This document shows, piece by piece, positions 1-64,000 of a stretch of 64,000 bases of DNA. The stretch lies in assembly GCF_000757385.1 (NCBI RefSeq), contig NZ_JRHH01000005.1:372001-436000 (forward strand), written 5' to 3'. Position numbers and translations under genes: made by a program. The stretch is from Flavobacterium aquatile LMG 4008 = ATCC 11947. GTDB lineage: Bacteria; Bacteroidota; Bacteroidia; Flavobacteriales; Flavobacteriaceae. The notes beneath the pieces are model-generated. The model saw only the letters and a list, made by a program, of their open reading frames with translations, did no database searches and had not been told where the DNA came from. How positions within the stretch are numbered: the first letter of the stretch is position 1; every line of letters begins with the position of its first letter.

Positions 1-62
1 AGTAATTGGCGAATAGTCAAAAGCTAATCACTAATTACTCATCATTAATCACTAAAAAAAAT

Positions 63-434
63 ATGGACATTCAACAACTCTACGAATTCTGCTTATCCAA
101 AAAAGGAGTAACTGAACATTTTCCGTTTGATGAAGATACTTTAGTGTTTAAAGTTGGTGGAAAGATGTTTTGTCTCACTTCTTTAAAAGAATGGGAAAAA
201 GGAACGCCATCATTAAATTTAAAATGCGATCCAGAGAAAGCATTAGAACTTCGTGCAGAATATGAAGCCATAAATCCGGGTTATCACATGAGTAAAATTC
301 ATTGGAATACGGTCAATTTCAACGGAGATGTTTCTAATAAGTTGATGTGCGAACTAATAAACCACTCTTATGAATTGGTTTTCAAAAGTTTGACTAAAAA
401 AATTCAGAGCGAAATTCTAGAATTAGAAAATTAG
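63..434 (+). CDS. MmcQ/YjbR family protein
   Basis: A 123-residue protein of the MmcQ/YjbR (CyaY-like fold) family, small putative DNA-binding proteins of unknown exact role. The family look is seen in the N-terminal LYEFCLSKKGVTEHFPF segment, the central FKVGGKMFCL strand, the KCDPEKALELR segment and the GYHMSKIHWNTV motif. The start was set at the ATG opening MDIQQLY, because the reading frame upstream of it is low-complexity and the family is usually about 115-125 residues long. The gene stands alone on the plus strand; a weak hairpin follows its stop. Confidence 0.85.
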   Translation: MDIQQLYEFCLSKKGVTEHFPFDEDTLVFKVGGKMFCLTSLKEWEKGTPSLNLKCDPEKALELRAEYEAINPGYHMSKIHWNTVNFNGDVSNKLMCELINHSYELVFKSLTKKIQSEILELEN

Positions 435-457
435 GCATTACTTTTGATGCCTCTTTT
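433..457 (+). terminator. weak hairpin terminator after MmcQ gene
   Basis: The arms AGGCAT and ATGCCT are separated by eight bases and followed by CTCTTTT. The stem overlaps the stop codon. Short and weak, so only a possible terminator. Confidence 0.35.
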
Positions 458-492
458 AAACTCTTAAACCTATAAACTTATAAACTTTCAAT

Positions 493-1227
493 ATGATTGA
501 TAATTTAAAGAAAATACTAAACGAAGATCAAGATCCAAAAGCGATTGAGAAAATTACTGCAAAATTGGCTAATTTATTAATGTCAAATGAAGAAATTGGA
601 TATATCGCGGTTCAGAAAAAACCTGCAGTTACAATTCTTCCAGACAGTATTGTGGTTACCAATAAAAGAATAATTCTTTGCAAGCCTAAAAATCTTGGTC
701 TATCAATGGAGTTTGTAGATTATGATTGGGATGACATTGCTGCAAGTTTTGTAAAAGAAGGAATTTTAGGTGCTGATTTTACTTTTTCTACCAAATCAGA
801 ATTGACACATACTGTTGATTATTTGCCAAAAAATCAGGCTCGAAAATTATATACTTACGCTAAAGAACAACTTGATATTTTGAAAAACGGCGTTGCTCCA
901 ATTGCAAATGCTATTGTCGATGAACCAATTTTAGAAGAAGTTGCTGAAGCTGTTTTGGAAGCAGAAGAAGTAGAGCAAGTTGAAGAAATGGAAACAGAAG
1001 AAGTAACTAATTTTGCTGAAATTGTTCCGGCTTCTCAACCTATTTTTAATGCTGAACCACAAACTCAGTTTTCGCAATCGGAAGTAAAAACAGAAAAATC
1101 ATTAGCCGATTTATCGCAAGATGAGTTGTTTGAAAAACTTCAGAATTATAAAAAACTCCTTGATAACGGATTGATCATGCAGGGTGAATATGATAATTAC
1201 AAGAAAGAAATTTTGAGTTTTATGTAA
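493..1227 (+). CDS. PH-like domain and SHOCT domain protein
   Basis: A 244-residue soluble protein without signal peptide or membrane segments. Residues about 30-130 look like a bacterial PH-type domain (the stretch VTILPDSIVVTNKRIILCKP followed by DYDWDDIAASFVKEG is typical). Residues about 140-195 are a very acidic, Glu/Val-rich linker. The last about 40 residues (LSQDELFEKLQNYKKLLDNG through YDNYKKEIL) match the SHOCT oligomerisation motif. Proteins of this build may sense or bind membranes or partner proteins, but the function here is unknown. A strong hairpin terminator follows. Confidence 0.75.
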   Translation: MIDNLKKILNEDQDPKAIEKITAKLANLLMSNEEIGYIAVQKKPAVTILPDSIVVTNKRIILCKPKNLGLSMEFVDYDWDDIAASFVKEGILGADFTFSTKSELTHTVDYLPKNQARKLYTYAKEQLDILKNGVAPIANAIVDEPILEEVAEAVLEAEEVEQVEEMETEEVTNFAEIVPASQPIFNAEPQTQFSQSEVKTEKSLADLSQDELFEKLQNYKKLLDNGLIMQGEYDNYKKEILSFM

Positions 1228-1258
1228 TTGCCACAAAGACGCTAAGTCGCTAAGTTTT
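1228..1258. repeat. short flavobacterial intergenic phrase with tandem CGCTAAGT
   Basis: Directly after the stop codon lies GCCACAAAGACGCTAAGTCG followed by another CTAAG, so CGCTAAGT occurs twice in tandem. Phrases of this kind (GCCACAAAG, CGCTAAG) are, from general knowledge, scattered through intergenic DNA of Bacteroidetes. No coding role is seen. Confidence 0.4.
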
Positions 1259-1270
1259 AATAATAAAGTA

Positions 1271-1304
1271 AAACCCGATAAAATTGAATTTATCGGGTTT
1301 TTTT
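1271..1304. terminator. strong hairpin terminator
   Basis: Perfect 12-bp arms AAACCCGATAAA and TTTATCGGGTTT with a six-base loop, followed by a run of T. It ends the PH-SHOCT gene on the plus strand and lies just past the stop of the convergent NlpE gene, so it may serve both. Confidence 0.85.
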
Positions 1305-1322
1305 ATGGATTTGGGAATAATT

Positions 1323-1796
1323 TTAGTTACTTATTTCTTTATTTAAAACATACATATCCGCCATTTTACTATCGGAATTTTCTTTTCCTTCAGAGTTTAA
1401 ACGAATTAGCTTGTTTTCTCCAACTTTATACATTGCCGTTGTTTTATTTTGTGAAATCGTGGTAATACCGCTTCCTTCTTTGTTCCAAGAAAAAGCGCCG
1501 TTTTCATTAAATTCGTTTTTTTCTTTTCCCAAATAAACAGATTTGGATGTAAAAGTTAAATCTTTATTTAATGTAATTTCCATTGCTATTCCTTCACAAT
1601 CGGCACAAGGAATTGTTCCTTTATAAGTTCCATTCCAATCTAGTGAATTTTGCGAATTATCGCCAACAGCAATCGTAGAATCTGTTTTAATTTCAGTTTC
1701 AGCAGTTGTTGTTTCTATTTTTGTATCGTCAACTTTTTTGTTGCAACTTGTAATTAAAAGCGTGCTAAATGCTAGAATTAAAATTTTATTTTTCAT
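1323..1796 (-). CDS. NlpE-type copper resistance lipoprotein
   Basis: A 157-residue lipoprotein. The start was set at the ATG of MKNKILILAFSTLLITSC, giving a clean signal peptide with the lipobox ITSC; the longer frame reads into the neighbouring gene. After a Thr/Glu-rich linker comes an NlpE N-terminal beta-barrel domain: WNGTYKGTIPCADCEGI holds the CxxC pair and the family's GxYxGxxPCADC core, followed by TLNKDLTF and YLGKEKN. In the family NlpE senses envelope or copper stress and surface contact. It lies four bases downstream of the DUF4407 gene on the same strand, so the two are probably co-transcribed. Confidence 0.85.
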   Translation of the reverse strand: MKNKILILAFSTLLITSCNKKVDDTKIETTTAETEIKTDSTIAVGDNSQNSLDWNGTYKGTIPCADCEGIAMEITLNKDLTFTSKSVYLGKEKNEFNENGAFSWNKEGSGITTISQNKTTAMYKVGENKLIRLNSEGKENSDSKMADMYVLNKEISN

Positions 1797-1800
1797 GGTT

Positions 1801-2901
1801 TTATATTGATTTCTTCTGTTTTTCCACAAATCCATCCGATTGCAATTTCAATAATTCCATTGCACCTTTCTTTTTGTAATTGTAAAGTTCTCGGTCTTCT
1901 TTGATATCAGCATAAACTTTATCATAGATTTCGGCATCGGTTTTTCGTTGCAATTCACTTTGATAACGGTTTTGTGCCAATACATTTTTGATTCCCATTT
2001 CGGCATCCTCTTGTTTGAAATCATATTCACCTTTTGGTGATAACAATTTAGCAATAATTGGCGAAGTTTCAATGGCTAAAAACAACAACATTATGAAAAA
2101 TGAAGGCAACCAAGGTAATTTATTCAAAGCATTAATTCTTGCCATTAATCCATCAAATCCATCAATTATGGGTTGCGAATCGGTTACTTTTTTGTCAAGA
2201 TCGGCTTGAAGTGTTTTGGCTTTGTTTTCTTTTTCTGTAATTTTTACGGCATTTACAGCTTTTAACGAATCCAATTGTTTTAATTGTGCATCGTGTTTCA
2301 ATCTTTTTTCGGCATAAACTGGACCTTTTCCTAACTTTTTAGTTCCAGCTGTTCCTTCGGCTTCGGTGATGTATGTTGCATATAATTCGTTGACTTCTTT
2401 TTCTTTTTTGGCAATATCACTTTTTAAACTATCGATTTCGGCTTTGTTTTTATCAACATCAGATTGGAAATAATTGGTAACTTGTTTTTTGTTTGCCAAT
2501 GCCATTTCGTTTTTCTCTTTCAATAAAACGGTTTCAATTTCTTTCTGAAAGATTTTGATTTCGAGAGGTTTTGAAATTACAATTGCAATGATTATCGCCA
2601 AGGCAATTCTAGGTGTTGCTTGAATAAATTCGTCTAGAAAATTATCACGTTTTTTTATCGTAGAAACAATAAATCTATCGAGATTGAAGATTAAAAAGCC
2701 CCAAACTAGCCCGAAGAAAACCGCGGTGTAGACATTGTCAAAAACCGTGAAAAGCGCATAACTACTGGCAATAAAAGCCATAATTGCTGTGAAGAAAACT
2801 GTGGCTCCAATTCCGGCATATTTGTTTTGTTCGCCGTTGGAACAGCCGTTCACAATGTCAGTGTCGACACCAGAACAAAGAATAAAAAAACGTTTTAACA
2901 T
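1801..2901 (-). CDS. DUF4407 domain-containing membrane protein
   Basis: A 366-residue membrane protein of the DUF4407 family, common in Bacteroidetes and of unknown function. It has three N-terminal membrane helices (about residues 30-55, 58-80 and 97-118), a long charged coiled-coil region (about 125-255) rich in Lys, Glu and Asp, a fourth helix near residues 265-285 (LPSFFIMLLFLAIET), and a basic C-terminal tail. The FLIFNLDRFIVS segment after helix 2 is characteristic. The ATG opens MLKRFFILCSGVDTDI, the usual family start. It precedes the NlpE gene in a likely two-gene operon. Confidence 0.85.
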   Translation of the reverse strand: MLKRFFILCSGVDTDIVNGCSNGEQNKYAGIGATVFFTAIMAFIASSYALFTVFDNVYTAVFFGLVWGFLIFNLDRFIVSTIKKRDNFLDEFIQATPRIALAIIIAIVISKPLEIKIFQKEIETVLLKEKNEMALANKKQVTNYFQSDVDKNKAEIDSLKSDIAKKEKEVNELYATYITEAEGTAGTKKLGKGPVYAEKRLKHDAQLKQLDSLKAVNAVKITEKENKAKTLQADLDKKVTDSQPIIDGFDGLMARINALNKLPWLPSFFIMLLFLAIETSPIIAKLLSPKGEYDFKQEDAEMGIKNVLAQNRYQSELQRKTDAEIYDKVYADIKEDRELYNYKKKGAMELLKLQSDGFVEKQKKSI

Positions 2902-2990
2902 GATTGATTGATTTTATGATTGATGATGATTATACAAATTTAACGCCAAAAATTTTATAATGTTGTAAAATCTTGAAAATTAGTTTGGTT

Positions 2991-3010
2991 AGCCACTGAT
3001 TCACAGATTG
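2991..3010. repeat. short intergenic phrase AGCCACTGATTCACAGATTG
   Basis: This phrase (GCCACTGATTCACAGATT) belongs to the type of sequence that recurs between genes in many Bacteroidetes genomes. In this window it is seen only once; its meaning is unknown. Confidence 0.3.
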
Positions 3011-3020
3011 TTTTAAAAGA

Positions 3021-3047
3021 AAAATCCGCTTGATTGGAGCGGATTTT
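3021..3047 (-). terminator. hairpin terminator of blaI-M56 operon
   Basis: Perfect 10-bp arms AAAATCCGCT and AGCGGATTTT with a seven-base loop. Read on the minus strand it follows the M56 stop codon and runs into TTTTTCTTTT, as expected for a factor-independent terminator. Confidence 0.8.
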
Positions 3048-3060
3048 GTTTTAAATTATT

Positions 3061-5178
3061 TTATATTTTCTCACCTTTTTTATTAACTCTGAATCCCCAA
3101 CGATTGTAATATTCAAAGATATTATCATCATTTTTCACAAAAAAGTAAGTGGCATTATTCATATATAAGTAACCGCTTTTTTTTGTTCCTTTATCTAAAT
3201 CATCAAGTGACTTTATATCTTTATTATAATTAGCTTTTTCTATTTCTTCTTTAGATGCATTTCTATAATTTAAATCATTTTTTTTGATTTCACTAAGTAG
3301 TTTTTCTCCATTTTCATCAACTTTAAAACCCCAACGATTGAAATAATCAATTGTATTATCATCATTTCTTTTAAAATAGTAAGTGCCACTTTTCATATAA
3401 ATCCAACCTTCTTTTTTCCCTTTTGTGTCAAAATCACTAAGTTTATCAACAATGATTGGTTTAAATTTTTCTATTTCTTCTGCCGTTGCTGGTCTTATTT
3501 TTAAATCTTTATTATCTAGTGCGGCGTATATTTTTTTAATCTCTGTATCACTAATTTCAATAATAATTTCGTCTTTTGGCTTTGCAACTTCTCCAGATTT
3601 TGATTTTTTTGGTGGCGATGGCGGAATTAGTTTTTTCTGTTCTTCAGTTAGTTCTTTATATTTTTTTCTTAAAATAGTAGCACCATTTTTACTTCTAAAA
3701 ATTACGGTTGTTTCAGGATCAATTTTATCATTTTTATCACTTAAATAAAGATTGTAACCTTCTTTTCCTTCCGTAAACCAAACTATTGTGTCGGCTTTTG
3801 ACTTTTTCACAACAGGGTTTTTCATTGCTGTTTGATAATTCGCAATTACAATTTTGATAGTGTCTCTTTGAAAATGAACATGGCTGTTTTTTAAATTTTC
3901 ATCAAAATAATCTTTAGTGTAAAGTGTGTATTGGTTTTCTTGCGGAAAACGTTTTGAACGAGCATTTTTGTGAACAAAACTATAAGTGTAATAACTAAAA
4001 TCTGTTCGTTTGTACTTTTTGATTTCCTCTTTAGTTTTTACTTGTCCATTAATCCAAACTGCCATGTCCTTGGTTTTCATTTTTTCAAATAAAGGTTCTG
4101 GAATTTCTTTTTCAATCATCATTTCTGGAATGAAATCTAGATATTTTCTTTTTTCTTCTAAAGATAAATTTTCATATAGAGTAACATCATTTCTCTTTGT
4201 TTTTTCATCACAAATTTTCACGTAAACACCGCTGTAATAACTATCTCTAATTTTATCTTTATCAGTTATTTCAGATTTTATTTTTTCTGAGATTTCACTA
4301 ATTACTTTCTCTTGTGCTACAATTTTAATACAGAAAAAGTAGATTAATCCAGCGAGGATTGGAACGATAGCTACTTTTTTTAGTAGAGCTATTTTTTGCG
4401 ATGTGTTTTTTGTCATCATAATTAATCTTTTTTTGGTTACTAAATAATTCAAATTACTGGCCAAGTAAATCGTTTGTTGTTCGCTACTTTTCTGCAATAG
4501 CAAGTTTTGGTAAAACGGAACATTATTATAAGTTTTCACAATTTCTTCATCGGCAAGAAATTCGTGGTTGAGTTGAATGGCTTTTTTGTATAACATAAAT
4601 AGTGGATTGAACCAAAAAATGACTTTTAAAAACTCAATAAATAAGATGTCTAACGTATGTTTTTGCGTTACATGAACGAGCTCGTGCGTGTACAATTCGT
4701 CTTCAATATTTCTGTTGTTGTAATCGTCAAAATTGATAAATATCGAATCCAGGAAAGTGTGCGGAAGTGTTTTCTCGTCCACTAAAACCAAATTGGCATT
4801 TTTGTATTTTACAATTGGATTGGATTTAGATTTAGAACTTAATTTCCAAATGTTTTTTCCGAATCGTATTAGTAGTAGGAAGCTAATTAGTGCATATAAA
4901 CTCCATACAATATAAGGTATATAGTTTGTTTTTTCTTCTTCGATAATTTCTGATGTTGCAATTGGAAATGATTCTTCCATCATGGGTTCGATGACTTGAA
5001 CAACAGGAATAATTTTGATGATTTCAAATGTTAGAAACGGAATTGCAAGCGAAATTATGATTGAAAACAAAAGATAAAATCGATTGAACTGATGCATTTT
5101 TTCTCGTTCTAAAACCAAATGATAGAAGCCAAGAAAAACGATTAAACTGAAGGTTGATTTTAATAGAAAGTCGGTCAT
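3061..5178 (-). CDS. M56 (BlaR1-type) metallopeptidase sensor with C-terminal tandem repeats
   Basis: A 705-residue membrane protease-sensor of the M56/BlaR1 family. Membrane helices are seen at about residues 5-22, 33-57, 86-104 and 267-288. The zinc motif HELVH sits at residues 165-169, with the downstream LNHEFLADEEIV segment that supplies the third ligand in the family. In the family a signal activates the protease, which then cleaves a BlaI-type repressor. The part after the last helix (about 415 residues) is not a penicillin-binding sensor. It ends in two tandem copies of a roughly 70-residue repeat, each closing with a YYNRWGF/YFNRWGF-type motif and a GEK. The start codon overlaps the upstream blaI stop by four bases (ATGA), indicating translational coupling. 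Confidence 0.9.
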   Translation of the reverse strand: MTDFLLKSTFSLIVFLGFYHLVLEREKMHQFNRFYLLFSIIISLAIPFLTFEIIKIIPVVQVIEPMMEESFPIATSEIIEEEKTNYIPYIVWSLYALISFLLLIRFGKNIWKLSSKSKSNPIVKYKNANLVLVDEKTLPHTFLDSIFINFDDYNNRNIEDELYTHELVHVTQKHTLDILFIEFLKVIFWFNPLFMLYKKAIQLNHEFLADEEIVKTYNNVPFYQNLLLQKSSEQQTIYLASNLNYLVTKKRLIMMTKNTSQKIALLKKVAIVPILAGLIYFFCIKIVAQEKVISEISEKIKSEITDKDKIRDSYYSGVYVKICDEKTKRNDVTLYENLSLEEKRKYLDFIPEMMIEKEIPEPLFEKMKTKDMAVWINGQVKTKEEIKKYKRTDFSYYTYSFVHKNARSKRFPQENQYTLYTKDYFDENLKNSHVHFQRDTIKIVIANYQTAMKNPVVKKSKADTIVWFTEGKEGYNLYLSDKNDKIDPETTVIFRSKNGATILRKKYKELTEEQKKLIPPSPPKKSKSGEVAKPKDEIIIEISDTEIKKIYAALDNKDLKIRPATAEEIEKFKPIIVDKLSDFDTKGKKEGWIYMKSGTYYFKRNDDNTIDYFNRWGFKVDENGEKLLSEIKKNDLNYRNASKEEIEKANYNKDIKSLDDLDKGTKKSGYLYMNNATYFFVKNDDNIFEYYNRWGFRVNKKGEKI

Positions 5179-5546
5179 TTTTTCTTTTTTTGAAGTTCTA
5201 CATCTATGATTTTTTTTAATTCTTCCAATTCTTTTTGACTCAAATTCGTCGAAGTTGTAAAAAACGAAGCGAATTGTGAAGCAGAATCGTTGAAGAAATT
5301 TTTAATCAATCCGTTAACGTGTTTTGAGAAATAATCTTCTTTTTTTACTAACGGATAGTATTCTCTTGAATTTCCAAATTCGTTGTAAGCCACAAAATTT
5401 TTATCAATCATTCTTTTCAATAAAGTTGCAACTGTTGTTGTTGCAGGTTTTGGTTCGGGAAATGATTCTAGCAAATCTTTCATGAAGGCTTTTTCAAGTT
5501 TCCATAAATGTTCCATTAACTGTTCTTCTGAATTGGATAATTGCAT
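5175..5546 (-). CDS. BlaI/MecI/CopY-type transcriptional repressor
   Basis: A 123-residue winged-helix repressor. The segment MQLSNSEEQLMEHLWKLEKA, the helix around KPATTTVATLLKRMIDKNFV and the wing with EYYPLVKKEDY are the standard family core. The C-terminal half is the dimerisation and protease-sensitive region. In the family it represses its own operon until the M56 partner inactivates it. The target genes of the signal are unknown. Its promoter overlaps two perfect palindromes (see the operator entries). It overlaps the M56 gene by four bases. Confidence 0.92.
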   Translation of the reverse strand: MQLSNSEEQLMEHLWKLEKAFMKDLLESFPEPKPATTTVATLLKRMIDKNFVAYNEFGNSREYYPLVKKEDYFSKHVNGLIKNFFNDSASQFASFFTTSTNLSQKELEELKKIIDVELQKKKK

Positions 5547-5549
5547 TGC

Positions 5550-5563
5550 TCTACGTTTTTAGA
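5550..5563. promoter_or_regulatory. possible third, imperfect BlaI operator
   Basis: TCTACGTTTTTAGA keeps the TCTA/TAGA ends of the two perfect palindromes just upstream but has one arm mismatch. It lies between the predicted transcription start and the blaI start codon. Possible only. Confidence 0.35.
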
Positions 5564-5569
5564 ATTAAC

Positions 5570-5583
5570 TCTACAAATGTAGA
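5570..5583. promoter_or_regulatory. BlaI-type operator 1 overlapping the minus-7 box
   Basis: The palindrome TCTACAAATGTAGA contains the TACA-N2-TGTA core known for BlaI/MecI repressors. On the minus strand it contains TACATTTG, a flavobacterial TAnnTTTG minus-7 box, so a bound repressor would cover the promoter. Confidence 0.8.
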
Positions 5584-5603
5584 ATAAAATTTCACTTCTA
5601 CAA
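5574..5603 (-). promoter_or_regulatory. blaI-M56 promoter (TTG-N19-TACATTTG)
   Basis: On the minus strand a TTG (minus-33) is followed by 19 bases and then TACATTTG (minus-7), matching the Flavobacterium promoter form. The TTG lies in operator 2 and the TACATTTG in operator 1. Confidence 0.7.
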
Positions 5604-5610
5604 CTGTAGA
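5597..5610. promoter_or_regulatory. BlaI-type operator 2 overlapping the minus-33 box
   Basis: The palindrome TCTACAACTGTAGA has the same arms as operator 1; the centres are 27 bp apart. It includes the TTG minus-33 element of the minus-strand promoter. Confidence 0.8.
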
Positions 5611-5643
5611 GTTAAAATTTAACATTTGCGTCTATTTTACTGG

Positions 5644-5779
5644 GTTTGCGTTAGGGATGGAAGTGGAAATCCTTTTTCTTTTTTCTTTAAAAAGGAAAAG
5701 ATTGGGAACGTACAGCCCGACCTTGTTGTTTACAAATTGTTGTTTTGTAACGAAATGTTGTGCAACAAGGTAACGCCCA
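5644..5779. repeat. intergenic structured repeat, copy A
   Basis: This fills the gap between blaI and the M20 peptidase. It has the modules GCGTTAGGGATGGAAGTGGA, ATTGGGAACGTACAGCCCGA, a stem ACCTTGTTG/CAACAAGGT, and a closing ACGCCC. Similar modules (GAAGTGGAAA) occur in three other gaps of this window. A frame of 65 codons crosses it but resembles no protein and is rejected as a gene. Confidence 0.55.
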
Positions 5780-5787
5780 AAAAGAAA

Positions 5788-5819
5788 AATACGCTTACTC
5801 AATTAAGAATAAGCGTATT
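5788..5819 (-). terminator. hairpin terminator of M20 peptidase gene
   Basis: Perfect 10-bp arms AATACGCTTA and TAAGCGTATT with a 12-base loop. On the minus strand it is followed by TTTTCTTTTT. Confidence 0.85.
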
Positions 5820-5854
5820 TTAAAGATTCTGAAACAAGTTCAGAATGTCAATTA

Positions 5855-7243
5855 TTATTTAGATAATTCTACAAAATACTTATAAAACAACGGAATGGTC
5901 TCAATACCTTTCAAGTAATTGAAAATTCCAAAATGTTCGTTTGGTGAGTGAATAGCGTCACTATCCAACCCGAATCCCATTAATATGGTTTTTGATTTTA
6001 ATTCTTTTTCGAATAACGCTACAATTGGAATACTACCTCCAGAACGTACTGGAATTGCTGGAACTCCGAAGGTTTCTGTGTAAGCTTTGTTGGCTGCTTT
6101 GTAACCGATACTATCAATTGGAGTCACATAACCTTGTCCGCCATGATGCGGTGTAACCTTAACTTTTACCGATTTTGGTGCGATACTTTCAAAGTGATTT
6201 TTAAACAATTCTGTGATTTCTTCCCAATCTTGATTTGGAACTAAACGCATTGAAATTTTTGCATAAGCTTTACTTGCAATAACGGTTTTTGCGCCTTCGC
6301 CAGTATATCCGCCCCAAATTCCGTTAACGTCTAATGTTGGTCGGATAGAGTTTCTTTCGTTGGTAACGTAACCTTTTTCGCCGTAAATATCATCGATGTC
6401 TAAAGCTTTTTTATAATTGTCTAAACTGAAAGGTGCTTTTGCCATCTCGGCTCTTTCTTCAGTAGAAAGTTCTTCTACATTATCGTAAAATCCTGGAATG
6501 GTAATGTGATTATTTTCGTCATGAAGCGACGCAATCATCTTTGTTAATACATTTATTGGATTTGCAACTGCTCCACCATAAAGTCCCGAATGTAAATCGC
6601 GATTTGGTCCTGTAACTTCAACTTCTACGTAACTTAAACCACGCAAACCTGTTGTGATTGATGGTTGTTGGTTTGAAATCATTCCGGTATCTGAAATTAA
6701 AATTACGTCACAAGATAATTTTTCTTGGTTTTCTTGAACAAATCCGCTAAGACTTTTTGACCCAACTTCTTCTTCGCCTTCAATCATGAATTTTACGTTG
6801 CATGGAAGCGAATTACTTTGAATCATGTATTCAAATGCTTTTACGTGCATGTACATTTGACCTTTGTCGTCGCATGCGCCACGAGCAAAAATGGCACCTT
6901 CTGGATGAATTTCTGTGGTTTTTATAACTGGCTCGAATGGTGGAGAAGTCCAAAGCTCCATTGGATCTGGCGGTTGCACATCGTAATGTCCGTAAACTAA
7001 AACTGTTGGTAGATTTTTGTCAATGATATGTTCTCCAAAAACAATTGGATAACCTGGAGTTTCGCAAATTTCAACATGATTACATCCGGCTTTTTCTAGA
7101 GAAATTTTCACAGCGTTTGCTGTATCAATGACATCTTGAGAGTAAGCTGTATCGGCACTTACTGAGGGAATTTTTAATAATTCGATTAATTCGTCAAGAA
7201 AACGCTCTTTATTTTCTTGGACGTATTGTTTTATATTGTCCAT
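5855..7243 (-). CDS. M20 family dipeptidase
   Basis: A 462-residue metallopeptidase of the M20 (ArgE/DapE/CNDP-like) family, which hydrolyses small peptides using two metal ions. Visible motifs in order: VLVYGHYDVQPPD (His ligand and the Asp that orients it), GACDDKGQ (bridging Asp), IEGEEEVGS (catalytic Glu and Glu ligand), the dimerisation lid with GLRGLSYVEVEV and DLHSGLYGG, and a C-terminal SPNEHFG with the last His ligand. The start was set at MDNIKQY, because the upstream 19 residues read through low-complexity DNA. No signal peptide is seen, so it is expected in the cytoplasm. It is a single gene with its own terminator. Confidence 0.92.
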   Translation of the reverse strand: MDNIKQYVQENKERFLDELIELLKIPSVSADTAYSQDVIDTANAVKISLEKAGCNHVEICETPGYPIVFGEHIIDKNLPTVLVYGHYDVQPPDPMELWTSPPFEPVIKTTEIHPEGAIFARGACDDKGQMYMHVKAFEYMIQSNSLPCNVKFMIEGEEEVGSKSLSGFVQENQEKLSCDVILISDTGMISNQQPSITTGLRGLSYVEVEVTGPNRDLHSGLYGGAVANPINVLTKMIASLHDENNHITIPGFYDNVEELSTEERAEMAKAPFSLDNYKKALDIDDIYGEKGYVTNERNSIRPTLDVNGIWGGYTGEGAKTVIASKAYAKISMRLVPNQDWEEITELFKNHFESIAPKSVKVKVTPHHGGQGYVTPIDSIGYKAANKAYTETFGVPAIPVRSGGSIPIVALFEKELKSKTILMGFGLDSDAIHSPNEHFGIFNYLKGIETIPLFYKYFVELSK

Positions 7244-7310
7244 TTTTGAGTTTGATTTTAATGTCAAAATTACTAAAATAATATTTTTAAAAAAATTCAT
7301 AATTCATAAT

Positions 7311-7338
7311 TTGTAATTAAGAATTATTCTTATATTTG
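7311..7338 (+). promoter_or_regulatory. promoter of tRNA-Leu (TTG-N17-TATATTTG)
   Basis: A TTG is followed after 17 bases by TATATTTG, the Flavobacterium TTG/TAnnTTTG promoter form. It lies about 65 bases upstream of the mature tRNA. Confidence 0.65.
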
Positions 7339-7401
7339 CACTCACAAAATTGGAGATTCATCGAATACAAATGAGAATCTTTAATCTAGTGAGATAATTT
7401 C

Positions 7402-7483
7402 GCGGATATGGTGAAATTGGTAGACATGCCAGACTTAGGATCTGGTGCCGCAAGGCGTGTAGGTTCGAGTCCTATTATCCGCA
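7402..7483 (+). tRNA. tRNA-Leu (anticodon UAG)
   Basis: Cloverleaf found by eye: acceptor arms GCGGATA and TATCCGC pair perfectly, with the anticodon stem CCAGA/TCTGG closing the loop CTTAGGA (anticodon TAG at 7436-7438). There is a long variable arm GTGCCGCAAGGCGT typical of class II leucine tRNAs, and the T-loop GGTTCGAGTCC. No CCA is encoded after the discriminator A. A terminator hairpin follows at once, so it is a single-tRNA transcript. Confidence 0.95.
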
Positions 7484-7486
7484 CAG

Positions 7487-7517
7487 AAAGTCCAAATGAA
7501 AGTTTGGACTTTTTTTT
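7487..7517 (+). terminator. terminator of tRNA-Leu
   Basis: The arms AAAGTCCAAA and TTTGGACTTT have a six-base loop and are followed by a T run. Confidence 0.85.
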
Positions 7518-7685
7518 ATGCTTATAAATTTGGTTAATTTCTATGTTAAGAACTTATTTGTAGATCTAAAATTGATTCCTTTTCAATGAGTATTTTTGTA
7601 AAGTGACACAATCTGAATTGTAACCAAATATCGGAATGAAATCGCTACTAAAAAAGGTTTGTTGCAAACAAACACCTATAAATAA

Positions 7686-8510
7686 ATGGCGATACCATAT
7701 ATGACCGTTTACAAATCAAATTTAGCATATATGAAAAAGAATTCTTCTATGACAGCACTTATTTTAGCGTTTATTGGTTTTGCTTTGATTTCGGGCGCAC
7801 TATTTTCGTTGTATCGTTCTAGTAGCGATGTCGAAGTTGTTGAGGAAAAAAGCGAGACTGAAATTGATATTGCCAATAAAAAGATTGATGTTTTAAGCGA
7901 TGAAATTCAAGAAACCAAAGAGCAAATTATAGAATCTGAATATAAACAAGACGATTTTAAACAAGAAATAATTACTCAAATTGCAGGTCAAAATATTCCA
8001 ATAATCGAAATAAAAGATACCGATCTTGGCGAAGGTTCAGATGGTTATGATGAGTTGGAAAGCAAGAAAAAAGGTCAGCGAATGATGTACAACCATCAGT
8101 TAAAATTTTCACTAATGAATGTTGGAAAATTTTCATTGAAAGAAGTGATTTTCTCCATCAAAGACATTTATAATGATCCGAAAGAAGGAAAAAATAAAAA
8201 GAAAAAACCCAGCGAATACAATTACATGGGTAGAACATTTGACAACGAAGATGTTGGTGCTTATAATAATATTGAGGTGAATACTCTAAATTTAAAATCG
8301 AAAAAGTTACTGTACATATGTAATTTACCAACAAGTTTTGGAGTAGGAGATTATTATTTTGATATCATAATCGAATGGAATAATGGTTTTTATCAAATGC
8401 ACGTTGACATTGAAGAGCTAAACGGAAAACTAAAATACCGTTACCAATTTTATGATGTTGAAGGTAAGCCAATTGATTTAAGAAATTTAGAAGAAAATAT
8501 TAGTGCATAA
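7686..8510 (+). CDS. membrane-anchored protein of unknown function
   Basis: This 274-residue protein is not recognised. It has one N-terminal membrane helix (about residues 22-44, ALILAFIGFALISGALFSLY), a charged coiled-coil-like stretch (about 50-95), and then a C-terminal beta-rich domain with the Lys-rich patch EGKNKKKKPSE. The topology is probably a short cytoplasmic N-terminus with the bulk in the periplasm. The start is uncertain: MKKNSSMTAL at residue 16 (position 7731) gives a more usual signal-anchor start. It is a single gene sharing a bidirectional terminator with the convergent NifU gene. Confidence 0.65.
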   Translation: MAIPYMTVYKSNLAYMKKNSSMTALILAFIGFALISGALFSLYRSSSDVEVVEEKSETEIDIANKKIDVLSDEIQETKEQIIESEYKQDDFKQEIITQIAGQNIPIIEIKDTDLGEGSDGYDELESKKKGQRMMYNHQLKFSLMNVGKFSLKEVIFSIKDIYNDPKEGKNKKKKPSEYNYMGRTFDNEDVGAYNNIEVNTLNLKSKKLLYICNLPTSFGVGDYYFDIIIEWNNGFYQMHVDIEELNGKLKYRYQFYDVEGKPIDLRNLEENISA

Positions 8511-8539
8511 AAAAATCCCTTATTTTGTAAGGGATTTTT
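8511..8539. terminator. bidirectional terminator
   Basis: Perfect 12-bp arms AAAAATCCCTTA and TAAGGGATTTTT with a five-base loop, placed between two convergent genes. A-rich and T-rich flanks allow use in both directions. Confidence 0.88.
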
Positions 8540-8550
8540 TAGTTTTTAGT

Positions 8551-9447
8551 TTAAGCGTTTAACGCTTCAACAATTATATCTTTATCGTTGAGCATGTCTT
8601 TTAGCATGTTTTCGATTCCACTTTTTAATGTAAAAGTTGAGGATGGGCATCCGTTACACGAACCTTGAAGAATAACTTTTACACGTTTGCTTTCTTCATC
8701 ATAAGAATCAAATAAAATATTTCCACCATCGGCAGCGACCGCAGGTTTCACATATTCTTCTAAAATATTTATGATTTGTTGCGAGGTTGTGTCTAAATTA
8801 TCAAAATTCTTTATTTGCTGTTTGTCTTGATTTGCATCTTGAACAATTAGGGTTTCATCAACAACAATTCCACCATTTTCGATATATTGTTTAATGAATG
8901 TTCTTATTTCTAGCGTGATTTCCTCCCAATTTGCAAGCTCATATTTAGTTACAGAAATGTAGTTCTCGTCAATAAAAATTTCCTTCACAAAGGAGAACTG
9001 AAATAATTCTTTTGCCAATGGCGAAGAAACCGTTTCGTCAATATTTTTAAATTCAACTGCAGTTTTTGTCAGTAATTTACTAACAACAAATTTTAGTGTT
9101 GACGGATTTGGAGTAGTCTCACCATAAACAGTGATTGCCGCTTTTTTTGGTTTAAAAACATCTTCAATTATTATCTTTGCGCCAGTGTTTACATAGTCTT
9201 CAATTTGCTCGGCAACAGCATCTTTAACGTCATTCCAATCTACAATACTAAACCTTTCAATAGCTATAAAATTACTTGAAATATAGACGGTTTTCACAAA
9301 TGGTAGATAGAATAATTGTTGCGCTAAAGGCGAGTTTTTTGCTTCGTCAATATTTTTAAATTCGAAACTTTCGTTTTGAGTAATAAAATCTGGGAATTCA
9401 AATTTAAGAATGGTAGGGTTTTGAGTTTCTTTTATTTTGATTTTCAT
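8551..9447 (-). CDS. NifU/Nfu-type Fe-S cluster carrier with duplicated N-domain
   Basis: A 298-residue iron-sulfur scaffold/carrier protein. Two tandem copies of the Nfu N-terminal domain are seen (residues about 8-90, starting NPTILKFEF, and about 112-195, starting NPSTLKFVV, each with an F-K-N-I-D-E and a SPLA motif). A C-terminal NifU domain follows (about 220-298) with the cluster-binding CNGCPSS and the preceding VKPAVAADGGNILF. In the family the CxxC pairs of a dimer bind one 4Fe-4S cluster for delivery to apo-enzymes. The N-domain duplication is visible in the sequence. Two overlapping TAnnTTTG boxes on the minus strand (9468-9484) lie just upstream of the ATG. Confidence 0.92.
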   Translation of the reverse strand: MKIKIKETQNPTILKFEFPDFITQNESFEFKNIDEAKNSPLAQQLFYLPFVKTVYISSNFIAIERFSIVDWNDVKDAVAEQIEDYVNTGAKIIIEDVFKPKKAAITVYGETTPNPSTLKFVVSKLLTKTAVEFKNIDETVSSPLAKELFQFSFVKEIFIDENYISVTKYELANWEEITLEIRTFIKQYIENGGIVVDETLIVQDANQDKQQIKNFDNLDTTSQQIINILEEYVKPAVAADGGNILFDSYDEESKRVKVILQGSCNGCPSSTFTLKSGIENMLKDMLNDKDIIVEALNA

Positions 9448-9499
9448 AGTATGGTATCATTTTTCTGCAAATTTAACAAAGATATTTTCTCGGAATGTT

Positions 9500-9507
9500 T
9501 ATATTTG
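9500..9507 (+). promoter_or_regulatory. minus-7 box of the large repeat-protein gene
   Basis: TATATTTG matches TAnnTTTG and lies about 70 bases upstream of the start codon. No clear TTG was found at the right distance, so confidence is moderate. Confidence 0.45.
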
Positions 9508-9578
9508 GACTTTTAAACAATTAATTAACACTTCCGTGTAATAATTTAACATTATTTTATCGGTAAAGCAAAAATTAT

Positions 9579-12500
9579 ATGAAAAGAATTCTACTATTAC
9601 TTTTGTTTGTGATTTGTAATATGTCTTATGGACAGCTTATAGTTGATAATACAACACAAACGCCGGCTCAGTTAGTCCAAAATGTTTTATTGGGTGCAGG
9701 AATTACTGTTTCTAACATCACTTTTAATGGTGCTCCTGCAAATACTATAAGTGATCAAGTTGGACATTTTACAAATGGAGTAACAACAAATATTGGAATT
9801 GATAGTGGTGTTATTTTATCAACAGGTAGAGCTATAGCAGCTATTGGACCAAATAATTCAGGTAGTACTACGTTGCCAACAACTACACCTATGGGCGGTG
9901 ATCCAGATTTAGCTGCTATTGCAACTGGTTCTATAAATACTAAAGCCATCTTGGAATTTGATTTTGTGCCTGTTGGGCAAAGTTTAAGTTTTAATTTCGT
10001 TTTTGGTTCAGAAGAGTATTTAGAATGGGTAGGTTCTTCATTTAATGATGTTTTCGGTTTCTTTTTGAGTGGTCCAGGCATTGCAGGTCCATACTCAAAT
10101 GGGGCTATTAACATTGCCCTTGTACCTTCTTCAACAACGCCTATATCTATTAATAATGTTAATGCCGCTTCAAATAATGCTTATTATGTTAATAATGGAA
10201 CTGGTGCAACACCTGCAATAAATCAAACAATTCAATATGATGGTTTTACCACAGTAATTGCTGCTTTAGGAAATGTTCAATGTGGACAAACATATCATAT
10301 TAAATTGGCTATTTCTAATGTTGGTGATAGTTCATTTGATTCTGCGGTTTTTTTACAAGCGCAAAGTTTTAATACAACTCCTTTAAATTTAGGACTTGAT
10401 CTTTTAACTAATAATGGACTTGCGCCATGTTCTAATGGATTAACTGGTGGAGCTCCTACAGTGGTTGATACTGGATTGGGCGTAACCGTTCCTCATGTTT
10501 GGACATTAGATGGAGTTGTTATTCCGGGAGAAACTGGTCCGGTTATTACGGTTACTTCTCCAGGATTATATTGTGTAACAGCGTATCCTTATGGTCCATC
10601 TTGTCCTGTTAGTGATTGCTTGGTGATTGAATTTTTGCCACCTTTACCTTTAAATCCCCCAAATAATCTTATAAAATGCGCAAACCCTTTTGATTTAACT
10701 GAAAACACACCAGTTGTTTTAAATGGTTTAAATCCTGCTAATTATGATGTTAATTATTTTATTACTTTAGCAAATGCTGAGGATTTCTTTTCTCCAATTG
10801 GTAACCCAGCAAATTATATAGGTACAGATGGTCAAACTATCTACATAAGAGTTGATGATTCGTCCGGAGCTGGTTGTTTTGAAATTCAGTCTTTTCAATT
10901 AATTCTTATTCCTCCACCAACACCACCAAATCCAGCAGATGTTACAGCATGTGATAGTTATACTTTACCAGTTTTACCAGCTAATGAAACGTATCATTCT
11001 GCATCTGGAGGTCTTCCTGCAACCGAAATTCCTGCAGGCACTGTTATAACTACTTCACAGACTATATACGTATATGCACAATCTGCAGCACCTGGTTGTA
11101 CATCCGAAGGTGATTTTGTAGTAACAATAATTACTGGAACACCACCCAACCCAGCAGACGTAACAGTATGCGGTAGTTATACATTACCAGCTTTACCAAC
11201 AGGAAGTACTTATCATTTTGCTTCAGGTGGAGCTGCAGGTACTTTAATTCCAGTTGGAACAGTTATTACGACTTCACAGGTAGTTTATGTATTTTCACAA
11301 TCAGCTACAACACCATCGTGTAGTGCAGAAGGTGATTTTGTAATTACAGTAAATACGGCACCAGCTACACCAACTCCAGCAGATGTAACAGCGTGTGATA
11401 GTTATGTTTTACCGGCATTGCCAGCAGGACAGACTTATCATTCGGTATCTGGCGGTAATCCAGCTTTAGAGATTCCATCAGGAACTTCTATTTCTACAAG
11501 TCAAACGATTTATATTTTTGCGCAATCGGGTACGGTTCCAAATTGTACAGCGGAAGGCGATTTTATAGTTACAATAAATGTTACACCAGCAACACCAAAT
11601 CCTGCAGATGTTACGGTTTGTAACAGTTATATTTTACCAGCATTGCCAGCAGGAAGTTCATATCATACATTGCCAAATGGAGGTGGAACTACATTACTTG
11701 CAGGACAATCAATAACTACAACACAAGTAATTTACGTTTTTTCACAAACAGGAACAACACCAAATTGTACTGCAGAAGGTGACTTTGTAGTTACCGTAAA
11801 TTATACGCCAGTTCCAGATAATCCTAATGATGTAACCTCATGTGGTAATTATGTTTTACCAGCTTTAACAGTTGGAAACTACTTTACAGGCACAAACGGA
11901 TCAGGTACGCCAATGTTTGCAGGAGATGTAATTACTACCAATCAAACGATTTATATTTATGCTCAAACGGCTACGGTTCCAAATTGTTCAGATGAGAATA
12001 GTTTTGATGTAACGATTATCACTGCACCAACAATTAACACACCAACGGATTATGTAGTATGTGATGATTCGTATAATAATGACGGAATATATAACAGTTT
12101 TGATTTTACCACTAAAAATAATGAGATTACTACTGATGGAACTTTAATTATTGGATATTATGAGACGTTAACTAATTCACAAACAGGATCAAATCCTTTA
12201 GTAAGTCCATATCAAAATATTAATCCAGGACTTCAAACCATCTATGTAGGAGTTTTCAATCCAGCTGCACCAGGTTGTAAAAGCTTTACACAATTTAATT
12301 TAATTGTAAATCCGTTACCGCTTGCTAATCCAGTAATTACAGATTATGAGTTGTGTGAGACTACAATTCCTGGAGATGGCGTTGAAATTTTCACATTAAA
12401 TACAAAAGATGTAGAAATAGCCAACGGACAAACCGGAGTTACTATAAACTATTATGATAATTTAACTGATGCAACGGCTAATAATACTGCTGCTGCATTG

Positions 12501-15500
12501 GCAAACTTGTACCAAAACACGACAGCAAATCAGCAACAAATTTGGATTAATATCAGTAATAATACTACAGGATGTAGTTCAGTAGGTACGTTTAATTTAG
12601 TAGTAAATCCATTACCAGCTGTTACCGCTCCAAACCCAATGTTTGAGTGTAGCAATGGATCTGCTATCCCATTAACAGCAGATTTTGATTTAACCTTAAA
12701 TAACGGAATTATTTCTGGTGGGAATCCGGGTGTTACAGTTACTTATTATGCAACGTTGCTTGATGCACAAAACGAAGTAAGTCCGCTTGCGATCCCATAT
12801 CAAAATATCTCTAACCCACAAACGATTTATGTACGTGTGGAGAACAATGCAACAGGATGTTTTGACACTACCACATTGGAACTTAATGTAACTCAAGGTC
12901 CAGTTGCCAATACACCAACACCACTTGAATATTGCGATCCAAATAATGATGGATTCGGTCCTTTTAACTTAACCGATGCTATCCCAGAAATAGTTGGCGG
13001 AGCAGTTCCGCCAGGAGTTCAGGTAAGCTTCTATGAAACAGCAACAGGCGCGCAATTAGGAGGAACTCAGAACTTATTGACCAGTCCTTATACTAATATC
13101 GATCCATGGACGCAAACCATTTATGTTAGAGTATTTTATACCTTAACCAATTGTGCCAATTTTGTAGAACTTCAATTAATTGTTAACCCAACTCCAGAGG
13201 CAACCGAGCCACAGCCTTACCATGAGTGTGATAACGATTATGATGGATTTACAATATTTGATTTAAGCACCATAGACGCAGAAGTATTAGGAGCAATAGA
13301 TCCAACAACACATACTGTTTCCTACTATACAACATTACAAGAAGCACAAGTAGGCGATCCAGCTACTGCTATTAGTAATCTAACAACTTATAATTCAGAC
13401 AACCAAACTATTTATGTTAGAGTGACTACTACAGCTACAGGATGTTTTGATATTGTAGCCTTACAATTGGTTGTAGATCCGTTACCAACATCGTCACAGC
13501 CAGCTTATGTGCCTTATAGTTTATGTGAAACTACAGCATTTGGAGTAGGATATGAGTCATTTGATTTATTATCACAAGTTCCAACAATATTAGCAGCTCA
13601 AACAGGCGTAGCAGTAACTTTCTACCCAAGTTTATTAGATGCACAAAATGGCACCAATGTAATTACAACATCTAGTTATGTAAATACAGCTATTTATGTT
13701 CAAACCTTAGGAATTAGATTAACAAATGAAGCGACAGGATGTTTTGTAGTTTCTACAATGGATATTCGAGTAGAACCATTACCAACTCCAATTACTCCAA
13801 TTACACCACCAACGCTTTGTGATGCAGATCAAGACGGATTTACCGATTTCGATTTAGATTCGTATACTGCAGAAATTCTTCAAGGTGCTGTTTATACTAT
13901 TACGTATCATGAAACAATAACAGATGCGCAAACTGGTGCTAATGCATTAACGAGTCCGTATACTAATATCAATCCGTTTGTACAAGTTATTTATGTATCA
14001 GCAGTAGATCCAATTACTGGTTGCCGTCAAACGATGCCGTTAACATTAAATGTAAATCCATCTCCACTGATGCCAAATTTGAATGATTTAACATTATGTG
14101 ATCAAACAGGTAATACACAAGATGGAATAACGGTATTTGATTTAACAATTCAAACACCAATAATTCTTGCAGCACAAACTTCGCCAGCAAGTAATTATAT
14201 GGTAACATATTATGTTACATTAGCCGATGCGCAAAATCAAGTTAATAATATAATAGACGTACTGACCTATAGTAACACGGTAAACGGACAAACGATTTGG
14301 GCGGTTGTACAACACAATACTACAGATTGTTTTATAATTGGTTCGTTCCAATTAAATGTAAACACACCATTATTGTTAACTACACCAGCACCACTTAGTG
14401 TTTGTGATAGCGATGCTATTCCAAATGATCAATTTACATCTTTCGATTTAACGATAAGAGATACGATGATTACTGGTGGATTGCCAGGATACACAGTTGC
14501 TTACTATCCAAGTTTGTTAGATGCACAAAACGGTACTAACGTAATTACACCAGCAACAAGTTATACTAATACTTCAGCAGCAGTTCAAACTTTGGGAGTT
14601 GTAGTAACATCACCACAAGGATGTACAAGCATCACTACATTAGACATTAGAGTATTGCCAATTCCAGTACCAAATACTAATCCGCCAGCTTTAGCACCAC
14701 AGTGTGATTACAACAATCCTGGTGATATGGTAGAAATATTTGATTTAACGGTTAATGAGGCTTACATTACCAATGGTGACCCAAGTTTAACGTTACATTA
14801 TTATCCAACACAACAAGACGCTATTGATCAAACTAACGAAATTATACCACCAACGGCTGCCTCGGTAGGAGGAAACGTTTGGATTAGAGTAGAGAACAAT
14901 AGAGTTGATTATTTAGGTAACAATTGTTATGTATTAGTAGAACAACCCTTAACAGTAAATCCTCTACCATCATTGGCGATTATCCCAGATTATCAAATTT
15001 GTGAAGAAGACGCTGTAACCAACGACGGATTTGAAGTATTTGATTTAACAAGTCAAGCAGCAGCATTATTGGCAAACAATCCAGTAACGACTCCAGCTAC
15101 AACGTACACGATGTCGTATTATACTGATGCGGCTTTAACGAATCAAATAACAAATCCAACGACATATACCAATACAAGTAATCCGCAAACTATTTATGTT
15201 GTAGCCACAAATGATACAACAGGATGTAGAAGTCAAGTAGGAAGTTTCAATATCTTGGTAAATCCAAAACCAGATATCGCTGCACCAACTACATTATTAA
15301 ATACATGTGATGGTGATGGTACTAATGATGGCTACTTTGCTTACCCATTAGATGGAGCAGTAACTACAGAGGTGTTAAACGGACAAGATCCATTGCAGTT
15401 TGCAGTAACGTTCTACGATACTGAGTACAATCCAGATGCAACACCACCGTTGTTGCCAACTTCAATTGCAGACTTAGCAGGTTATATGGGTTACACACAT

Positions 15501-16400
15501 ACCATTTGGGCAGTAGTAACTAACATTGCAACAGGATGTCAAAAAATTACAAGTTTTGGAGCAATTGTAGAGCAATTACCAGAGCCACAAATAACAACAG
15601 TTGATGATATCAATACTATTTGTGTTGACTTTACTGATAATGTTGTAGTGAGAACATTAACATTAACAGCGGTAAACAATACAGTTTATTTAGATCCAAC
15701 TACAATTCCAGCATTTGAATACCACTGGTTTGAAGATGGAGCAGAAGTAGCGGTAACTACAACGCCAAGTTACACTATTACACAACCATTAAACGATGGT
15801 GTATCAAGCAACTTTACGGTTCAAATGATTAACCAAACGGCACTTATGTGTGAGCAAACATCTGCTAACTTTGAAGTGTTGCAATCAGGTCAAGCCGAAA
15901 TTTTAAATGGAACAATAGGTTATACAGTAACTAATGCCTTTGCAGATAATCAAATAATCACAGTAACTGTTCAAGGATTTGGAACATACGAGTATAGTTT
16001 AGATGATGGACCACGCCAAGTGAGCAACGTGTTTGAAAATGTATCGTTAGGAACTCATACTATTACCGTTTGGGATACCGAAGGCGGACTAGATAACAGT
16101 TGTGATGCATTAGTAATCACCGATGTTCAAACGATTGATTACCCACATTATTTCACACCAAATGGAGATGGAATCCATGAGAATTGGAATATTGTAGGAT
16201 TAAGTGGTCAACCAAGCTCAAAAATTTATATATTTGACCGCTTTGGAAAACTAATAAAACAAATCAGTTCGACAAGCGACGGTTGGGATGGAACATTTAA
16301 CGGACAAATGATGCCATCAACCGATTATTGGTTTACCGTTGACTTTATGGAACAAGGAAAGTCAAAACAATTTAAAGCCCATTTTGCTTTGAAACGATAA
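9579..16400 (+). CDS. giant secreted repeat protein with type B T9SS/gliding C-terminal domain
   Basis: A 2273-residue cell-surface protein. The signal peptide ends at SYGQ. Residues about 25-265 form a choice-of-anchor L domain (with FGSEEYLEWVGSSFNDVFGF). An Ig-like segment follows, then one type-2 repeat (about 355-443), five type-1 repeats of about 74 residues each (PADVTACDSY, LPALP, TIYVYAQS and EGDFVVT cores), and twelve type-2 repeats of about 95 residues (CD...DGF..FDL, VTYY.TL.DAQ, QTIYVRV and TGC cores). Another Ig-like region and a C-terminal type B sorting domain complete it: YFTPNGDGIHENWNI, IYIFDRFGKLIKQI and GWDGTFNGQ. Such proteins leave through the type IX system and are adhesins or matrix proteins; the ligand here is unknown. 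Single gene with its own terminator. Confidence 0.92.
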   Translation: MKRILLLLLFVICNMSYGQLIVDNTTQTPAQLVQNVLLGAGITVSNITFNGAPANTISDQVGHFTNGVTTNIGIDSGVILSTGRAIAAIGPNNSGSTTLPTTTPMGGDPDLAAIATGSINTKAILEFDFVPVGQSLSFNFVFGSEEYLEWVGSSFNDVFGFFLSGPGIAGPYSNGAINIALVPSSTTPISINNVNAASNNAYYVNNGTGATPAINQTIQYDGFTTVIAALGNVQCGQTYHIKLAISNVGDSSFDSAVFLQAQSFNTTPLNLGLDLLTNNGLAPCSNGLTGGAPTVVDTGLGVTVPHVWTLDGVVIPGETGPVITVTSPGLYCVTAYPYGPSCPVSDCLVIEFLPPLPLNPPNNLIKCANPFDLTENTPVVLNGLNPANYDVNYFITLANAEDFFSPIGNPANYIGTDGQTIYIRVDDSSGAGCFEIQSFQLILIPPPTPPNPADVTACDSYTLPVLPANETYHSASGGLPATEIPAGTVITTSQTIYVYAQSAAPGCTSEGDFVVTIITGTPPNPADVTVCGSYTLPALPTGSTYHFASGGAAGTLIPVGTVITTSQVVYVFSQSATTPSCSAEGDFVITVNTAPATPTPADVTACDSYVLPALPAGQTYHSVSGGNPALEIPSGTSISTSQTIYIFAQSGTVPNCTAEGDFIVTINVTPATPNPADVTVCNSYILPALPAGSSYHTLPNGGGTTLLAGQSITTTQVIYVFSQTGTTPNCTAEGDFVVTVNYTPVPDNPNDVTSCGNYVLPALTVGNYFTGTNGSGTPMFAGDVITTNQTIYIYAQTATVPNCSDENSFDVTIITAPTINTPTDYVVCDDSYNNDGIYNSFDFTTKNNEITTDGTLIIGYYETLTNSQTGSNPLVSPYQNINPGLQTIYVGVFNPAAPGCKSFTQFNLIVNPLPLANPVITDYELCETTIPGDGVEIFTLNTKDVEIANGQTGVTINYYDNLTDATANNTAAALANLYQNTTANQQQIWINISNNTTGCSSVGTFNLVVNPLPAVTAPNPMFECSNGSAIPLTADFDLTLNNGIISGGNPGVTVTYYATLLDAQNEVSPLAIPYQNISNPQTIYVRVENNATGCFDTTTLELNVTQGPVANTPTPLEYCDPNNDGFGPFNLTDAIPEIVGGAVPPGVQVSFYETATGAQLGGTQNLLTSPYTNIDPWTQTIYVRVFYTLTNCANFVELQLIVNPTPEATEPQPYHECDNDYDGFTIFDLSTIDAEVLGAIDPTTHTVSYYTTLQEAQVGDPATAISNLTTYNSDNQTIYVRVTTTATGCFDIVALQLVVDPLPTSSQPAYVPYSLCETTAFGVGYESFDLLSQVPTILAAQTGVAVTFYPSLLDAQNGTNVITTSSYVNTAIYVQTLGIRLTNEATGCFVVSTMDIRVEPLPTPITPITPPTLCDADQDGFTDFDLDSYTAEILQGAVYTITYHETITDAQTGANALTSPYTNINPFVQVIYVSAVDPITGCRQTMPLTLNVNPSPLMPNLNDLTLCDQTGNTQDGITVFDLTIQTPIILAAQTSPASNYMVTYYVTLADAQNQVNNIIDVLTYSNTVNGQTIWAVVQHNTTDCFIIGSFQLNVNTPLLLTTPAPLSVCDSDAIPNDQFTSFDLTIRDTMITGGLPGYTVAYYPSLLDAQNGTNVITPATSYTNTSAAVQTLGVVVTSPQGCTSITTLDIRVLPIPVPNTNPPALAPQCDYNNPGDMVEIFDLTVNEAYITNGDPSLTLHYYPTQQDAIDQTNEIIPPTAASVGGNVWIRVENNRVDYLGNNCYVLVEQPLTVNPLPSLAIIPDYQICEEDAVTNDGFEVFDLTSQAAALLANNPVTTPATTYTMSYYTDAALTNQITNPTTYTNTSNPQTIYVVATNDTTGCRSQVGSFNILVNPKPDIAAPTTLLNTCDGDGTNDGYFAYPLDGAVTTEVLNGQDPLQFAVTFYDTEYNPDATPPLLPTSIADLAGYMGYTHTIWAVVTNIATGCQKITSFGAIVEQLPEPQITTVDDINTICVDFTDNVVVRTLTLTAVNNTVYLDPTTIPAFEYHWFEDGAEVAVTTTPSYTITQPLNDGVSSNFTVQMINQTALMCEQTSANFEVLQSGQAEILNGTIGYTVTNAFADNQIITVTVQGFGTYEYSLDDGPRQVSNVFENVSLGTHTITVWDTEGGLDNSCDALVITDVQTIDYPHYFTPNGDGIHENWNIVGLSGQPSSKIYIFDRFGKLIKQISSTSDGWDGTFNGQMMPSTDYWFTVDFMEQGKSKQFKAHFALKR
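10925..12030 (+). repeat. five tandem type-1 repeats inside the giant protein
   Basis: Five units of about 222 bases begin near 10925, 11147, 11371, 11594 and 11815. Each encodes a PADVT-type start, a single Cys, a LPALP-type segment and an EGDF-type or ENSF end. They are similar in protein and partly in DNA, suggesting recent tandem duplication. Confidence 0.75.
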
Positions 16401-16419
16401 TTAAAAGATAGATTAAGTA

Positions 16420-16452
16420 AAAACGGATTCTCAATTGAGAATCCGTTTTTTG
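16420..16452 (+). terminator. terminator of the giant protein gene
   Basis: Perfect palindrome with arms AAAACGGATTCTCAA and TTGAGAATCCGTTTT, followed by T's. It lies 20 bases after the stop codon. Confidence 0.85.
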
Positions 16453-16470
16453 TTATTATGGTTTGCTAAA

Positions 16471-16582
16471 TAGCCCTGATTGAAGTGGAAATAAAAAATG
16501 CTTTCATTGTATGAAGGCATTTTTTTATTGCAACGGAAAGCAGGAAAATGGAATGCATAAAATGCCCGAGACATTCGCTCCT
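16471..16582. repeat. intergenic structured repeat, copy B
   Basis: The modules TAGCCCTGATTGAAGTGGAA and TTGCAACGGAAAGCAGGAA flank a terminator-like hairpin (an A-rich arm with ATGC, then GCATTTTTTT), and the element closes with CGCTCC. It lies between two convergent genes. Modules are shared with the copies near 43.9 and 57.9 kb. Confidence 0.7.
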
Positions 16583-16586
16583 TATT

Positions 16587-19376
16587 TTACAACTTTGACT
16601 TTAGGTACTTAGCGGTTATTGATTTTTTGTTTTTAGCGACATCTTCTGGAGTTCCTTCGGCTAGGAGTTGTCCTCCGTTTTCGCCTCCTTCTGGACCTAA
16701 ATCGATTATCCAATCGGCACATTTTATTAAATCCAGATTGTGTTCGACTACAATAATCGAGTGGCCTTTGTCTAAAAGTGCGTCGAATGAAGCCAAAAGC
16801 TTTTTGATATCGTGAAAATGTAAGCCAGTTGTTGGTTCGTCGAATACGAATAATGCTTTGTCTTTAGTATTTCCTTTTACGAGAAATGAGGCAAGTTTGA
16901 TACGTTGTGCTTCACCACCAGAAAGTGTTGATGAGGATTGACCTAGCTGGACGTAACCTAATCCGACGTCTTGCAATGGTTGTAATTTTTGAGTGATTTT
17001 GGCTTGTTTATTTTCGCTAAAAAAGGAAACTGCGTCATCAATGGTCATGGTTAAAATGTCATCGATGTTTTTCCCTTCAAAATATACTTCGAGAATTTCT
17101 TTCTTAAATCGTTTGCCGTTGCAGGTTTCGCATGGCAGCTCAACGTCGGCCATGAAGACCATTTCTACGTTTATAGAACCATCGCCTTTGCAGGTTTCAC
17201 ATCTTCCGCCATCTACATTAAATGAGAAATGTTTCGGTAAGTAGCCTCTTATTTTAGAAAGTTTTTCTTTAGAAAATAAATCACGAATATCGTCGTAGGC
17301 CTTGATATAGGTAACTGGATTGGAACGAGAACTTCTCCCTATTGGGTTTTGATCAACATATTCGATGTGGTGAATTCTGTGATAGTGACCTTGCATATCG
17401 GTGAATTGGCCAGCTTTTTCTCCGACTCCTTCTAATCTTTTTTGAATAGCTGGAAATAATATTTTCTTTACTAATGTACTTTTTCCGCTACCAGAAACAC
17501 CAGTTATAACGGTTAGACATTCTAATGGAAATCGTACGTCTAAATTTTGTAAATTATTTTCTCTTGCTCCTAAAATATCAATGTAGGTAGACCATTTTCT
17601 TCGTGTTCGAGGTGTTTTAATTTCTAGTTCGCCATTTAGATATTTTGCTGTTAATGAATCCGATTTAAGGATTTCATCATACGTTCCTTGAGCGACTAAA
17701 TTTCCACCGTGAGTTCCTGCTTCTGGTCCAATATCAATTATCATATCGGCTTGTTTCATGATGTCTTCATCGTGCTCGACAACAATTACAGTATTTCCTA
17801 AATTTCGGAGATTTTTTAGAACTTCAATTAGTAGTTCGGTGTCTTTTGGATGTAATCCAATGCTTGGTTCGTCCAAAATGTACATTGAACCCACCAAACT
17901 ACTTCCTAAAGAAGTGGCAAGATTGATGCGCTGTGATTCACCACCAGAAAGTGTTGCCGAATTTCTATTTAATGTTAAGTAATCTAACCCAACGTTGCTT
18001 AAAAATGCTAATCTGCTTTTAATTTCGATCAATAATCGTTTGGCAACTGTTTTATCATAATCTGATAATTTTAATTCTTCAAAAAACGGGATTAATCTTT
18101 TAATAGATAAATCGACTAAATCAGATATTGTTTTTCCGCCAACTTGTATATAATTTGCTTCAGCTCTCAATCGTTTTCCTTTGCAAACATTACATTTTGT
18201 TTTACCACGATAACGAGAAAGCATGACCCTATTTTGAATTTTATAATTTTTCTCTTCTAGTTCTTTAAAAAAGTCATTTAGCCCTTGAAAATACTGATTT
18301 CCTTTCCATACGATGTCTTTTTGTTCGTCTGATAATTCAAAATAAGGTTTATGAATTGGGAAATCAAACTTATAGGCTTTATTAACTAATTCGTCTCTGT
18401 ACCAACCCATACTTTCACCACGCCAAGGATAAATGGCGTTTTCAAAAACAGAAAGAGCTGTGTTTGGTATAACTAATTCTTCATCGATGCCAATAATATT
18501 TCCATAACCTTCGCAAGTAGGACATGCGCCATAAGGATTATTAAAACTGAATAAATGTACATTTGGTTCAAGAAAAGTCATTCCGTCTAGCTCAAAATTC
18601 GAGCTAAAGTTTAAACGTTCGTTAGAGCCAACCTCCTGCAAGTAGCATTCACCTTTGCCTTCAAAGAAAGCAGTTTGAATTGCATCAGAAAGTCGGTCAT
18701 AGAATTCATCTTCTTCCTTAACTATTATTCTATCAATAATTAATAAAATATCTTTATTGTCTAATGAATGTTGATTTATTTCGTCTAATCTGACAGTATC
18801 ATTTCCAATTTGAATACGAGCAAAACCTTGTTGTAGAAGTACTTTTAGTTTGTCTTCAAGTTTTCTTCCTTCTTCAAGGTGAATAGGAGCAAGAAGTAAC
18901 CATTTACTATCAATTTTAAATGTTTTTACTTTATTTACTACATCAGTTACTGTATCTTTTTTTACTTCATTACCAGAAATAGGAGAAATTGTTTTACCAA
19001 TTCTAGCGTAAAGTAATTTTATATAATCATAAATTTCTGTTGAAGTTCCTACTGTAGAACGTGCATTTGTAGTATTTACTTTTTGTTCTATAGCAATTGC
19101 TGGTGCGATTCCTTTAATGTATTCTACTTTTGGTTTGTCTAATCTACCTAAAAATTGTCTCGCATAAGATGATAAACTTTCTACATATCTACGTTGACCT
19201 TCGGCATACAAAGTATCAAAAGCTAATGAAGATTTTCCTGAACCCGATAAGCCAGTTATAACAACCAATTTATTTCTAGGAATAGCTACGTCAAGATTTT
19301 TTAAATTATGAATTTCTGCACCTTTTATTAAGATGTTTTTTTTTGGTTCAAGAGAAGATATATCTTTTGGAATCAT
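16587..19376 (-). CDS. uvrA: excinuclease ABC subunit UvrA
   Basis: UvrA (929 residues from the chosen start), the damage-recognition ATPase of nucleotide excision repair. Two ABC ATPase modules are seen: Walker A GLSGSGKSSLAFDTLYAEG and GVSGSGKSTLVKK, and signatures LSGGESQRI and LSGGEAQRI. Zinc-binding motifs are CPTCEGYG with CNVCKGKRL, and CETCKGDGS with CETCNGKRF. The length is normal for the family. The ATG of MIPKDIS was chosen because the TTG start seven codons upstream is part of TATCTTTG, a likely minus-7 box, so that frame extension is not transcribed. Monocistronic. Confidence 0.95.
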   Translation of the reverse strand: MIPKDISSLEPKKNILIKGAEIHNLKNLDVAIPRNKLVVITGLSGSGKSSLAFDTLYAEGQRRYVESLSSYARQFLGRLDKPKVEYIKGIAPAIAIEQKVNTTNARSTVGTSTEIYDYIKLLYARIGKTISPISGNEVKKDTVTDVVNKVKTFKIDSKWLLLAPIHLEEGRKLEDKLKVLLQQGFARIQIGNDTVRLDEINQHSLDNKDILLIIDRIIVKEEDEFYDRLSDAIQTAFFEGKGECYLQEVGSNERLNFSSNFELDGMTFLEPNVHLFSFNNPYGACPTCEGYGNIIGIDEELVIPNTALSVFENAIYPWRGESMGWYRDELVNKAYKFDFPIHKPYFELSDEQKDIVWKGNQYFQGLNDFFKELEEKNYKIQNRVMLSRYRGKTKCNVCKGKRLRAEANYIQVGGKTISDLVDLSIKRLIPFFEELKLSDYDKTVAKRLLIEIKSRLAFLSNVGLDYLTLNRNSATLSGGESQRINLATSLGSSLVGSMYILDEPSIGLHPKDTELLIEVLKNLRNLGNTVIVVEHDEDIMKQADMIIDIGPEAGTHGGNLVAQGTYDEILKSDSLTAKYLNGELEIKTPRTRRKWSTYIDILGARENNLQNLDVRFPLECLTVITGVSGSGKSTLVKKILFPAIQKRLEGVGEKAGQFTDMQGHYHRIHHIEYVDQNPIGRSSRSNPVTYIKAYDDIRDLFSKEKLSKIRGYLPKHFSFNVDGGRCETCKGDGSINVEMVFMADVELPCETCNGKRFKKEILEVYFEGKNIDDILTMTIDDAVSFFSENKQAKITQKLQPLQDVGLGYVQLGQSSSTLSGGEAQRIKLASFLVKGNTKDKALFVFDEPTTGLHFHDIKKLLASFDALLDKGHSIIVVEHNLDLIKCADWIIDLGPEGGENGGQLLAEGTPEDVAKNKKSITAKYLKSKL

Positions 19377-19587
19377 GGCAATTTTTTTGGAATACAAAGA
19401 TAGCTAATTAGCTTACTTTAATTGTATCAAATAAATATTGTATTTTATATTTTTAGTAAGAAAATGATAATTTTGAATATGCAAAGTAAATATTGAAATT
19501 TTTAAGGAATATGCTTTATTAATGCTAAAAAACTGTCTATATAATATAGTAGTGTTTGAATAAGTTCATTGTAAACACTTTTAATAA

Positions 19588-19606
19588 CACAACATTACCA
19601 CAACAT
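19588..19606 (+). promoter_or_regulatory. direct repeat CACAACAT spaced 11 bp, possible operator
   Basis: CACAACAT occurs twice with an 11-bp period, one helical turn. This spacing suits a dimeric activator binding one face of DNA. A related TACAACAACACAACAT occurs at 24073-24088, right after the regulator gene and before the main operon. The link to the locus regulator is inference. Confidence 0.35.
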
Positions 19607-19730
19607 ATTGTATAATTTGGTAATTTTATTAATACTTTAAAAAATTTCGAAAACCCTTGTCTACTTGTGATTTCAATCGATTTCGTGATTTTTAAACTTG
19701 TATAGTTTTTATATAGTTAAACAAAAAATC

Positions 19731-19756
19731 TTGTGTACTATAAAAGGTTAAATTTG
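19731..19756 (+). promoter_or_regulatory. probable promoter of the T9SS glycan-binding gene
   Basis: TTG, 15 bases, then TAAATTTG. The box fits TAnnTTTG, but the spacing is slightly short. It ends 43 bases before the start codon. Confidence 0.4.
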
Positions 19757-19799
19757 ATTTTGAAAATTAACTACAAAAAATTAATAAAATCTCTTAATT

Positions 19800-21152
19800 A
19801 TGAAAAAAATTACTCTTTTATTTTCAATTTTGATTGCTACATGTGCAAGTGCGCAGCAAGTAGTTGTTCAGAATTTTGAAACTCCTGCTTCATTTACTTA
19901 CGTTGGGTTTGAAGGTTTAGCAAGTGCAACAATTGATGTAGATCCTGTACCAGCAGGAACTAGAATGAATAACTTGAAACTTGTAAGTCAAAGTACTGGA
20001 AATCCATGGCAAGGAGCAGAAGTGGTGCAACAAACTACAAATCTAAAATTGACAACTGACAAAACTGTAAGTATCGATGTATATGCAACTCAGGCATTTA
20101 CATTATTGGCTAAAGTAGAAGTTGGAACGGGTCCTAATTCTGCTGCCTCTCAATCTTACACAACACCAAATGCTTGGCAAACTTTAACGTTTACATTCAC
20201 ACAAGCATTAGATGGAACTGCAATTGCAAATGGTAACTATCAAAAAATTGTATTTTTCCCAAATTGGAAAGCAACTAATGATGGTTTTAATCCACCAGGA
20301 AACTTTACTGTTTATGTGGATAATATTACAAGTGAAGCTGCAGTAATTGCTCCACCACCACAACCTGCAACTGCAGCTCCAACACCACCTGCAAGACCAA
20401 CTGCTGACGTAAAATCTATCTTTAGCAATGCATATACGCCAATATCTACAATTGGTTACACAGGCGATGACAATACTTTTAACAATTCTTGGTGTGGTGC
20501 TAACACAACTTTAGTTTCTATTGCAGGAAATGATACTAATAAAGTTGCCGGTTTAGGATGTGAAGGTGTTACTTTTTTAGCAGGAAGATTTGATGCAACA
20601 ACATTTACACATTTTCATCTTGATATTTGGACTGATTCTGCAACAATGGATAAAAGTTTTAATGTGAAGTTTTCTAACTGGAATGGTGGTGCAGGTGAAG
20701 CTAATGCAATTGAATACTCTGTAAACAATGGTAATTTCTTAACTAATCCAAATCCAGGAACATGGATTTCTTTAGACATTCCTTTAGCTAATTTTGCTCC
20801 AATTAATGGTGCTAATAGAAATGATTTAGTTCAATTTATTATTACATCTGATTTAGGAACAGTATTTTATGATAATCTTTATCTTCACAAAAACACTGTT
20901 CTTTCTACTACAGATTTTAATCTTGGGAAAGTTACTATGTATCCTAATCCTACAAAAAAATCATTTACAATCGAAGCTAAGAATAACATTCAAAGCGTTT
21001 CCGTTTTGAATATGTTAGGGCAACAAGTTTTATCGGTTAACCCAAATGAATTGACTACATTGATAGACTTAACATCTTTCCAAGATGGTGTTTATATTGT
21101 TAGAAGTACAGTTGATGGAATTGTTTCTAGCTCTAAAATAATTAAAGAATAA
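19800..21152 (+). CDS. secreted T9SS glycan-binding protein
   Basis: A 450-residue secreted protein with a signal peptide (cut after ATCASAQ) and a type A T9SS C-terminal domain (VTMYPNPTKKSFTIE, VSVLNMLGQQVL, DGVYIVR). Residues about 20-185 form a jelly-roll, CBM-like domain ending in VYVDNITSE. A Pro/Ala linker follows (about 187-205). A second domain (about 205-365) begins with PARPTADVKSIFSNAY and ends with FYDNLYLHKN. The same second domain, with a PTRPASSVVSLFSDEY start, closes the lipoprotein gene at 27551, so both probably bind the same glycan. No catalytic motif is seen. It sits at the head of the glucan locus with its own terminator. Confidence 0.8.
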   Translation: MKKITLLFSILIATCASAQQVVVQNFETPASFTYVGFEGLASATIDVDPVPAGTRMNNLKLVSQSTGNPWQGAEVVQQTTNLKLTTDKTVSIDVYATQAFTLLAKVEVGTGPNSAASQSYTTPNAWQTLTFTFTQALDGTAIANGNYQKIVFFPNWKATNDGFNPPGNFTVYVDNITSEAAVIAPPPQPATAAPTPPARPTADVKSIFSNAYTPISTIGYTGDDNTFNNSWCGANTTLVSIAGNDTNKVAGLGCEGVTFLAGRFDATTFTHFHLDIWTDSATMDKSFNVKFSNWNGGAGEANAIEYSVNNGNFLTNPNPGTWISLDIPLANFAPINGANRNDLVQFIITSDLGTVFYDNLYLHKNTVLSTTDFNLGKVTMYPNPTKKSFTIEAKNNIQSVSVLNMLGQQVLSVNPNELTTLIDLTSFQDGVYIVRSTVDGIVSSSKIIKE

Positions 21153-21176
21153 GTTTTTTAAATAGTTTAGTTTTTT

Positions 21177-21205
21177 AAAGCACGTCGAAAGGCGTGCTTT
21201 TTTTT
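21177..21205 (+). terminator. hairpin terminator
   Basis: The arms AAAGCACG and CGTGCTTT enclose an eight-base loop and are followed by a T run. It separates the binding-protein gene from the regulator gene. Confidence 0.85.
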
Positions 21206-21246
21206 GAATTTTTATTTCATATATTTATCGTATAATTTGACATCAA

Positions 21247-24045
21247 ATGAGTATCCGAAATTTCCTTTTTATATTTTCATTATTTATTAGCATTTCTTGT
21301 TTTGCACAAGAATTACCTCCAATCGCTAAATATCAATCCAATATTTATGGTGCAGGAAATCAAAATTGGATGATTTCTCAAGATACAAATCAATTTCTTT
21401 TCTTTGCAAATAATGAGGGTTTACTCGAATTTAATGGTTCGGCTTGGACTTTATATCCATCACCAAATGAAACTATTTTAAGGTCGGTGAATTGTATAGA
21501 TGATAAGATATATACAGGTTCTTACATGGATTTTGGGTTTTGGAATAGAAAAAAAGATGGCCAATTAGTTTACAATTCATTATGTAAAAATCTTAAAGTG
21601 AAATTATTATATGATGAGCAATTTTGGAATATATTGCCTTACGATAATTGGATATTATTTCAATCACTTCAACGAATATATGCCTACAACATTAAAACTA
21701 AGCAATTCTCTGTAATTCAACCAAAAGAAGCTATTATTAGAGCGTTTAAAACTTCGAAAGGTATATTTTATCAAACTAGTGAAGGATTATTTGAAATTGA
21801 AGGTGGTAAAAGTAAAATGTTTCTTAATGATTCAATTATTAAAGACAATCGATTAGTAAATCTCTTTGAAACGGCAGATGGATTACTTTTAATTACCCAA
21901 AATAATGGAATTTATTTATATCAAAATAATACGATATCTAAATTTACTACAGCTGTAGACAATCAGATTCAACAAAGTGGAATTTATAGCGGTCAAAAGC
22001 TTCACGATGGAAGTATTGCTTTAGGAACTATTTCCAACGGTATCTTTATTTTAGATTCATTCGGAAAAGAAAAATTTCATATTAGTCAAAGAAATAAATT
22101 AGGTAACAATACTATTTTATCACTTTTTGAAGATTTAGATAAAAACTTATGGTTAGGTCTTGATAATGGAATCAATTGCATTAATCTTCAGTCATCCGTT
22201 AGAAGTTACGTAGATGATTCTGGAGTTTTAGGAACTATTTACGCCTCTGTAGTTTTTAATGATAGATTATACATTGGAACAAATCAAGGTTTATTTTGCA
22301 AAGATGTTAATTCGAATAGTAATTTCACCTTCATTCAAGGAACGAAAGGTCAAGTTTGGTCCTTGTTTGTGCATGATAAGACATTGTTTTGTGGTCATGA
22401 TTCTGGAACTTTTATTGTTAATGATCAAAGTGCAAATTTAATTTTTAAGCAATCTGGAACTTGGAAGTTTGAAGCAAATGCTGGTAAAATTTTTCAAGGA
22501 AATTATTATGGAATATCCGTATTAGAAAAACAAAATGGAGCTTGGCAATTTAAAAATAAACTTAAGAACTTCGATTATTCATCAAAATATTTTGAAATAA
22601 TTAATGGAAATCAAATTTATGTTGGACACGAATACAATGGGATTTTTAGATTAAATATTAATTCTGATTTTACAACTGTAACAAATAAATACAAATATAC
22701 CAATCCGAAAAAAGGTAAAAATGCCTCTTTAGTTAAATTTAATAACCAACTGTATTATGCATCTAAAGATGGTATATATAAACTTAATTTAAAAGATAAG
22801 AAGTTTTATAAAGATAAAAATTTGAGTCAAATATATGAAAATGAAGAATATGTAACAGGTAAAATGATAGTAGATGCATCCAACAATCTTTGGTTTTTTA
22901 CAAAAAATTACATTCATTATTATTCCAAAGGAAAATTATCAACCGATTTAAAACGTAATAGTTTACCAATTCCGGCTTCATTGACTAATTCAATGCCTGG
23001 ATACGAAAATATTTCTCAAATAAGTAGTAATACGTACCTAATTGGTACAACAGATGGATATTATTTGTTAAAGAATAGTTTCATTAAACAAAACAAATAC
23101 AATGTTTCAATAACTGGCGTTTCAAGTAATGTGTTGAATAAAAAATTAATTAATTCATCAATTACTGAAGAAGGTACATTTCAGCATGATGATAACAACA
23201 TAACATTTAGTTTTACAATTCCAGATTACGAAATTTACTTAAATGGTGAATACCAATATAAATTAGAAGGTCTACATGACGATTGGAATGAATGGACCTC
23301 AATTCCAATGGTTAAATTTGAAAATCTACCATCTGGAAATTATGTTTTTAAAGTTCGAGCTAAAGTAGCCAATTCAATAACTGAAAATATTGCTAGTTAT
23401 TCATTTGAAATCAAAAAGCCTTGGTATGCCAATAATTTTGCAATACTAATTTACATTATACTTTTTGGAGTTATTGCCTATTATATAAATAGACTTTATA
23501 CTCAATATCATGATAAACGTCATCAAAAAATTATTGCCGAAAACAACCTTTTACTTGAATTGAAAGAATTAGAGATTCAAAAGGAGATTATGAATATCAA
23601 AAATGAACAATTAAGTATTGATGTTGATAAGAAAAATAAAGAATTGGCTGCATCAACGATAAACTTAATTGAGAAAACAGAACTGTTGAATATCATTAAA
23701 GAAGATTTAAAAAATTCTGATGATAGTAATTCTAATAGAAGTATAAAATCAATAATATCTACCATCAATAAAAGTGTTAAGGAAGAAGATACTTGGAACA
23801 AATTTAAAGATGCTTTTGATAGTGCAGATAAAGATTTTTTAAAGAAAATAAAACAACTGCATCCTACTTTAACTCCTAATGATTTAAGAATTTGTGCCTA
23901 CCTAAGATTGAATTTATCTTCTAAAGAAATAGCACCTCTTTTAAATATTTCTGTACGTAGTGTTGAGATAAAGCGATATCGTTTGCGTAAAAAAATGGAT
24001 TTGCAGCACGAACAAGGTCTTGTTGAGTATATTTTAAACATATAA
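21247..24045 (+). CDS. membrane-spanning propeller/Y_Y_Y/LuxR-type regulator of the glucan locus
   Basis: A 932-residue sensor-regulator. It has a signal peptide (cut near SCFAQ), a long periplasmic region of beta-propeller type (about 30-650), a Y_Y_Y domain (about 655-725, with YQYKLEGLHDDWNEWTS), one membrane helix (about 732-752), a coiled coil (about 757-800), and a C-terminal LuxR-type HTH (about 872-932, LSSKEIAPLLNISVRSVEIK). The layout resembles hybrid two-component systems of Bacteroidetes, but no histidine kinase or receiver domain is present. Signal and DNA binding are therefore joined in one membrane protein. Its place just before the glycosidase operon suggests it senses glucan oligosaccharides in the periplasm and activates the operon (inference). 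Confidence 0.88.
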   Translation: MSIRNFLFIFSLFISISCFAQELPPIAKYQSNIYGAGNQNWMISQDTNQFLFFANNEGLLEFNGSAWTLYPSPNETILRSVNCIDDKIYTGSYMDFGFWNRKKDGQLVYNSLCKNLKVKLLYDEQFWNILPYDNWILFQSLQRIYAYNIKTKQFSVIQPKEAIIRAFKTSKGIFYQTSEGLFEIEGGKSKMFLNDSIIKDNRLVNLFETADGLLLITQNNGIYLYQNNTISKFTTAVDNQIQQSGIYSGQKLHDGSIALGTISNGIFILDSFGKEKFHISQRNKLGNNTILSLFEDLDKNLWLGLDNGINCINLQSSVRSYVDDSGVLGTIYASVVFNDRLYIGTNQGLFCKDVNSNSNFTFIQGTKGQVWSLFVHDKTLFCGHDSGTFIVNDQSANLIFKQSGTWKFEANAGKIFQGNYYGISVLEKQNGAWQFKNKLKNFDYSSKYFEIINGNQIYVGHEYNGIFRLNINSDFTTVTNKYKYTNPKKGKNASLVKFNNQLYYASKDGIYKLNLKDKKFYKDKNLSQIYENEEYVTGKMIVDASNNLWFFTKNYIHYYSKGKLSTDLKRNSLPIPASLTNSMPGYENISQISSNTYLIGTTDGYYLLKNSFIKQNKYNVSITGVSSNVLNKKLINSSITEEGTFQHDDNNITFSFTIPDYEIYLNGEYQYKLEGLHDDWNEWTSIPMVKFENLPSGNYVFKVRAKVANSITENIASYSFEIKKPWYANNFAILIYIILFGVIAYYINRLYTQYHDKRHQKIIAENNLLLELKELEIQKEIMNIKNEQLSIDVDKKNKELAASTINLIEKTELLNIIKEDLKNSDDSNSNRSIKSIISTINKSVKEEDTWNKFKDAFDSADKDFLKKIKQLHPTLTPNDLRICAYLRLNLSSKEIAPLLNISVRSVEIKRYRLRKKMDLQHEQGLVEYILNI

Positions 24046-24403
24046 CCTTTACAGTTTCCTCTTTTTTACCTATACAACAACACAACATAGCATTATTTTT
24101 ATGCATTAAAGTTACAATTTTATTTAATTTTAATGAATTGACTTTTATCATGTTTAGTATGTGTTTTATGTAAATATGATAAAAAAATGCATAAATAATT
24201 ATTATGTATATTTTTTGTTGTGGTTCTTTTTACGTTGTATGTAATTTTAACTTTTATTTTTATAAAATAATTAACTGAACACATCTAAATCTGTTCAGTT
24301 GTAGTATTACTTAAAAATATATGTATAAATTATCAATAATTTAAACTTGTTCACTTTAAATCTAATCCCTAGCATAATTAAAATTTTAACTTAATTACAT
24401 CAC
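24046..24403. other. intergenic control region upstream of the glucan operon
   Basis: No gene is seen in these 358 bases. Besides the inverted repeat listed separately, it carries TACAACAA-CACAACAT at 24073-24088 and, on the other strand, a CCACAACA at 24216-24223. The rest is AT-rich and presumably holds the operon promoter. Confidence 0.6.
24273..24300. promoter_or_regulatory. inverted repeat AACTGAACA-N10-TGTTCAGTT
   Basis: Perfect 9-bp arms around a 10-base spacer, about 100 bases upstream of the first operon gene and without a following T run. It is therefore more likely an operator or a leader hairpin than a terminator. Confidence 0.5.
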
Positions 24404-27400
24404 ATGAAAAAACTAATTCTTATTCTAATTTTTTGTTGTTTTTCATCTCACTTTCATGCTCAGTCCGACAAGGTCACCGTATTGAAAGATAAAGAAGATT
24501 TTAAACTACTTGTTAACAACAAACCATTTTTTATTAATGGAATGAACTGGAACTATGATCCAATTGGAACTAATTACAATTACAGTTTATGGAAACAATC
24601 AGATGATGTTATTAAGGCAGCACTTGATAATGAAATGGGTTTGCTTAAAAACATGGGAGTAAATGCTGTTAGACAATACACCGGAATTCAACCAAAATGG
24701 ATTACGTACATCTATGAAAAATATGGCATCTACACCATGTTAAACCACTCTTTTGGAAGATATGGCTTAACCATTAATGGTAGCTGGGTTCCAAATACCG
24801 AATATTCTAATCCAGCAACAAGACAGCTTTTATTAAAAGAAACTCAAGCTATGATTCAAGAGTATAAAAATACTCCAGGTTTATTATTATTTCTTTTAGG
24901 AAACGAAAATAATTATGGTTTGTTTTGGGATGGTGCAGAAACAGAAAATATTCCATTAGAAGATAGAAAATCAACAAAAAGAGCTAAAGATATGTATTCT
25001 ATCTTTAACGAAGCTGTTGTTGAAATGAAAAAAATAGATACATCTCATCCAATAGCAATATGTAATGGTGATTTACTTTTCTTAGATATTATTGCTGAAG
25101 AATGTAAAGACATAGACATTTTTGGAACCAACATGTATCGCGGAGTTTCATTCGGAAACGCATTTCAAGAAGTAAAAAGTAAATTAAATAAGCCAATTCT
25201 TTTTACTGAGTTTGGAGCGGATGCATTTAACGCTATTGATAATGCCGAAGATCAAAAATCGCAAGCATACTATATGGTTAATAACTGGAAAGAAATTTAT
25301 CAGAATGCAGCAAACTTAGGTAAATCTGGAAACTCTTTAGGTGGTTTTACATTCCAATTTAGTGATGGTTGGTGGAAATTCGGGCAAACAAAAAACTTAG
25401 ACGTTCATGATAGTAACGCTTCTTGGTCTAACGGAGGTTATACTAATGACTTTCTTCAAGGTCAGAATAATATGAATGAAGAGTGGTTTGGTGTTTGTGC
25501 AAAAGGTCCAGTTAATCCAAGAGGTTTGTACGATTTATATCCAAGAGCAGCATACTATTCCTTGAAAGAAGCACACAATATTAACCCTTACGAAGTTGGA
25601 ACAACATTAGAAGGAATCAACACTCATTTTAGTAATATCAAATTAATGGATGGTGTTTTAAAAGCAAGAGGCGATAAAGCAGCATTAGTAGGAAGCAGTA
25701 CCGATAAATTAAGAATTAGTAATTTAAGAGCCGAATTTACCACTTTCAATACAGGAGGAAGTTTAATTACAACTCCAGATGACGCCGATCCAGATGCAAC
25801 TCAATATCCAAACCAATTGGGATTTGATCACATGCAATCTTATTACGTTGGGGTAGAAGGGAATCCAACTCCTAATATGAAAGCCAATGTGAATGTAAAT
25901 ATTCTTGGAAATGTGGCTTTAAATCCAATTAACGAAATATTCTACGAAAATAGAGGAAGAGCTCAAATGGTTAATACTCCAGATGGACCAATAAATGTAG
26001 CCGATGCTAACAGAGTTCAGATTTATAACGCATCCTACAGTTGGAATGAAAAATATTTTGATTTACGTGGTTTCTACAGAACAGGTCATTACCATTGGGG
26101 TTATGAGGGCGATTTCTTCGGATTATATCCTGAAGCGAATTACGGACCAAATCTAGATATTTACAATGGTGAAGTTTCAGGTTTCGAATTTGATGGTAAA
26201 AAAAGTTTAAACGGACTAAAAGCGGCCTTCGGACCACAACTTTGGTGGGGTGCAAACCCAGCAGTTTTGTTAAAGTATGGAACTAAATTGGGTAAAATCG
26301 ATGCAACTGCAGTGTATCACGAAGATATAGATGATGCAGCTTCTGCGACAACATCTATTTTTATTCCGCAACCAAAAACACGTAGAGCAACACTACACTT
26401 TAAAACAAAAGTAGATGCATTCGGATTGGAACTTGGTGGAATTTGGGGAGGACAACCTTTAAATGGACGTACTTTTCAATACGCCACAGGAACTTCAGGA
26501 AATTATACAGTTTATGACGATAAAGTAAAATCATCAGATAATTGGGGTGGAAAAGCTAAAATTACTTTTTCAAGCGGCAAATTCAATATCTACACTCAAG
26601 GTGCAATTATGGGATTAGTTGCCAATGGAGGAGCAGACGCTACTCAAACATTTACAGGATGGAGATTAAAAGATAGCGGAAGCGGAAATCAAATGAATTT
26701 TTTGGCTGGATTAACTTTTAATGTAAATTCAAATTTTCAAATCGCTCCAAACTTTTTATGGCAAAAACCTTTAGTTGCTGCTATGCCAAATGATGTTGAT
26801 GCGCCAGGAAGATTGAGAAATATTCAATCAGATCCTTTTATTGTAAGAGCTAATCGCGAAACTCTTGGTGGTGAATTGTTATTAACTTACGATCCAACTC
26901 CTGCAACTTGGATGTACGAATGGGACAACGATATGTCCGAAGATGCTAAATTTGCTTTCAGTACAGGTTTCGTTTTCCGTCATCTACCAACTACACAAGA
27001 TGCAGCAATCGGATTTTTAAGTAATCGTACTTCTTTTGCTTTCGAAAATTCTGCTCCAGCGCATGATTTATGGGAATCTAATACAAGAATAGTTTCTAAA
27101 ATATCTCCAGAATTAGGATTAATTACCAATTTCTATTTCGGTAACGGACAATCTAATGGTAGCGATGCCAGACTTATTGAAAGAATTGGTGGTGACATGA
27201 GATTAATTTATAGAAAAGTAAAACTAACGCATTCTTTCAAAATTAATGATTGGGGTCCATTTGATTATCATAGAGATTTTAATTTAACATACCCTGTTCA
27301 ATTGATGTTAGATTTATCAACATCAGTAGGAAAGCCAGATTGGTTTATCTTACCAAACACTAAAATTGGTATTATGGGAACTTGGCGTTCATTAGATCAA

Positions 27401-27535
27401 TATTCACCAAGATATTCTCCAACAGAAGTTCCACCAAATACTTACCCAGCAGAACCAGTAATTAGTCCGGTAGGATTCGGAAATGGATCAGAATGGGAGA
27501 TTAGAACATACATACATATCAATATAGGAAAATAA
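24404..27535 (+). CDS. clan GH-A glycosidase fused to predicted outer-membrane beta-barrel
   Basis: A 1043-residue secreted protein; the signal peptide ends at HFHAQ. Residues about 28-390 form a TIM-barrel glycosidase of clan GH-A (GH2/GH5/GH72-like): INGMNWNYDPIG, NMGVNAVRQY, LLGNENN with the likely acid/base Glu168, and LFTEFGAD with the likely nucleophile Glu269. The exact family is not recognised. Residues about 395-1043 are made of many alternating amphipathic strands rich in aromatic and Gly residues, with loops between, and end in the strand EWEIRTYIHINIGK. This pattern suggests an outer-membrane beta-barrel. It is the first gene of the putative operon; the next gene starts 15 bases later. 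It may both cut and pass glucan fragments, but this is untested. Confidence 0.72.
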   Translation: MKKLILILIFCCFSSHFHAQSDKVTVLKDKEDFKLLVNNKPFFINGMNWNYDPIGTNYNYSLWKQSDDVIKAALDNEMGLLKNMGVNAVRQYTGIQPKWITYIYEKYGIYTMLNHSFGRYGLTINGSWVPNTEYSNPATRQLLLKETQAMIQEYKNTPGLLLFLLGNENNYGLFWDGAETENIPLEDRKSTKRAKDMYSIFNEAVVEMKKIDTSHPIAICNGDLLFLDIIAEECKDIDIFGTNMYRGVSFGNAFQEVKSKLNKPILFTEFGADAFNAIDNAEDQKSQAYYMVNNWKEIYQNAANLGKSGNSLGGFTFQFSDGWWKFGQTKNLDVHDSNASWSNGGYTNDFLQGQNNMNEEWFGVCAKGPVNPRGLYDLYPRAAYYSLKEAHNINPYEVGTTLEGINTHFSNIKLMDGVLKARGDKAALVGSSTDKLRISNLRAEFTTFNTGGSLITTPDDADPDATQYPNQLGFDHMQSYYVGVEGNPTPNMKANVNVNILGNVALNPINEIFYENRGRAQMVNTPDGPINVADANRVQIYNASYSWNEKYFDLRGFYRTGHYHWGYEGDFFGLYPEANYGPNLDIYNGEVSGFEFDGKKSLNGLKAAFGPQLWWGANPAVLLKYGTKLGKIDATAVYHEDIDDAASATTSIFIPQPKTRRATLHFKTKVDAFGLELGGIWGGQPLNGRTFQYATGTSGNYTVYDDKVKSSDNWGGKAKITFSSGKFNIYTQGAIMGLVANGGADATQTFTGWRLKDSGSGNQMNFLAGLTFNVNSNFQIAPNFLWQKPLVAAMPNDVDAPGRLRNIQSDPFIVRANRETLGGELLLTYDPTPATWMYEWDNDMSEDAKFAFSTGFVFRHLPTTQDAAIGFLSNRTSFAFENSAPAHDLWESNTRIVSKISPELGLITNFYFGNGQSNGSDARLIERIGGDMRLIYRKVKLTHSFKINDWGPFDYHRDFNLTYPVQLMLDLSTSVGKPDWFILPNTKIGIMGTWRSLDQYSPRYSPTEVPPNTYPAEPVISPVGFGNGSEWEIRTYIHINIGK

Positions 27536-27550
27536 TAAAAAAATTGAAAA

Positions 27551-29035
27551 ATGAAAAATCAAAAAAATAATTTTTTAAAACTTACTTTACTTCTAAGTTT
27601 GTTTTTAGTAGTAAATGTAAGTTGTGAAAGAGATTTATCAGATGATGCAGTACTTTCCACTTTTCCTAAAACAGCCGAAATTTTCACAGACGATTTCGTA
27701 GGTTTGGGAAGTGATTTTTATAAACCTTACGGTGATTCTAAATTCACCGCATTTTCTGTAGATCTTGAACAAGGTTACGAAAGCAATTCTTCTATACGTA
27801 TTGATGTACCAAATGCAACCGATCCTGAAGGCGCTTATGCTGGAGGTATTTTTGTAATTGATGGTGCAGGACGCAATTTAACTGATTTCGATGCCTTAAC
27901 ATTTTATGTAAAAGCTTCTCAAGGTGTTACTGTTGGTGAGTTTGGATTTGGAGAAGATTTTGCAGAAAATAAATTCATCACAACAATCACGAATGTAGGA
28001 GTTGGAACAAACTGGACTAAAATTACCATTCCAATTCTGGATGCCTCAAGGTTATTGCAAGAAAGAGGAATGTTTAGATATGCTGCTGGAACAAATAGTA
28101 CAAATGGTTTTGGCTTCACATTATGGATAGATGAAATTAAATTCGAAAAATTAGGAACTAATAATTTACTTTATCCTTTTATTTTAAATGGAGATGATAA
28201 CAGCGTAGATGGATTTGCAGGATCAAATCAAATAATTACCGGATTAGGTGCGGTTTATAGTTTGGCAAATGGTCAAAATATAACAATTAATGCAGCTCCT
28301 TCCTATTTCAATTTCAATGTTTCAAATACTTCTGTTGCAAGTCCTGTAGCATTAAATAATCTTGGTCAAATCTTTACAAGTGTTATTGGTACTTCTGGTT
28401 CAGCAGTGGTTACCGCTCAAGTAGATAATACATTAGCACAAGGATCTTTAACAATAAATGCTGTTGGTGCATTTCCACATGCTCCAGTGCCAACAAGGCC
28501 AGCATCATCTGTAGTGTCATTGTTCAGTGATGAATACAATAATTTGCCAGTTAGACATTACAATGGTTTCTTTTCGGGTTCAAATACTCAAGGAGGTGCA
28601 GGTAATGATCCTAACAATGTAGATATTCAGGCACCATTTATAAATGGTTCCATTGACAACATTATTAATTATACACAATTAGATTTTGTCAGCATAGGAA
28701 TGTATGAAACTGTACCGAGAGTAAATATTAGTGGAATGACTCATATGCATGTTGATATCAATGTAAAGCAAGCTGTAGCTGCGTCTAATTTTATTAGAAT
28801 AGAACTTCATAGTAGTCTTGCTAATGGACCAACAACGTCTTCTGGATCTTTTGTACTTAATGCAGCTTCTTTAACTAATGTTGATGTAAATGGATGGGCT
28901 AGCATTGATATTCCTATTTCAAGCTTCCCTGGATTCAATGATGCTACAAATCTTGGACAGGTGTTTTTTGTGTCTGGAAATCCCGGTGGAATATTTAATA
29001 TCTGGGTAGACAACGTTTATTTTTATGCACAATAA
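27551..29035 (+). CDS. surface glycan-binding lipoprotein (two CBM-like domains)
   Basis: A 494-residue lipoprotein with the lipobox NVSC. After the Cys, residues about 45-215 form a jelly-roll of CBM type (DFDALTFYVKA, GFTLWIDEIKFE). Next is an Ig-like BIG2-style stretch (about 215-305). A second CBM-like domain (about 312-494) starts PTRPASSVVSLFSDEY and ends FNIWVDNVYFY; it matches the second domain of the secreted protein at 19800. No glycosidase motif is seen. It probably holds glucan at the cell surface, as SusE/F or SGBP proteins do in classical loci. Co-transcribed with both neighbours (gaps of 15 and 24 bases). Confidence 0.75.
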   Translation: MKNQKNNFLKLTLLLSLFLVVNVSCERDLSDDAVLSTFPKTAEIFTDDFVGLGSDFYKPYGDSKFTAFSVDLEQGYESNSSIRIDVPNATDPEGAYAGGIFVIDGAGRNLTDFDALTFYVKASQGVTVGEFGFGEDFAENKFITTITNVGVGTNWTKITIPILDASRLLQERGMFRYAAGTNSTNGFGFTLWIDEIKFEKLGTNNLLYPFILNGDDNSVDGFAGSNQIITGLGAVYSLANGQNITINAAPSYFNFNVSNTSVASPVALNNLGQIFTSVIGTSGSAVVTAQVDNTLAQGSLTINAVGAFPHAPVPTRPASSVVSLFSDEYNNLPVRHYNGFFSGSNTQGGAGNDPNNVDIQAPFINGSIDNIINYTQLDFVSIGMYETVPRVNISGMTHMHVDINVKQAVAASNFIRIELHSSLANGPTTSSGSFVLNAASLTNVDVNGWASIDIPISSFPGFNDATNLGQVFFVSGNPGGIFNIWVDNVYFYAQ

Positions 29036-29059
29036 TTAGTAAAACTTTAAAAAAGAAAA

Positions 29060-29893
29060 ATGAAAAATATAAATTATAAAATAAGTGTATTATCACTTGG
29101 TTTTTTGGGGTTAATCTTCAGTATTTATTCTTGTGACGATGACGAAAAACAAACCGTAGTCACCAAATTCGACTTGGTTATGGAAGATAATTTTGATGTC
29201 AATGGAGCACCAGATCCATCAATATGGGCTTATGACATTGGAAGAGGTTCTGAAAACAATGGTTGGGGAAATAATGAATTGCAATATTATACAGATAGTC
29301 CGGATAATGTTGTTGTTCAAAATGGTTATTTGATAATCACAGCAAAGCAAGAAGCTCTTGGAGGTGCAAGTTATACTTCTGCTCGATTGAAAACTCAAAA
29401 TTTATTTGATCAAAAATATGGTCGTTTTGAGGCTCGTATCAAACTACCACTAGGTCAAGGTCTATGGCCAGCTTTTTGGATGTTAGGAAGTAATATTGAT
29501 CAAGTTGGTTGGCCACAATGTGGAGAAATTGATATCATGGAATATTTAGGAAATAATCCAACTCAAATTTTAGGAACGCTTCACGGGCCAGGTTTTTCTG
29601 GTGGAGAAAGTATTAGTAAAAAATATTCTTTACCTAATAGTAGATTCGATAATGAGTTCCACGTTTTTGGAGTTGAATGGTCAGAAAATCACATCAATTG
29701 GTATGTGGATGATGTACTTTATAATCAAATAACCAGAAAACAAGTTGAAGATGAAGGTGGAGAATGGGTTTTTGATAATTCATTTTTTATGATTTTAAAT
29801 ATGGCTGTTGGTGGAAATTTACCAGGTAGTCCAAATAGTAGTACAACTTTCCCACAAAGAATGCTTGTAGATTATGTTAGAGTTTATCAATAA
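29060..29893 (+). CDS. GH16 beta-glucanase lipoprotein (laminarinase-like)
   Basis: A 277-residue lipoprotein with lipobox SIYSC followed by DDDE, an acidic start typical of surface-exposed Bacteroidetes lipoproteins. The rest is a single GH16 domain. The catalytic motif CGEIDIMEYLG gives nucleophile Glu156 and acid/base Glu161. Supporting motifs are NNELQYYTD, GLWPAFWMLG, FHVFGVEWSENHINWYVDD and MILNMAVGGNLPG. This GH16 type is mostly endo-beta-1,3-glucanase (laminarinase). It likely makes the first cuts at the surface. Confidence 0.92.
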   Translation: MKNINYKISVLSLGFLGLIFSIYSCDDDEKQTVVTKFDLVMEDNFDVNGAPDPSIWAYDIGRGSENNGWGNNELQYYTDSPDNVVVQNGYLIITAKQEALGGASYTSARLKTQNLFDQKYGRFEARIKLPLGQGLWPAFWMLGSNIDQVGWPQCGEIDIMEYLGNNPTQILGTLHGPGFSGGESISKKYSLPNSRFDNEFHVFGVEWSENHINWYVDDVLYNQITRKQVEDEGGEWVFDNSFFMILNMAVGGNLPGSPNSSTTFPQRMLVDYVRVYQ

Positions 29894-29910
29894 ATAATAA
29901 ATATAGAACC

Positions 29911-30678
29911 ATGAACAAATCAATAAAAATAGTTAGTTTATTATTAGTCTTACTAAGCTTTTTAGCTTGTGATAATAATGATGACTCAGTTCAAAATAAT
30001 ACATTAAGTTCACGATATACTTACATTAGAGAAGCATCACCGGGTGTAATTACGTTTATAAATACTTCTGAAAATGCAGATACTTATCTTTGGGATTTTG
30101 GTGACGGAACAACTTCAATTTTAAAAAATCCAGTAAAAGCATTTACGCAAACGGGTGAATATGTAGTTAATCTAACAGCAAAAAACACTAAAACTGGTGA
30201 AGTAAATTCATATAGTAGTACAATTTCAATATTTGTTTTTCAAGGTGGATTAGTAACCAATGGTAATTTTGAAAGTGGAACTTCTCCATGGACTTTTGGT
30301 GTTACAAATGCTATTGGTCCTTCTTTATTGGTAACTGACAGCGGAAATACGTATTTTTCTATAAATGTGGCAGCAGCAGGCAATCCTTATGATGTAAATC
30401 TATCACACATAGGAATTAATATGATTCAAGGTAAAACTTATAGACTAACCTTTGATGCTTGGTCTAACGTCAATAGAACTATGATTGTAGGTATTGGGTT
30501 AAGTGGTAATCCATTTACAAATCAATCTGTTACACGGAACTTGACGACTTCAGTTGAAAGTTTTAGTATTGATCTAGTGGCTAATTTTACAAACACTAAT
30601 TCTAGAGTAATTTTCGATATGGGTGCAGCAATCGGTACAGTAAATATTGATAATGTAACCTTGAACGAACTTCCTTAA
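29911..30678 (+). CDS. PKD-CBM glycan-binding lipoprotein
   Basis: A 255-residue lipoprotein with lipobox SFLAC followed by DNNDD. Residues about 35-108 are a PKD domain (TYLWDFGDGTTS, FTQTGEYVVNLTA). Residues about 112-255 are a CBM4/9-like jelly roll (GGLVTNGNFESGTSPWTFG, INMIQGKTYRLTFDAWS, NIDNVTLNEL). CBM4 modules often bind beta-1,3 or beta-1,4 glucans. No catalytic motif. It fits a surface glycan-binding protein working beside the GH16 lipoprotein 17 bases upstream. Confidence 0.82.
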   Translation: MNKSIKIVSLLLVLLSFLACDNNDDSVQNNTLSSRYTYIREASPGVITFINTSENADTYLWDFGDGTTSILKNPVKAFTQTGEYVVNLTAKNTKTGEVNSYSSTISIFVFQGGLVTNGNFESGTSPWTFGVTNAIGPSLLVTDSGNTYFSINVAAAGNPYDVNLSHIGINMIQGKTYRLTFDAWSNVNRTMIVGIGLSGNPFTNQSVTRNLTTSVESFSIDLVANFTNTNSRVIFDMGAAIGTVNIDNVTLNELP

Positions 30679-30813
30679 ACAAAAAAATATAATTTAATAA
30701 ATAATAGAAGTAGGCATTCATTTTCGAATAATTTACTTCAATAAATTAAACTTTCAAATTTGTCTAGAAGTGGATTTGGAGATGAATAAACTATTAACAA
30801 TCGAACTGATTTT

Positions 30814-33800
30814 ATGCAATTAATTGAAATAAAAGGTGAAAAGTATTATAGAATAGAAAACTCCGATCGAATGCGACCATTCTTTATGAGTATCGTTAGT
30901 GATTCCAATCATTGGATGTTTATTTCTAGTAATGGCGGATTAACAGCAGGAAGAAAAAATGCAGAATTTGCTCTTTTTCCATATTATACTGATGATAAAA
31001 TAACCGAATTTGCTGATATTACTGGAAGTAAAACTATTTTTCAAATTGCATATAATAATGAAAAATATATTTGGGAACCTTTTTCAGAACGATTTAATGA
31101 TAAGTATAATTTAACTCGAAATTTATACAAAAACGAGGTTGGCAATAAAATCATTTTTGAAGAAATTCACAATGATTTTCAATTGACTTTCAGATACCAA
31201 TGGAGTTCTAGTAATATATTTGGCTTTGTAAAAAATTCTGAAGTAATTAATAATTCTAAAAATGACTATAAAATAACACTCCTCGATGGAATTCAAAATG
31301 TTTTACCTCAAGGAGTAAATAGTGATCTGCAAGCCACTACAAGTAATTTAGTAGATGCTTACAAAAGAAACGAACTTCATTCAGAAAGTGGTTTAGGAAT
31401 TTTTGCTCTAAGTGCCATTATTGTTGATAAAGCCGAACCTAGTGAAGCGCTAAAAGCAAATATCGCTTGGTCTTTAGGTCTTGATAATCCAACTTATTTG
31501 CTTTCTTCATTGCAACTTTCTGCTTTTAGAAAATTTCAAAATGTGCATCAAGAGACCGATATTAAAGGTGAAAAAGGTGCATATTTTGTTTCAACTGATT
31601 TATTTTTGACAAAGAGTTCTTCTAAATCTTGGAAGATTATTGCTAATGTAAATCAAAATCAAGCGCAAGTTATTCAATTAGCAGATGCTATTTGTAATGA
31701 TGAAACCCTTGACAATCAAATAATTCAAGATGTTGAATTAGGAAATCAAAATCTTATTGCTCTAAATGCAACTGCCGACGGATTACAATTCACTGCAGAC
31801 AAACGTAAAGATACACGTCATTTTTCAAATGTTTTATTCAACATTATGCGTGGTGGAATTTTTGACAATAACTATACGATTGAGAAAAATGATTTTGTAA
31901 ATTACATAGCTAAAGCAAACAAGACTTTATTTAAAGAAGAAAGTAAATTTCTAAATGATTTACCAGAAACTTTTGATTATTCTCACCTTCAACAATTAAT
32001 TTCAAATAGTGAAAATGCCGATTTAAGTCGTCTTTGTACCGAATATCTTCCGCTTAAATTTAGTAGAAGACACGGTGATCCAAGTCGTCCATGGAACAAA
32101 TTTTCGATTAATACTAGAAGCGAAATAGATGGTTCTAAAATATTAGATTACGAAGGAAATTGGCGTGATATTTTTCAAAATTGGGAATCTTTAGCCAACG
32201 CTTATCCTGAGTTTATCGACGGAATGATTCACAAGTTTTTGAATGCCTCAACTTTTGATGGATACAATCCTTATCGCGTTACTAAAGATGGTTTTGATTG
32301 GGAAACCATTGAACCAGATAATCCTTGGTCTTACATCGGTTATTGGGGTGACCATCAAATTATCTATTTATTAAAGTTTTTAGAATTTATAGAGAATTAC
32401 CAACCAGGAAAACTAAACGCATATTTTGATAAAGAGTGTTTTGTTTATGCTGCGGTTCCTTACACAATAAAATCTTATCAAGATATTCTTAAAAACCCAA
32501 AAGATACTATAGAATTCAATCACGAATGGGATGCCAAAATTAATAAACGACGCAAGGAAAATGGTGCTGATGGTGCTTTATTAAGAGATAATAATGATGA
32601 AATTTATCATGTAAATCTAATCGAGAAATTATTAGCAACAGTTTTGGCAAAAATGTCCAATTTTATTCCAGAAGCAGGTATTTGGATGAATACCCAACGA
32701 CCAGAATGGAATGACGCTAATAATGCCTTGGTAGGTAACGGTGTTTCAATGGTTACTCTTTATTATTTGAGAAGATTTTTAAAGTTTTTCCAACAATTAT
32801 TAGATAATTCTAATCAAGAAACCATTAAGATTTCTAATGAAATGGTAGAGTTTTATCATGCCATAAGACAAATTTTATTAGATAATCAACATTTGTTATC
32901 AGGTTCAATCTCTGATGAAGAAAGACAAAAGATACTTAATGCTTTAGGTCAAGTCGCTTCCGAATATCGTTTTCAAATTTATAACAGCGGTTTTTGGGGT
33001 AAAAAGAGAACGCATTCAATGCAAGGATTGAAGAATTTTGCACAAGTTAGTATTGATTTTATCGAACATTCTATAAAAGCCAACCAAAGAGAAGATAAGT
33101 TGTATCACGCTTATAATTTAATGTCTATTGAAAATAAGGGTGTTTCTATTTCCTATTTACCAGAAATGCTTGAAGGTCAAGTAGCTATTTTAAGTTCAGG
33201 ATTTTTATCAGGTAAACAATCTTTAGAAGTATTAGATGCTTTAAGAAAAAGTGCCTTGTACAGAAAAGATCAAAACAGCTATATTTTATATCCAAATAAA
33301 GAACTTCCTAAGTTTTTAGAAAAGAATACGATTCCTAAAGAGAAAATTGAAAAGTCAGTTTTGTTGAATAAACTTTTAGCAAATAACAACTTCCAACTAG
33401 TCAATAAAGACATTAAAGGAAACTATCATTTTAATGGTAATTTTCATAATGCTAACGATTTAAAGAATGCTTTAGATCAATTGGCTTCTAATAATGATTA
33501 TAAAGAATTAGTTTTAAAAGATTCAGATGCTGTACTTCAAATATTTGAAGACGTATTCAATCACAAAGCTTTTACAGGTCGTTCAGGAACTTTTTATGGC
33601 TATGAAGGTTTAGGTTCCATTTATTGGCATATGGTTTCCAAGTTGTATTTAGCAGTAATGGAAGTTATCAATAAAGCTATCGAAAATAAAGAAGATGAAG
33701 CTGTAATTGATGCTTTAGTAAATCATTTTGATGAAGTTGGAGCCGGAATAGGAATTCATAAATCACCAGAAGTTTATGGTGCATTTCCAACTGATCCTTA

Positions 33801-34224
33801 TTCTCATACTCCTTTTGGTAAAGGCGCACAACAACCAGGAATGACAGGTCAAGTAAAAGAAGATATCCTAACTAGAATTGGAGAATTAGGCGTTAAAATG
33901 AAGGACGGAAAATTACAATTCCAACCAAGCTTCCTCAAAAAAGATGAGTTTTTATCAAAAGATACCGAAGTAACTTTTGTGATGCTTGACGGTTCAAAAA
34001 AAGTAATGAATCTTGAAAAAGACTCTTTAGCATTTACAACATGTCAAGTACCAGTTATTTATAAAATTAATACAACAAGTAAAATTGTTTTACACTATAA
34101 AAATGAGTCAACTAAAACTTTTGAAACATTAGAGTTAAGCGAAGAAGAAAGCAAGAAAATATTTGATAGAACCGATGAAATTTCATGGGTAGAAGTGTAT
34201 TTAAATGCATCTATTTTAAGATAA
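30814..34224 (+). CDS. beta-glucan phosphorylase, GH149-like (cytoplasmic)
   Basis: A 1136-residue protein without signal peptide, hence cytoplasmic. It has the build of the large GH94-related phosphorylases: an N-terminal beta-sandwich (FMSIVSDSNHWMFISSNGG, ADITGSKTIFQIAYNN), a long (alpha/alpha)6 region (about 400-900, with SRRHGDPSRPWNKFSI, DNPWSYIGYWGDHQIIYLLKF and WNDANNALVGNGVSMVTLYY) and a C-terminal beta domain. The length and the setting with GH16, GH17 and GH30 genes agree with GH149 beta-1,3-oligoglucan phosphorylases; GH161 enzymes are shorter. The expected reaction is beta-1,3-glucan plus phosphate to a shorter glucan plus glucose-1-phosphate. The 135-base gap upstream could hold an internal promoter. 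Its stop overlaps the next start by one base (TAATG). The family call is from recall and not verified. Confidence 0.75.
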   Translation: MQLIEIKGEKYYRIENSDRMRPFFMSIVSDSNHWMFISSNGGLTAGRKNAEFALFPYYTDDKITEFADITGSKTIFQIAYNNEKYIWEPFSERFNDKYNLTRNLYKNEVGNKIIFEEIHNDFQLTFRYQWSSSNIFGFVKNSEVINNSKNDYKITLLDGIQNVLPQGVNSDLQATTSNLVDAYKRNELHSESGLGIFALSAIIVDKAEPSEALKANIAWSLGLDNPTYLLSSLQLSAFRKFQNVHQETDIKGEKGAYFVSTDLFLTKSSSKSWKIIANVNQNQAQVIQLADAICNDETLDNQIIQDVELGNQNLIALNATADGLQFTADKRKDTRHFSNVLFNIMRGGIFDNNYTIEKNDFVNYIAKANKTLFKEESKFLNDLPETFDYSHLQQLISNSENADLSRLCTEYLPLKFSRRHGDPSRPWNKFSINTRSEIDGSKILDYEGNWRDIFQNWESLANAYPEFIDGMIHKFLNASTFDGYNPYRVTKDGFDWETIEPDNPWSYIGYWGDHQIIYLLKFLEFIENYQPGKLNAYFDKECFVYAAVPYTIKSYQDILKNPKDTIEFNHEWDAKINKRRKENGADGALLRDNNDEIYHVNLIEKLLATVLAKMSNFIPEAGIWMNTQRPEWNDANNALVGNGVSMVTLYYLRRFLKFFQQLLDNSNQETIKISNEMVEFYHAIRQILLDNQHLLSGSISDEERQKILNALGQVASEYRFQIYNSGFWGKKRTHSMQGLKNFAQVSIDFIEHSIKANQREDKLYHAYNLMSIENKGVSISYLPEMLEGQVAILSSGFLSGKQSLEVLDALRKSALYRKDQNSYILYPNKELPKFLEKNTIPKEKIEKSVLLNKLLANNNFQLVNKDIKGNYHFNGNFHNANDLKNALDQLASNNDYKELVLKDSDAVLQIFEDVFNHKAFTGRSGTFYGYEGLGSIYWHMVSKLYLAVMEVINKAIENKEDEAVIDALVNHFDEVGAGIGIHKSPEVYGAFPTDPYSHTPFGKGAQQPGMTGQVKEDILTRIGELGVKMKDGKLQFQPSFLKKDEFLSKDTEVTFVMLDGSKKVMNLEKDSLAFTTCQVPVIYKINTTSKIVLHYKNESTKTFETLELSEEESKKIFDRTDEISWVEVYLNASILR

Positions 34225-35474
34225 TGAAAAATCTGATTTACATCATATTACTAATGTTTATATCATGTAAACCAACTAATACAAGAAATTTAGTTTCAAA
34301 AGAAATGACGGCAGAAAAATTATTAGGAAATACAAATTATCAAGCGATTTGTTACGGTGGATACAGAGCAAATTCTAGAGAAATTCAACCAACAATATCA
34401 GAAATAAAAGAAGATTTAAGAATTCTTTCTGCATTGAATATTAAAGTATTACGAACTTATAATGTGCATTATGAAGAAGTAGTAAATTTATTAAAAGCCA
34501 TAACAGAACTAAAAAAAGAAGATGAAAATTTTGAAATGTATTTAATGCTAGGTGCTTGGATTGATTGTAAAAATGCATGGACAAATTTGCAACCAATTCA
34601 TAATGAAGAAAGTAAAAGAAATGCAATTGAGATTGAAGAAGCGGTAAGATTAACAAACAAATATCCTGAAATAATCAAAATTATAGCCGTTGGAAATGAA
34701 GCGATGGTGAAATGGGCAACTAGTTATTATGTCACGCCAAACATCATTTTGAAATGGGTAAACCATTTACAGAATTTAAAGAAAGAGAATAAATTACCTA
34801 AACAGGTTTGGATAACAAGTTCCGATAATTTTGCTTCTTGGGGCGGACATACTGCCGATTATCATGTGGAAGATTTGAATCAATTGATTAAAGCAGTAGA
34901 TTATATTTCGATGCATACTTATCCAATGCACGACACACATTATCACCCAATTTTTTGGGGAATAAAAGAGAATGAATTGCAATTCCCTGAAAAAGAGAAA
35001 GTAGATGCTGCAATGTTGAGAGCCAGAAATTATGCCATTAATCAATACGAAAGTGTTGTAAGTTATATGAAGTCAATTGGCGTAAATAAACCAGTTCATA
35101 TTGGTGAAACTGGTTGGGCAACAAAGTCAAATGAACATTATGGAAATGATGGTTCAAAGGCAACAGATGAATACAAATCAGCTTTGTATTATGATTTAAT
35201 GAGAGAATGGAGCAACAAAAATAATATTTCGTGTTTCTATTTTGAAGCTTTTGATGAAAATTGGAAAGATGCTGCCAATCCGTTAGGTTCAGAAAATCAT
35301 TTTGGATTAATTAATTTGCAATCACAAGCCAAATATGTGCTTTGGAAAAATGTAGATAGTGGAACTTTTAAGGGTTTAACTAGAGATGGAAAACCAATAA
35401 CAAAAACCTATAACGGCGATGAAAAAGCTTTATGGTTGGATGTAAAAACGCCAAATTCTATTTTAAAGAATTAA
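34224..35474 (+). CDS. GH17-family glucanase lipoprotein
   Basis: A 416-residue lipoprotein. The start was set at the ATG in TAATG, overlapping the phosphorylase stop, since it gives MKNLIYIILLMFISC with a lipobox; a longer frame into the upstream gene is unlikely. GH17 motifs are VLRTYNVHYEEV, IIAVGNEAMV with acid/base Glu159, YISMHTYPM, and HIGETGWATKSNEH with nucleophile Glu295. FYFEAFDENWK closes the barrel. GH17 enzymes hydrolyse or transfer beta-1,3-glucan. Unlike the two GH17 domains downstream, this one is exported. Five bases separate it from the GH30 gene. Confidence 0.85.
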   Translation: MKNLIYIILLMFISCKPTNTRNLVSKEMTAEKLLGNTNYQAICYGGYRANSREIQPTISEIKEDLRILSALNIKVLRTYNVHYEEVVNLLKAITELKKEDENFEMYLMLGAWIDCKNAWTNLQPIHNEESKRNAIEIEEAVRLTNKYPEIIKIIAVGNEAMVKWATSYYVTPNIILKWVNHLQNLKKENKLPKQVWITSSDNFASWGGHTADYHVEDLNQLIKAVDYISMHTYPMHDTHYHPIFWGIKENELQFPEKEKVDAAMLRARNYAINQYESVVSYMKSIGVNKPVHIGETGWATKSNEHYGNDGSKATDEYKSALYYDLMREWSNKNNISCFYFEAFDENWKDAANPLGSENHFGLINLQSQAKYVLWKNVDSGTFKGLTRDGKPITKTYNGDEKALWLDVKTPNSILKN

Positions 35475-35479
35475 AATAA

Positions 35480-36994
35480 ATGGTAAATAACAAGGGTAAA
35501 ATAGTAGAGAGTAAATTTTTGACAATAGCTTGTATTATGGCATTCTCATTGCATAGTTGTAAAGTTGCTGATAAATTAAACGTTCAAGTTTATGAAACTT
35601 CCGAACGTGGAAATTCATTGACAAAAATTACCCAATTTTCAAACGAAGGAACTCCAATTGTTGTTTCCATTAATCCTGATGAAAAATTTCAAACTATTAC
35701 TGGTTTCGGAGGTTCTTTCACCGAATCTTCGGCTTATTTACTCAATCGATTGAGTAAAGAAAATCGTAAGAAAATTTTAGATGCTTACTTCAGTGAGTCA
35801 GGCGCCAATTATTCGCTTACCAGAACTCACATAGCTTCTTGCGATTTTTCGTTAAGCAATTACACCTATGCCAAGGTAGAAAATGACATGACTTTGGAAC
35901 ATTTTACCATAGAAGACGATAAATCCGATTTAATTCCGATGATATTAGAAGCAAAAGCAATTTCTAAAGAAGGTTTTAAAATCATTTCTTCACCTTGGTC
36001 ATGTCCGCCATGGATGAAAGACAATAAAAAATACGTAGGTGGAAAATTACTACCAGAATTCAATGATGCATTCGCTTTGTATTTTTCAAAATATCTAAAC
36101 GCTTACAAAAAAGAAGGCATTGATATTTGGGGTGTTACCGTGATAAACGAACCACACGGAAATGGAAACAATTGGGAAAGCACTCTTTTTTCGCCAAAAG
36201 AAATGACCGATTTTGTAATGAATCACATGGGACCAAAATTAGAAAAAGACGGTTGGGGAAATGTGAAGATTTTTGGATATGACCAAAACCGTGCAGGTAT
36301 CAAAGAATGGGCAAACGAAATGTATAAAGATGAAAACACATCTAAATATTTTGACGGAATGGCAATTCATTGGTATGAAAGTACCTATGAAGTTTTTCCA
36401 GAAGATTTACAATACGCACACCAAAAAGCACCCAACAAATATTTAATTGAAACAGAAGGTTGTGTAGATTCTGAAATTCCGCATTGGCAAGATGACGCTT
36501 GGTATTGGAAAAAAGAAGCCACCGATTGGGGTTGGGATTGGGCAAGTGAAAAAGAAAAATATTTGCATCCAAAATACGCTCCAGTAAACCGTTATGCAAA
36601 TGATATAATAGGATGTTTAAACAATAGAGTAGATGGATGGATTGATTGGAACATGGTTCTTGACAGACAAGGCGGACCAAATTGGTTCAAAAATTGGTGC
36701 GTAGCTCCAGTTATTGTAGATGATAAAAATGATGAAGTTTATCTTACACCTTTATATTATGTGATGGCTCATTTCAGTAAGTTCATGCGACCTGGTGCTG
36801 TTAAAATTGGTTGTGAGATAAATTCTAAAGAATTGGTTTCAACTGCTGTCCAAAATCAAGATGGCTCTATCGCAATTGCAATTTTTAATCCAACAGAATC
36901 TAAACAAACAATTGATATCAAATTAAATAATAAAAATACTTTAATCTCAATTGATTCAAAAGCATTACAAACTATAATAATCAAACCAAACTAA
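35480..36994 (+). CDS. GH30-family beta-glucosidase/beta-1,6-glucanase lipoprotein
   Basis: A 504-residue lipoprotein (FSLHSC lipobox after a basic N-terminus). It is a GH30 enzyme: FQTITGFGGSFTESSAYLL, IISSPWSCPPWMKDN, TVINEPHGNGNNWE with acid/base Glu224, MAIHWYE, YLIETEGCVD with nucleophile Glu326, and the C-terminal beta-sandwich (GSIAIAIFNPTESKQTIDI). Subfamilies 1 and 3 include beta-glucosidase and endo-beta-1,6-glucanase; the latter would remove the beta-1,6 branches of laminarin. The subfamily cannot be settled by eye. Export as a lipoprotein puts it at the outer membrane or in the periplasm. Confidence 0.9.
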   Translation: MVNNKGKIVESKFLTIACIMAFSLHSCKVADKLNVQVYETSERGNSLTKITQFSNEGTPIVVSINPDEKFQTITGFGGSFTESSAYLLNRLSKENRKKILDAYFSESGANYSLTRTHIASCDFSLSNYTYAKVENDMTLEHFTIEDDKSDLIPMILEAKAISKEGFKIISSPWSCPPWMKDNKKYVGGKLLPEFNDAFALYFSKYLNAYKKEGIDIWGVTVINEPHGNGNNWESTLFSPKEMTDFVMNHMGPKLEKDGWGNVKIFGYDQNRAGIKEWANEMYKDENTSKYFDGMAIHWYESTYEVFPEDLQYAHQKAPNKYLIETEGCVDSEIPHWQDDAWYWKKEATDWGWDWASEKEKYLHPKYAPVNRYANDIIGCLNNRVDGWIDWNMVLDRQGGPNWFKNWCVAPVIVDDKNDEVYLTPLYYVMAHFSKFMRPGAVKIGCEINSKELVSTAVQNQDGSIAIAIFNPTESKQTIDIKLNNKNTLISIDSKALQTIIIKPN

Positions 36995-37023
36995 GCAAAT
37001 AATTTAATAACAATACCTAAATT

Positions 37024-39369
37024 ATGTCAAATACTAATTCAACATCTTCAGGAAAAGTTCCATTCGGGCAAAAAATAGCTTTCGGATTAGGAATGTTGGC
37101 AAACCAAATGTTCCCTGCTGCTTTAGGAATTTTTACAGTTGTATTAGTTGAACAATTGGGCTTTAGCGGATTGTTGTTAGGTTTAACGTATTTTATTCCA
37201 AAATTTTATGATGCTTTATTTGATTTGATAATGGGTTATGTGAGTGATAATACAAAATCAAAATGGGGAAGAAGAAGACAATATGTATTAGCTGGAGCAA
37301 TAATTCTAGGAATTTCATTTGCATTAATGTGGCAATTGTATGCTGAAAACGGTGTAACATACAATTTTTGGTACTTTTTAGTGATTTCATTGGTTTTTTA
37401 TTCAGGTTTGACCATATTCAGTATTCCTTATGTTGCAATGGGTTACGAAATGAGTGATGATTTTCACGAACGAACCAATATTATGGCTACTTCGCAACTT
37501 ATAGGTCAGTTGGCTTGGGTTGTTGCACCATGGTTTTGGGTTATAATGGCAGATAAATCATTGTTTCCATCAGGTGATGTGGCTGTAAGAACCTTAGCTG
37601 TATATGTTGCAATAGGTTGCGCCATTTTAGCAGCAATTCCTGCATTTTTTATTCCAAGTAAATCTACACTCAACGAAGATTACAGCCCGATTGATTTAAA
37701 AGGAATCCTCGGAAGTTTTGGCGAAATCAAAGAAGGATTGAAAGCTTCAATCGAAATTAAACCATTCAGAAAAATTTGTATTGCTACTTTTTTAATTTTT
37801 AATGCTTTTCAAACTACAGCAGCATTTTCGTATTTTATCATCAAGTATTATTTGTTTAAAGGAAATGAAGACGGTTTCGGATTATGGCCTACTTTATTTG
37901 GAAGTGTAGGTGCAATTATCACAACGGTTGCGGTGATTCCTATTGTAGCAAGAATGTCAAAAACAATGGGAAAAAAGAAAGCGTTTTTGGTATCTCAAGG
38001 CATTTCTGTAATCGGTTACATTTTGCTTTATGTTTTATTTGTTCCAGGAAAACCGTATCTTTTTTTGTTTGCATTGCCATTTTTCTCCTTCGGAATTGGA
38101 AGTTTGTTTACCTTAATGATGTCAATGACTTCGGATGTTATCGATATTGATGAACTCAACACAGGCAAAAGAAGAGAAGGAAGTTTAGGCGCTATTTATT
38201 GGTGGATGGTAAAATTTGGAACAGCTGTTGCAGGATTGTTAAGTGGATTAATTCTTTCATTAGTTGCATTTCAGTCCAATGCTGCTACACAAACCGATGA
38301 AACCATGTTTTGGCTTCGAATATTCTTTGTAGGAGTTCCAATTATTGGTACTTTAAGTGCAATTTGGGTAATGAGAAATTATGATATTGACGAAGCCAAA
38401 GCCAGAGAAGTGAGAGATCTTTTAGATAAACGAAAAGGGAAAACAAAAAATCAATCATCCGCTTATCTTTCTGGAAAATTGGTATCATTATTAAAAAATG
38501 GTTCTATAAATACTACTATTGATAGCGAATTGAATACTAAAAGCGAGACTGAATTAAAAACTATTTATTCTGAAATACTAAATAATGGATTACACGGATT
38601 ATGTTTCAGTCCTTATGTAGAAAACCAAAAAGCTGGCGATATTCTTTCTGCAGATCAAATTAGAAGAAGATTAGATATTATTACACCTCATACGAGTTGG
38701 ATTAGGTCTTTCTCATGTACCGAAGGTAACGAGTTAATACCAGAAATTGCTCATCAAAAAGGACTTAAAACAGTAGTAGGAGCATGGATTAGCAATGATA
38801 AAGTTAGAAACGAAAAAGAAATTGAAACGCTTATAAAGTTAGCAAAATCAGGTTTAGTTGATATTGCCGCAGTAGGAAACGAAGTATTACACCGTAACGA
38901 AATCTCTGAACAAGAACTTATTACATATATTAAACGAGTGAAAGAGGCATTGCCAAATATTCAAGTAGGATATGTTGATACTTATTATCAATTTTTAGAA
39001 AGACCAAATTTAGTTTCGAGTTGCGATTTACTACTAGTTAATTTCTATCCATTTTGGGAAGGTGCAAATATTGATTATACAACATCCTATTTGCAAAACA
39101 TGATGGAAGTAACTAGAAATGTAGCTCAAGGAAAGAAAATTATAATTTCTGAAACTGGTTGGCCAAGTAAAGGAGAAACGGTTGAAGAAGCAATTCCATC
39201 AGAAATTAATGCTATGAAATATTTTGTTTCTTCTCAAACATGGGCAAAAAATAATACTATTGAGCTATTCCATTTTTCTTCTTTTGACGAATCTTGGAAA
39301 GCCTTGCAAGAAGGAACTGTAGGAACAGCATGGGGAATTTGGGATAAAAATGAGAAGCTTAAATTTTAA
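37024..39369 (+). CDS. GPH-type MFS sugar transporter fused to C-terminal GH17 domain
   Basis: A 781-residue fusion. Residues 1 to about 450 hold 12 membrane helices of a GPH/MFS sugar symporter, with the family motif DALFDLIMGYVSDNTKSKWG followed by RRRQ between helices 2 and 3. A basic linker (about 455-500) leads to a full GH17 domain (about 505-781): WIRSFSCTEGNE, IAAVGNEVLHRNE with acid/base Glu620, IIISETGWPSKGE with nucleophile Glu710, and FHFSSFDESWK. The positive loop after helix 2 and the even helix number place both termini, and so the GH17 domain, in the cytoplasm. The frame is continuous and the linker has no stop, so this is one gene. It may import and process beta-glucan oligosaccharides in one step (inference). 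Confidence 0.88.
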   Translation: MSNTNSTSSGKVPFGQKIAFGLGMLANQMFPAALGIFTVVLVEQLGFSGLLLGLTYFIPKFYDALFDLIMGYVSDNTKSKWGRRRQYVLAGAIILGISFALMWQLYAENGVTYNFWYFLVISLVFYSGLTIFSIPYVAMGYEMSDDFHERTNIMATSQLIGQLAWVVAPWFWVIMADKSLFPSGDVAVRTLAVYVAIGCAILAAIPAFFIPSKSTLNEDYSPIDLKGILGSFGEIKEGLKASIEIKPFRKICIATFLIFNAFQTTAAFSYFIIKYYLFKGNEDGFGLWPTLFGSVGAIITTVAVIPIVARMSKTMGKKKAFLVSQGISVIGYILLYVLFVPGKPYLFLFALPFFSFGIGSLFTLMMSMTSDVIDIDELNTGKRREGSLGAIYWWMVKFGTAVAGLLSGLILSLVAFQSNAATQTDETMFWLRIFFVGVPIIGTLSAIWVMRNYDIDEAKAREVRDLLDKRKGKTKNQSSAYLSGKLVSLLKNGSINTTIDSELNTKSETELKTIYSEILNNGLHGLCFSPYVENQKAGDILSADQIRRRLDIITPHTSWIRSFSCTEGNELIPEIAHQKGLKTVVGAWISNDKVRNEKEIETLIKLAKSGLVDIAAVGNEVLHRNEISEQELITYIKRVKEALPNIQVGYVDTYYQFLERPNLVSSCDLLLVNFYPFWEGANIDYTTSYLQNMMEVTRNVAQGKKIIISETGWPSKGETVEEAIPSEINAMKYFVSSQTWAKNNTIELFHFSSFDESWKALQEGTVGTAWGIWDKNEKLKF

Positions 39370-39381
39370 AAATTACGAATC

Positions 39382-40314
39382 ATGTCATTTAGAGAAGGTC
39401 ACTATTTTTCATTAGAAGATAATTATAATAACAGCAAGAATAATACGAACAAAAGCGATTATCAAAGTTTTGATTTTTCTGAAATTTCAGCAAAGAAATT
39501 AGCAGAACTTTGGAGAGAAACTTTGGATAATGGTATGCATGGAATTTGCTTCAGTTTATACGAAGACGGACAAAAACCCGGTGATATTATTACTGCTGAA
39601 CAAGTTAATCGACGTATTCAAATTCTTAAGCCATATGCTAAATGGGTTCGTTCTTTTTCATGTATTGAAGGTAACGAACATATTCCAAGAATTGCTCATG
39701 AAAACGGAATGCAAACACTAGTCGGAGCTTGGCTTGGAGACGATTTAGAACTAAACGAAAATGAAATAGAGAGTTTAATCACATTAGCTAAAGAAGGGTG
39801 TGTAGATATAGCAGCAGTTGGAAACGAAGTAATGTACCGAGGTGATTTAACCGAAGATCAATTGTTGGAATATATTAAACGAGTTAAAGAAGCTTTGCCA
39901 AATATTCCAGTAGGTTATGTTGATGCTTATTATGAATTTTCACACCGACCAAGAATTACTGAGATTTGTGATGTGATTTTGACAAATTGTTATCCTTATT
40001 GGGAAGGCTGTCCAATTGAATATTCGTTACCTCACATGCAAAGTATGTTTGGCTCTGCTAAAGATGCTGGAAAAGGAAAACGAGTTATAATTACAGAAAC
40101 AGGTTGGCCAAGCGAAGGCGGATCACTAAAAGGTGCCATCGCAACCAACGAGAATGCCATGAGATACTTTATTGAAACTCAAAATTGGTGTAAAAACAAT
40201 GACATTGAAACATTTTATTTTTCTTCTTTTGACGAATCATGGAAAGTTGGGCCAGAAGGTGCTGTAGGAGCTTATTGGGGTTTATGGGATAAAAATGAAA
40301 TATTAAAATTCTAA
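39382..40314 (+). CDS. GH17-family enzyme without signal peptide
   Basis: A 310-residue stand-alone GH17 domain. It is closely similar to the GH17 half of the preceding fusion (shared KWVRSFSCIEGNEHIP, DIAAVGNEVMYRGD, YIKRVKEALPNI, ITETGWPSEGG, FYFSSFDESWK), so the two arose by tandem duplication. Catalytic residues are Glu149 (acid/base) and Glu239 (nucleophile). No signal peptide or lipobox, so it is expected in the cytoplasm beside the phosphorylase. It starts 12 bases after the fusion gene. Confidence 0.88.
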   Translation: MSFREGHYFSLEDNYNNSKNNTNKSDYQSFDFSEISAKKLAELWRETLDNGMHGICFSLYEDGQKPGDIITAEQVNRRIQILKPYAKWVRSFSCIEGNEHIPRIAHENGMQTLVGAWLGDDLELNENEIESLITLAKEGCVDIAAVGNEVMYRGDLTEDQLLEYIKRVKEALPNIPVGYVDAYYEFSHRPRITEICDVILTNCYPYWEGCPIEYSLPHMQSMFGSAKDAGKGKRVIITETGWPSEGGSLKGAIATNENAMRYFIETQNWCKNNDIETFYFSSFDESWKVGPEGAVGAYWGLWDKNEILKF

Positions 40315-40388
40315 AAGAAATTAGATTTATATAATTTAAAAGAGTTGAAACGAGTTTAGCTTTTTAAATTCAAAGAATAATAAAAAAA

Positions 40389-42143
40389 ATGCTCGCTATG
40401 AAATCGAAGATTCACGAATACCTGAAAAGCAATAATCAACACTTGATTAAAAAAAATACTTTTTTAAAAATTTGCTTAACACTTTTGTTATCCTGTCAAT
40501 TTGGATTTTCTCAAGTTGATGTCGTTTACAGTAACTTAGTTTGGTCGGATGAATTTGAAACTAATGGTGCTGTAAATGCTTCTAAATGGCATCATCAAAC
40601 ACAATTACCTTCTGGTGGAAGTTGGTTTAATGGAGAAGTGCAACATTACACAAATCAGCTTACAAATTCATCGGTTAATGCAGGGTTTCTAAATATTGTT
40701 GCCAAAAAAGAGCCTTACACCGATCAAGGAATTACAAAGCAATATACTTCGGCTAGATTAAATTCTAAATTTGCTTTTCTTTATGGTCGCGTAGATATTC
40801 GAGCTAAAGTTCCCACAGATCAAGGAACATGGCCAGCTTTATGGTTATTGGGTAAAAACGTAAATGAAGATGGCGGATATTTCGATACAACTTATGGTAC
40901 AACTGATTGGCCAGCCTGCGGAGAAATTGATATTATGGAACACGGAATCACTCCATCACAACCTACAAACTATGTGCAAAGCGCACTTCACACACCTTCA
41001 TCATTCGGAAATACTACAAATATTGGTGGAACAATTGCCAACAATTTAGGAACCGATTATCACGTGTATTCTATGAACTGGTCGCCTTATCAAATAACTT
41101 TTCTGCTTGATGGTGTAGCTTATTATACTTACAATCCTGCTGTAAAAACTCCAAGTAATTGGCCTTTTACTTCAGAACAATATTTGTTGTTAAACATCGC
41201 AATGGGCGGAATTGCTGGAACAATACCTGCAAGTTTTACACAAACAGCAATGGATGTTGATTACGTTAGAGTTTATCAAAATACTTTGGTAGATACTCAA
41301 GCGCCAACCAATTTCACAGCAACAATTGGAACGGTTACAAGTTCTACGATTGAGTTACTATTAAACGCAAACGACAATTCAGGAAATGTAGCTTACAACA
41401 TTGTCTATAGTGGTGGAACAATTTCGGTTGCTAATCCTGCAGGAGTTCAGAAATCGGTTGTTGTACCTAATTTGACGTCTAATACTAATTATAGTTTCAC
41501 CGTTTCTGCAAGTGATTTGGCAGGAAATAATTTCGTTTCCAATCCACTAGTTGTAAGTGCTACTACAACAGGAGTTATTGGATGTTCAGGAACAAGTTCG
41601 GCCGCACAAACAGGCTCATTTTCTACAGGATACAACTACACTTTTGAAACTTTAGGAACGGATGTAAAAATCACTTTTGAAATGTTAGACACAGACAAAG
41701 TTGGAGTAGTAGCCTTTCTTTGGAAACAAAGTCCATTTTCTGAATCTCAAATGACCAATGTTTCCGGAAATACTTTTACTCAAACAATTACTGGCCAAAC
41801 AATTGGTTCTACTATAAGCTACGCAGTCAAATTTGCTTATGCTGGAGGATTATCGGTTACTAATTATTACACTTATGTGGTTGGAAATAATTGTGCTTTA
41901 AATGTCATATCAAATAATGAATTAGAAAATCTTACTTTCATAAATCCTGTTGAAAATTATTTAAATATCAATTCTCAATCTACTATCGATAAAGTTGAAA
42001 TTTTCGACTTACTTGGCAAGTTGGTGCTATCAACTTCAATTAACACTAATAACGTCGATGTTCGTAACTTAAATAAAGGTTTTTATTTACTAGCCGTTTA
42101 TTCTGGAGATAAAAAAAGCGTAAAGAAAATTATAGTAAAATAG
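40389..42143 (+). CDS. secreted multidomain GH16 beta-glucanase with T9SS C-terminal domain
   Basis: A 584-residue secreted enzyme. The N-terminus is long; the signal peptide core is FLKICLTLLLSCQFGFSQ, and the ATG three codons in is an equal start choice. GH16 spans about residues 45-300: WFNGEVQHYTNQ, TWPALWLLGKN, CGEIDIMEHG with nucleophile Glu179 and acid/base Glu184, and VDYVRVYQ. Then follow a fibronectin-III-like domain (about 302-395), a beta-sandwich probably of CBM type (about 397-505), and a type A T9SS sorting domain (about 510-584, FINPVENYLNI, VEIFDLLGKLVL, KGFYLLAV). It closes the glucan operon, followed by a strong terminator. Confidence 0.9.
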   Translation: MLAMKSKIHEYLKSNNQHLIKKNTFLKICLTLLLSCQFGFSQVDVVYSNLVWSDEFETNGAVNASKWHHQTQLPSGGSWFNGEVQHYTNQLTNSSVNAGFLNIVAKKEPYTDQGITKQYTSARLNSKFAFLYGRVDIRAKVPTDQGTWPALWLLGKNVNEDGGYFDTTYGTTDWPACGEIDIMEHGITPSQPTNYVQSALHTPSSFGNTTNIGGTIANNLGTDYHVYSMNWSPYQITFLLDGVAYYTYNPAVKTPSNWPFTSEQYLLLNIAMGGIAGTIPASFTQTAMDVDYVRVYQNTLVDTQAPTNFTATIGTVTSSTIELLLNANDNSGNVAYNIVYSGGTISVANPAGVQKSVVVPNLTSNTNYSFTVSASDLAGNNFVSNPLVVSATTTGVIGCSGTSSAAQTGSFSTGYNYTFETLGTDVKITFEMLDTDKVGVVAFLWKQSPFSESQMTNVSGNTFTQTITGQTIGSTISYAVKFAYAGGLSVTNYYTYVVGNNCALNVISNNELENLTFINPVENYLNINSQSTIDKVEIFDLLGKLVLSTSINTNNVDVRNLNKGFYLLAVYSGDKKSVKKIIVK

Positions 42144-42188
42144 ATTTTATAAAATTCCATTTTTATTATTTCTTCATCATTAACAAAT

Positions 42189-42237
42189 AAAAACGACAGA
42201 AATAGCACAAAATTGAGCTCTTTTCTGTCGTTTTTAT
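42189..42237 (+). terminator. terminator of the glucan operon
   Basis: The arms AAAAACGACAGAAA and TTTTCTGTCGTTTTT enclose an 18-base loop. It lies about 45 bases after the last glycosidase gene. Confidence 0.85.
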
Positions 42238-42288
42238 TCTACTTTTTAGTTTTTATTGCATTTAATATGTTAAAATTTCACGCATTAT

Positions 42289-42320
42289 TTGTTTTTTAAG
42301 AAAAGTTTATGTTACATTTG
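42289..42320 (+). promoter_or_regulatory. probable promoter of the sigma-factor gene (TTG-N21-TACATTTG)
   Basis: TTG, 21 bases, then TACATTTG, matching the flavobacterial form. It lies about 100 bases upstream of the ATG, leaving a fairly long leader. Confidence 0.5.
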
Positions 42321-42417
42321 GCTATAAATTAATTCAAATTTAACAGTCGCCTATCGCAAAAAATTACTTTTAGAAAAAACATTACGATTTTTTAACCCAA
42401 AACTAAAAGGTAATTTT

Positions 42418-43002
42418 ATGGCTACTATTCAAATCCCAGATGCATTATTGGTAAAGAATTATATAGCCGGCGACGAGAACGCTTTGGCCGTATTAATTAA
42501 AAGACATCAGTCTAAAATTTATGGATTTATATATTCCAAAATGCCAGACCGTGATGTTGCTGACGACGTTTTTCAAGATACTTTTATCAAAGTAATTAAA
42601 ACCTTAAAATCAAACTCATACAACGAAGAAGGTAAATTTTTACCATGGGTAATGCGTATTGCGCACAACCTAATCGTAGATCATTATAGAAAAAATAAAA
42701 AAATGCCAATGCTTCGTGAAACCGAAGAATTTTCAATATTTTCTATTCTAACCGATACCTCGTTAAATGCCGAATCTAGAATTATTACTGATGTAATAGA
42801 AAAAGATTTGCAAAAAATTGTTCAAGAACTTCCGCCAGATCAAAGAGACGTTTTAATGATGCGCATTTATCAAGACCTAAGTTTTAATGAAATTGCAGAT
42901 TTAACAGGTGTTAGCATCAATACTGCCTTAGGTAGAATGCGTTACGCTTTAATGAACTTAAGAAAAGTGATAGATAAAAATCAAATTATTTTAACCAATT
43001 AA
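42418..43002 (+). CDS. ECF-type sigma-70 family RNA polymerase sigma factor
   Basis: A 194-residue sigma factor. Region 2 is seen at about residues 20-90 (VLIKRHQSKIYGFIYSK, VADDVFQDTFIKVIK, FLPWVMRIAHNLIVDHYRK) and region 4 at about 135-190 (LPPDQRDVLMMRIYQ, SFNEIADLTGVSINTALGRM). No anti-sigma factor gene is adjacent. The only follower is a 47-codon ORF. Its regulon is unknown. Confidence 0.93.
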   Translation: MATIQIPDALLVKNYIAGDENALAVLIKRHQSKIYGFIYSKMPDRDVADDVFQDTFIKVIKTLKSNSYNEEGKFLPWVMRIAHNLIVDHYRKNKKMPMLRETEEFSIFSILTDTSLNAESRIITDVIEKDLQKIVQELPPDQRDVLMMRIYQDLSFNEIADLTGVSINTALGRMRYALMNLRKVIDKNQIILTN

Positions 43003-43052
43003 ACAATATTTAAAAAAGTTTTGCGTTTAAGAATTATAACCAAATTAATTCT

Positions 43053-43196
43053 ATGGCAAAACTTTACTCTAAAAGAACTTTAGCAACTACAAAAATGTTA
43101 CCAAAACGCGAAACAATTAATTTCATACTTAATTTTTCTAAAGCTTTAAAAGTCGTTAAAGCAAGTAACATGAACTTCGAAATCATTGCTAATTAA
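43053..43196 (+). CDS. small basic protein downstream of the sigma factor (47 aa)
   Basis: A short ORF starting MAKLYSKRTLATTKMLPKRE and ending NFEIIAN, rich in Lys and Arg with an amphipathic middle (INFILNFSKALKVVKAS). It begins 50 bases after the sigma-factor stop and ends right before a strong terminator, so it shares the transcript. It has an ATG and a full-length frame between two well-defined boundaries. No function is known; a role tied to the sigma factor is only a guess from position. Confidence 0.6.
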   Translation: MAKLYSKRTLATTKMLPKRETINFILNFSKALKVVKASNMNFEIIAN

Positions 43197-43199
43197 GGA

Positions 43200-43230
43200 A
43201 TATCCCGATAAGTTATCGGGATATTTTTTT
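43200..43230 (+). terminator. terminator overlapping the nth stop codon
   Basis: The arms TATCCCGAT and ATCGGGATA are followed by a long T run on the plus strand. The convergent nth gene has its last codons and stop inside this hairpin, so the terminator is part of its coding sequence. Confidence 0.8.
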
Positions 43231-43872
43231 TTCAAATTCCTTCAAAATATCTTTTCTACCAATAGTTTTGGTAATAATATCTTTTTCCAAATCCCAACCT
43301 CGCGCTGGCGAATATTCTCTTCCATACCAAATAATCTGTAAGTGCAAATCGTTCCAAATATCCTTCGGAAAAATCTTTTTCGCATCCTTTTCGGTTTCCA
43401 CAACATTCTTACCCGAAGTTAAATTCCATCGATACATCAATCTGTGAATATGCGTGTCAACAGGAAATGCCGGAACACCAAATGCCTGACTCATAACAAC
43501 ACTAGCCGTTTTATGACCAACAGCAGGAAGCGATTCCAAAGCCTCAAAACTCTGCGGAACTTCACCATTATACTTATCAATCAAAATATGTGACAAGCCA
43601 TGAATTCCCTTAGATTTCATCGGAGAAAGCCCGCACGGACGAATAATTTCTTTAATTTCTTCCACACTCATTTTAATCATATCATATGGATTATCAGCCT
43701 TCGCAAATAACAACGGCGTAATCTGATTCACGCGCACATCGGTACATTGAGCCGACAACAAAACCGCAATCAACAAAGTATAAGGATCTTTATGGTCCAA
43801 CGGAATCGGTATGGTTGGATACAATTCTTTTAACGTATTTATAACAAACGTTACACGCTCTTTCTGGGTCAT
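43213..43872 (-). CDS. nth: endonuclease III-like DNA glycosylase lacking the Fe-S cluster motif
   Basis: A 219-residue base-excision DNA glycosylase/AP lyase of the HhH-GPD family. The helix-hairpin-helix LESLPAVGHKTASVV holds catalytic Lys121, and FPVDTHIHR holds catalytic Asp139; AVLLSAQCTD is the family N-terminal motif. The C-terminal four-Cys iron-sulfur motif of E. coli Nth is absent: the corresponding segment reads IIWYGREYSPARGWDLEKD without Cys. It is thus a cluster-less variant and not a truncation, since the length is normal. Confidence 0.9.
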   Translation of the reverse strand: MTQKERVTFVINTLKELYPTIPIPLDHKDPYTLLIAVLLSAQCTDVRVNQITPLLFAKADNPYDMIKMSVEEIKEIIRPCGLSPMKSKGIHGLSHILIDKYNGEVPQSFEALESLPAVGHKTASVVMSQAFGVPAFPVDTHIHRLMYRWNLTSGKNVVETEKDAKKIFPKDIWNDLHLQIIWYGREYSPARGWDLEKDIITKTIGRKDILKEFEKKISR

Positions 43873-43915
43873 TTTTGTAATTTTATAGATGTAAATTTAT
43901 AACAATTATCATTAT

Positions 43916-44056
43916 GTGCCTAATCCAGCTTTCCGTTGCAAGTTTTATTTCACAAAGCTGTTTTTGTAAAGAATAAAAAGAGCTTCCGTTGGTCGCTTTT
44001 TTATCCTAACAAAAACTAGCTTTCTTCAATAAAAGCTTTCCACTACAATCTGGGGC
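43916..44056. repeat. intergenic structured repeat, copy D (minus orientation)
   Basis: Read on the minus strand: GCCCCAGATTGTAGTGGAAA ... TTGCAACGGAAAGCTGGATT. These are the same end modules as copy B (GAAGTGGAAA, TTGCAACGGAAAGC), with different DNA between them. Unlike the others, it lies between two divergent genes (nth and bcp), so it is not simply a terminator. Confidence 0.65.
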
Positions 44057-44084
44057 AAAACACAAACTACAAACAACAATAACT

Positions 44085-44537
44085 ATGACTACACTAAAAA
44101 AAGGTGACAAAGCACCTAATTTCGCAGCCAACGATCAAGACGGAAATACCCATTCACTAACAGATTACAAAGGAAAAAAACTAGTAGTTTTCTTTTATCC
44201 AAAAGCAAATACGCCAGGTTGCACATCAGAAGCTTGCGATTTAAGAGATAATTTCGAACGATTTCAAGCTAACAATTACGCACTTCTTGGCGTAAGCGCA
44301 GACAACGCCAAGGCGCAAGGAAATTTCAAAAATAAATACGATTTTCCATTTCCATTACTAGCCGACGAAGACAAAGCGGTAATAGATGCCTTCGGAGTTT
44401 GGGGTCCAAAAAAATTCATGGGACGCGAATACGACGGAATTCACAGAACCACATTTGTAATCGACGAAAACGGAATTATCGAAGACGTAATTTCTGATGT
44501 AAAAACCAAAGCACACGCCAGTCAAATTTTAAAGTAA
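44085..44537 (+). CDS. bcp: thioredoxin-dependent peroxiredoxin, Bcp/PrxQ type
   Basis: A 150-residue peroxiredoxin that reduces hydrogen peroxide and organic peroxides. The core motif FYPKANTPGCTSEACDLRDN holds the peroxidatic Cys46 and, five residues on, the likely resolving Cys51, the PrxQ arrangement. LLGVSADN and FPLLADEDKAV are further family motifs. Cytoplasmic, single gene. Confidence 0.95.
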   Translation: MTTLKKGDKAPNFAANDQDGNTHSLTDYKGKKLVVFFYPKANTPGCTSEACDLRDNFERFQANNYALLGVSADNAKAQGNFKNKYDFPFPLLADEDKAVIDAFGVWGPKKFMGREYDGIHRTTFVIDENGIIEDVISDVKTKAHASQILK

Positions 44538-44628
44538 ACCAGTTTTTCATTTTACTATAAAAAGTAATTTTATAAAATAATTGGCTATTTCAAAAGTTCA
44601 ATTTTAATGGTAATCCATATTATTATAT

Positions 44629-44636
44629 TAAATTTG
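44629..44636 (+). promoter_or_regulatory. minus-7 box of the peptidyl-prolyl isomerase gene
   Basis: TAAATTTG matches TAnnTTTG 27 bases upstream of the ATG. No good TTG was found at the expected distance. Confidence 0.45.
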
Positions 44637-44662
44637 CACTTTAAAAATATAAATTCAAGAAA

Positions 44663-45595
44663 ATGGAAAACGGAATATACGCTAAATTTAACACTACAAA
44701 AGGTGCTATTTTAGTAAAATTAACACACGATTTAACACCAGGAACTGTTGGAAACTTCGTAGCATTAGCCGAAGGAAATCTAGAAAACAAAGCACGTCCG
44801 CAAGGAAAACCATATTACGACGGATTAAAATTTCATAGAGTAATTCCAGATTTCATGATTCAAGGTGGTTGCCCACAAGGAATTGGAACTGGTGGTCCAG
44901 GTTACAGCTTTGACGACGAATTTCATCCATCATTAAAGCACGATAAACCTGGAGTTTTATCAATGGCAAACTCTGGTCCTGCTTCTAACGGTTCACAATT
45001 TTTTATCACGCACGTTCCAACAAATTGGTTAGATAACAAACATACTGTTTTTGGAAATGTAGTTGAAGGTCAAGAAATTGTTGATGCTGTTGCGCAAGGT
45101 GATGTTCTAGAAACTCTAGAAATTGTAAGAGTAGGAGAAGAGGCAGAAAAATGGAATGCTGTTGAGGCTTTCAGAACATTTGAAGGAAATCGTCAAAAAA
45201 AAATCGAAGACGCTAAAAAAGCAGCCGAAGCTAAAATGGAAGAATTAGCAGCTGGTTTTGATAAAACAGAAAGCGGTTTACGTTATAAAATGATTCAAAA
45301 AGGATCAGGAAAACAAGCAGAAAACGGTAAAACGGTTTCTGTTCACTACGAAGGTTCATTAGAAACTGGTAAAGTATTTGATTCATCTTATCCAAGAAAA
45401 AAACCAATCGAATTTAGACTTGGTCAAGGTCAAGTTATTGAAGGTTGGGACGAAGGTATTGCACTTTTACAAGTTGGAGACAAAGCTCGTTTTGTTATTC
45501 CATCTTATTTAGGTTACGGACCATCTGGCGCTGGCGGAGTGATTCCACCAAATGCAACTTTAATTTTCGACGTAGAATTAATGGACGTGAAATAA
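44663..45595 (+). CDS. dual-family immunophilin: cyclophilin-FKBP fusion peptidyl-prolyl isomerase
   Basis: A 310-residue cytoplasmic peptidyl-prolyl isomerase with two unrelated catalytic domains. The cyclophilin domain (about 5-160) shows GLKFHRVIPDFMIQGGCPQG, GVLSMANSGPASNGSQFFIT and VFGNVVEGQEIVDAV. A short helical linker rich in Lys and Ala follows (about 170-195). The FKBP domain (about 200-310) shows VSVHYEGSLETGKVFDSSY, GQVIEGWDEGIALLQVGDKA and IPPNATLIFDVELMDV. Such cyclophilin-FKBP chimeras are known from Flavobacterium. It assists protein folding; substrates are not known. Confidence 0.95.
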   Translation: MENGIYAKFNTTKGAILVKLTHDLTPGTVGNFVALAEGNLENKARPQGKPYYDGLKFHRVIPDFMIQGGCPQGIGTGGPGYSFDDEFHPSLKHDKPGVLSMANSGPASNGSQFFITHVPTNWLDNKHTVFGNVVEGQEIVDAVAQGDVLETLEIVRVGEEAEKWNAVEAFRTFEGNRQKKIEDAKKAAEAKMEELAAGFDKTESGLRYKMIQKGSGKQAENGKTVSVHYEGSLETGKVFDSSYPRKKPIEFRLGQGQVIEGWDEGIALLQVGDKARFVIPSYLGYGPSGAGGVIPPNATLIFDVELMDVK

Positions 45596-45620
45596 TATTA
45601 AATTTTAGATATTAGATTTA

Positions 45621-45657
45621 AATATCCCAAAAGCAAGAGTTTTTGGGATATTTTTTT
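45621..45657 (+). terminator. hairpin terminator
   Basis: The arms AATATCCCAAAA and TTTTGGGATATT are followed by a T run, placed just after the immunophilin gene. Confidence 0.88.
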
Positions 45658-45683
45658 ATATTTACTTCACTAATCAAGAAAAT

Positions 45684-46034
45684 ATGAAAGTAAAAGTAAC
45701 ATTGATTGCGGTTTTAGGAATAGTTTTATACTCATGTTCACCCAAAATTGTACCGCAAGAACAACCAGAAAAAGTTGTTGCTATTGAAGAAGTTGCCGTT
45801 GAAGTTATAAAAGAAGAACCACCACAAGAAGTAGCGTCTTATTTAATGCTTTCTCCAGAATTAGCTGAAGGAAAAGATTTATATGAAAACAATTGTGCTA
45901 AATGTCATGAACTTTATAATCCAAAAAAATTTACGGCAGAACAATGGACACCCATTTTAATCGACATGCAGAAAAACACCGATTTAACTGATGAGCAAAG
46001 AATGAAAGTGTACAATTATGTAACTATGAAATAA
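45684..46034 (+). CDS. small c-type cytochrome lipoprotein
   Basis: A 116-residue lipoprotein (lipobox LYSC after a short hydrophobic stretch). After a Glu/Val-rich linker comes a haem-binding CAKCH motif in LYENNCAKCHELYNPKKF, with a Met (LIDMQKN) downstream as possible axial ligand. The domain is short, like a minimal cytochrome c. It is expected in the periplasm or on a membrane face; the redox partner is unknown. Confidence 0.82.
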   Translation: MKVKVTLIAVLGIVLYSCSPKIVPQEQPEKVVAIEEVAVEVIKEEPPQEVASYLMLSPELAEGKDLYENNCAKCHELYNPKKFTAEQWTPILIDMQKNTDLTDEQRMKVYNYVTMK

Positions 46035-46062
46035 TAATTATCCGTCTTACGGCAGATTTTTA

Positions 46063-46091
46063 TTGGAATAATTTTTGACTTCGTATCTTTG
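46063..46091 (+). promoter_or_regulatory. promoter (TTG-N18-TATCTTTG)
   Basis: TTG, 18 bases, then TATCTTTG. This fits the flavobacterial form and lies just upstream of the following secreted-protein gene. Confidence 0.6.
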
Positions 46092-46107
46092 AAAAATACT
46101 CGTCATT

Positions 46108-46656
46108 ATGAAATTTTGTATTCTATTCTTTTTTTCTTTTTTATCTATTCACGCACAAGATTTAAGTCAGGCGCAACATTGTGGTTATGACTTTACTTCG
46201 TATCTCGTTTTGAATGTTCATGAAGAAGGAGCAACTACTAATATTAAAAATCTCAAACTTACTTTAGTAGATTTGGATGGAAAGGAATTAGTAAACACTA
46301 ACAATAAATACAGTTGGAGTGACGATAAAAAGCCACTAACTTTTTTATTTAATTATAGAATTGACGAAGATGCAACTACAACTAATAATATAGAAATTAA
46401 GAAAGAACGTTGGTTTTTTCCTTATGCTAAAGACAATTATTATTTATCAGTAATCAATTCATTTCCAGCAGATCAAGTGAAAGTAAAAATTGAAGACATC
46501 GATGGTAAAGAAAACGGAGGTTTATTTGAAACGCAAATCGTCGATTTAGGATATTTTGATTTGTTTGTTTTGTGCTCCAATCAGGCTCGAGATTATGCCG
46601 TCCAATTTGGTAGAAAAGCCAATAAACCTCTTGAAGTTATTTTAAAAAAGAAATAG
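46108..46656 (+). CDS. secreted protein of unknown function
   Basis: A 182-residue protein with a clear signal peptide (MKFCILFFFSFLSIHAQ). The mature part starts with a Cys (QHCGYDF) and appears beta-rich. A second Cys lies near the end (DLFVLCSNQAR), and the two may pair. No family is recognised. It has its own promoter. Confidence 0.7.
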   Translation: MKFCILFFFSFLSIHAQDLSQAQHCGYDFTSYLVLNVHEEGATTNIKNLKLTLVDLDGKELVNTNNKYSWSDDKKPLTFLFNYRIDEDATTTNNIEIKKERWFFPYAKDNYYLSVINSFPADQVKVKIEDIDGKENGGLFETQIVDLGYFDLFVLCSNQARDYAVQFGRKANKPLEVILKKK

Positions 46657-46711
46657 CAAAATCATAATTTGATTTAAATTACAAAATTGCTATCTCCAAT
46701 ATTTTTGAAAT

Positions 46712-47983
46712 TTATAATGTAAATCCGTCAGGTAAAATTGCACCTTTTTTCACTACAATAATTCCGTCTTTAATAGTATATAAATTGGTATTTGTGTCTT
46801 CAAGATGACTGCCGCCATTTAGTCGAACATCGTTTCCAATTCTACAATTTTTATCTACAATGGTGTGATTTATAAAACATCTGTCGCCAATTCCGATATT
46901 GATAATTCCATTCTCGGAATTGTGTCTAATTTCCTCTAGATTTTGATAATAATCGTTACCCATTAAATACGAATTTGTAACGGTCGAACCATAACCAACA
47001 CGGCTTCTAATTCCGATTACAGAATGTTCGATTTGTGCGCCGTTTATGATGCAACCTTCTGCAACAACCGATTTGTCAATTGTTGTTGCACCAGTAATTT
47101 TTGATGGAGGCAAAACCCTTGCACGTGTATAAATTTTACTAGAATTATCAAATAAATTGAACTTCGGAATATCATCTGTTAATCCTAGATTGGCTTCGAA
47201 AAACGAGTCTATGTTTCCGATATCCGTCCAATAACCTTCGTATTGATAACTCAAAATCTTCTGTTTTCCAATGGCTTGCGGAATAATTTCTTTCCCAAAA
47301 TCTTTAGTGTCAGGATTAGACATTAACTCAATTAAAAGCTCACGATTGAAAATATAAATACCCATCGAAGCGAGATAATGTTTTCCTTCGGCTTTAGATT
47401 CGTCACTTACTTCCGATGTCCATTCGGGTAATAAACTAGCATTTGGTTTTTCTATAAATGAAGTAATTAAATTCTCAGAATCGGTTTTTAAAATTCCAAA
47501 TTCAGAGGCTTCTTTAGCAGTAACTGGTAATGTAGCAATAGAAATTGTTGCACCACTTTTTTCGTGAGCATCAATCATTTTATTGAAATTCATATGATAC
47601 AATTGATCGCCCGAAAGTATTAAAGCATAGTCAAATTCGTGATTTAAAAAATGGTTCATACATTGACGTACAGCATCGGCAGTTCCTTGAAACCAAGTTG
47701 GATTATCTGGTGTTTGTTCGGCTGCAAGAATATCAACAAAAGCAGTACTAAAATGACTAAAGTGATAGGTATTTTTAATGTGTTGGTTTAGCGAAGCCGA
47801 ATTGAATTGGGTTAAAACAAACATCCTTTTGATATCAGAATTAATACAATTGGAGATTGGAATATCAACCAAACGGTATTTTCCTGCAATTGGAACTGCT
47901 GGTTTAGAACGACTTTCGGTTAATGGGTATAATCTAGAACCTTGTCCGCCACCTAAAATTATGGCTAATGCACTTTTTTTCAT
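46712..47983 (-). CDS. glgC: glucose-1-phosphate adenylyltransferase
   Basis: A 423-residue ADP-glucose pyrophosphorylase, which makes ADP-glucose from glucose-1-phosphate and ATP for glycogen. The N-terminal nucleotidyltransferase motif ILGGGQGSRLYPLT, the KPAVPIAGKYRLVDIPISN segment, WFQGTADAV and the YWTDIGNIDSFFEAN motif are all present. The C-terminal left-handed beta-helix is seen from about residue 290 (hexad-like repeats, CIINGAQIEHSVIG). The ATG of MKKSALAI was chosen over a TTG three codons upstream. It follows the GT4 synthase gene by 38 bases on the same strand, forming a glycogen pair. Confidence 0.95.
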   Translation of the reverse strand: MKKSALAIILGGGQGSRLYPLTESRSKPAVPIAGKYRLVDIPISNCINSDIKRMFVLTQFNSASLNQHIKNTYHFSHFSTAFVDILAAEQTPDNPTWFQGTADAVRQCMNHFLNHEFDYALILSGDQLYHMNFNKMIDAHEKSGATISIATLPVTAKEASEFGILKTDSENLITSFIEKPNASLLPEWTSEVSDESKAEGKHYLASMGIYIFNRELLIELMSNPDTKDFGKEIIPQAIGKQKILSYQYEGYWTDIGNIDSFFEANLGLTDDIPKFNLFDNSSKIYTRARVLPPSKITGATTIDKSVVAEGCIINGAQIEHSVIGIRSRVGYGSTVTNSYLMGNDYYQNLEEIRHNSENGIINIGIGDRCFINHTIVDKNCRIGNDVRLNGGSHLEDTNTNLYTIKDGIIVVKKGAILPDGFTL

Positions 47984-48021
47984 CTGAATCAATTTTAAAT
48001 TGGATTGTGGTTTTTATTGAT

Positions 48022-49248
48022 TTATGCTTTTTCTTTTTCAAATTTTGAAATTACATTTTCATAATATTTGTAGGTTGTTTTTGCAATAGATTCCCAACTA
48101 AAAATGTCTAAAACTCTTTCTCTTCCAGCTTTTCCCATTTGAGTTGCCAAGTTTTCATCGTCTAATAAAAGATTGATTTTTTTGGCAAAATTCTTCTGAA
48201 ATTCTTCCGGATTTTTAGGATTAAAATCGGTTCTGGAAATGCTTTCCAATTCAATTAAATATCCTGTTTTGCCTTCAATAATGATTTCTGGAATTCCTCC
48301 AACGGCACTTCCTACAACAGGAGTTTCACAAGACATGGCTTCAAGATTTATAATTCCAAATGGTTCATAAAGCGATGGACATGCAAAAACGCGTGCATGA
48401 CTGTAAAGTACTTTGATTTTTTCTCGAGGAAGCATTTCCGAAATTAGAATAATTCCGTCTCGTTGCGATTGTAATTCTTGAATTAACTTTTCAGTTTCTT
48501 TCGCAATTTCTTCGGTATCTGGCGCACCAGCACAAAGAACCACTTGACAATTTTTATTAAAATATTTTGCTGCCGATATTAATTGGGAAATTCCTTTTTG
48601 ACGCGTAATTCTGCCTACAAAAAGCACGAAAGGAATATCTAGATTGATGCCATATTCTAGCAATAAATCGGTATCAAAAGTTGGTTTGTAAAATTCTGGA
48701 TCGATACCATTATGAATTACAGTTACTTTTTCGGGAGCAACTCCATAAGCTTCAATAACATCGGATTTCATTTGTTGGCTAACGGCAATAATTCCATCGG
48801 CTGTATTGTAGGCATGATTTTCTATCCATCTTGAAAGAAAATAACCATTTCCTAGTTGTTCTACTTTCCAAGGACGATGTGTTTCTAAGCTGTGTGTTGT
48901 TAAAATAAGTGGCACTTGAAGTAATTCTCTAGAAAAAATTCCGGCCAAATGTGTGTACCAAGTATGGCAATGAATCACATCGGCATCAAGGGTGTTTTGA
49001 GACATTTCCACATTTCTACTCAGATTATGAAACATCTTAATGTGCTGATTTTTATCGTCTTTCATCTTGTTGAGTGAAGATTGAATTCCGATAACATTCA
49101 TAGAATTAGTATTTTCTAATTGATTTCCGAAACATCGCACTTCAACTTGACCTAGTTTGGCCAATTCCTGACTTAAAAAATCGATATGAACACCAGCGCC
49201 ACCGTAAATATTTGGAGGAAACTCATTGGAAAAAAGTGCTATTTTCAT
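48022..49248 (-). CDS. GT4 glycosyltransferase, glycogen synthase/GlgM-like
   Basis: A 408-residue GT-B glycosyltransferase of family 4. The start MKIALFSNEFPPNIYGGAGV with HIDFLSQEL, then VIHCHTWYTHLAG, VIHNGIDPEFYKP, FVGRITRQKGI and CPSLYEPFGIINLEAMSCET with PVVGSAVGGIPEII, are typical of actinobacterial-type GlgA/GlgM. Such enzymes use ADP-glucose to extend glycogen or make maltose-1-phosphate. The classical GT5 GlgA is a different family. Placed upstream of glgC in the same transcript, it likely uses its ADP-glucose. Confidence 0.88.
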   Translation of the reverse strand: MKIALFSNEFPPNIYGGAGVHIDFLSQELAKLGQVEVRCFGNQLENTNSMNVIGIQSSLNKMKDDKNQHIKMFHNLSRNVEMSQNTLDADVIHCHTWYTHLAGIFSRELLQVPLILTTHSLETHRPWKVEQLGNGYFLSRWIENHAYNTADGIIAVSQQMKSDVIEAYGVAPEKVTVIHNGIDPEFYKPTFDTDLLLEYGINLDIPFVLFVGRITRQKGISQLISAAKYFNKNCQVVLCAGAPDTEEIAKETEKLIQELQSQRDGIILISEMLPREKIKVLYSHARVFACPSLYEPFGIINLEAMSCETPVVGSAVGGIPEIIIEGKTGYLIELESISRTDFNPKNPEEFQKNFAKKINLLLDDENLATQMGKAGRERVLDIFSWESIAKTTYKYYENVISKFEKEKA

Positions 49249-49347
49249 AAAATACAGTCTATAATTTTATATAAAACTTAAAAGTAGGAAATAAATTTAA
49301 CAATTTAATTTTTTTGAACTAAAATATCTGAGTGTTAAGTACTAGGT

Positions 49348-49391
49348 AAAAAAAATACATCATAAATTTAAATAAATAATTTATGATGTAT
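49348..49391 (-). terminator. terminator of the alpha/beta hydrolase gene
   Basis: The 14-bp arms ATACATCATAAATT and AATTTATGATGTAT are perfectly complementary and run into T's on the minus strand. Confidence 0.85.
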
Positions 49392-49420
49392 TGTATGAAA
49401 ATTTTATTTTTTCGTAAAGT

Positions 49421-50278
49421 TTACGAATTCAAAAACTCAATAAGGTCTTTATTTAATCGATCTCTTTCGGTGTAAAAAAGTCCGTGAGGTGCTTCTTCGT
49501 AAACAATAAATTTATTATTCGGAATTAATTCACTGGCTTTTTCTGAAGAAATTTCTATCGGTACAATATCATCTTCATCGCCATGAATAATCAATGTTGG
49601 AACATTTATCAATTTCATTTCATCACGAAAATCGGTTGTAGAAAATGACTTCGCACATTCTAATGTAGCATGTGGCGATGCAGCAGAACAAAGCATTCTG
49701 TAGTATTCTAATAATGGCGTGCTCAATGGTTTATTGATTAAACTTACTCCAAAAAAGCTTTTCCCAAAATTATCAATAAAGTCAATTCTGTCATTTTTAA
49801 TAGTATTTGTTCTTTCTTCGTTATCATCAGGATTTCTTCCTTCTGGATTGTCTGTTGTACGTAATAAAAAAGGAGTTATTGATGCAATTAAAACGGCTTT
49901 AATTACATTTTTCCCACCATGACGACTAAAGTAGCGAACCACTTCACCGCCACCCATAGAAAATCCAACAAGAGTAACATCTGTTAGTTCTAATTGGTCA
50001 ATTATCTCTTTTAAATCATCAGTTAAAGAGTCATAGGAGTAACCATTCCAAGGTTGAGAAGATTTTCCAAAACCTCTTCTATCATAGGTAATTACTCTAA
50101 AGTTATTTTCTACTAAAGTTTCTACTTGATATTCCCACATTTCGTTAGAAAGCGGCCAACCATGAATTAATATCACTGGTTTTCCCGATCCATAATCTTT
50201 AACATACAACTTTGTATTAGGAGCAGTTTGAATATATTTATCTGAAGATCGCTCTTGAATTTGTTTATAATCGCTCAT
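49421..50278 (-). CDS. alpha/beta hydrolase (non-haem haloperoxidase/esterase type)
   Basis: A 285-residue alpha/beta hydrolase. It shows the oxyanion motif HGWPLSNEMWEYQ, the nucleophile elbow GFSMGGGEV, the Asp loop HGDEDDIVPIE and the catalytic His in EAPHGLFYTE. The closest named group is non-haem chloroperoxidase/arylesterase. No signal peptide; cytoplasmic. Single gene; natural substrate unknown. Confidence 0.88.
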   Translation of the reverse strand: MSDYKQIQERSSDKYIQTAPNTKLYVKDYGSGKPVILIHGWPLSNEMWEYQVETLVENNFRVITYDRRGFGKSSQPWNGYSYDSLTDDLKEIIDQLELTDVTLVGFSMGGGEVVRYFSRHGGKNVIKAVLIASITPFLLRTTDNPEGRNPDDNEERTNTIKNDRIDFIDNFGKSFFGVSLINKPLSTPLLEYYRMLCSAASPHATLECAKSFSTTDFRDEMKLINVPTLIIHGDEDDIVPIEISSEKASELIPNNKFIVYEEAPHGLFYTERDRLNKDLIEFLNS

Positions 50279-50412
50279 TTCTTTATGTTTTTTATTATTC
50301 TTTGTGTAGTATAAAATTACTATCTAGTCCTAATAAAAAAGTTACATAAAAACTTTTAATACTTACAAATTTCATAGCTTTGGCTATAAATAATACAATT
50401 TATTTTATATTT

Positions 50413-50745
50413 ATGGAACTTACTTGGAGTGAATTTGAAAAAGTAGAAATGCGAATAGGAACTATCTTAGAAGCAAATGATTTTCCCGAAGCTAGAATCC
50501 CAGCTTATCAATTGGTAATTGATTTTGGTGTTGAAGTTGGAATTAGAAAATCATCTGCACAAATTACAAAGCGTTATTTGAAAGACGATTTAATAGGAAA
50601 ACAAATTGTAGCAGTAGTTAATTTTCCGAAGAAACAAATAGGGAAGTTTATGAGCGAATGTCTAGTTCTAGGCTCAGTAAATAATTATGATATTGTATTG
50701 TTATCATCTGATTTAAAAGTAGAAAATGGACTGAGAATTGGTTAG
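50413..50745 (+). CDS. csaA: CsaA-type tRNA-binding domain protein
   Basis: A 110-residue OB-fold protein (CsaA/Arc1p-like tRNA-binding domain). It shows MELTWSEFEKVEMRIGTI, the middle DFGVEVGIRKSSAQIT, and GKQIVAVVNFPKKQIGKFMS with ECLVLG. The ATG was chosen over a TTG 11 codons upstream, since the extra residues are outside the domain. CsaA homologues bind tRNA and act as export-related chaperones. It converges with the next small gene, stops overlapping by four bases. Confidence 0.93.
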   Translation: MELTWSEFEKVEMRIGTILEANDFPEARIPAYQLVIDFGVEVGIRKSSAQITKRYLKDDLIGKQIVAVVNFPKKQIGKFMSECLVLGSVNNYDIVLLSSDLKVENGLRIG

Positions 50746-50936
50746 TCTTTTTTCTTTTTATTTACGGCAACATAAATATTGAACAAGCAAAGTACAATAA
50801 AAAGCGCAGGAATAATAAAAGATTTCATATCTCTGTTATTCGCATAATTAGTATAAATCATATACAACCAAAATGCAATAAAAAAAGCGTTAAATGGAAT
50901 AGCATATTTGTTTAAAAATAGAAGAAATTTTTGCAT
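50742..50936 (-). CDS. small two-helix membrane protein
   Basis: A 64-residue protein with two hydrophobic helices (about residues 13-31 and 38-58) and a basic tail KKKKD. No family is recognised. The composition and the clean helical pattern support a real gene. Stop codons overlap those of the convergent csaA gene by four bases. Confidence 0.65.
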   Translation of the reverse strand: MQKFLLFLNKYAIPFNAFFIAFWLYMIYTNYANNRDMKSFIIPALFIVLCLFNIYVAVNKKKKD

Positions 50937-50952
50937 AATTTGATGTTTTAAA

Positions 50953-50984
50953 AAAAGTCCGAAATCATTAAATCTCGGACTTTT
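50953..50984 (-). terminator. terminator of the PUR-family gene
   Basis: The arms AAAAGTCCGA and TCGGACTTTT have a 12-base loop. On the minus strand a T run follows. Confidence 0.82.
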
Positions 50985-50996
50985 CTATGTTTATTA

Positions 50997-51377
50997 TTAA
51001 ATATCGTCAAAATTTAAATCGGTAAAACTAGTAGTTTTTGGTTCTTCTTCACCTTCGTTTTTATCTGAAAAATATTCTTTCTTGAAATCTTTCTGATGTC
51101 TTTCAGAAATCACTTCTTCACCTTTATTATTCAACACAAAAGCTGTCATTTCATCCATAATTTCTTTGAAAGCGGTAAAATCTTCTTTGTATAAATAGAT
51201 TTTGTGTTTTTTAAAGTGAAAAGACCCGTCTTCTTCTGTAAATTTTTTACTTTCGGTAATGGTAATATAGTAGTCTTCTGCTTTAGTTGCTCTTACATCA
51301 AAGAAATAAGTTCTTCTTCCAGCTCTTAGTACTTTAGAAAAAATTTCATCTTTTTCTAACATATCATTTTCTCTCAT
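50997..51377 (-). CDS. PUR family DNA/RNA-binding protein (DUF3276)
   Basis: A 126-residue single PUR-alpha-type repeat protein, widespread in Bacteroidetes. It shows IFSKVLRAGRRTYFFDVRAT, DYYITITESKK and FKKHKIYLYKEDF. The family binds single-stranded nucleic acids. The C-terminus is charged and disordered. The ATG of MRENDML was chosen because the upstream extension overlaps the preceding gene's end and lacks domain similarity. It is likely co-transcribed with the ABC exporter upstream. Confidence 0.92.
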   Translation of the reverse strand: MRENDMLEKDEIFSKVLRAGRRTYFFDVRATKAEDYYITITESKKFTEEDGSFHFKKHKIYLYKEDFTAFKEIMDEMTAFVLNNKGEEVISERHQKDFKKEYFSDKNEGEEEPKTTSFTDLNFDDI

Positions 51378-51443
51378 ATTCGTTCTATCAATTAGTAGTT
51401 TTTGTTCTACGAAAATGGTAAAAAAAATGTTTGTATGCAAGAA

Positions 51444-53201
51444 TTATTGTACTTCTTTTTCAGAAAGTTGTTTGTAATAAAGTTCTTTGTAATAGCCTTC
51501 TTGGTTTACTAATTGATTATGAGAACCTTGTTGGATAATTTTTCCTTCATCGAGAATAATAATCACATCAGCATTTTTTGCAGATGAAACGCGGTGACTT
51601 ACAATTATAGTTGTTTTGTTTTTAGAAATTTCAAGTAAGTTATTCAAAATTTGCTCTTCGGTTTCGGTATCAACTGCCGATAAACAATCGTCTAAAAGAA
51701 GTATTTCAGGATCTTTTATAATAGCTCTTGCGATAGAAACACGTTGCTTTTGTCCACCAGAAAGTGTGATGCCTCGTTCGCCCAAAACAGTTTCATATTG
51801 TTGATTGAAATTGATAATATTATCATGAACTACCGCTTTTTTGGCCGCTTCAAATACTTCTTCATCCGAAGCATTTTCTTTTCCAAACTTAATGTTATTC
51901 TTTATTGAATCGGAGAACAAAAAAGCATCTTGTGGAACAATTCCGATACTATTTCTTAAATCGTACAAATTTAAATCGGCTAATGGAATTCCGTCCATTA
52001 AAATTGAACCTTCCTTAATATCATACATTCTGGTTATCAAAGTTAGAATACTTGATTTACCAGAACCTGTTTTTCCTAAAATTGCTAAAGTTTCTCCTTT
52101 ATTCACTTTGAACGACACATTTTTTAAAGCATCAATATTGGTGTCTTCATAAGTAAAACTTACATTTCTAAACTCAATTTCTCCTTTAATAATCGAATGA
52201 TTTGGATTGGTGTTCTTGATTTCTGGTTCAATTTTTAGAAATTCATTGATGCGTTTTTGCGATGCTTCGGCTTCTTGAACTAGCGATGAAACCCATCCAA
52301 TAGTAGCAACTGGCCAAGTTAACATGTTTACGTATAGAATAAATTCAGCAATGGTTCCGATGCTTTTTATCGTTCCGTCGATGTACATCATTCCTCCAAA
52401 ATAAATTACAACCAAATTACTAACACCAATTAAGGTTACCATTAGTGGACCAAAAAAGGATTGCACATTAGCCAAACTCATGCTTTTGCTTTTACTTTCC
52501 TCAGCAAGATTGATGATGTTTTTTTGATGATGTTCTTCAAGACTATACGCTTTTACAACTCTAATTCCCGAAAAAATCTCTTGTGTATAACTCGATATTT
52601 TTGATAAATATTGCTGAAAAATAGTACTACGTTTATTGATAATAACACTTATCTTAAAGATAATAAATGATAAAATAGGTAACGGAAGCAATGTGTATAA
52701 GGTCAATATTTTCGATTCATTATACATGTAAATAATTACAATTGTGAAAGTTATCAATGTATTTATAGTATACATTACAGCTGGACCAACATACATTCTT
52801 ACCTTTCCAACATCTTCACTAATTCTGCTCATTAAATCTCCAGTTCTATTTTTTTTGTAAAAATTTTGATCTAAAACTTCATAATGTTTAAAAACCTCAT
52901 TTTTTAAATCAAACTCAATGTGGCGTGACATCACAATTAAGGTTTGACGCATTAAGAAGGTCAAAATACCAGCAATAATGGTAGTTCCAACAACCAACAA
53001 TATATTCTGAATTAATTCGCTTTTAATTAATTCGTTGCTCAAATTTTGATCGTGATAATCTTCAATGGCTTTAAAAGACTTACTTATTAGTTTTGGTGTA
53101 AAAAGTCTAAAGATTTGTGCGACAATAGTTATTAAAATACCCAATAAAAATCGGTATTTGTATTTAGCAAAATATTTATTTAAATATTGTAGTTCTTTCA
53201 T
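51444..53201 (-). CDS. ABC transporter, ATP-binding/permease (exporter half)
   Basis: A 585-residue ABC exporter (MsbA-like type). Residues 1 to about 320 hold six membrane helices; the ATPase domain begins about residue 340. Walker A is GKTGSGKSS, the signature LSGGQKQRV, Walker B ILLLDDCLSAVD and the His switch IVSHR. It acts as a homodimer or heterodimer to export a lipid, drug or peptide; the substrate is unknown. It precedes the PUR-family gene in a probable transcript. Confidence 0.93.
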   Translation of the reverse strand: MKELQYLNKYFAKYKYRFLLGILITIVAQIFRLFTPKLISKSFKAIEDYHDQNLSNELIKSELIQNILLVVGTTIIAGILTFLMRQTLIVMSRHIEFDLKNEVFKHYEVLDQNFYKKNRTGDLMSRISEDVGKVRMYVGPAVMYTINTLITFTIVIIYMYNESKILTLYTLLPLPILSFIIFKISVIINKRSTIFQQYLSKISSYTQEIFSGIRVVKAYSLEEHHQKNIINLAEESKSKSMSLANVQSFFGPLMVTLIGVSNLVVIYFGGMMYIDGTIKSIGTIAEFILYVNMLTWPVATIGWVSSLVQEAEASQKRINEFLKIEPEIKNTNPNHSIIKGEIEFRNVSFTYEDTNIDALKNVSFKVNKGETLAILGKTGSGKSSILTLITRMYDIKEGSILMDGIPLADLNLYDLRNSIGIVPQDAFLFSDSIKNNIKFGKENASDEEVFEAAKKAVVHDNIINFNQQYETVLGERGITLSGGQKQRVSIARAIIKDPEILLLDDCLSAVDTETEEQILNNLLEISKNKTTIIVSHRVSSAKNADVIIILDEGKIIQQGSHNQLVNQEGYYKELYYKQLSEKEVQ

Positions 53202-53347
53202 TTTTTTTATAAAAAGGCGCGTAGTATTAATTCTACATGTGTTAATTATATGAAAATAATATAATTTAAAAATAATCGATTTAAATTAATTTTATTAACA
53301 ATATGCTAATTAAAACTAAATTTCATGAATTATTTTGAATAAAAAGT

Positions 53348-53355
53348 TAAATTTG
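53348..53355 (+). promoter_or_regulatory. minus-7 box of the leucine dehydrogenase gene
   Basis: TAAATTTG matches TAnnTTTG about 40 bases upstream of the ATG. No well-spaced TTG was found. Confidence 0.45.
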
Positions 53356-53396
53356 CGCTGACTTGTTGATAAAGTCGCAACACAAATATATTTTTT

Positions 53397-54500
53397 ATGA
53401 CTACAGAAATCACAACCCCACAAGAGCTTCAAAAAATGGATCCTGTCTTCGGTCAATTATCATTTGATAATCATGAACAAATTGTTTTTTGCAACGACAA
53501 AGATACTGGATTAAAAGCAATTATTGGTATTCATAACTCAGTTTTAGGACCAGCTTTAGGCGGAACTAGAATGTGGAATTACGCTAACGAATGGGAAGCA
53601 TTAAACGATGTTTTACGTCTTTCGCGAGGAATGACTTATAAATCTGCAATCACTGGATTAGATCTTGGTGGAGGAAAAGCGGTTATCATTGGTGATGCTA
53701 AAACTCAAAAAACACCAGAATTAATGCGCAAGTTTGGTGAATTTGTTCACTCTCTTTCAGGAAGATATATCACTGCCGAAGATGTTGGTATGGTAACAGC
53801 CGATATGGATACTGTTCGCGATGTAACTCCTTATGTAACTGGAATTTCAGAATCTCGTGGAGGTTCGGGAAATCCTTCTCCTGTAACAGCTTATGGTGTT
53901 TACATGGGAATGAAAGCTGCGGCTAAATACCAATTTGGTTCAGATAAATTGGATGGTAAAAAAGTACTAGTTCAAGGTATTGGTCATGTTGGTGAAACGT
54001 TGGTTGATTATTTAACTAAAGAAGGTGCGTTGGTTCAAATTACCGATATTAATGAAGGTAGATTGGATGAAGTTTCTAAAAAATACGGTGCTTCAATTTT
54101 TACTGGAGCTGATTTATACACTGCAGAAGTTGATATTTATGCGCCTTGTGCACTTGGAGCAACAATTAATGACGATACGGTTTATAAAATTCAAGCGAAA
54201 GTTATTGCTGGAGCAGCAAATAATCAATTGGCAAATGAAAACATTCACGGACCAATTTTGCAAGAAAGAGGTATTTTATATGCGCCAGATTTCTTAATCA
54301 ACGCAGGTGGAATTATTAACGTATATGCTGAAATTGCTCATTATGATAAAGCAGAATCAATGCGTAGAACAGAAAATATCTACAATACTACTTTAGAAAT
54401 TTTTGATTATGCAAAGACCAACAATTTGACGCCACAAAAAGCGGCTATGGCAATTGCAGACAACAGAATTGCACAAAGAAAAAAAGAAAACGCTAAATAG
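53397..54500 (+). CDS. leucine/phenylalanine/valine-type amino acid dehydrogenase
   Basis: A 367-residue NAD-dependent amino acid dehydrogenase, which oxidatively deaminates branched-chain amino acids to oxo-acids. Motifs are GPALGGTRMWNY (substrate region), the Lys residues YKSAITG (Lys82) and LDLGGGKAVIIGD (Lys94), and the Rossmann motif VLVQGIGHVGETL. The C-terminal IINVYAEIAHYD is typical. The length agrees with leucine dehydrogenases. Exact substrate preference cannot be read from the sequence. Confidence 0.93.
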   Translation: MTTEITTPQELQKMDPVFGQLSFDNHEQIVFCNDKDTGLKAIIGIHNSVLGPALGGTRMWNYANEWEALNDVLRLSRGMTYKSAITGLDLGGGKAVIIGDAKTQKTPELMRKFGEFVHSLSGRYITAEDVGMVTADMDTVRDVTPYVTGISESRGGSGNPSPVTAYGVYMGMKAAAKYQFGSDKLDGKKVLVQGIGHVGETLVDYLTKEGALVQITDINEGRLDEVSKKYGASIFTGADLYTAEVDIYAPCALGATINDDTVYKIQAKVIAGAANNQLANENIHGPILQERGILYAPDFLINAGGIINVYAEIAHYDKAESMRRTENIYNTTLEIFDYAKTNNLTPQKAAMAIADNRIAQRKKENAK

Positions 54501-54523
54501 TAAAGTGTTTAAAAAAATAGTTT

Positions 54524-54531
54524 TATTTTTG
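54524..54531 (+). promoter_or_regulatory. probable nusB minus-7 box
   Basis: TATTTTTG matches TAnnTTTG. It lies immediately before a hairpin that would form the very 5' end of the nusB leader. Confidence 0.4.
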
Positions 54532-54568
54532 CAAAGCGAAAGAGCACTTCTTTCGCTTTGTTAATTTT
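54532..54568 (+). terminator. hairpin between leucine dehydrogenase and nusB
   Basis: The 11-bp arms CAAAGCGAAAG and CTTTCGCTTTG have a seven-base loop, followed by TTAATTTTT. It can terminate the upstream transcript; it also lies 24 bases before the nusB start codon, so it may act as a leader hairpin. Confidence 0.6.
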
Positions 54569-54583
54569 TAAAAGTTCTTATCC

Positions 54584-55522
54584 GTGTTAAACAGAAGACA
54601 TATTCGAGTAAAAGTGATGCAAACAATTTATGCAATGCATCAAAGTGGTTCAGATAATCTTGAAAAACAAGAGAAATTTTTGTCAGCTAGTTTAGAAAAT
54701 ATTCAAGATTTATATCTTATTATGGTTTCTACTCTTACTGAATTAAGAAAAAAAGAAATCGAATATATTGAAATTGCAAGCAAAAAACACCTTGCTACTC
54801 CAGAAGAACGCAATCCTAATTTAAAATTTATCAATAACAGCATTTTACTTGCTCTAGAAGAAAGTAATTCGTTAAGTGTTGCTCTTGAAAAAAGAAAAAT
54901 TAACAATTGGCAAGCCAACGACGATACTATTTTATTGTTGTTACAAGATGTAAAGCAAAGCGAATTGTATCAAAACTACATGGCAAAGAAAGAAGCTACT
55001 TTTGAAGAAGAACGTTTCTTTATTGCCGATTTATTTTCGGAGGTTATTGCGCCAAACGAAAAATTGTATTCCTATTTAGAGGATTTTAAATTGACTTGGG
55101 TTGATGATATTCCGGTTGTAAATACACAAATTCTAAAACAGTTGAAGCAATTTTCTAAAACAGAAGATTTTAGAGTTTCTCCATTATACAAAGATGTTGA
55201 AGATAAAGATTTCGCTTCGATATTGTATAGAAAAACAGTTTTAAACGAAGAAAAATTAGCTAAAGAATTTATTGATAAAACACCAAATTGGGATATGGAA
55301 CGTATTGCCGAATTGGATACCATAATTTTGAAAATGGCAATCTGTGAATTTTTAAATTTTCCGTCAATTCCTGTGAAGGTAACAATTAACGAATATTTAG
55401 AACTTGCAAAAGAATATTCTACACCAAAAAGCAGTATTTTTATCAACGGAATTTTAGATAATTTAGTCAAAGATTTTCAAGCTAATGACCGAATTAAAAA
55501 AGTAGGAAGAGGTTTAATATAA
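54584..55522 (+). CDS. nusB: transcription antitermination factor NusB
   Basis: A 312-residue NusB of the long Bacteroidetes form. The start codon is GTG (LNRRHIRVKVMQTIYAMHQ follows). The classical NusB fold is at the C-terminus (about residues 180-305), with NEEKLAKEFIDKTPNWDMER, LDTIILKMAICEFL, IPVKVTINEYLELAKEY and IFINGILDNL. NusB supports rRNA transcription and boxA RNA binding. It heads a three-gene run with a DUF1573 lipoprotein and yajC. Confidence 0.95.
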   Translation: MLNRRHIRVKVMQTIYAMHQSGSDNLEKQEKFLSASLENIQDLYLIMVSTLTELRKKEIEYIEIASKKHLATPEERNPNLKFINNSILLALEESNSLSVALEKRKINNWQANDDTILLLLQDVKQSELYQNYMAKKEATFEEERFFIADLFSEVIAPNEKLYSYLEDFKLTWVDDIPVVNTQILKQLKQFSKTEDFRVSPLYKDVEDKDFASILYRKTVLNEEKLAKEFIDKTPNWDMERIAELDTIILKMAICEFLNFPSIPVKVTINEYLELAKEYSTPKSSIFINGILDNLVKDFQANDRIKKVGRGLI

Positions 55523-55535
55523 ATTTTAAAACAGA

Positions 55536-56030
55536 ATGAAAAAGTTATTTATTCTTTCTTTGTCGATTGTTTTATTTACATCTTGCAAAAAAGAAAAAGA
55601 AGATCAAAATCAAATTAAAGAAACATCAATCAGTAAAAGTGTTCCAAAAACAGAATCGGATGTTCCAAAAGGCAAGGTAACATTAATGACTTTTGATAAA
55701 AAAATCCATGATTTTGGTGTTATCAAAGCAGATTCTAAAGTAAGCTATACTTTTAAATTTACAAACTCTGGTACAAATGATTTACTAATTACGGATGCGA
55801 AAGGATCTTGTGGATGCACAATTCCAGAGTATTCTAAAGAGCCAATCAAGCCAGGAGCAACTGGAGAAATTAAAGTAGTATTTGATTCAACCAATAAAAA
55901 AGGTGAGCACAAAAAAACAGTTACAGTTCACGCCAACACGCCAACTGGAGTTGAAAAATTAACAATTAGAGCATCAATTTCTGAAGGTAACAAAGACCAA
56001 GATGCTCCTAAAACAATAACATCTAAATAA
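55536..56030 (+). CDS. DUF1573 domain lipoprotein
   Basis: A 164-residue lipoprotein (lipobox FTSC). After a Lys/Glu linker it holds a DUF1573 Ig-like domain (about 48-150): FDKKIHDFGVIKADSKVSYT, GSCGCTIPEYSKEPIKPG and GEIKVVFDSTNKKGEHKKT. The conserved CGC motif may bind a metal or form a disulfide. Function unknown. Lies between nusB (13 bases) and yajC (14 bases). Confidence 0.9.
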   Translation: MKKLFILSLSIVLFTSCKKEKEDQNQIKETSISKSVPKTESDVPKGKVTLMTFDKKIHDFGVIKADSKVSYTFKFTNSGTNDLLITDAKGSCGCTIPEYSKEPIKPGATGEIKVVFDSTNKKGEHKKTVTVHANTPTGVEKLTIRASISEGNKDQDAPKTITSK

Positions 56031-56044
56031 ATTTTAAAACAATT

Positions 56045-56323
56045 ATGGAACAAATTAGTCAGTTTTTACCATTCATCTTAATGTTTGTGGTATTATATTT
56101 TTTTATGATTTTGCCACAACAAAAAAGAGCAAAGAAAGAAAAAGCATTTGAAAGCAGTTTAAAAGTAGGTGATAAAATCATTACAAAAAGTGGATTCCAC
56201 GGGAAAATTGCCGAAATCTCTGAAACATCAGTTGTAATTGAAACAATGTCAGGTAAATTAAAAATTGAGCGTTCTGCAATTTCTATGGAAATGAGTGCGG
56301 CATTAGCTACCAAAAAAGCTTAA
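56045..56323 (+). CDS. yajC: preprotein translocase accessory subunit YajC
   Basis: A 92-residue protein with one membrane helix (about 7-24, FLPFILMFVVLYFFMIL) followed by PQQKRAKKEKAFESSLKVGD and the KIITKSGFHGKI beta domain. YajC is an accessory of SecDF in protein export. It ends the nusB transcript. Confidence 0.95.
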   Translation: MEQISQFLPFILMFVVLYFFMILPQQKRAKKEKAFESSLKVGDKIITKSGFHGKIAEISETSVVIETMSGKLKIERSAISMEMSAALATKKA

Positions 56324-56345
56324 TTCAATATATTCTAAATAAATG

Positions 56346-56383
56346 AAAATCCTAAATTCAATAATGAGTTTAGGATTTTTTTA
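56346..56383. terminator. terminator between yajC and convergent hydrolase
   Basis: The arms AAAATCCTAAA and TTTAGGATTTT are followed by T's. It overlaps the stop codon of the convergent hydrolase gene. Confidence 0.82.
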
Positions 56384-57241
56384 TTCCTTTAAGTCAAGGA
56401 GTTTATTTCTAATAATTTCATAATGCGACCATGGTATAAAATGATCGGCGTCTTTTATAGAAATTTCTTCAACCGATTTCGCATTTACAAATTCTTTTTT
56501 CATAAAATCTACATTGCTATATGGAACTAATCGGTCTTTTGTTCCATGAATAATCACAACATTTGTAGTTATTTTTTTAAGATTGGGCTTCATTCTAAAT
56601 AAATCTTTTTTTAGCCACCACAATTCATCGTTCGCTGGCCGCAATGCACCCGGAATTAAATACCGCAATGGCTTAGACATAAAAATTGGTCGCCAAGTTT
56701 CGGGATTTTCTGCCTTTGGATCAATTGCTCCAGCTAGAATAATTAACTCTTTGTAGTCGTTTGGCTTGTCAATTGCCATTTTCACAATTGTTGGTCCGCC
56801 ATACGAATGACCTATTAAATAAATATTTTTACCGTTCTTGATTTTTTCTACAAATTGTTCAATTACACCAGCTTGCTCGTATAAATCTTGCGCTTCACCA
56901 AAATTACTATAACCAAATCCTGGTCTATCAATTGAAATCATTCGGTATTTTTTAAGGAGCAAAGTATCCTTTAAATAATCTTGATAACTGTTCCAACTTC
57001 CTGGTGAACCGTGAACAAAAAATAGGGTAGGAAAGTCGCCTTTACCAGTTTGTATGTAATGAATTTTAGTTTCATTGATAGCAATTGTGCTATCGATATA
57101 AGTTGTTTTAGCCGTTTCAAAAAACTTTTTTGCTTTAGATGAACTCGTTCGCATAGTCATACACGACTGACAAATTAGGATATAAAAAACCAGTAAACTA
57201 AGTAGAATAACTTTTACTTTATTTCGTTTGAAGTAATTCAT
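56381..57241 (-). CDS. alpha/beta hydrolase, probable lipoprotein
   Basis: A 286-residue alpha/beta hydrolase. The ATG of MNYFKRNKVK was chosen to avoid overlap with the upstream gene. The N-terminus is a hydrophobic helix ending in ICQSC, a likely lipobox, so it is probably membrane-anchored. Catalytic motifs are FFVHGSPGSWNS, LIGHSYGGPTIVK (nucleophile Ser), HGTKDRLVP (Asp) and DADHFIPW (His). Substrate unknown. It follows the YdeI-family gene by 13 bases. Confidence 0.85.
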   Translation of the reverse strand: MNYFKRNKVKVILLSLLVFYILICQSCMTMRTSSSKAKKFFETAKTTYIDSTIAINETKIHYIQTGKGDFPTLFFVHGSPGSWNSYQDYLKDTLLLKKYRMISIDRPGFGYSNFGEAQDLYEQAGVIEQFVEKIKNGKNIYLIGHSYGGPTIVKMAIDKPNDYKELIILAGAIDPKAENPETWRPIFMSKPLRYLIPGALRPANDELWWLKKDLFRMKPNLKKITTNVVIIHGTKDRLVPYSNVDFMKKEFVNAKSVEEISIKDADHFIPWSHYEIIRNKLLDLKE

Positions 57242-57254
57242 TTTTAATGATTTA

Positions 57255-57830
57255 TTATCTGTATTTGTCATTTAAACCAATCTTGTTGAGAATCATAGGT
57301 TTGATTTTTTCTAATCGCGTAATTTTGGTTTTTTCTTGCTTCGCGGTATCAATATATTCTAAAAACTCTTTTTGTTTGTAGGGTGAAAAGTTAAAGAACG
57401 CTTCCGCAAATGATGTATCGTTGTCTAAATGACCTTGAAAAAACTCAGATATTTCGATTTCTTTTTTGGTTGGCTTTATTGATTTTCCTTCTTTTTCGTT
57501 CGAAATTGCCTCTTTGATGTAAGTCAAAATCAACTTTTCATTTAGTTCATTTTTGGATGTAAATCGCCATTGTCGAAGTCCTTTTGTTACACCATCATTG
57601 GCGTTGACTAAAAGGTTTTGTTCGTCTTTGAGGAAAACACCATTAAAAAACCAAATGGTAAAAAAGTTCTTAAAACCTCCAATACCAATTACATTTTTGT
57701 TGTTTATGGTATATACGATTCCTCCCCATTTAGTGGTTTCGACTAATTCGGTTTTATTGATTATGGATTTTAAAGTTTCTAGTTCTTCTGCCCATAATTC
57801 GTTGCTGTGCCAACTTTTTTTTTCTTCCAT
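57255..57830 (-). CDS. YdeI/OmpD-associated family protein (DUF1801-like)
   Basis: A 191-residue cytoplasmic protein. The N-terminal domain (about 10-115) resembles DUF1801 (ELETLKSIINKTELVETTKW, FFTIWFFNGVFLKD, GLRQWRF). The C-terminal part (about 125-190, ISEFFQGHLDNDTSFAEAFF, FSPYKQKEFLEYIDTAKQEK) is the YdeI/Omdp helical domain. Function unknown. First of a likely two-gene transcript with the hydrolase. Confidence 0.85.
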   Translation of the reverse strand: MEEKKSWHSNELWAEELETLKSIINKTELVETTKWGGIVYTINNKNVIGIGGFKNFFTIWFFNGVFLKDEQNLLVNANDGVTKGLRQWRFTSKNELNEKLILTYIKEAISNEKEGKSIKPTKKEIEISEFFQGHLDNDTSFAEAFFNFSPYKQKEFLEYIDTAKQEKTKITRLEKIKPMILNKIGLNDKYR

Positions 57831-57865
57831 AAAGCTCTTGACATCTATTCAATACATTTACTAAC

Positions 57866-58008
57866 TAGCCCTGATTACTTCACATAGTGTTTATTTTCAT
57901 CGGAGTTCAGTGAACTTCGTTTGCAGTGGAAATCTCCCGATTTTTCATCGGGAATTGCAACGAAAAGCAGGAATACGGAAACCAAGAAATCACCAAGCCA
58001 TTAGCTCC
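57866..58008. repeat. intergenic structured repeat, copy C
   Basis: The modules TAGCCCTGATTACTTCACAT, GCAGTGGAAATC, a hairpin CCCGAT/ATCGGG, ATTGCAACGAAAAGCAGGAA and AGCTCC are present. It is longer than copy B because of an insert (GGAGTTCAGTGAACTTC) that itself is an inverted repeat. It lies between pepT and the YdeI-family gene. Confidence 0.7.
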
Positions 58009-58016
58009 AAATAAAT

Positions 58017-59285
58017 TTATTTCTTTTTCTTACTTTCTTTAGAAAAATCGGTAGTTGCTGTTAGTTCGGCGATTTTTACAATTACGTCAACGGCTTTTTG
58101 CATACTTTCTACTGGAACGTATTCGTATTTTCCGTGAAAATTGTGTCCGCCAGCAAAAATATTCGGACACGGTAAACCCATGTACGATAAACGAGAACCG
58201 TCTGTTCCACCACGAATTGGTTTTATTAATGGCTTGATTCCGAGTTGTTTCATTGCTTTTTCAGCAAGATCAACGATGAACATCATTGGCTCAACCTTTT
58301 CGCGCATGTTGTAATATTGGTCTTTTATCTCGGCGATGCAAATGTCTTCTCCAAATTGTTTTGCGAATTTTTTATTGATGTCATTGACAATTTTTTGAAC
58401 TCTTTTTTTACGTTTTTTGAACTTTTTAGCATCGTGATCGCGAATGATAAGTTCTAATTTGGTTTCTTCAAGACTTCCTGTTAAACCAGTTACATGAAAG
58501 AAACCTTCGTAACCTTTGGTCTCTTGCGGAATTTCATTTTTTGGTAATTTATTGATAAAATGATTGGCAATAAGCATTGAATTAATCATTTTTCCTTTGG
58601 CATAACCAGGGTGAACGCTTTTTCCTTTAAAGATAATTTTTGCTCCAGCAGCATTAAAATTTTCATATTCTAATTCGCCAATTTGACTTCCATCCATCGT
58701 GTAAGCCCATTGCGCGCCAAATTTTTCTACATCAAAAATATCGGCACCACGACCAATTTCTTCATCAGGAGTAAATCCGACTCTAATTTTTCCGTGTTTA
58801 ATTTCTGGATGTTGGACTAAATATTCCATAGCCGTAACAATTTCGGTTAAACCGGCTTTGTCATCAGCACCAAGAAGTGTTAATCCGTTGGTTGTAATTA
58901 ATGTTTGACCTTTATATAGTAACAAATCTTTGAAATAACTCGGCGAAAGAACGATGTTTTGCTCTTTGTTTAGTACGATATCTTTACCATCATAGTTTGG
59001 AATAATTTGCGGTTGCACATCTTTTCCAGTAAAATCTGGTGAAGTATCGTAGTGAGAAACGAATCCAATTGTTGGAACTTCATGGTCTACATTACTTGGT
59101 AAAGTTCCCATTACGTAACCGTTTTTGTCGATTGTAACCTCGGTTAAACCGATGTCTTTTAATTCTTTAACTAATAATTTAGCGAGAACTAATTGTTTTT
59201 TTGTGCTTGGAGTTGTTGGTGAATTGGCATCCGATTCGGTATCAATAGTAACGTAGCTTACAAAGCGGTCAATAATATGTTGCAT
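58017..59285 (-). CDS. pepT: peptidase T (tripeptide aminopeptidase)
   Basis: A 422-residue M20B metallopeptidase cutting the N-terminal residue from tripeptides. Motifs are [13 protein letters not shown] (zinc His and Asp), [14 protein letters not shown] (bridging Asp), [14 protein letters not shown] (catalytic Glu pair), [19 protein letters not shown] and [12 protein letters not shown]. The C-terminal [14 protein letters not shown] holds the last ligand. Length normal. A TACATTTG box on the minus strand (59314-59307) precedes the start. Confidence 0.96.
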
Positions 59286-59375
59286 AATGTTGGTTTAAGT
59301 AAAAGACAAATGTAGCGAATATTTTGTTTTTGAGTTAGTGGTTTTAAGTTAGGAAATGTTAATTCTGATTTTAAT

Positions 59376-59744
59376 TTATTTGGTAGAAAACGTTCCAAAA
59401 TGCCACAAGATTCCCGATGGATCAATAAGAAAACATTCTTTTCCCCAATCGTATGATTTTATAGGAAGTAACTTAGCAGAAGGATATTTTGCAGTTAAAT
59501 TTAAACCTACAAGATTATTCCAGAATTCGGCAACATCTTCAACTTCCATGAAAACCATAGTATTGTCTATCCAATCTTTAACGAAGGCATCTTGAAGATA
59601 AAAACCAATTGTATCGTTTTGAAATAGAGACATATTGTGTGCTAATACTACTTCTTGAAAACCCAAATCGGTGTAAAAATTGCGTGAAGTTTCAAAATTT
59701 TCACTTCCGATAAAAGGACGAATAGATTTGGCTTTGTGTTGCAT
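59376..59744 (-). CDS. VOC family (glyoxalase/bleomycin resistance-like) protein
   Basis: A 122-residue protein of the vicinal-oxygen-chelate fold. The beta-alpha-beta pairs are seen as IRPFIGSENFETSRNFYTDL with GFQEV, and VFMEVEDVAEFWNNL; the C-terminal CFLIDPSGILWHFG is the family end motif. Function not predictable; some family members bind drugs or act on small molecules. A stand-alone gene downstream of the YkgJ gene. Confidence 0.85.
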   Translation of the reverse strand: MQHKAKSIRPFIGSENFETSRNFYTDLGFQEVVLAHNMSLFQNDTIGFYLQDAFVKDWIDNTMVFMEVEDVAEFWNNLVGLNLTAKYPSAKLLPIKSYDWGKECFLIDPSGILWHFGTFSTK

Positions 59745-59795
59745 GATTTTTTCAATTTATTCAGTTGATTGTTCTTCCAAATATAGTAAAAAAAA

Positions 59796-60404
59796 TTAAG
59801 CGATTTCTTTAAGTCCATCAGGTAAAGGTCGATAGGCATAGTAATGCAAGACTTCTTCTAATGCAAGTTTTAATGCGATATTAATTGGAATCAAAGTGGT
59901 TCCTTGTTGCAAATTTATTTGTGAAAGATTCATGTAATAATCGGAAATTATAGGAACATAAAGTCCATTATTGATTAATTCTGAAGTTTTATCGAAATTT
60001 TCTTGTTGATTTTCTTTAATGAATTTACAAGTTGCCATTCGATTTTTACCATATTGATCTTTACTTGCGGCATAACCGAAAAGTCTACAGATTAAACCGC
60101 GATATTTATAGCTTGAACATTTGCCGTTAATGGTATCAACTAATGATAGCGGACGATAAATGTGACAGATTGCTGATGATTTATTTTTTAGCTCCTCAAG
60201 TAATTCTTCGGCATTGCCTTCAAGGAAAGAATGGAAAGCCCATGGTAAAAATTCTAATGATGTTGCAACTATATTGGGTGTTGAACAACATTTTCCACAA
60301 CTAGAAAGACAATGTAAGTTTGCTTTCAAATTAAAACTCGCAATTTCATGTTCTAATTTTTTAAACAAAATTTCTACTTTTTCTACTTTACTTTCTAAAG
60401 TCAT
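59796..60404 (-). CDS. YkgJ family cysteine cluster protein
   Basis: A 202-residue protein with an N-terminal CLSSCGKCCSTPNIVAT motif and further Cys residues (CHIYRP, CSSYKYRGLICRLFGYA, ATCKF), the CxxxCxxCC arrangement of the YkgJ/CxxCxxCC family thought to bind Zn or Fe. Function unknown. No signal peptide. Confidence 0.88.
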   Translation of the reverse strand: MTLESKVEKVEILFKKLEHEIASFNLKANLHCLSSCGKCCSTPNIVATSLEFLPWAFHSFLEGNAEELLEELKNKSSAICHIYRPLSLVDTINGKCSSYKYRGLICRLFGYAASKDQYGKNRMATCKFIKENQQENFDKTSELINNGLYVPIISDYYMNLSQINLQQGTTLIPINIALKLALEEVLHYYAYRPLPDGLKEIA

Positions 60405-60486
60405 TTTTTTTGTAAGGTAGGCTATTGAAAATGGTTGAAATTACATCTTAACTATTATAATTGTAGATTTATAAATTTGAAGACAT

Positions 60487-60521
60487 AAAAAAAAACCTCA
60501 AAGTTTTAATTTATGAGGTTT
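60487..60521 (-). terminator. terminator of the SDR gene
   Basis: The arms AAACCTCA and TGAGGTTT are followed on the minus strand by a long T run. Confidence 0.78.
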
Positions 60522-60530
60522 AAGTTTTTT

Positions 60531-61247
60531 TTATGGATTTGTTGACCACAACGAAGCCGATTTCAACATTGCTCTTCGTGGTAATTTAAGTCCTAAAATA
60601 ATAAGTTCAGCAAAATCTTCTGGCTGTAATACTTTCTCAATATTTCCATCAGTTATTCCTAATTCTAATGACATATCAGATGCAATTGTGCTTGGCGTTA
60701 AAGTACAAACTCGAATATTATTTTTTCTAACTTCTTTCATCAATGCTTCCGACATTCCAATTACAGCAAATTTTGATGCTGAATATGCCGAAGTATTTGC
60801 ATTTCCAGTAATTCCAGCAGTTGAGGAAACGTTTATGATATCACCTTCATTTTTAGTGATTAAATAAGGTAAAACTTCCTTAGTTACATAATACATTCCC
60901 ATTACATTGGTTTGAATAATGGCGTTCCATTTCTCTGGACTCATGTCTAAAAAACTTCCAAAAGCTGCAATTCCGGCATTGTTTACTAAAATATCTACCG
61001 ACTTAAATTGGTGTAAAATACGTTCAATGCCAACTTTCACCTCTACATGATTTCCTACATCAAATAGTTCATAAATGGCATTTACACCATACGATTTCAG
61101 TTCTGCTACAGTATTAAGCAGATTTTGTTCGTTTCTTCCAGTAATTGCAACATCAATTCCTTCTTTTGCGAAAGCAATAGCAGTGGCTTTTCCTAAACCT
61201 TTTCCGCCACCAGTAACAATTGCTTTTTTACCTTTTAAATTTTCCAT
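60531..61247 (-). CDS. short-chain dehydrogenase/reductase (FabG-like)
   Basis: A 238-residue SDR oxidoreductase. Cofactor motif is TGGGKGLGKA (NADP type, with GRNEQNL after strand 2); LVNNAGIAAFG and INVSSTAG lead to the catalytic YSASKFAV. It resembles 3-oxoacyl-ACP reductases, but without neighbouring fatty-acid genes the substrate is open. The ATG of MENLKGK was chosen over an upstream in-frame start, since a TAAATTTG minus-7 box (minus strand, 61270-61263) lies over the latter. Confidence 0.9.
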   Translation of the reverse strand: MENLKGKKAIVTGGGKGLGKATAIAFAKEGIDVAITGRNEQNLLNTVAELKSYGVNAIYELFDVGNHVEVKVGIERILHQFKSVDILVNNAGIAAFGSFLDMSPEKWNAIIQTNVMGMYYVTKEVLPYLITKNEGDIINVSSTAGITGNANTSAYSASKFAVIGMSEALMKEVRKNNIRVCTLTPSTIASDMSLELGITDGNIEKVLQPEDFAELIILGLKLPRRAMLKSASLWSTNP

Positions 61248-61419
61248 GAGTTTATTTTTATACAAATTTACTATTCTGAAATCTATTGATTAGTAATTCA
61301 AACTTAAATTTAACGGATTATTAGCGTAATAGTAATCTCAATTTTTTGAAAGATTATCTATGAGATAAAACAACTTAAACAACAAAAACCTATTTTTGAT
61401 TTTTCAAACAACAAATCTA

Positions 61420-62835
61420 ATGGCATTCAGTAAAGATAAAGTACAACATTTTTTTAGGTTAGTAAAACAATCTATCAAAGGAGAAGAGCACGATTACACA
61501 CAAGGAAACGTAAAAGTTGCTATTGTTTTATTGGCTATTCCAATGATCTTAGAATTGAGTTTGGAGTCTATTTTTGCAGTAGTTGACATTTATTTTGTGG
61601 GTCATTTGCCCAATGCCGATGTTGCTGTTGCAACTGTTGGTTTAACAGAAGCCGTAATTTCATTAGTTTACACAATCGGAATTGGTTTAAGTGTTGGTGC
61701 AACAGCAATAGTTTCTCGTCGAATTGGTGAAAAAGATGTTATTGGAGCTTCAAAATCTGGTGCGCAAGCCATTATTGTTTCATTATTTGTATCCATAATT
61801 GTGGCTATTTTAGGCTATATTTTTGCGCCAAATATTCTAGGACTAATGGGAGCAAGGCAAGAAGTGATTGATGAAGGCGCGATGTTTTCTAGAATTATTT
61901 TCGCAAGTAGTCCAGCAATTATTTTATTGTTTTTAATTAACGGAATTTTTCGTGGTGCTGGCGATGCTGCAATGGCAATGCGAAGTCTATGGATCGCTAG
62001 TATTATCAATATTTTTCTGTGTCCGTTTCTCATCTATGGTGTCGGACCTTTTCCAGAACTTGGACTAACAGGTGCTGCAATTGCAACTGCTATTGGACGA
62101 ACTACTGGCGTATTTTATCAATGTTACCATTTATTTTTAAAAGATAGAACCATTAAAATTCTTCAACAGTATTTTAAACCCAATTTTGAAATCATAAAAT
62201 CATTATTAAGTATTGCAACTCCTGCGATGTTGCAGTTTTTTATCCAAAGCGGCAGTTGGATTGTACTAACTTATATAGTATCAATTACAGGAAGCACTGA
62301 TGCGAGCGCTGGTTATCAAATAGCTATTAGAAATGTGGTATTTTTTATTCTTCCAGCTTGGGGATTTAGTAATGCTGCAGCAACATTAGTTGGTCAAAAT
62401 CTAGGTGCAAAGCAAACCGATAGAGCAGAACAAAGTGTTTTTCTTACCACAAGATATACAGTGATTTTTATGGGATTTGTTTCTCTATTATTTGTTTTTC
62501 TTCCAGAAACAATTATTAGTTTTTATACTTCAAATAAAATAATTGCCGATTACGGAGTTCAAGCATTGAGAATAATGGGATTCGGATTTATTTTCTACGG
62601 AATCGGAATGGTAATGATCCAATCGCTAAATGGAGCAGGCGATACCAAAACCCCAACTTGGATTAATATTTTTTGCTTTTGGATGATACAAATTCCATTG
62701 GCTTGGTTGCTTGCAGTTCATTTTAAAATGGGACCACTTGGTGCCTTTATTGCAATTCCTACAGCAGAAACAGTTTTAGCATTTCTAGCTTTTTATTTCT
62801 TTAAAAAAGGAAAATGGAAAGCTGTTGAGGTATAG
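61420..62835 (+). CDS. MATE family efflux transporter
   Basis: A 471-residue multidrug/toxin extrusion transporter with 12 membrane helices in two similar halves. The N-terminal half shows ILELSLESIFAVVDIYFVGH; the second half shows PAMLQFFIQSGSWIVLTYIV and NVVFFILPAWGFSNAAATLV. It exchanges drugs or metabolites for Na+ or H+; substrate unknown. The ATG was chosen over a TTG eight codons upstream. Confidence 0.93.
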   Translation: MAFSKDKVQHFFRLVKQSIKGEEHDYTQGNVKVAIVLLAIPMILELSLESIFAVVDIYFVGHLPNADVAVATVGLTEAVISLVYTIGIGLSVGATAIVSRRIGEKDVIGASKSGAQAIIVSLFVSIIVAILGYIFAPNILGLMGARQEVIDEGAMFSRIIFASSPAIILLFLINGIFRGAGDAAMAMRSLWIASIINIFLCPFLIYGVGPFPELGLTGAAIATAIGRTTGVFYQCYHLFLKDRTIKILQQYFKPNFEIIKSLLSIATPAMLQFFIQSGSWIVLTYIVSITGSTDASAGYQIAIRNVVFFILPAWGFSNAAATLVGQNLGAKQTDRAEQSVFLTTRYTVIFMGFVSLLFVFLPETIISFYTSNKIIADYGVQALRIMGFGFIFYGIGMVMIQSLNGAGDTKTPTWINIFCFWMIQIPLAWLLAVHFKMGPLGAFIAIPTAETVLAFLAFYFFKKGKWKAVEV

Positions 62836-62863
62836 CTTTTCAGCAAATTACGAGCAGATTATT

Positions 62864-63346
62864 TCAAGAAATTTTAATTTTTTTCCACTCTGAGAGCTTT
62901 TCTTCAAATGTTTTGCCTGCATTTGCCGGACTTGTAGATGGTAAAATAGTAGTTGGGTAGTCCTTTTCTAAGGAAACATATTTCTTAAAGAAACTAGCCG
63001 CTTTTTGTCCGTTGAAGAATATATGATTGATTTTGGGATGGTTTTTTAGAAAATATTCAAAGTCATTAATGACCTCATTTTTTATAGCACTATCAAGGCT
63101 TCCTTGTCTTTCGCAAACTTGCAAAACATCCCATAATGCAATATTATTGTTTAAAATTAGCGCTTTTCTATTTTCATAATCTTCAGAAAATGGCGTCTCA
63201 AAAATAGTAAATAGTAACTTCCAGAAATTGTTGCGCGAATGTCCATAGTATTGATCTAATAAAATAGATTGTTCACCTGGCATTGTACCCAAAATTAAAA
63301 TAGTAGCATCTTTATTTGAAATAGGTTTAAATGAATATTTTATCAT
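62864..63346 (-). CDS. DNA-deoxyinosine (hypoxanthine) glycosylase, uracil-DNA glycosylase superfamily
   Basis: A 160-residue enzyme of the UDG superfamily, type HDG/family 6. The motif LILGTMPGEQS (family form of motif 1), YYGHSRNNFWKLL, IALWDVLQVCERQGSLDSAI and the closing LPSTSPANAG are visible. In the family it removes hypoxanthine arising from adenine deamination. ATG of MIKYSF chosen as family-like start. Confidence 0.88.
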   Translation of the reverse strand: MIKYSFKPISNKDATILILGTMPGEQSILLDQYYGHSRNNFWKLLFTIFETPFSEDYENRKALILNNNIALWDVLQVCERQGSLDSAIKNEVINDFEYFLKNHPKINHIFFNGQKAASFFKKYVSLEKDYPTTILPSTSPANAGKTFEEKLSEWKKIKIS

Positions 63347-63515
63347 GAAAAAGTTATTATTTTTCAAATAGTTTATGTTTCAAATGTAGGAAATATGCTT
63401 TTAAAAACATCTTTTATTTATTTTTTATTTAATGCTCAATTGTTGATTTTACCAGAATTTTAAAAAATATTTAAAAATATTTGTTAATTCTGGAACGACT
63501 GTTTCAATATATTTA

Positions 63516-63523
63516 TATCTTTG
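63516..63523 (+). promoter_or_regulatory. minus-7 box of the TetR gene
   Basis: TATCTTTG fits TAnnTTTG and ends 20 bases before the ATG. No clear TTG upstream. Confidence 0.45.
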
Positions 63524-63543
63524 TCCCATAATTTAAAAAAGCA

Positions 63544-64000
63544 ATGGCACGTACTGTCGAATTTAACGAGTGTGAAATCATAGATAAAGCAATGAACGTC
63601 TTTTGGGAAAAAGGCTATCAGGCAACTTCTATGCAAGATCTTGTTGATGCCATGCAAATTAACAGAAGCAGTATTTACAACACTATTGGCGATAAACATC
63701 AACTTTTTATGAAATGTATCAGCAGTTATTTCGATAATGCGATGCTTGAAATAAAAGAAAAAGTTGCCAAAGAAACATCTGCAAAACAAGCACTTATCAA
63801 TATCATTACCGATAAAGCAAGTTGGATTGTTGATTGCGAAAAAGGTTGTTTAGGAATAAAAACCGTTTTTGAAATTGCTCCTGAAGATAATGAAGTAAGA
63901 AAACTAATGAGCCAAAATAATGAAATCTTTCTTCAATTTTTGGCAGAAGTAGTTCAAAAAGCCATCGATGATAAAGAGTTAGATGGTTCTGAAGATGCAA
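63544..64000 (+). CDS. TetR/AcrR family transcriptional regulator (cut by window end)
   Basis: The first 152 residues of a TetR repressor; the 3' end lies beyond the window. It opens MARTVEFNECEIIDKAMNVF. The HTH is MQDLVDAMQINRSSIYNTIG with DKHQLFMKC, and the ligand-binding part continues with ECLGIK-like CEKGCLGIKTVFEIAPED. Translation is open to the last base. Target unknown; the pattern of TetR genes suggests a divergent or downstream transporter. Shorter frames on the opposite strand are shadows. Confidence 0.9.
   Translation, partial: MARTVEFNECEIIDKAMNVFWEKGYQATSMQDLVDAMQINRSSIYNTIGDKHQLFMKCISSYFDNAMLEIKEKVAKETSAKQALINIITDKASWIVDCEKGCLGIKTVFEIAPEDNEVRKLMSQNNEIFLQFLAEVVQKAIDDKELDGSEDA

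Follow-up and report, generated by a model that had tools for sequence, protein, structure and literature searches.

The gene at positions 37024–39369 on the + strand of the window (the whole 64,000 nt stretch of the Flavobacterium aquatile genome that was analysed) encodes, with a probability that we put at about 0.7, a cation-coupled importer of short beta-1,3-gluco-oligosaccharides whose last helix is followed, on the cytoplasmic side, by a GH17 domain of the FbGH17B type. This explanation builds on the architecture of the protein, its intact active sites, its gene context and the split between fused and free GH17 domains.

In kind, the fusion is already known, and the F. aquatile gene is a further example. 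A 2023 report by Sidhu and colleagues on North Sea bloom MAGs included such proteins. Its accessible text states that most expressed variant 1 laminarin PULs had at least one MFS-GH17 fusion, and names, in addition to Bacteroidota, the gammaproteobacterial SAR92, Luminiphilus and SAR86 MAGs (PMC10108472). Unfried et al. described the same fusion in Formosa in 2018, called it common among marine Flavobacteriia, and cloned FbGH17B, which broke down the oligosaccharides from debranched laminarin to glucose (PMC6246565, accessible portion). In the open-access papers that we read, with subscription journals mostly outside this scope, we found no statement on the cytoplasmic side of the fused GH17 domain, the two-clade split or a second fusion, and what is new here is the predicted side of the tethered enzyme, a proposed division between two enzymes, and a probable second fusion.

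A transporter and a GH17 domain in a single open reading frame

The single open reading frame (ORF) of 781 aa starts with an MFS domain of the GPH type and ends with a GH17 domain, which confirmed the initial annotation, made from the DNA letters, of an unbroken frame uniting a 12-helix GPH/MFS transporter with a complete GH17 domain. The first domain matched MFS_2 (Pfam PF13347) at residues 20–457 (E 1.6e-61, 208.6 bits against a cut-off of 27). Pfam Glyco_hydro_17 matched residues 703–781 only, with E 1.8e-11 and a score of 44.7 bits, above its cut-off of 28.2, but as the beta-1,3-glucanosyltransferase of PDB entries 4wtp and 4wtr was aligned across residues 542–767, the GH17 domain is complete despite this short match. 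The features of the gene are as follows.

37024–39369, + strand: MFS(GPH)-GH17 fusion gene, 781 aa (ORF and Pfam; 95 fused ORFs counted in related loci)
37063–38436, + strand: MelB-type (MFS_2) symporter domain, residues 14–471, with 12 transmembrane helices and a further helix at 457–471, predicted to be cytoplasmic (Pfam, AlphaFold2, MelB overlay)
38437–38544, + strand: linker, residues 472–507, with a basic start and pLDDT <50 at 473–480 (AlphaFold2)
38545–39366, + strand: GH17 (beta/alpha)8 domain, residues 508–781 (Pfam, 4wtp/4wtr alignment, AlphaFold2, fold search)
38881–38883, + strand: codon of Glu620, acid/base (Glu in 105/105 fused and 133/133 standalone domains)
38890–38892, + strand: codon of His623 (acid/base Glu+3), at the place equivalent to Tyr136 of MlGH17B (comparison of fused and standalone domains; role of Tyr136 from PMC11005184, accessible portion)
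39151–39153, + strand: codon of Glu710, nucleophile (Glu in 91/91 fused domains; its counterpart in 4wtr is Ala)

Both glutamates had been proposed as catalytic in the initial annotation, and this was borne out, as the pair is invariant in all 91 fused GH17 domains of our first set. Glu620 lies within the GNE motif which holds the acid/base residue, and Glu710 aligns with a Glu in 4wtp and with an Ala in 4wtr, listed by the fold search as an active-site mutant. The same search placed 4wtr at a TM score of 0.86 by target length, with 28% identity to the fused barrel. These structures are of RmBgt17A from Rhizomucor miehei (PDB 4wtp, 4wtr and 4wts), which resembles the fused domain in fold and catalytic pair, but is a fungal, single-domain protein.

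A sequencing error near the linker had been named as a possible weakness; we searched the stretch 38390–38540 for a stop or frameshift and found neither, so the frame is intact there. A sequencing or assembly artefact, or a split gene, was ruled out by the 95 fused ORFs in related loci, and the recurrence of GPH-GH17 fusions in genomes of the family and phylum likewise shows that the fusion is not an assembly artefact.

The GH17 domain is predicted to be cytoplasmic

Structure prediction of the full protein with AlphaFold2 (49 sequences, mean pLDDT 85.9) gave 12 transmembrane helices, then the helix at 457–471, and the barrel from residue 508 onward, with a pTM of 0.61, at which the position and orientation of the barrel beneath the channel are not fixed by the model. 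The even number of helices, together with the basic loop after helix 2, had been the original grounds for placing the enzyme inside the cell, where an odd number would have placed it outside, and these grounds are now supported by further predictions. With the tails excluded, the inside loops held on average 19.3 Lys and Arg residues versus 2.9 in the outside loops, and were the richer of the two in 49/49 homologues. The model overlays MelB over its whole length (Z 39.9 for 442 residues, model 11–475 on chain 2–455), the sequence alignment with MelB spans residues 16–470, and no hydrophobic stretch was found between residue 451 and the barrel. In MelB the C-terminal tail lies on the cytoplasmic side, and a cytoplasmic salt-bridge network has among its members R141, D351, D354 and R363 (PMC8437787, accessible portion), which correspond in the alignment to R150, D371, D374 and R383 of the fusion, all invariant in the 49 sequences. 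By prediction, both ends of the transporter, and the GH17 domain with them, are cytoplasmic.

In the accessible part of PMC5827456, a GH17 (COG5309) that accompanies an MFS pfam13347 transporter within GH149 clusters is termed cytoplasmic. PMC6246565 refers to two enzymes as 'likely residents of the periplasm' in a sentence that does not name them; no explicit side for the fused GH17 domain was found in the accessible portion of the latter paper. A periplasmic GH17 domain, handing its cut products to the transporter, would match the wording 'hydrolysis and product uptake' in print (PMC6246565 and PMC13188888, accessible portions), and GH17A and GH30 of the same cluster do begin like periplasmic lipoproteins, as judged by eye. 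Such an arrangement is nonetheless hardly credible in view of the 12 helices, the positive-inside bias in every homologue, the MelB topology with its conserved cytoplasmic network, and the lack of a hydrophobic stretch before the barrel, and the cytoplasmic placement is retained below.

The transporter domain resembles MelB

In MelB, Asp55, Asp59 and Lys377 (helix XI) have roles in the cation site (PMC8437787, accessible portion), and these correspond to D63, D67 and K397 of the fusion, kept in 49/49 sequences. The profile match, the cation site and the predicted fold point to a cation-coupled, MelB-like symporter, which would presumably carry out sugar:cation symport. The score for the NCBIfam gph subfamily (TIGR00792) was below its cut-off (161.8 versus 231.35 bits), which makes the substrate class tentative, and the domain was filed as MFS_2, MelB-like and not as a TIGR00792 member. 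It shares with MelB of Salmonella, also a GPH protein, the fold, the cation-site residues and the cytoplasmic network, but the galactoside ligands Asp19 and Asp124 of MelB align with Gln28 and Ser133, and MelB has no enzyme tail.

An extra C-terminal domain at the cytoplasmic surface is also present in LacS of Streptococcus thermophilus, another GPH symporter (PMC10703360, accessible portion). The tail of LacS is a IIA regulatory domain, in contrast to the fusion, where the tail is an enzyme domain that we propose acts on the cargo. By analogy with the transport-regulating domain of LacS, the GH17 tail could be a regulator or anchor that senses cytoplasmic oligosaccharides and gates transport, with catalysis secondary; this is very unlikely, as both catalytic Glu residues are invariant in the 91 fused domains, and activity has been reported for the Formosa enzyme together with its KM and kcat/KM (PMC6246565, accessible portion).

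The fusion gene lies in a laminarin cluster

The genes on the + strand surrounding the fusion gene run from a regulator to a GH16 with a T9SS tail, in the order given below, and the gaps of 29 and 12 bases between the fusion and its two neighbours suggest that they belong to one operon.

21247–24045, + strand: Y_Y_Y/LuxR-type regulator, which may act as sensor for the cluster (profile search)
24404–27535, + strand: GH2-like TIM barrel protein (PF02836)
27551–29035, + strand: protein of unknown family, 494 aa, unmatched in Pfam and NCBIfam, perhaps a further part of the pathway (relatives in 30/44 full-flank laminarin loci)
29060–29893, + strand: GH16 (PF00722)
29911–30678, + strand: PKD/CBM4 protein with lipoprotein-like start, by eye (Pfam)
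30814–34224, + strand: GH149 beta-1,3-glucan phosphorylase, by eye lacking a signal peptide (scores 1789 bits with NCBIfam NF058639, above its cut-off of 1150)
34224–35474, + strand: GH17 lipoprotein, FbGH17A-like endo-laminarinase (GH17A; match to 6fcg, E 2.2e-177)
35480–36994, + strand: GH30 with lipoprotein-like start by eye, probable debranching beta-1,6-glucosidase (PF02055, 252.6 bits; separated by 29 bases from the fusion gene)
37024–39369, + strand: the fusion gene
39382–40314, + strand: standalone GH17, MlGH17B-like, no signal peptide by eye, Tyr at +3 (Pfam, residues; 12 bases after the fusion gene)
40389–42143, + strand: probable secreted laminarinase with GH16 and fn3 domains and a T9SS sorting tail (profile search)

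The start of GH17A at 34224 was set by eye from the lipoprotein signal, its ORF opening at 34185, and the GH30 protein also matches the endo-1,6-beta-glucanase family NF053856, below the cut-off of that family. The GH149, GH17A, GH30 and GH16 neighbours support a laminarin context for the fusion. Scans for promoters (106 sites versus 87.3 ± 8.6 in shuffled sequences) and terminators (6 versus 8.4 ± 3.1) were not used.

As in FORMB_24740/FbGH17B of Formosa sp. Hel1_33_131 (accessible portion of PMC6246565), both domains are in frame with a 12-TM MFS domain at the N-terminus and GH17 at the C-terminus, and the gene adjoins GH17A and GH30 (34224–36994) in the order GH17A-GH30-fusion. The place of Tyr136 is not Tyr in either protein, being Met in FbGH17B and His in the Flavobacterium fusion. 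The two differ in genus, and the Flavobacterium fusion has no adjacent SusD; the likeness is drawn from the description and published residues, not from sequence. The cluster is also like the variant 1 laminarin PULs of bloom MAGs in its GH149, GH17, GH30 and GH16 genes, a comparison made by description only (PMC10108472, accessible portion). A SusD gene is absent from the laminarin cluster at 24404–42143, the two SusD_RagB matches of the genome being on contigs C2 and C3 and the window on C5; the match on C2 is about 3 kb from a GH3 match. Elsewhere in the window, positions 9579–16400 encode a 2273 aa protein with a T9SS CHU_C tail as its sole Pfam match, which is likely to be a large secreted or surface protein.

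The fusion recurs in Bacteroidota

The initial annotation considered transport-hydrolase fusions of this kind rare and suggested a search for other proteins with both domains. That search gave 95 fused ORFs in 110 related loci plus the window, a number which includes the ORF under study, a duplicate (L001) and one cut by a contig end (L046). Their stop-to-stop length was 777–807 aa, except for 685 (cut by a contig end), 823 and 875. In genome samples drawn evenly from family and phylum, the GPH-GH17 fusion was present in at least 18/299 family genomes (16 of the window type and 2 in which the GPH part has diverged) and at least 15/395 phylum genomes (12 of the window type, plus L141, L145 and L146); these are lower bounds, as matches cut by contig ends or beyond those listed and retrieved stay uncounted, and the samples share some genomes, including that of F. 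aquatile. Together with the publications of 2018 and 2023, these counts do not bear out the supposed rarity. Among the matches listed, 24 genomes of the same genus (F. aquatile included) appeared, with a whole match in F. aquatile only; fused loci found by the likeness search do include records named Flavobacterium. The nearest named relative was F. dankookense DSM 25687, with 95% identity in the best segment, in a search from which the record of the window itself may be missing.

The gene directly upstream was GH30 in 64 and GH17A in 11 of 78 fused loci, and that directly downstream was a standalone GH17 in 68/78. GH149 was found in 67/78 fused loci and in 42 of the 44 with full flanks, and a separate standalone GH17 also in 42/44; as the loci were chosen by likeness to the 781 aa fusion, these shares, like those of fused ORFs and kept Glu residues, are inflated.

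Several candidates were rejected. Three-domain GPH-X-GH17 proteins (frames of 1025–1121 aa) were ruled out, as the DNA of L111–L116 contains neighbouring ORFs. L008, L011, L017–L019 and L022–L025 span the whole query but have internal stops and are split genes, as are L135–L137.

Fused and free GH17 domains form two clades

Two sets of GH17 domains were compared, the first with 91 fused and 102 standalone domains (after removal of two domains <230 aa and seven identical ones), and the second with 238 domains (105 fused and 133 standalone). A single branch separates fused from free domains in a quick tree of the 193 domains (SH-aLRT 88), with the placement of L108 unsure, and in the 238-domain tree 104/105 fused domains form one clade (FastTree support 99), the exception being L141. 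Thus, by sequence, fused and free GH17 are two clades. L108 itself is a long standalone branch beside the fused clade in the smaller tree, and the larger tree flagged a long-branch join of L108 with L010.

The free clade can be related to MlGH17B of Muricauda, a free GH17 that was termed cytoplasmic and acts as a transglycosylase; Tyr136, Trp191 and Glu192 were called crucial for this activity (PMC11005184, accessible portion). The free GH17 at 39382–40314 has all three, with the motifs GNEVMYR and YPYWEG, and by residues is its predicted counterpart. The fused domain shares with MlGH17B the catalytic residues and the Trp191/Glu192 pair (Trp678 and Glu679, kept in 91/91 fused domains), but differs in being part of a fusion and in having His623 in place of Tyr136, and so lacks the full set of transglycosylase residues. 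Tyr was found at this place in 122/133 standalone versus 6/105 fused domains (5/104 without L141); in the first set, standalone domains had Tyr in 92/102 and Trp and Glu in 102/102. A motif-anchored count, which caught only 66/105 fused and 100/133 standalone domains, was set aside. FbGH17B carries Met at place 136 (PMC11005184, accessible portion); it (AOR29491.1) and MlGH17B (WIW39500.1) were compared via published residue numbers, and the trees were built without either sequence. Thirteen positions separate fused from free GH17, among them 136, 274, 275 and 282 (MlGH17B numbering). The difference between Tyr and non-Tyr needs four changes on the tree, so that it marks the two clades and is no independent proof linking fusion to the absence of Tyr, and the trees, having no outgroup, do not decide between loss and gain of Tyr.

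It is conceivable, though rather unlikely, that the fused domain is itself mainly a transglycosylase, which would lengthen or kink incoming oligosaccharides and so trap them by blocking their backflow through a reversible symporter, with hydrolysis a minor activity. The closest solved structure is that of the glucanosyltransferase RmBgt17A, two of the three crucial residues are kept throughout the fused domains, the authors of PMC11005184 (accessible portion) allow for undetected transferase activity in FbGH17B, and one fused protein, L141, bears a domain of the transglycosylase type. Weighing more heavily, Tyr136 is replaced by His here and is uncommon in fused domains, residue 275, listed at subsite +1 of MlGH17B (PMC11005184, accessible portion), differs between the two groups, and FbGH17B was reported to release glucose (PMC6246565, accessible portion). 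We therefore favour hydrolysis by the fused domain.

In L141 (496–2958, − strand), a GPH transporter is joined to a free-type, Tyr-bearing GH17 domain, and its frame retains what appears to be the start of a free gene (MSFREE; the gene at 39382–40314 begins MSFREG). This combination of free-type domain and leftover gene start indicates that the fusion arose probably at least twice, L141 probably being a second, independent event. Furthermore, 46/152 related GPH domains are unfused, which makes the fusion dispensable, and they occur at many places between fused ones (17 changes on a GPH tree from which domains of short coverage and duplicates of identical sequence were left out); combined with the single clade of fused GH17, this scatter implies that the tail was lost repeatedly, or exchanged. 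L117, L121 and L146 have a GH17 domain of the fused clade on another GPH clade, which has inserts and an identity of about 40%, a pattern that suggests domain exchange between transporters; L118–L120 are close, unfused relatives of this GPH type.

A proposed route for laminarin oligosaccharides

From these data and from work on related enzymes we infer the substrate, the direction of transport, hydrolysis and any benefit of tethering, as follows. GH16, GH17A and GH30 would cut and debranch laminarin outside the cell and in the periplasm, after which the transporter domain would move linear oligosaccharides over the inner membrane. On the cytoplasmic side these would meet the tethered GH17, which may cleave them with release of glucose, as does the Formosa enzyme; the free downstream GH17 of the MlGH17B type could re-join or rearrange oligosaccharides by transglycosylation, and GH149 would phosphorolyse them to glucose 1-phosphate. 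Import is placed before the tethered cleavage because a cytoplasmic phosphorylase needs imported oligosaccharides and not glucose. Import of oligosaccharides with a DP of up to 4 into the cytoplasm has been proposed for Muricauda, where GH17 is free (PMC13188888, accessible portion).

We tentatively suggest, at somewhat less than even odds, that the published coupling of 'hydrolysis and product uptake' should be reversed for such fusions, in that oligosaccharides enter intact and then meet, on the cytoplasmic face, a tethered cutter where the importer opens inwards and a free transglycosylase, two old GH17 paralogues, which with GH149 trap and feed the glucan, and that tethering arose at least twice, including in L141. 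Two or more origins of tethering, one with a transglycosylase-type domain, would point to selection for channelling between importer and enzyme. The initial annotation had likewise proposed that each incoming oligosaccharide could be processed at the exit of the channel. The gain from tethering may be modest, as GH149 enzymes degrade beta-1,3-oligosaccharides down to DP 2 unaided (PMC6484121), so that the pathway could do without a further hydrolase, and many relatives have no tail.

Laminarin is one of the major storage sugars of algae, and the fusion is part of the clusters with which many Bacteroidota consume it. If the tail is cytoplasmic, as predicted, these cells import oligosaccharides and not only glucose, which alters the order of the steps and, through phosphorolysis by GH149, the energy balance. 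The split of the paralogues offers 13 candidate positions, including 136 and 275 (MlGH17B numbering), for hydrolysis versus transfer, and the naturally unfused relatives allow a fair comparison for the effect of tethering. About 12 kb from the GH149 gene, at 46712–49248, are genes for glgC (glucose-1-phosphate adenylyltransferase) and glycogen synthase, a possible sink for the glucose 1-phosphate formed by GH149.
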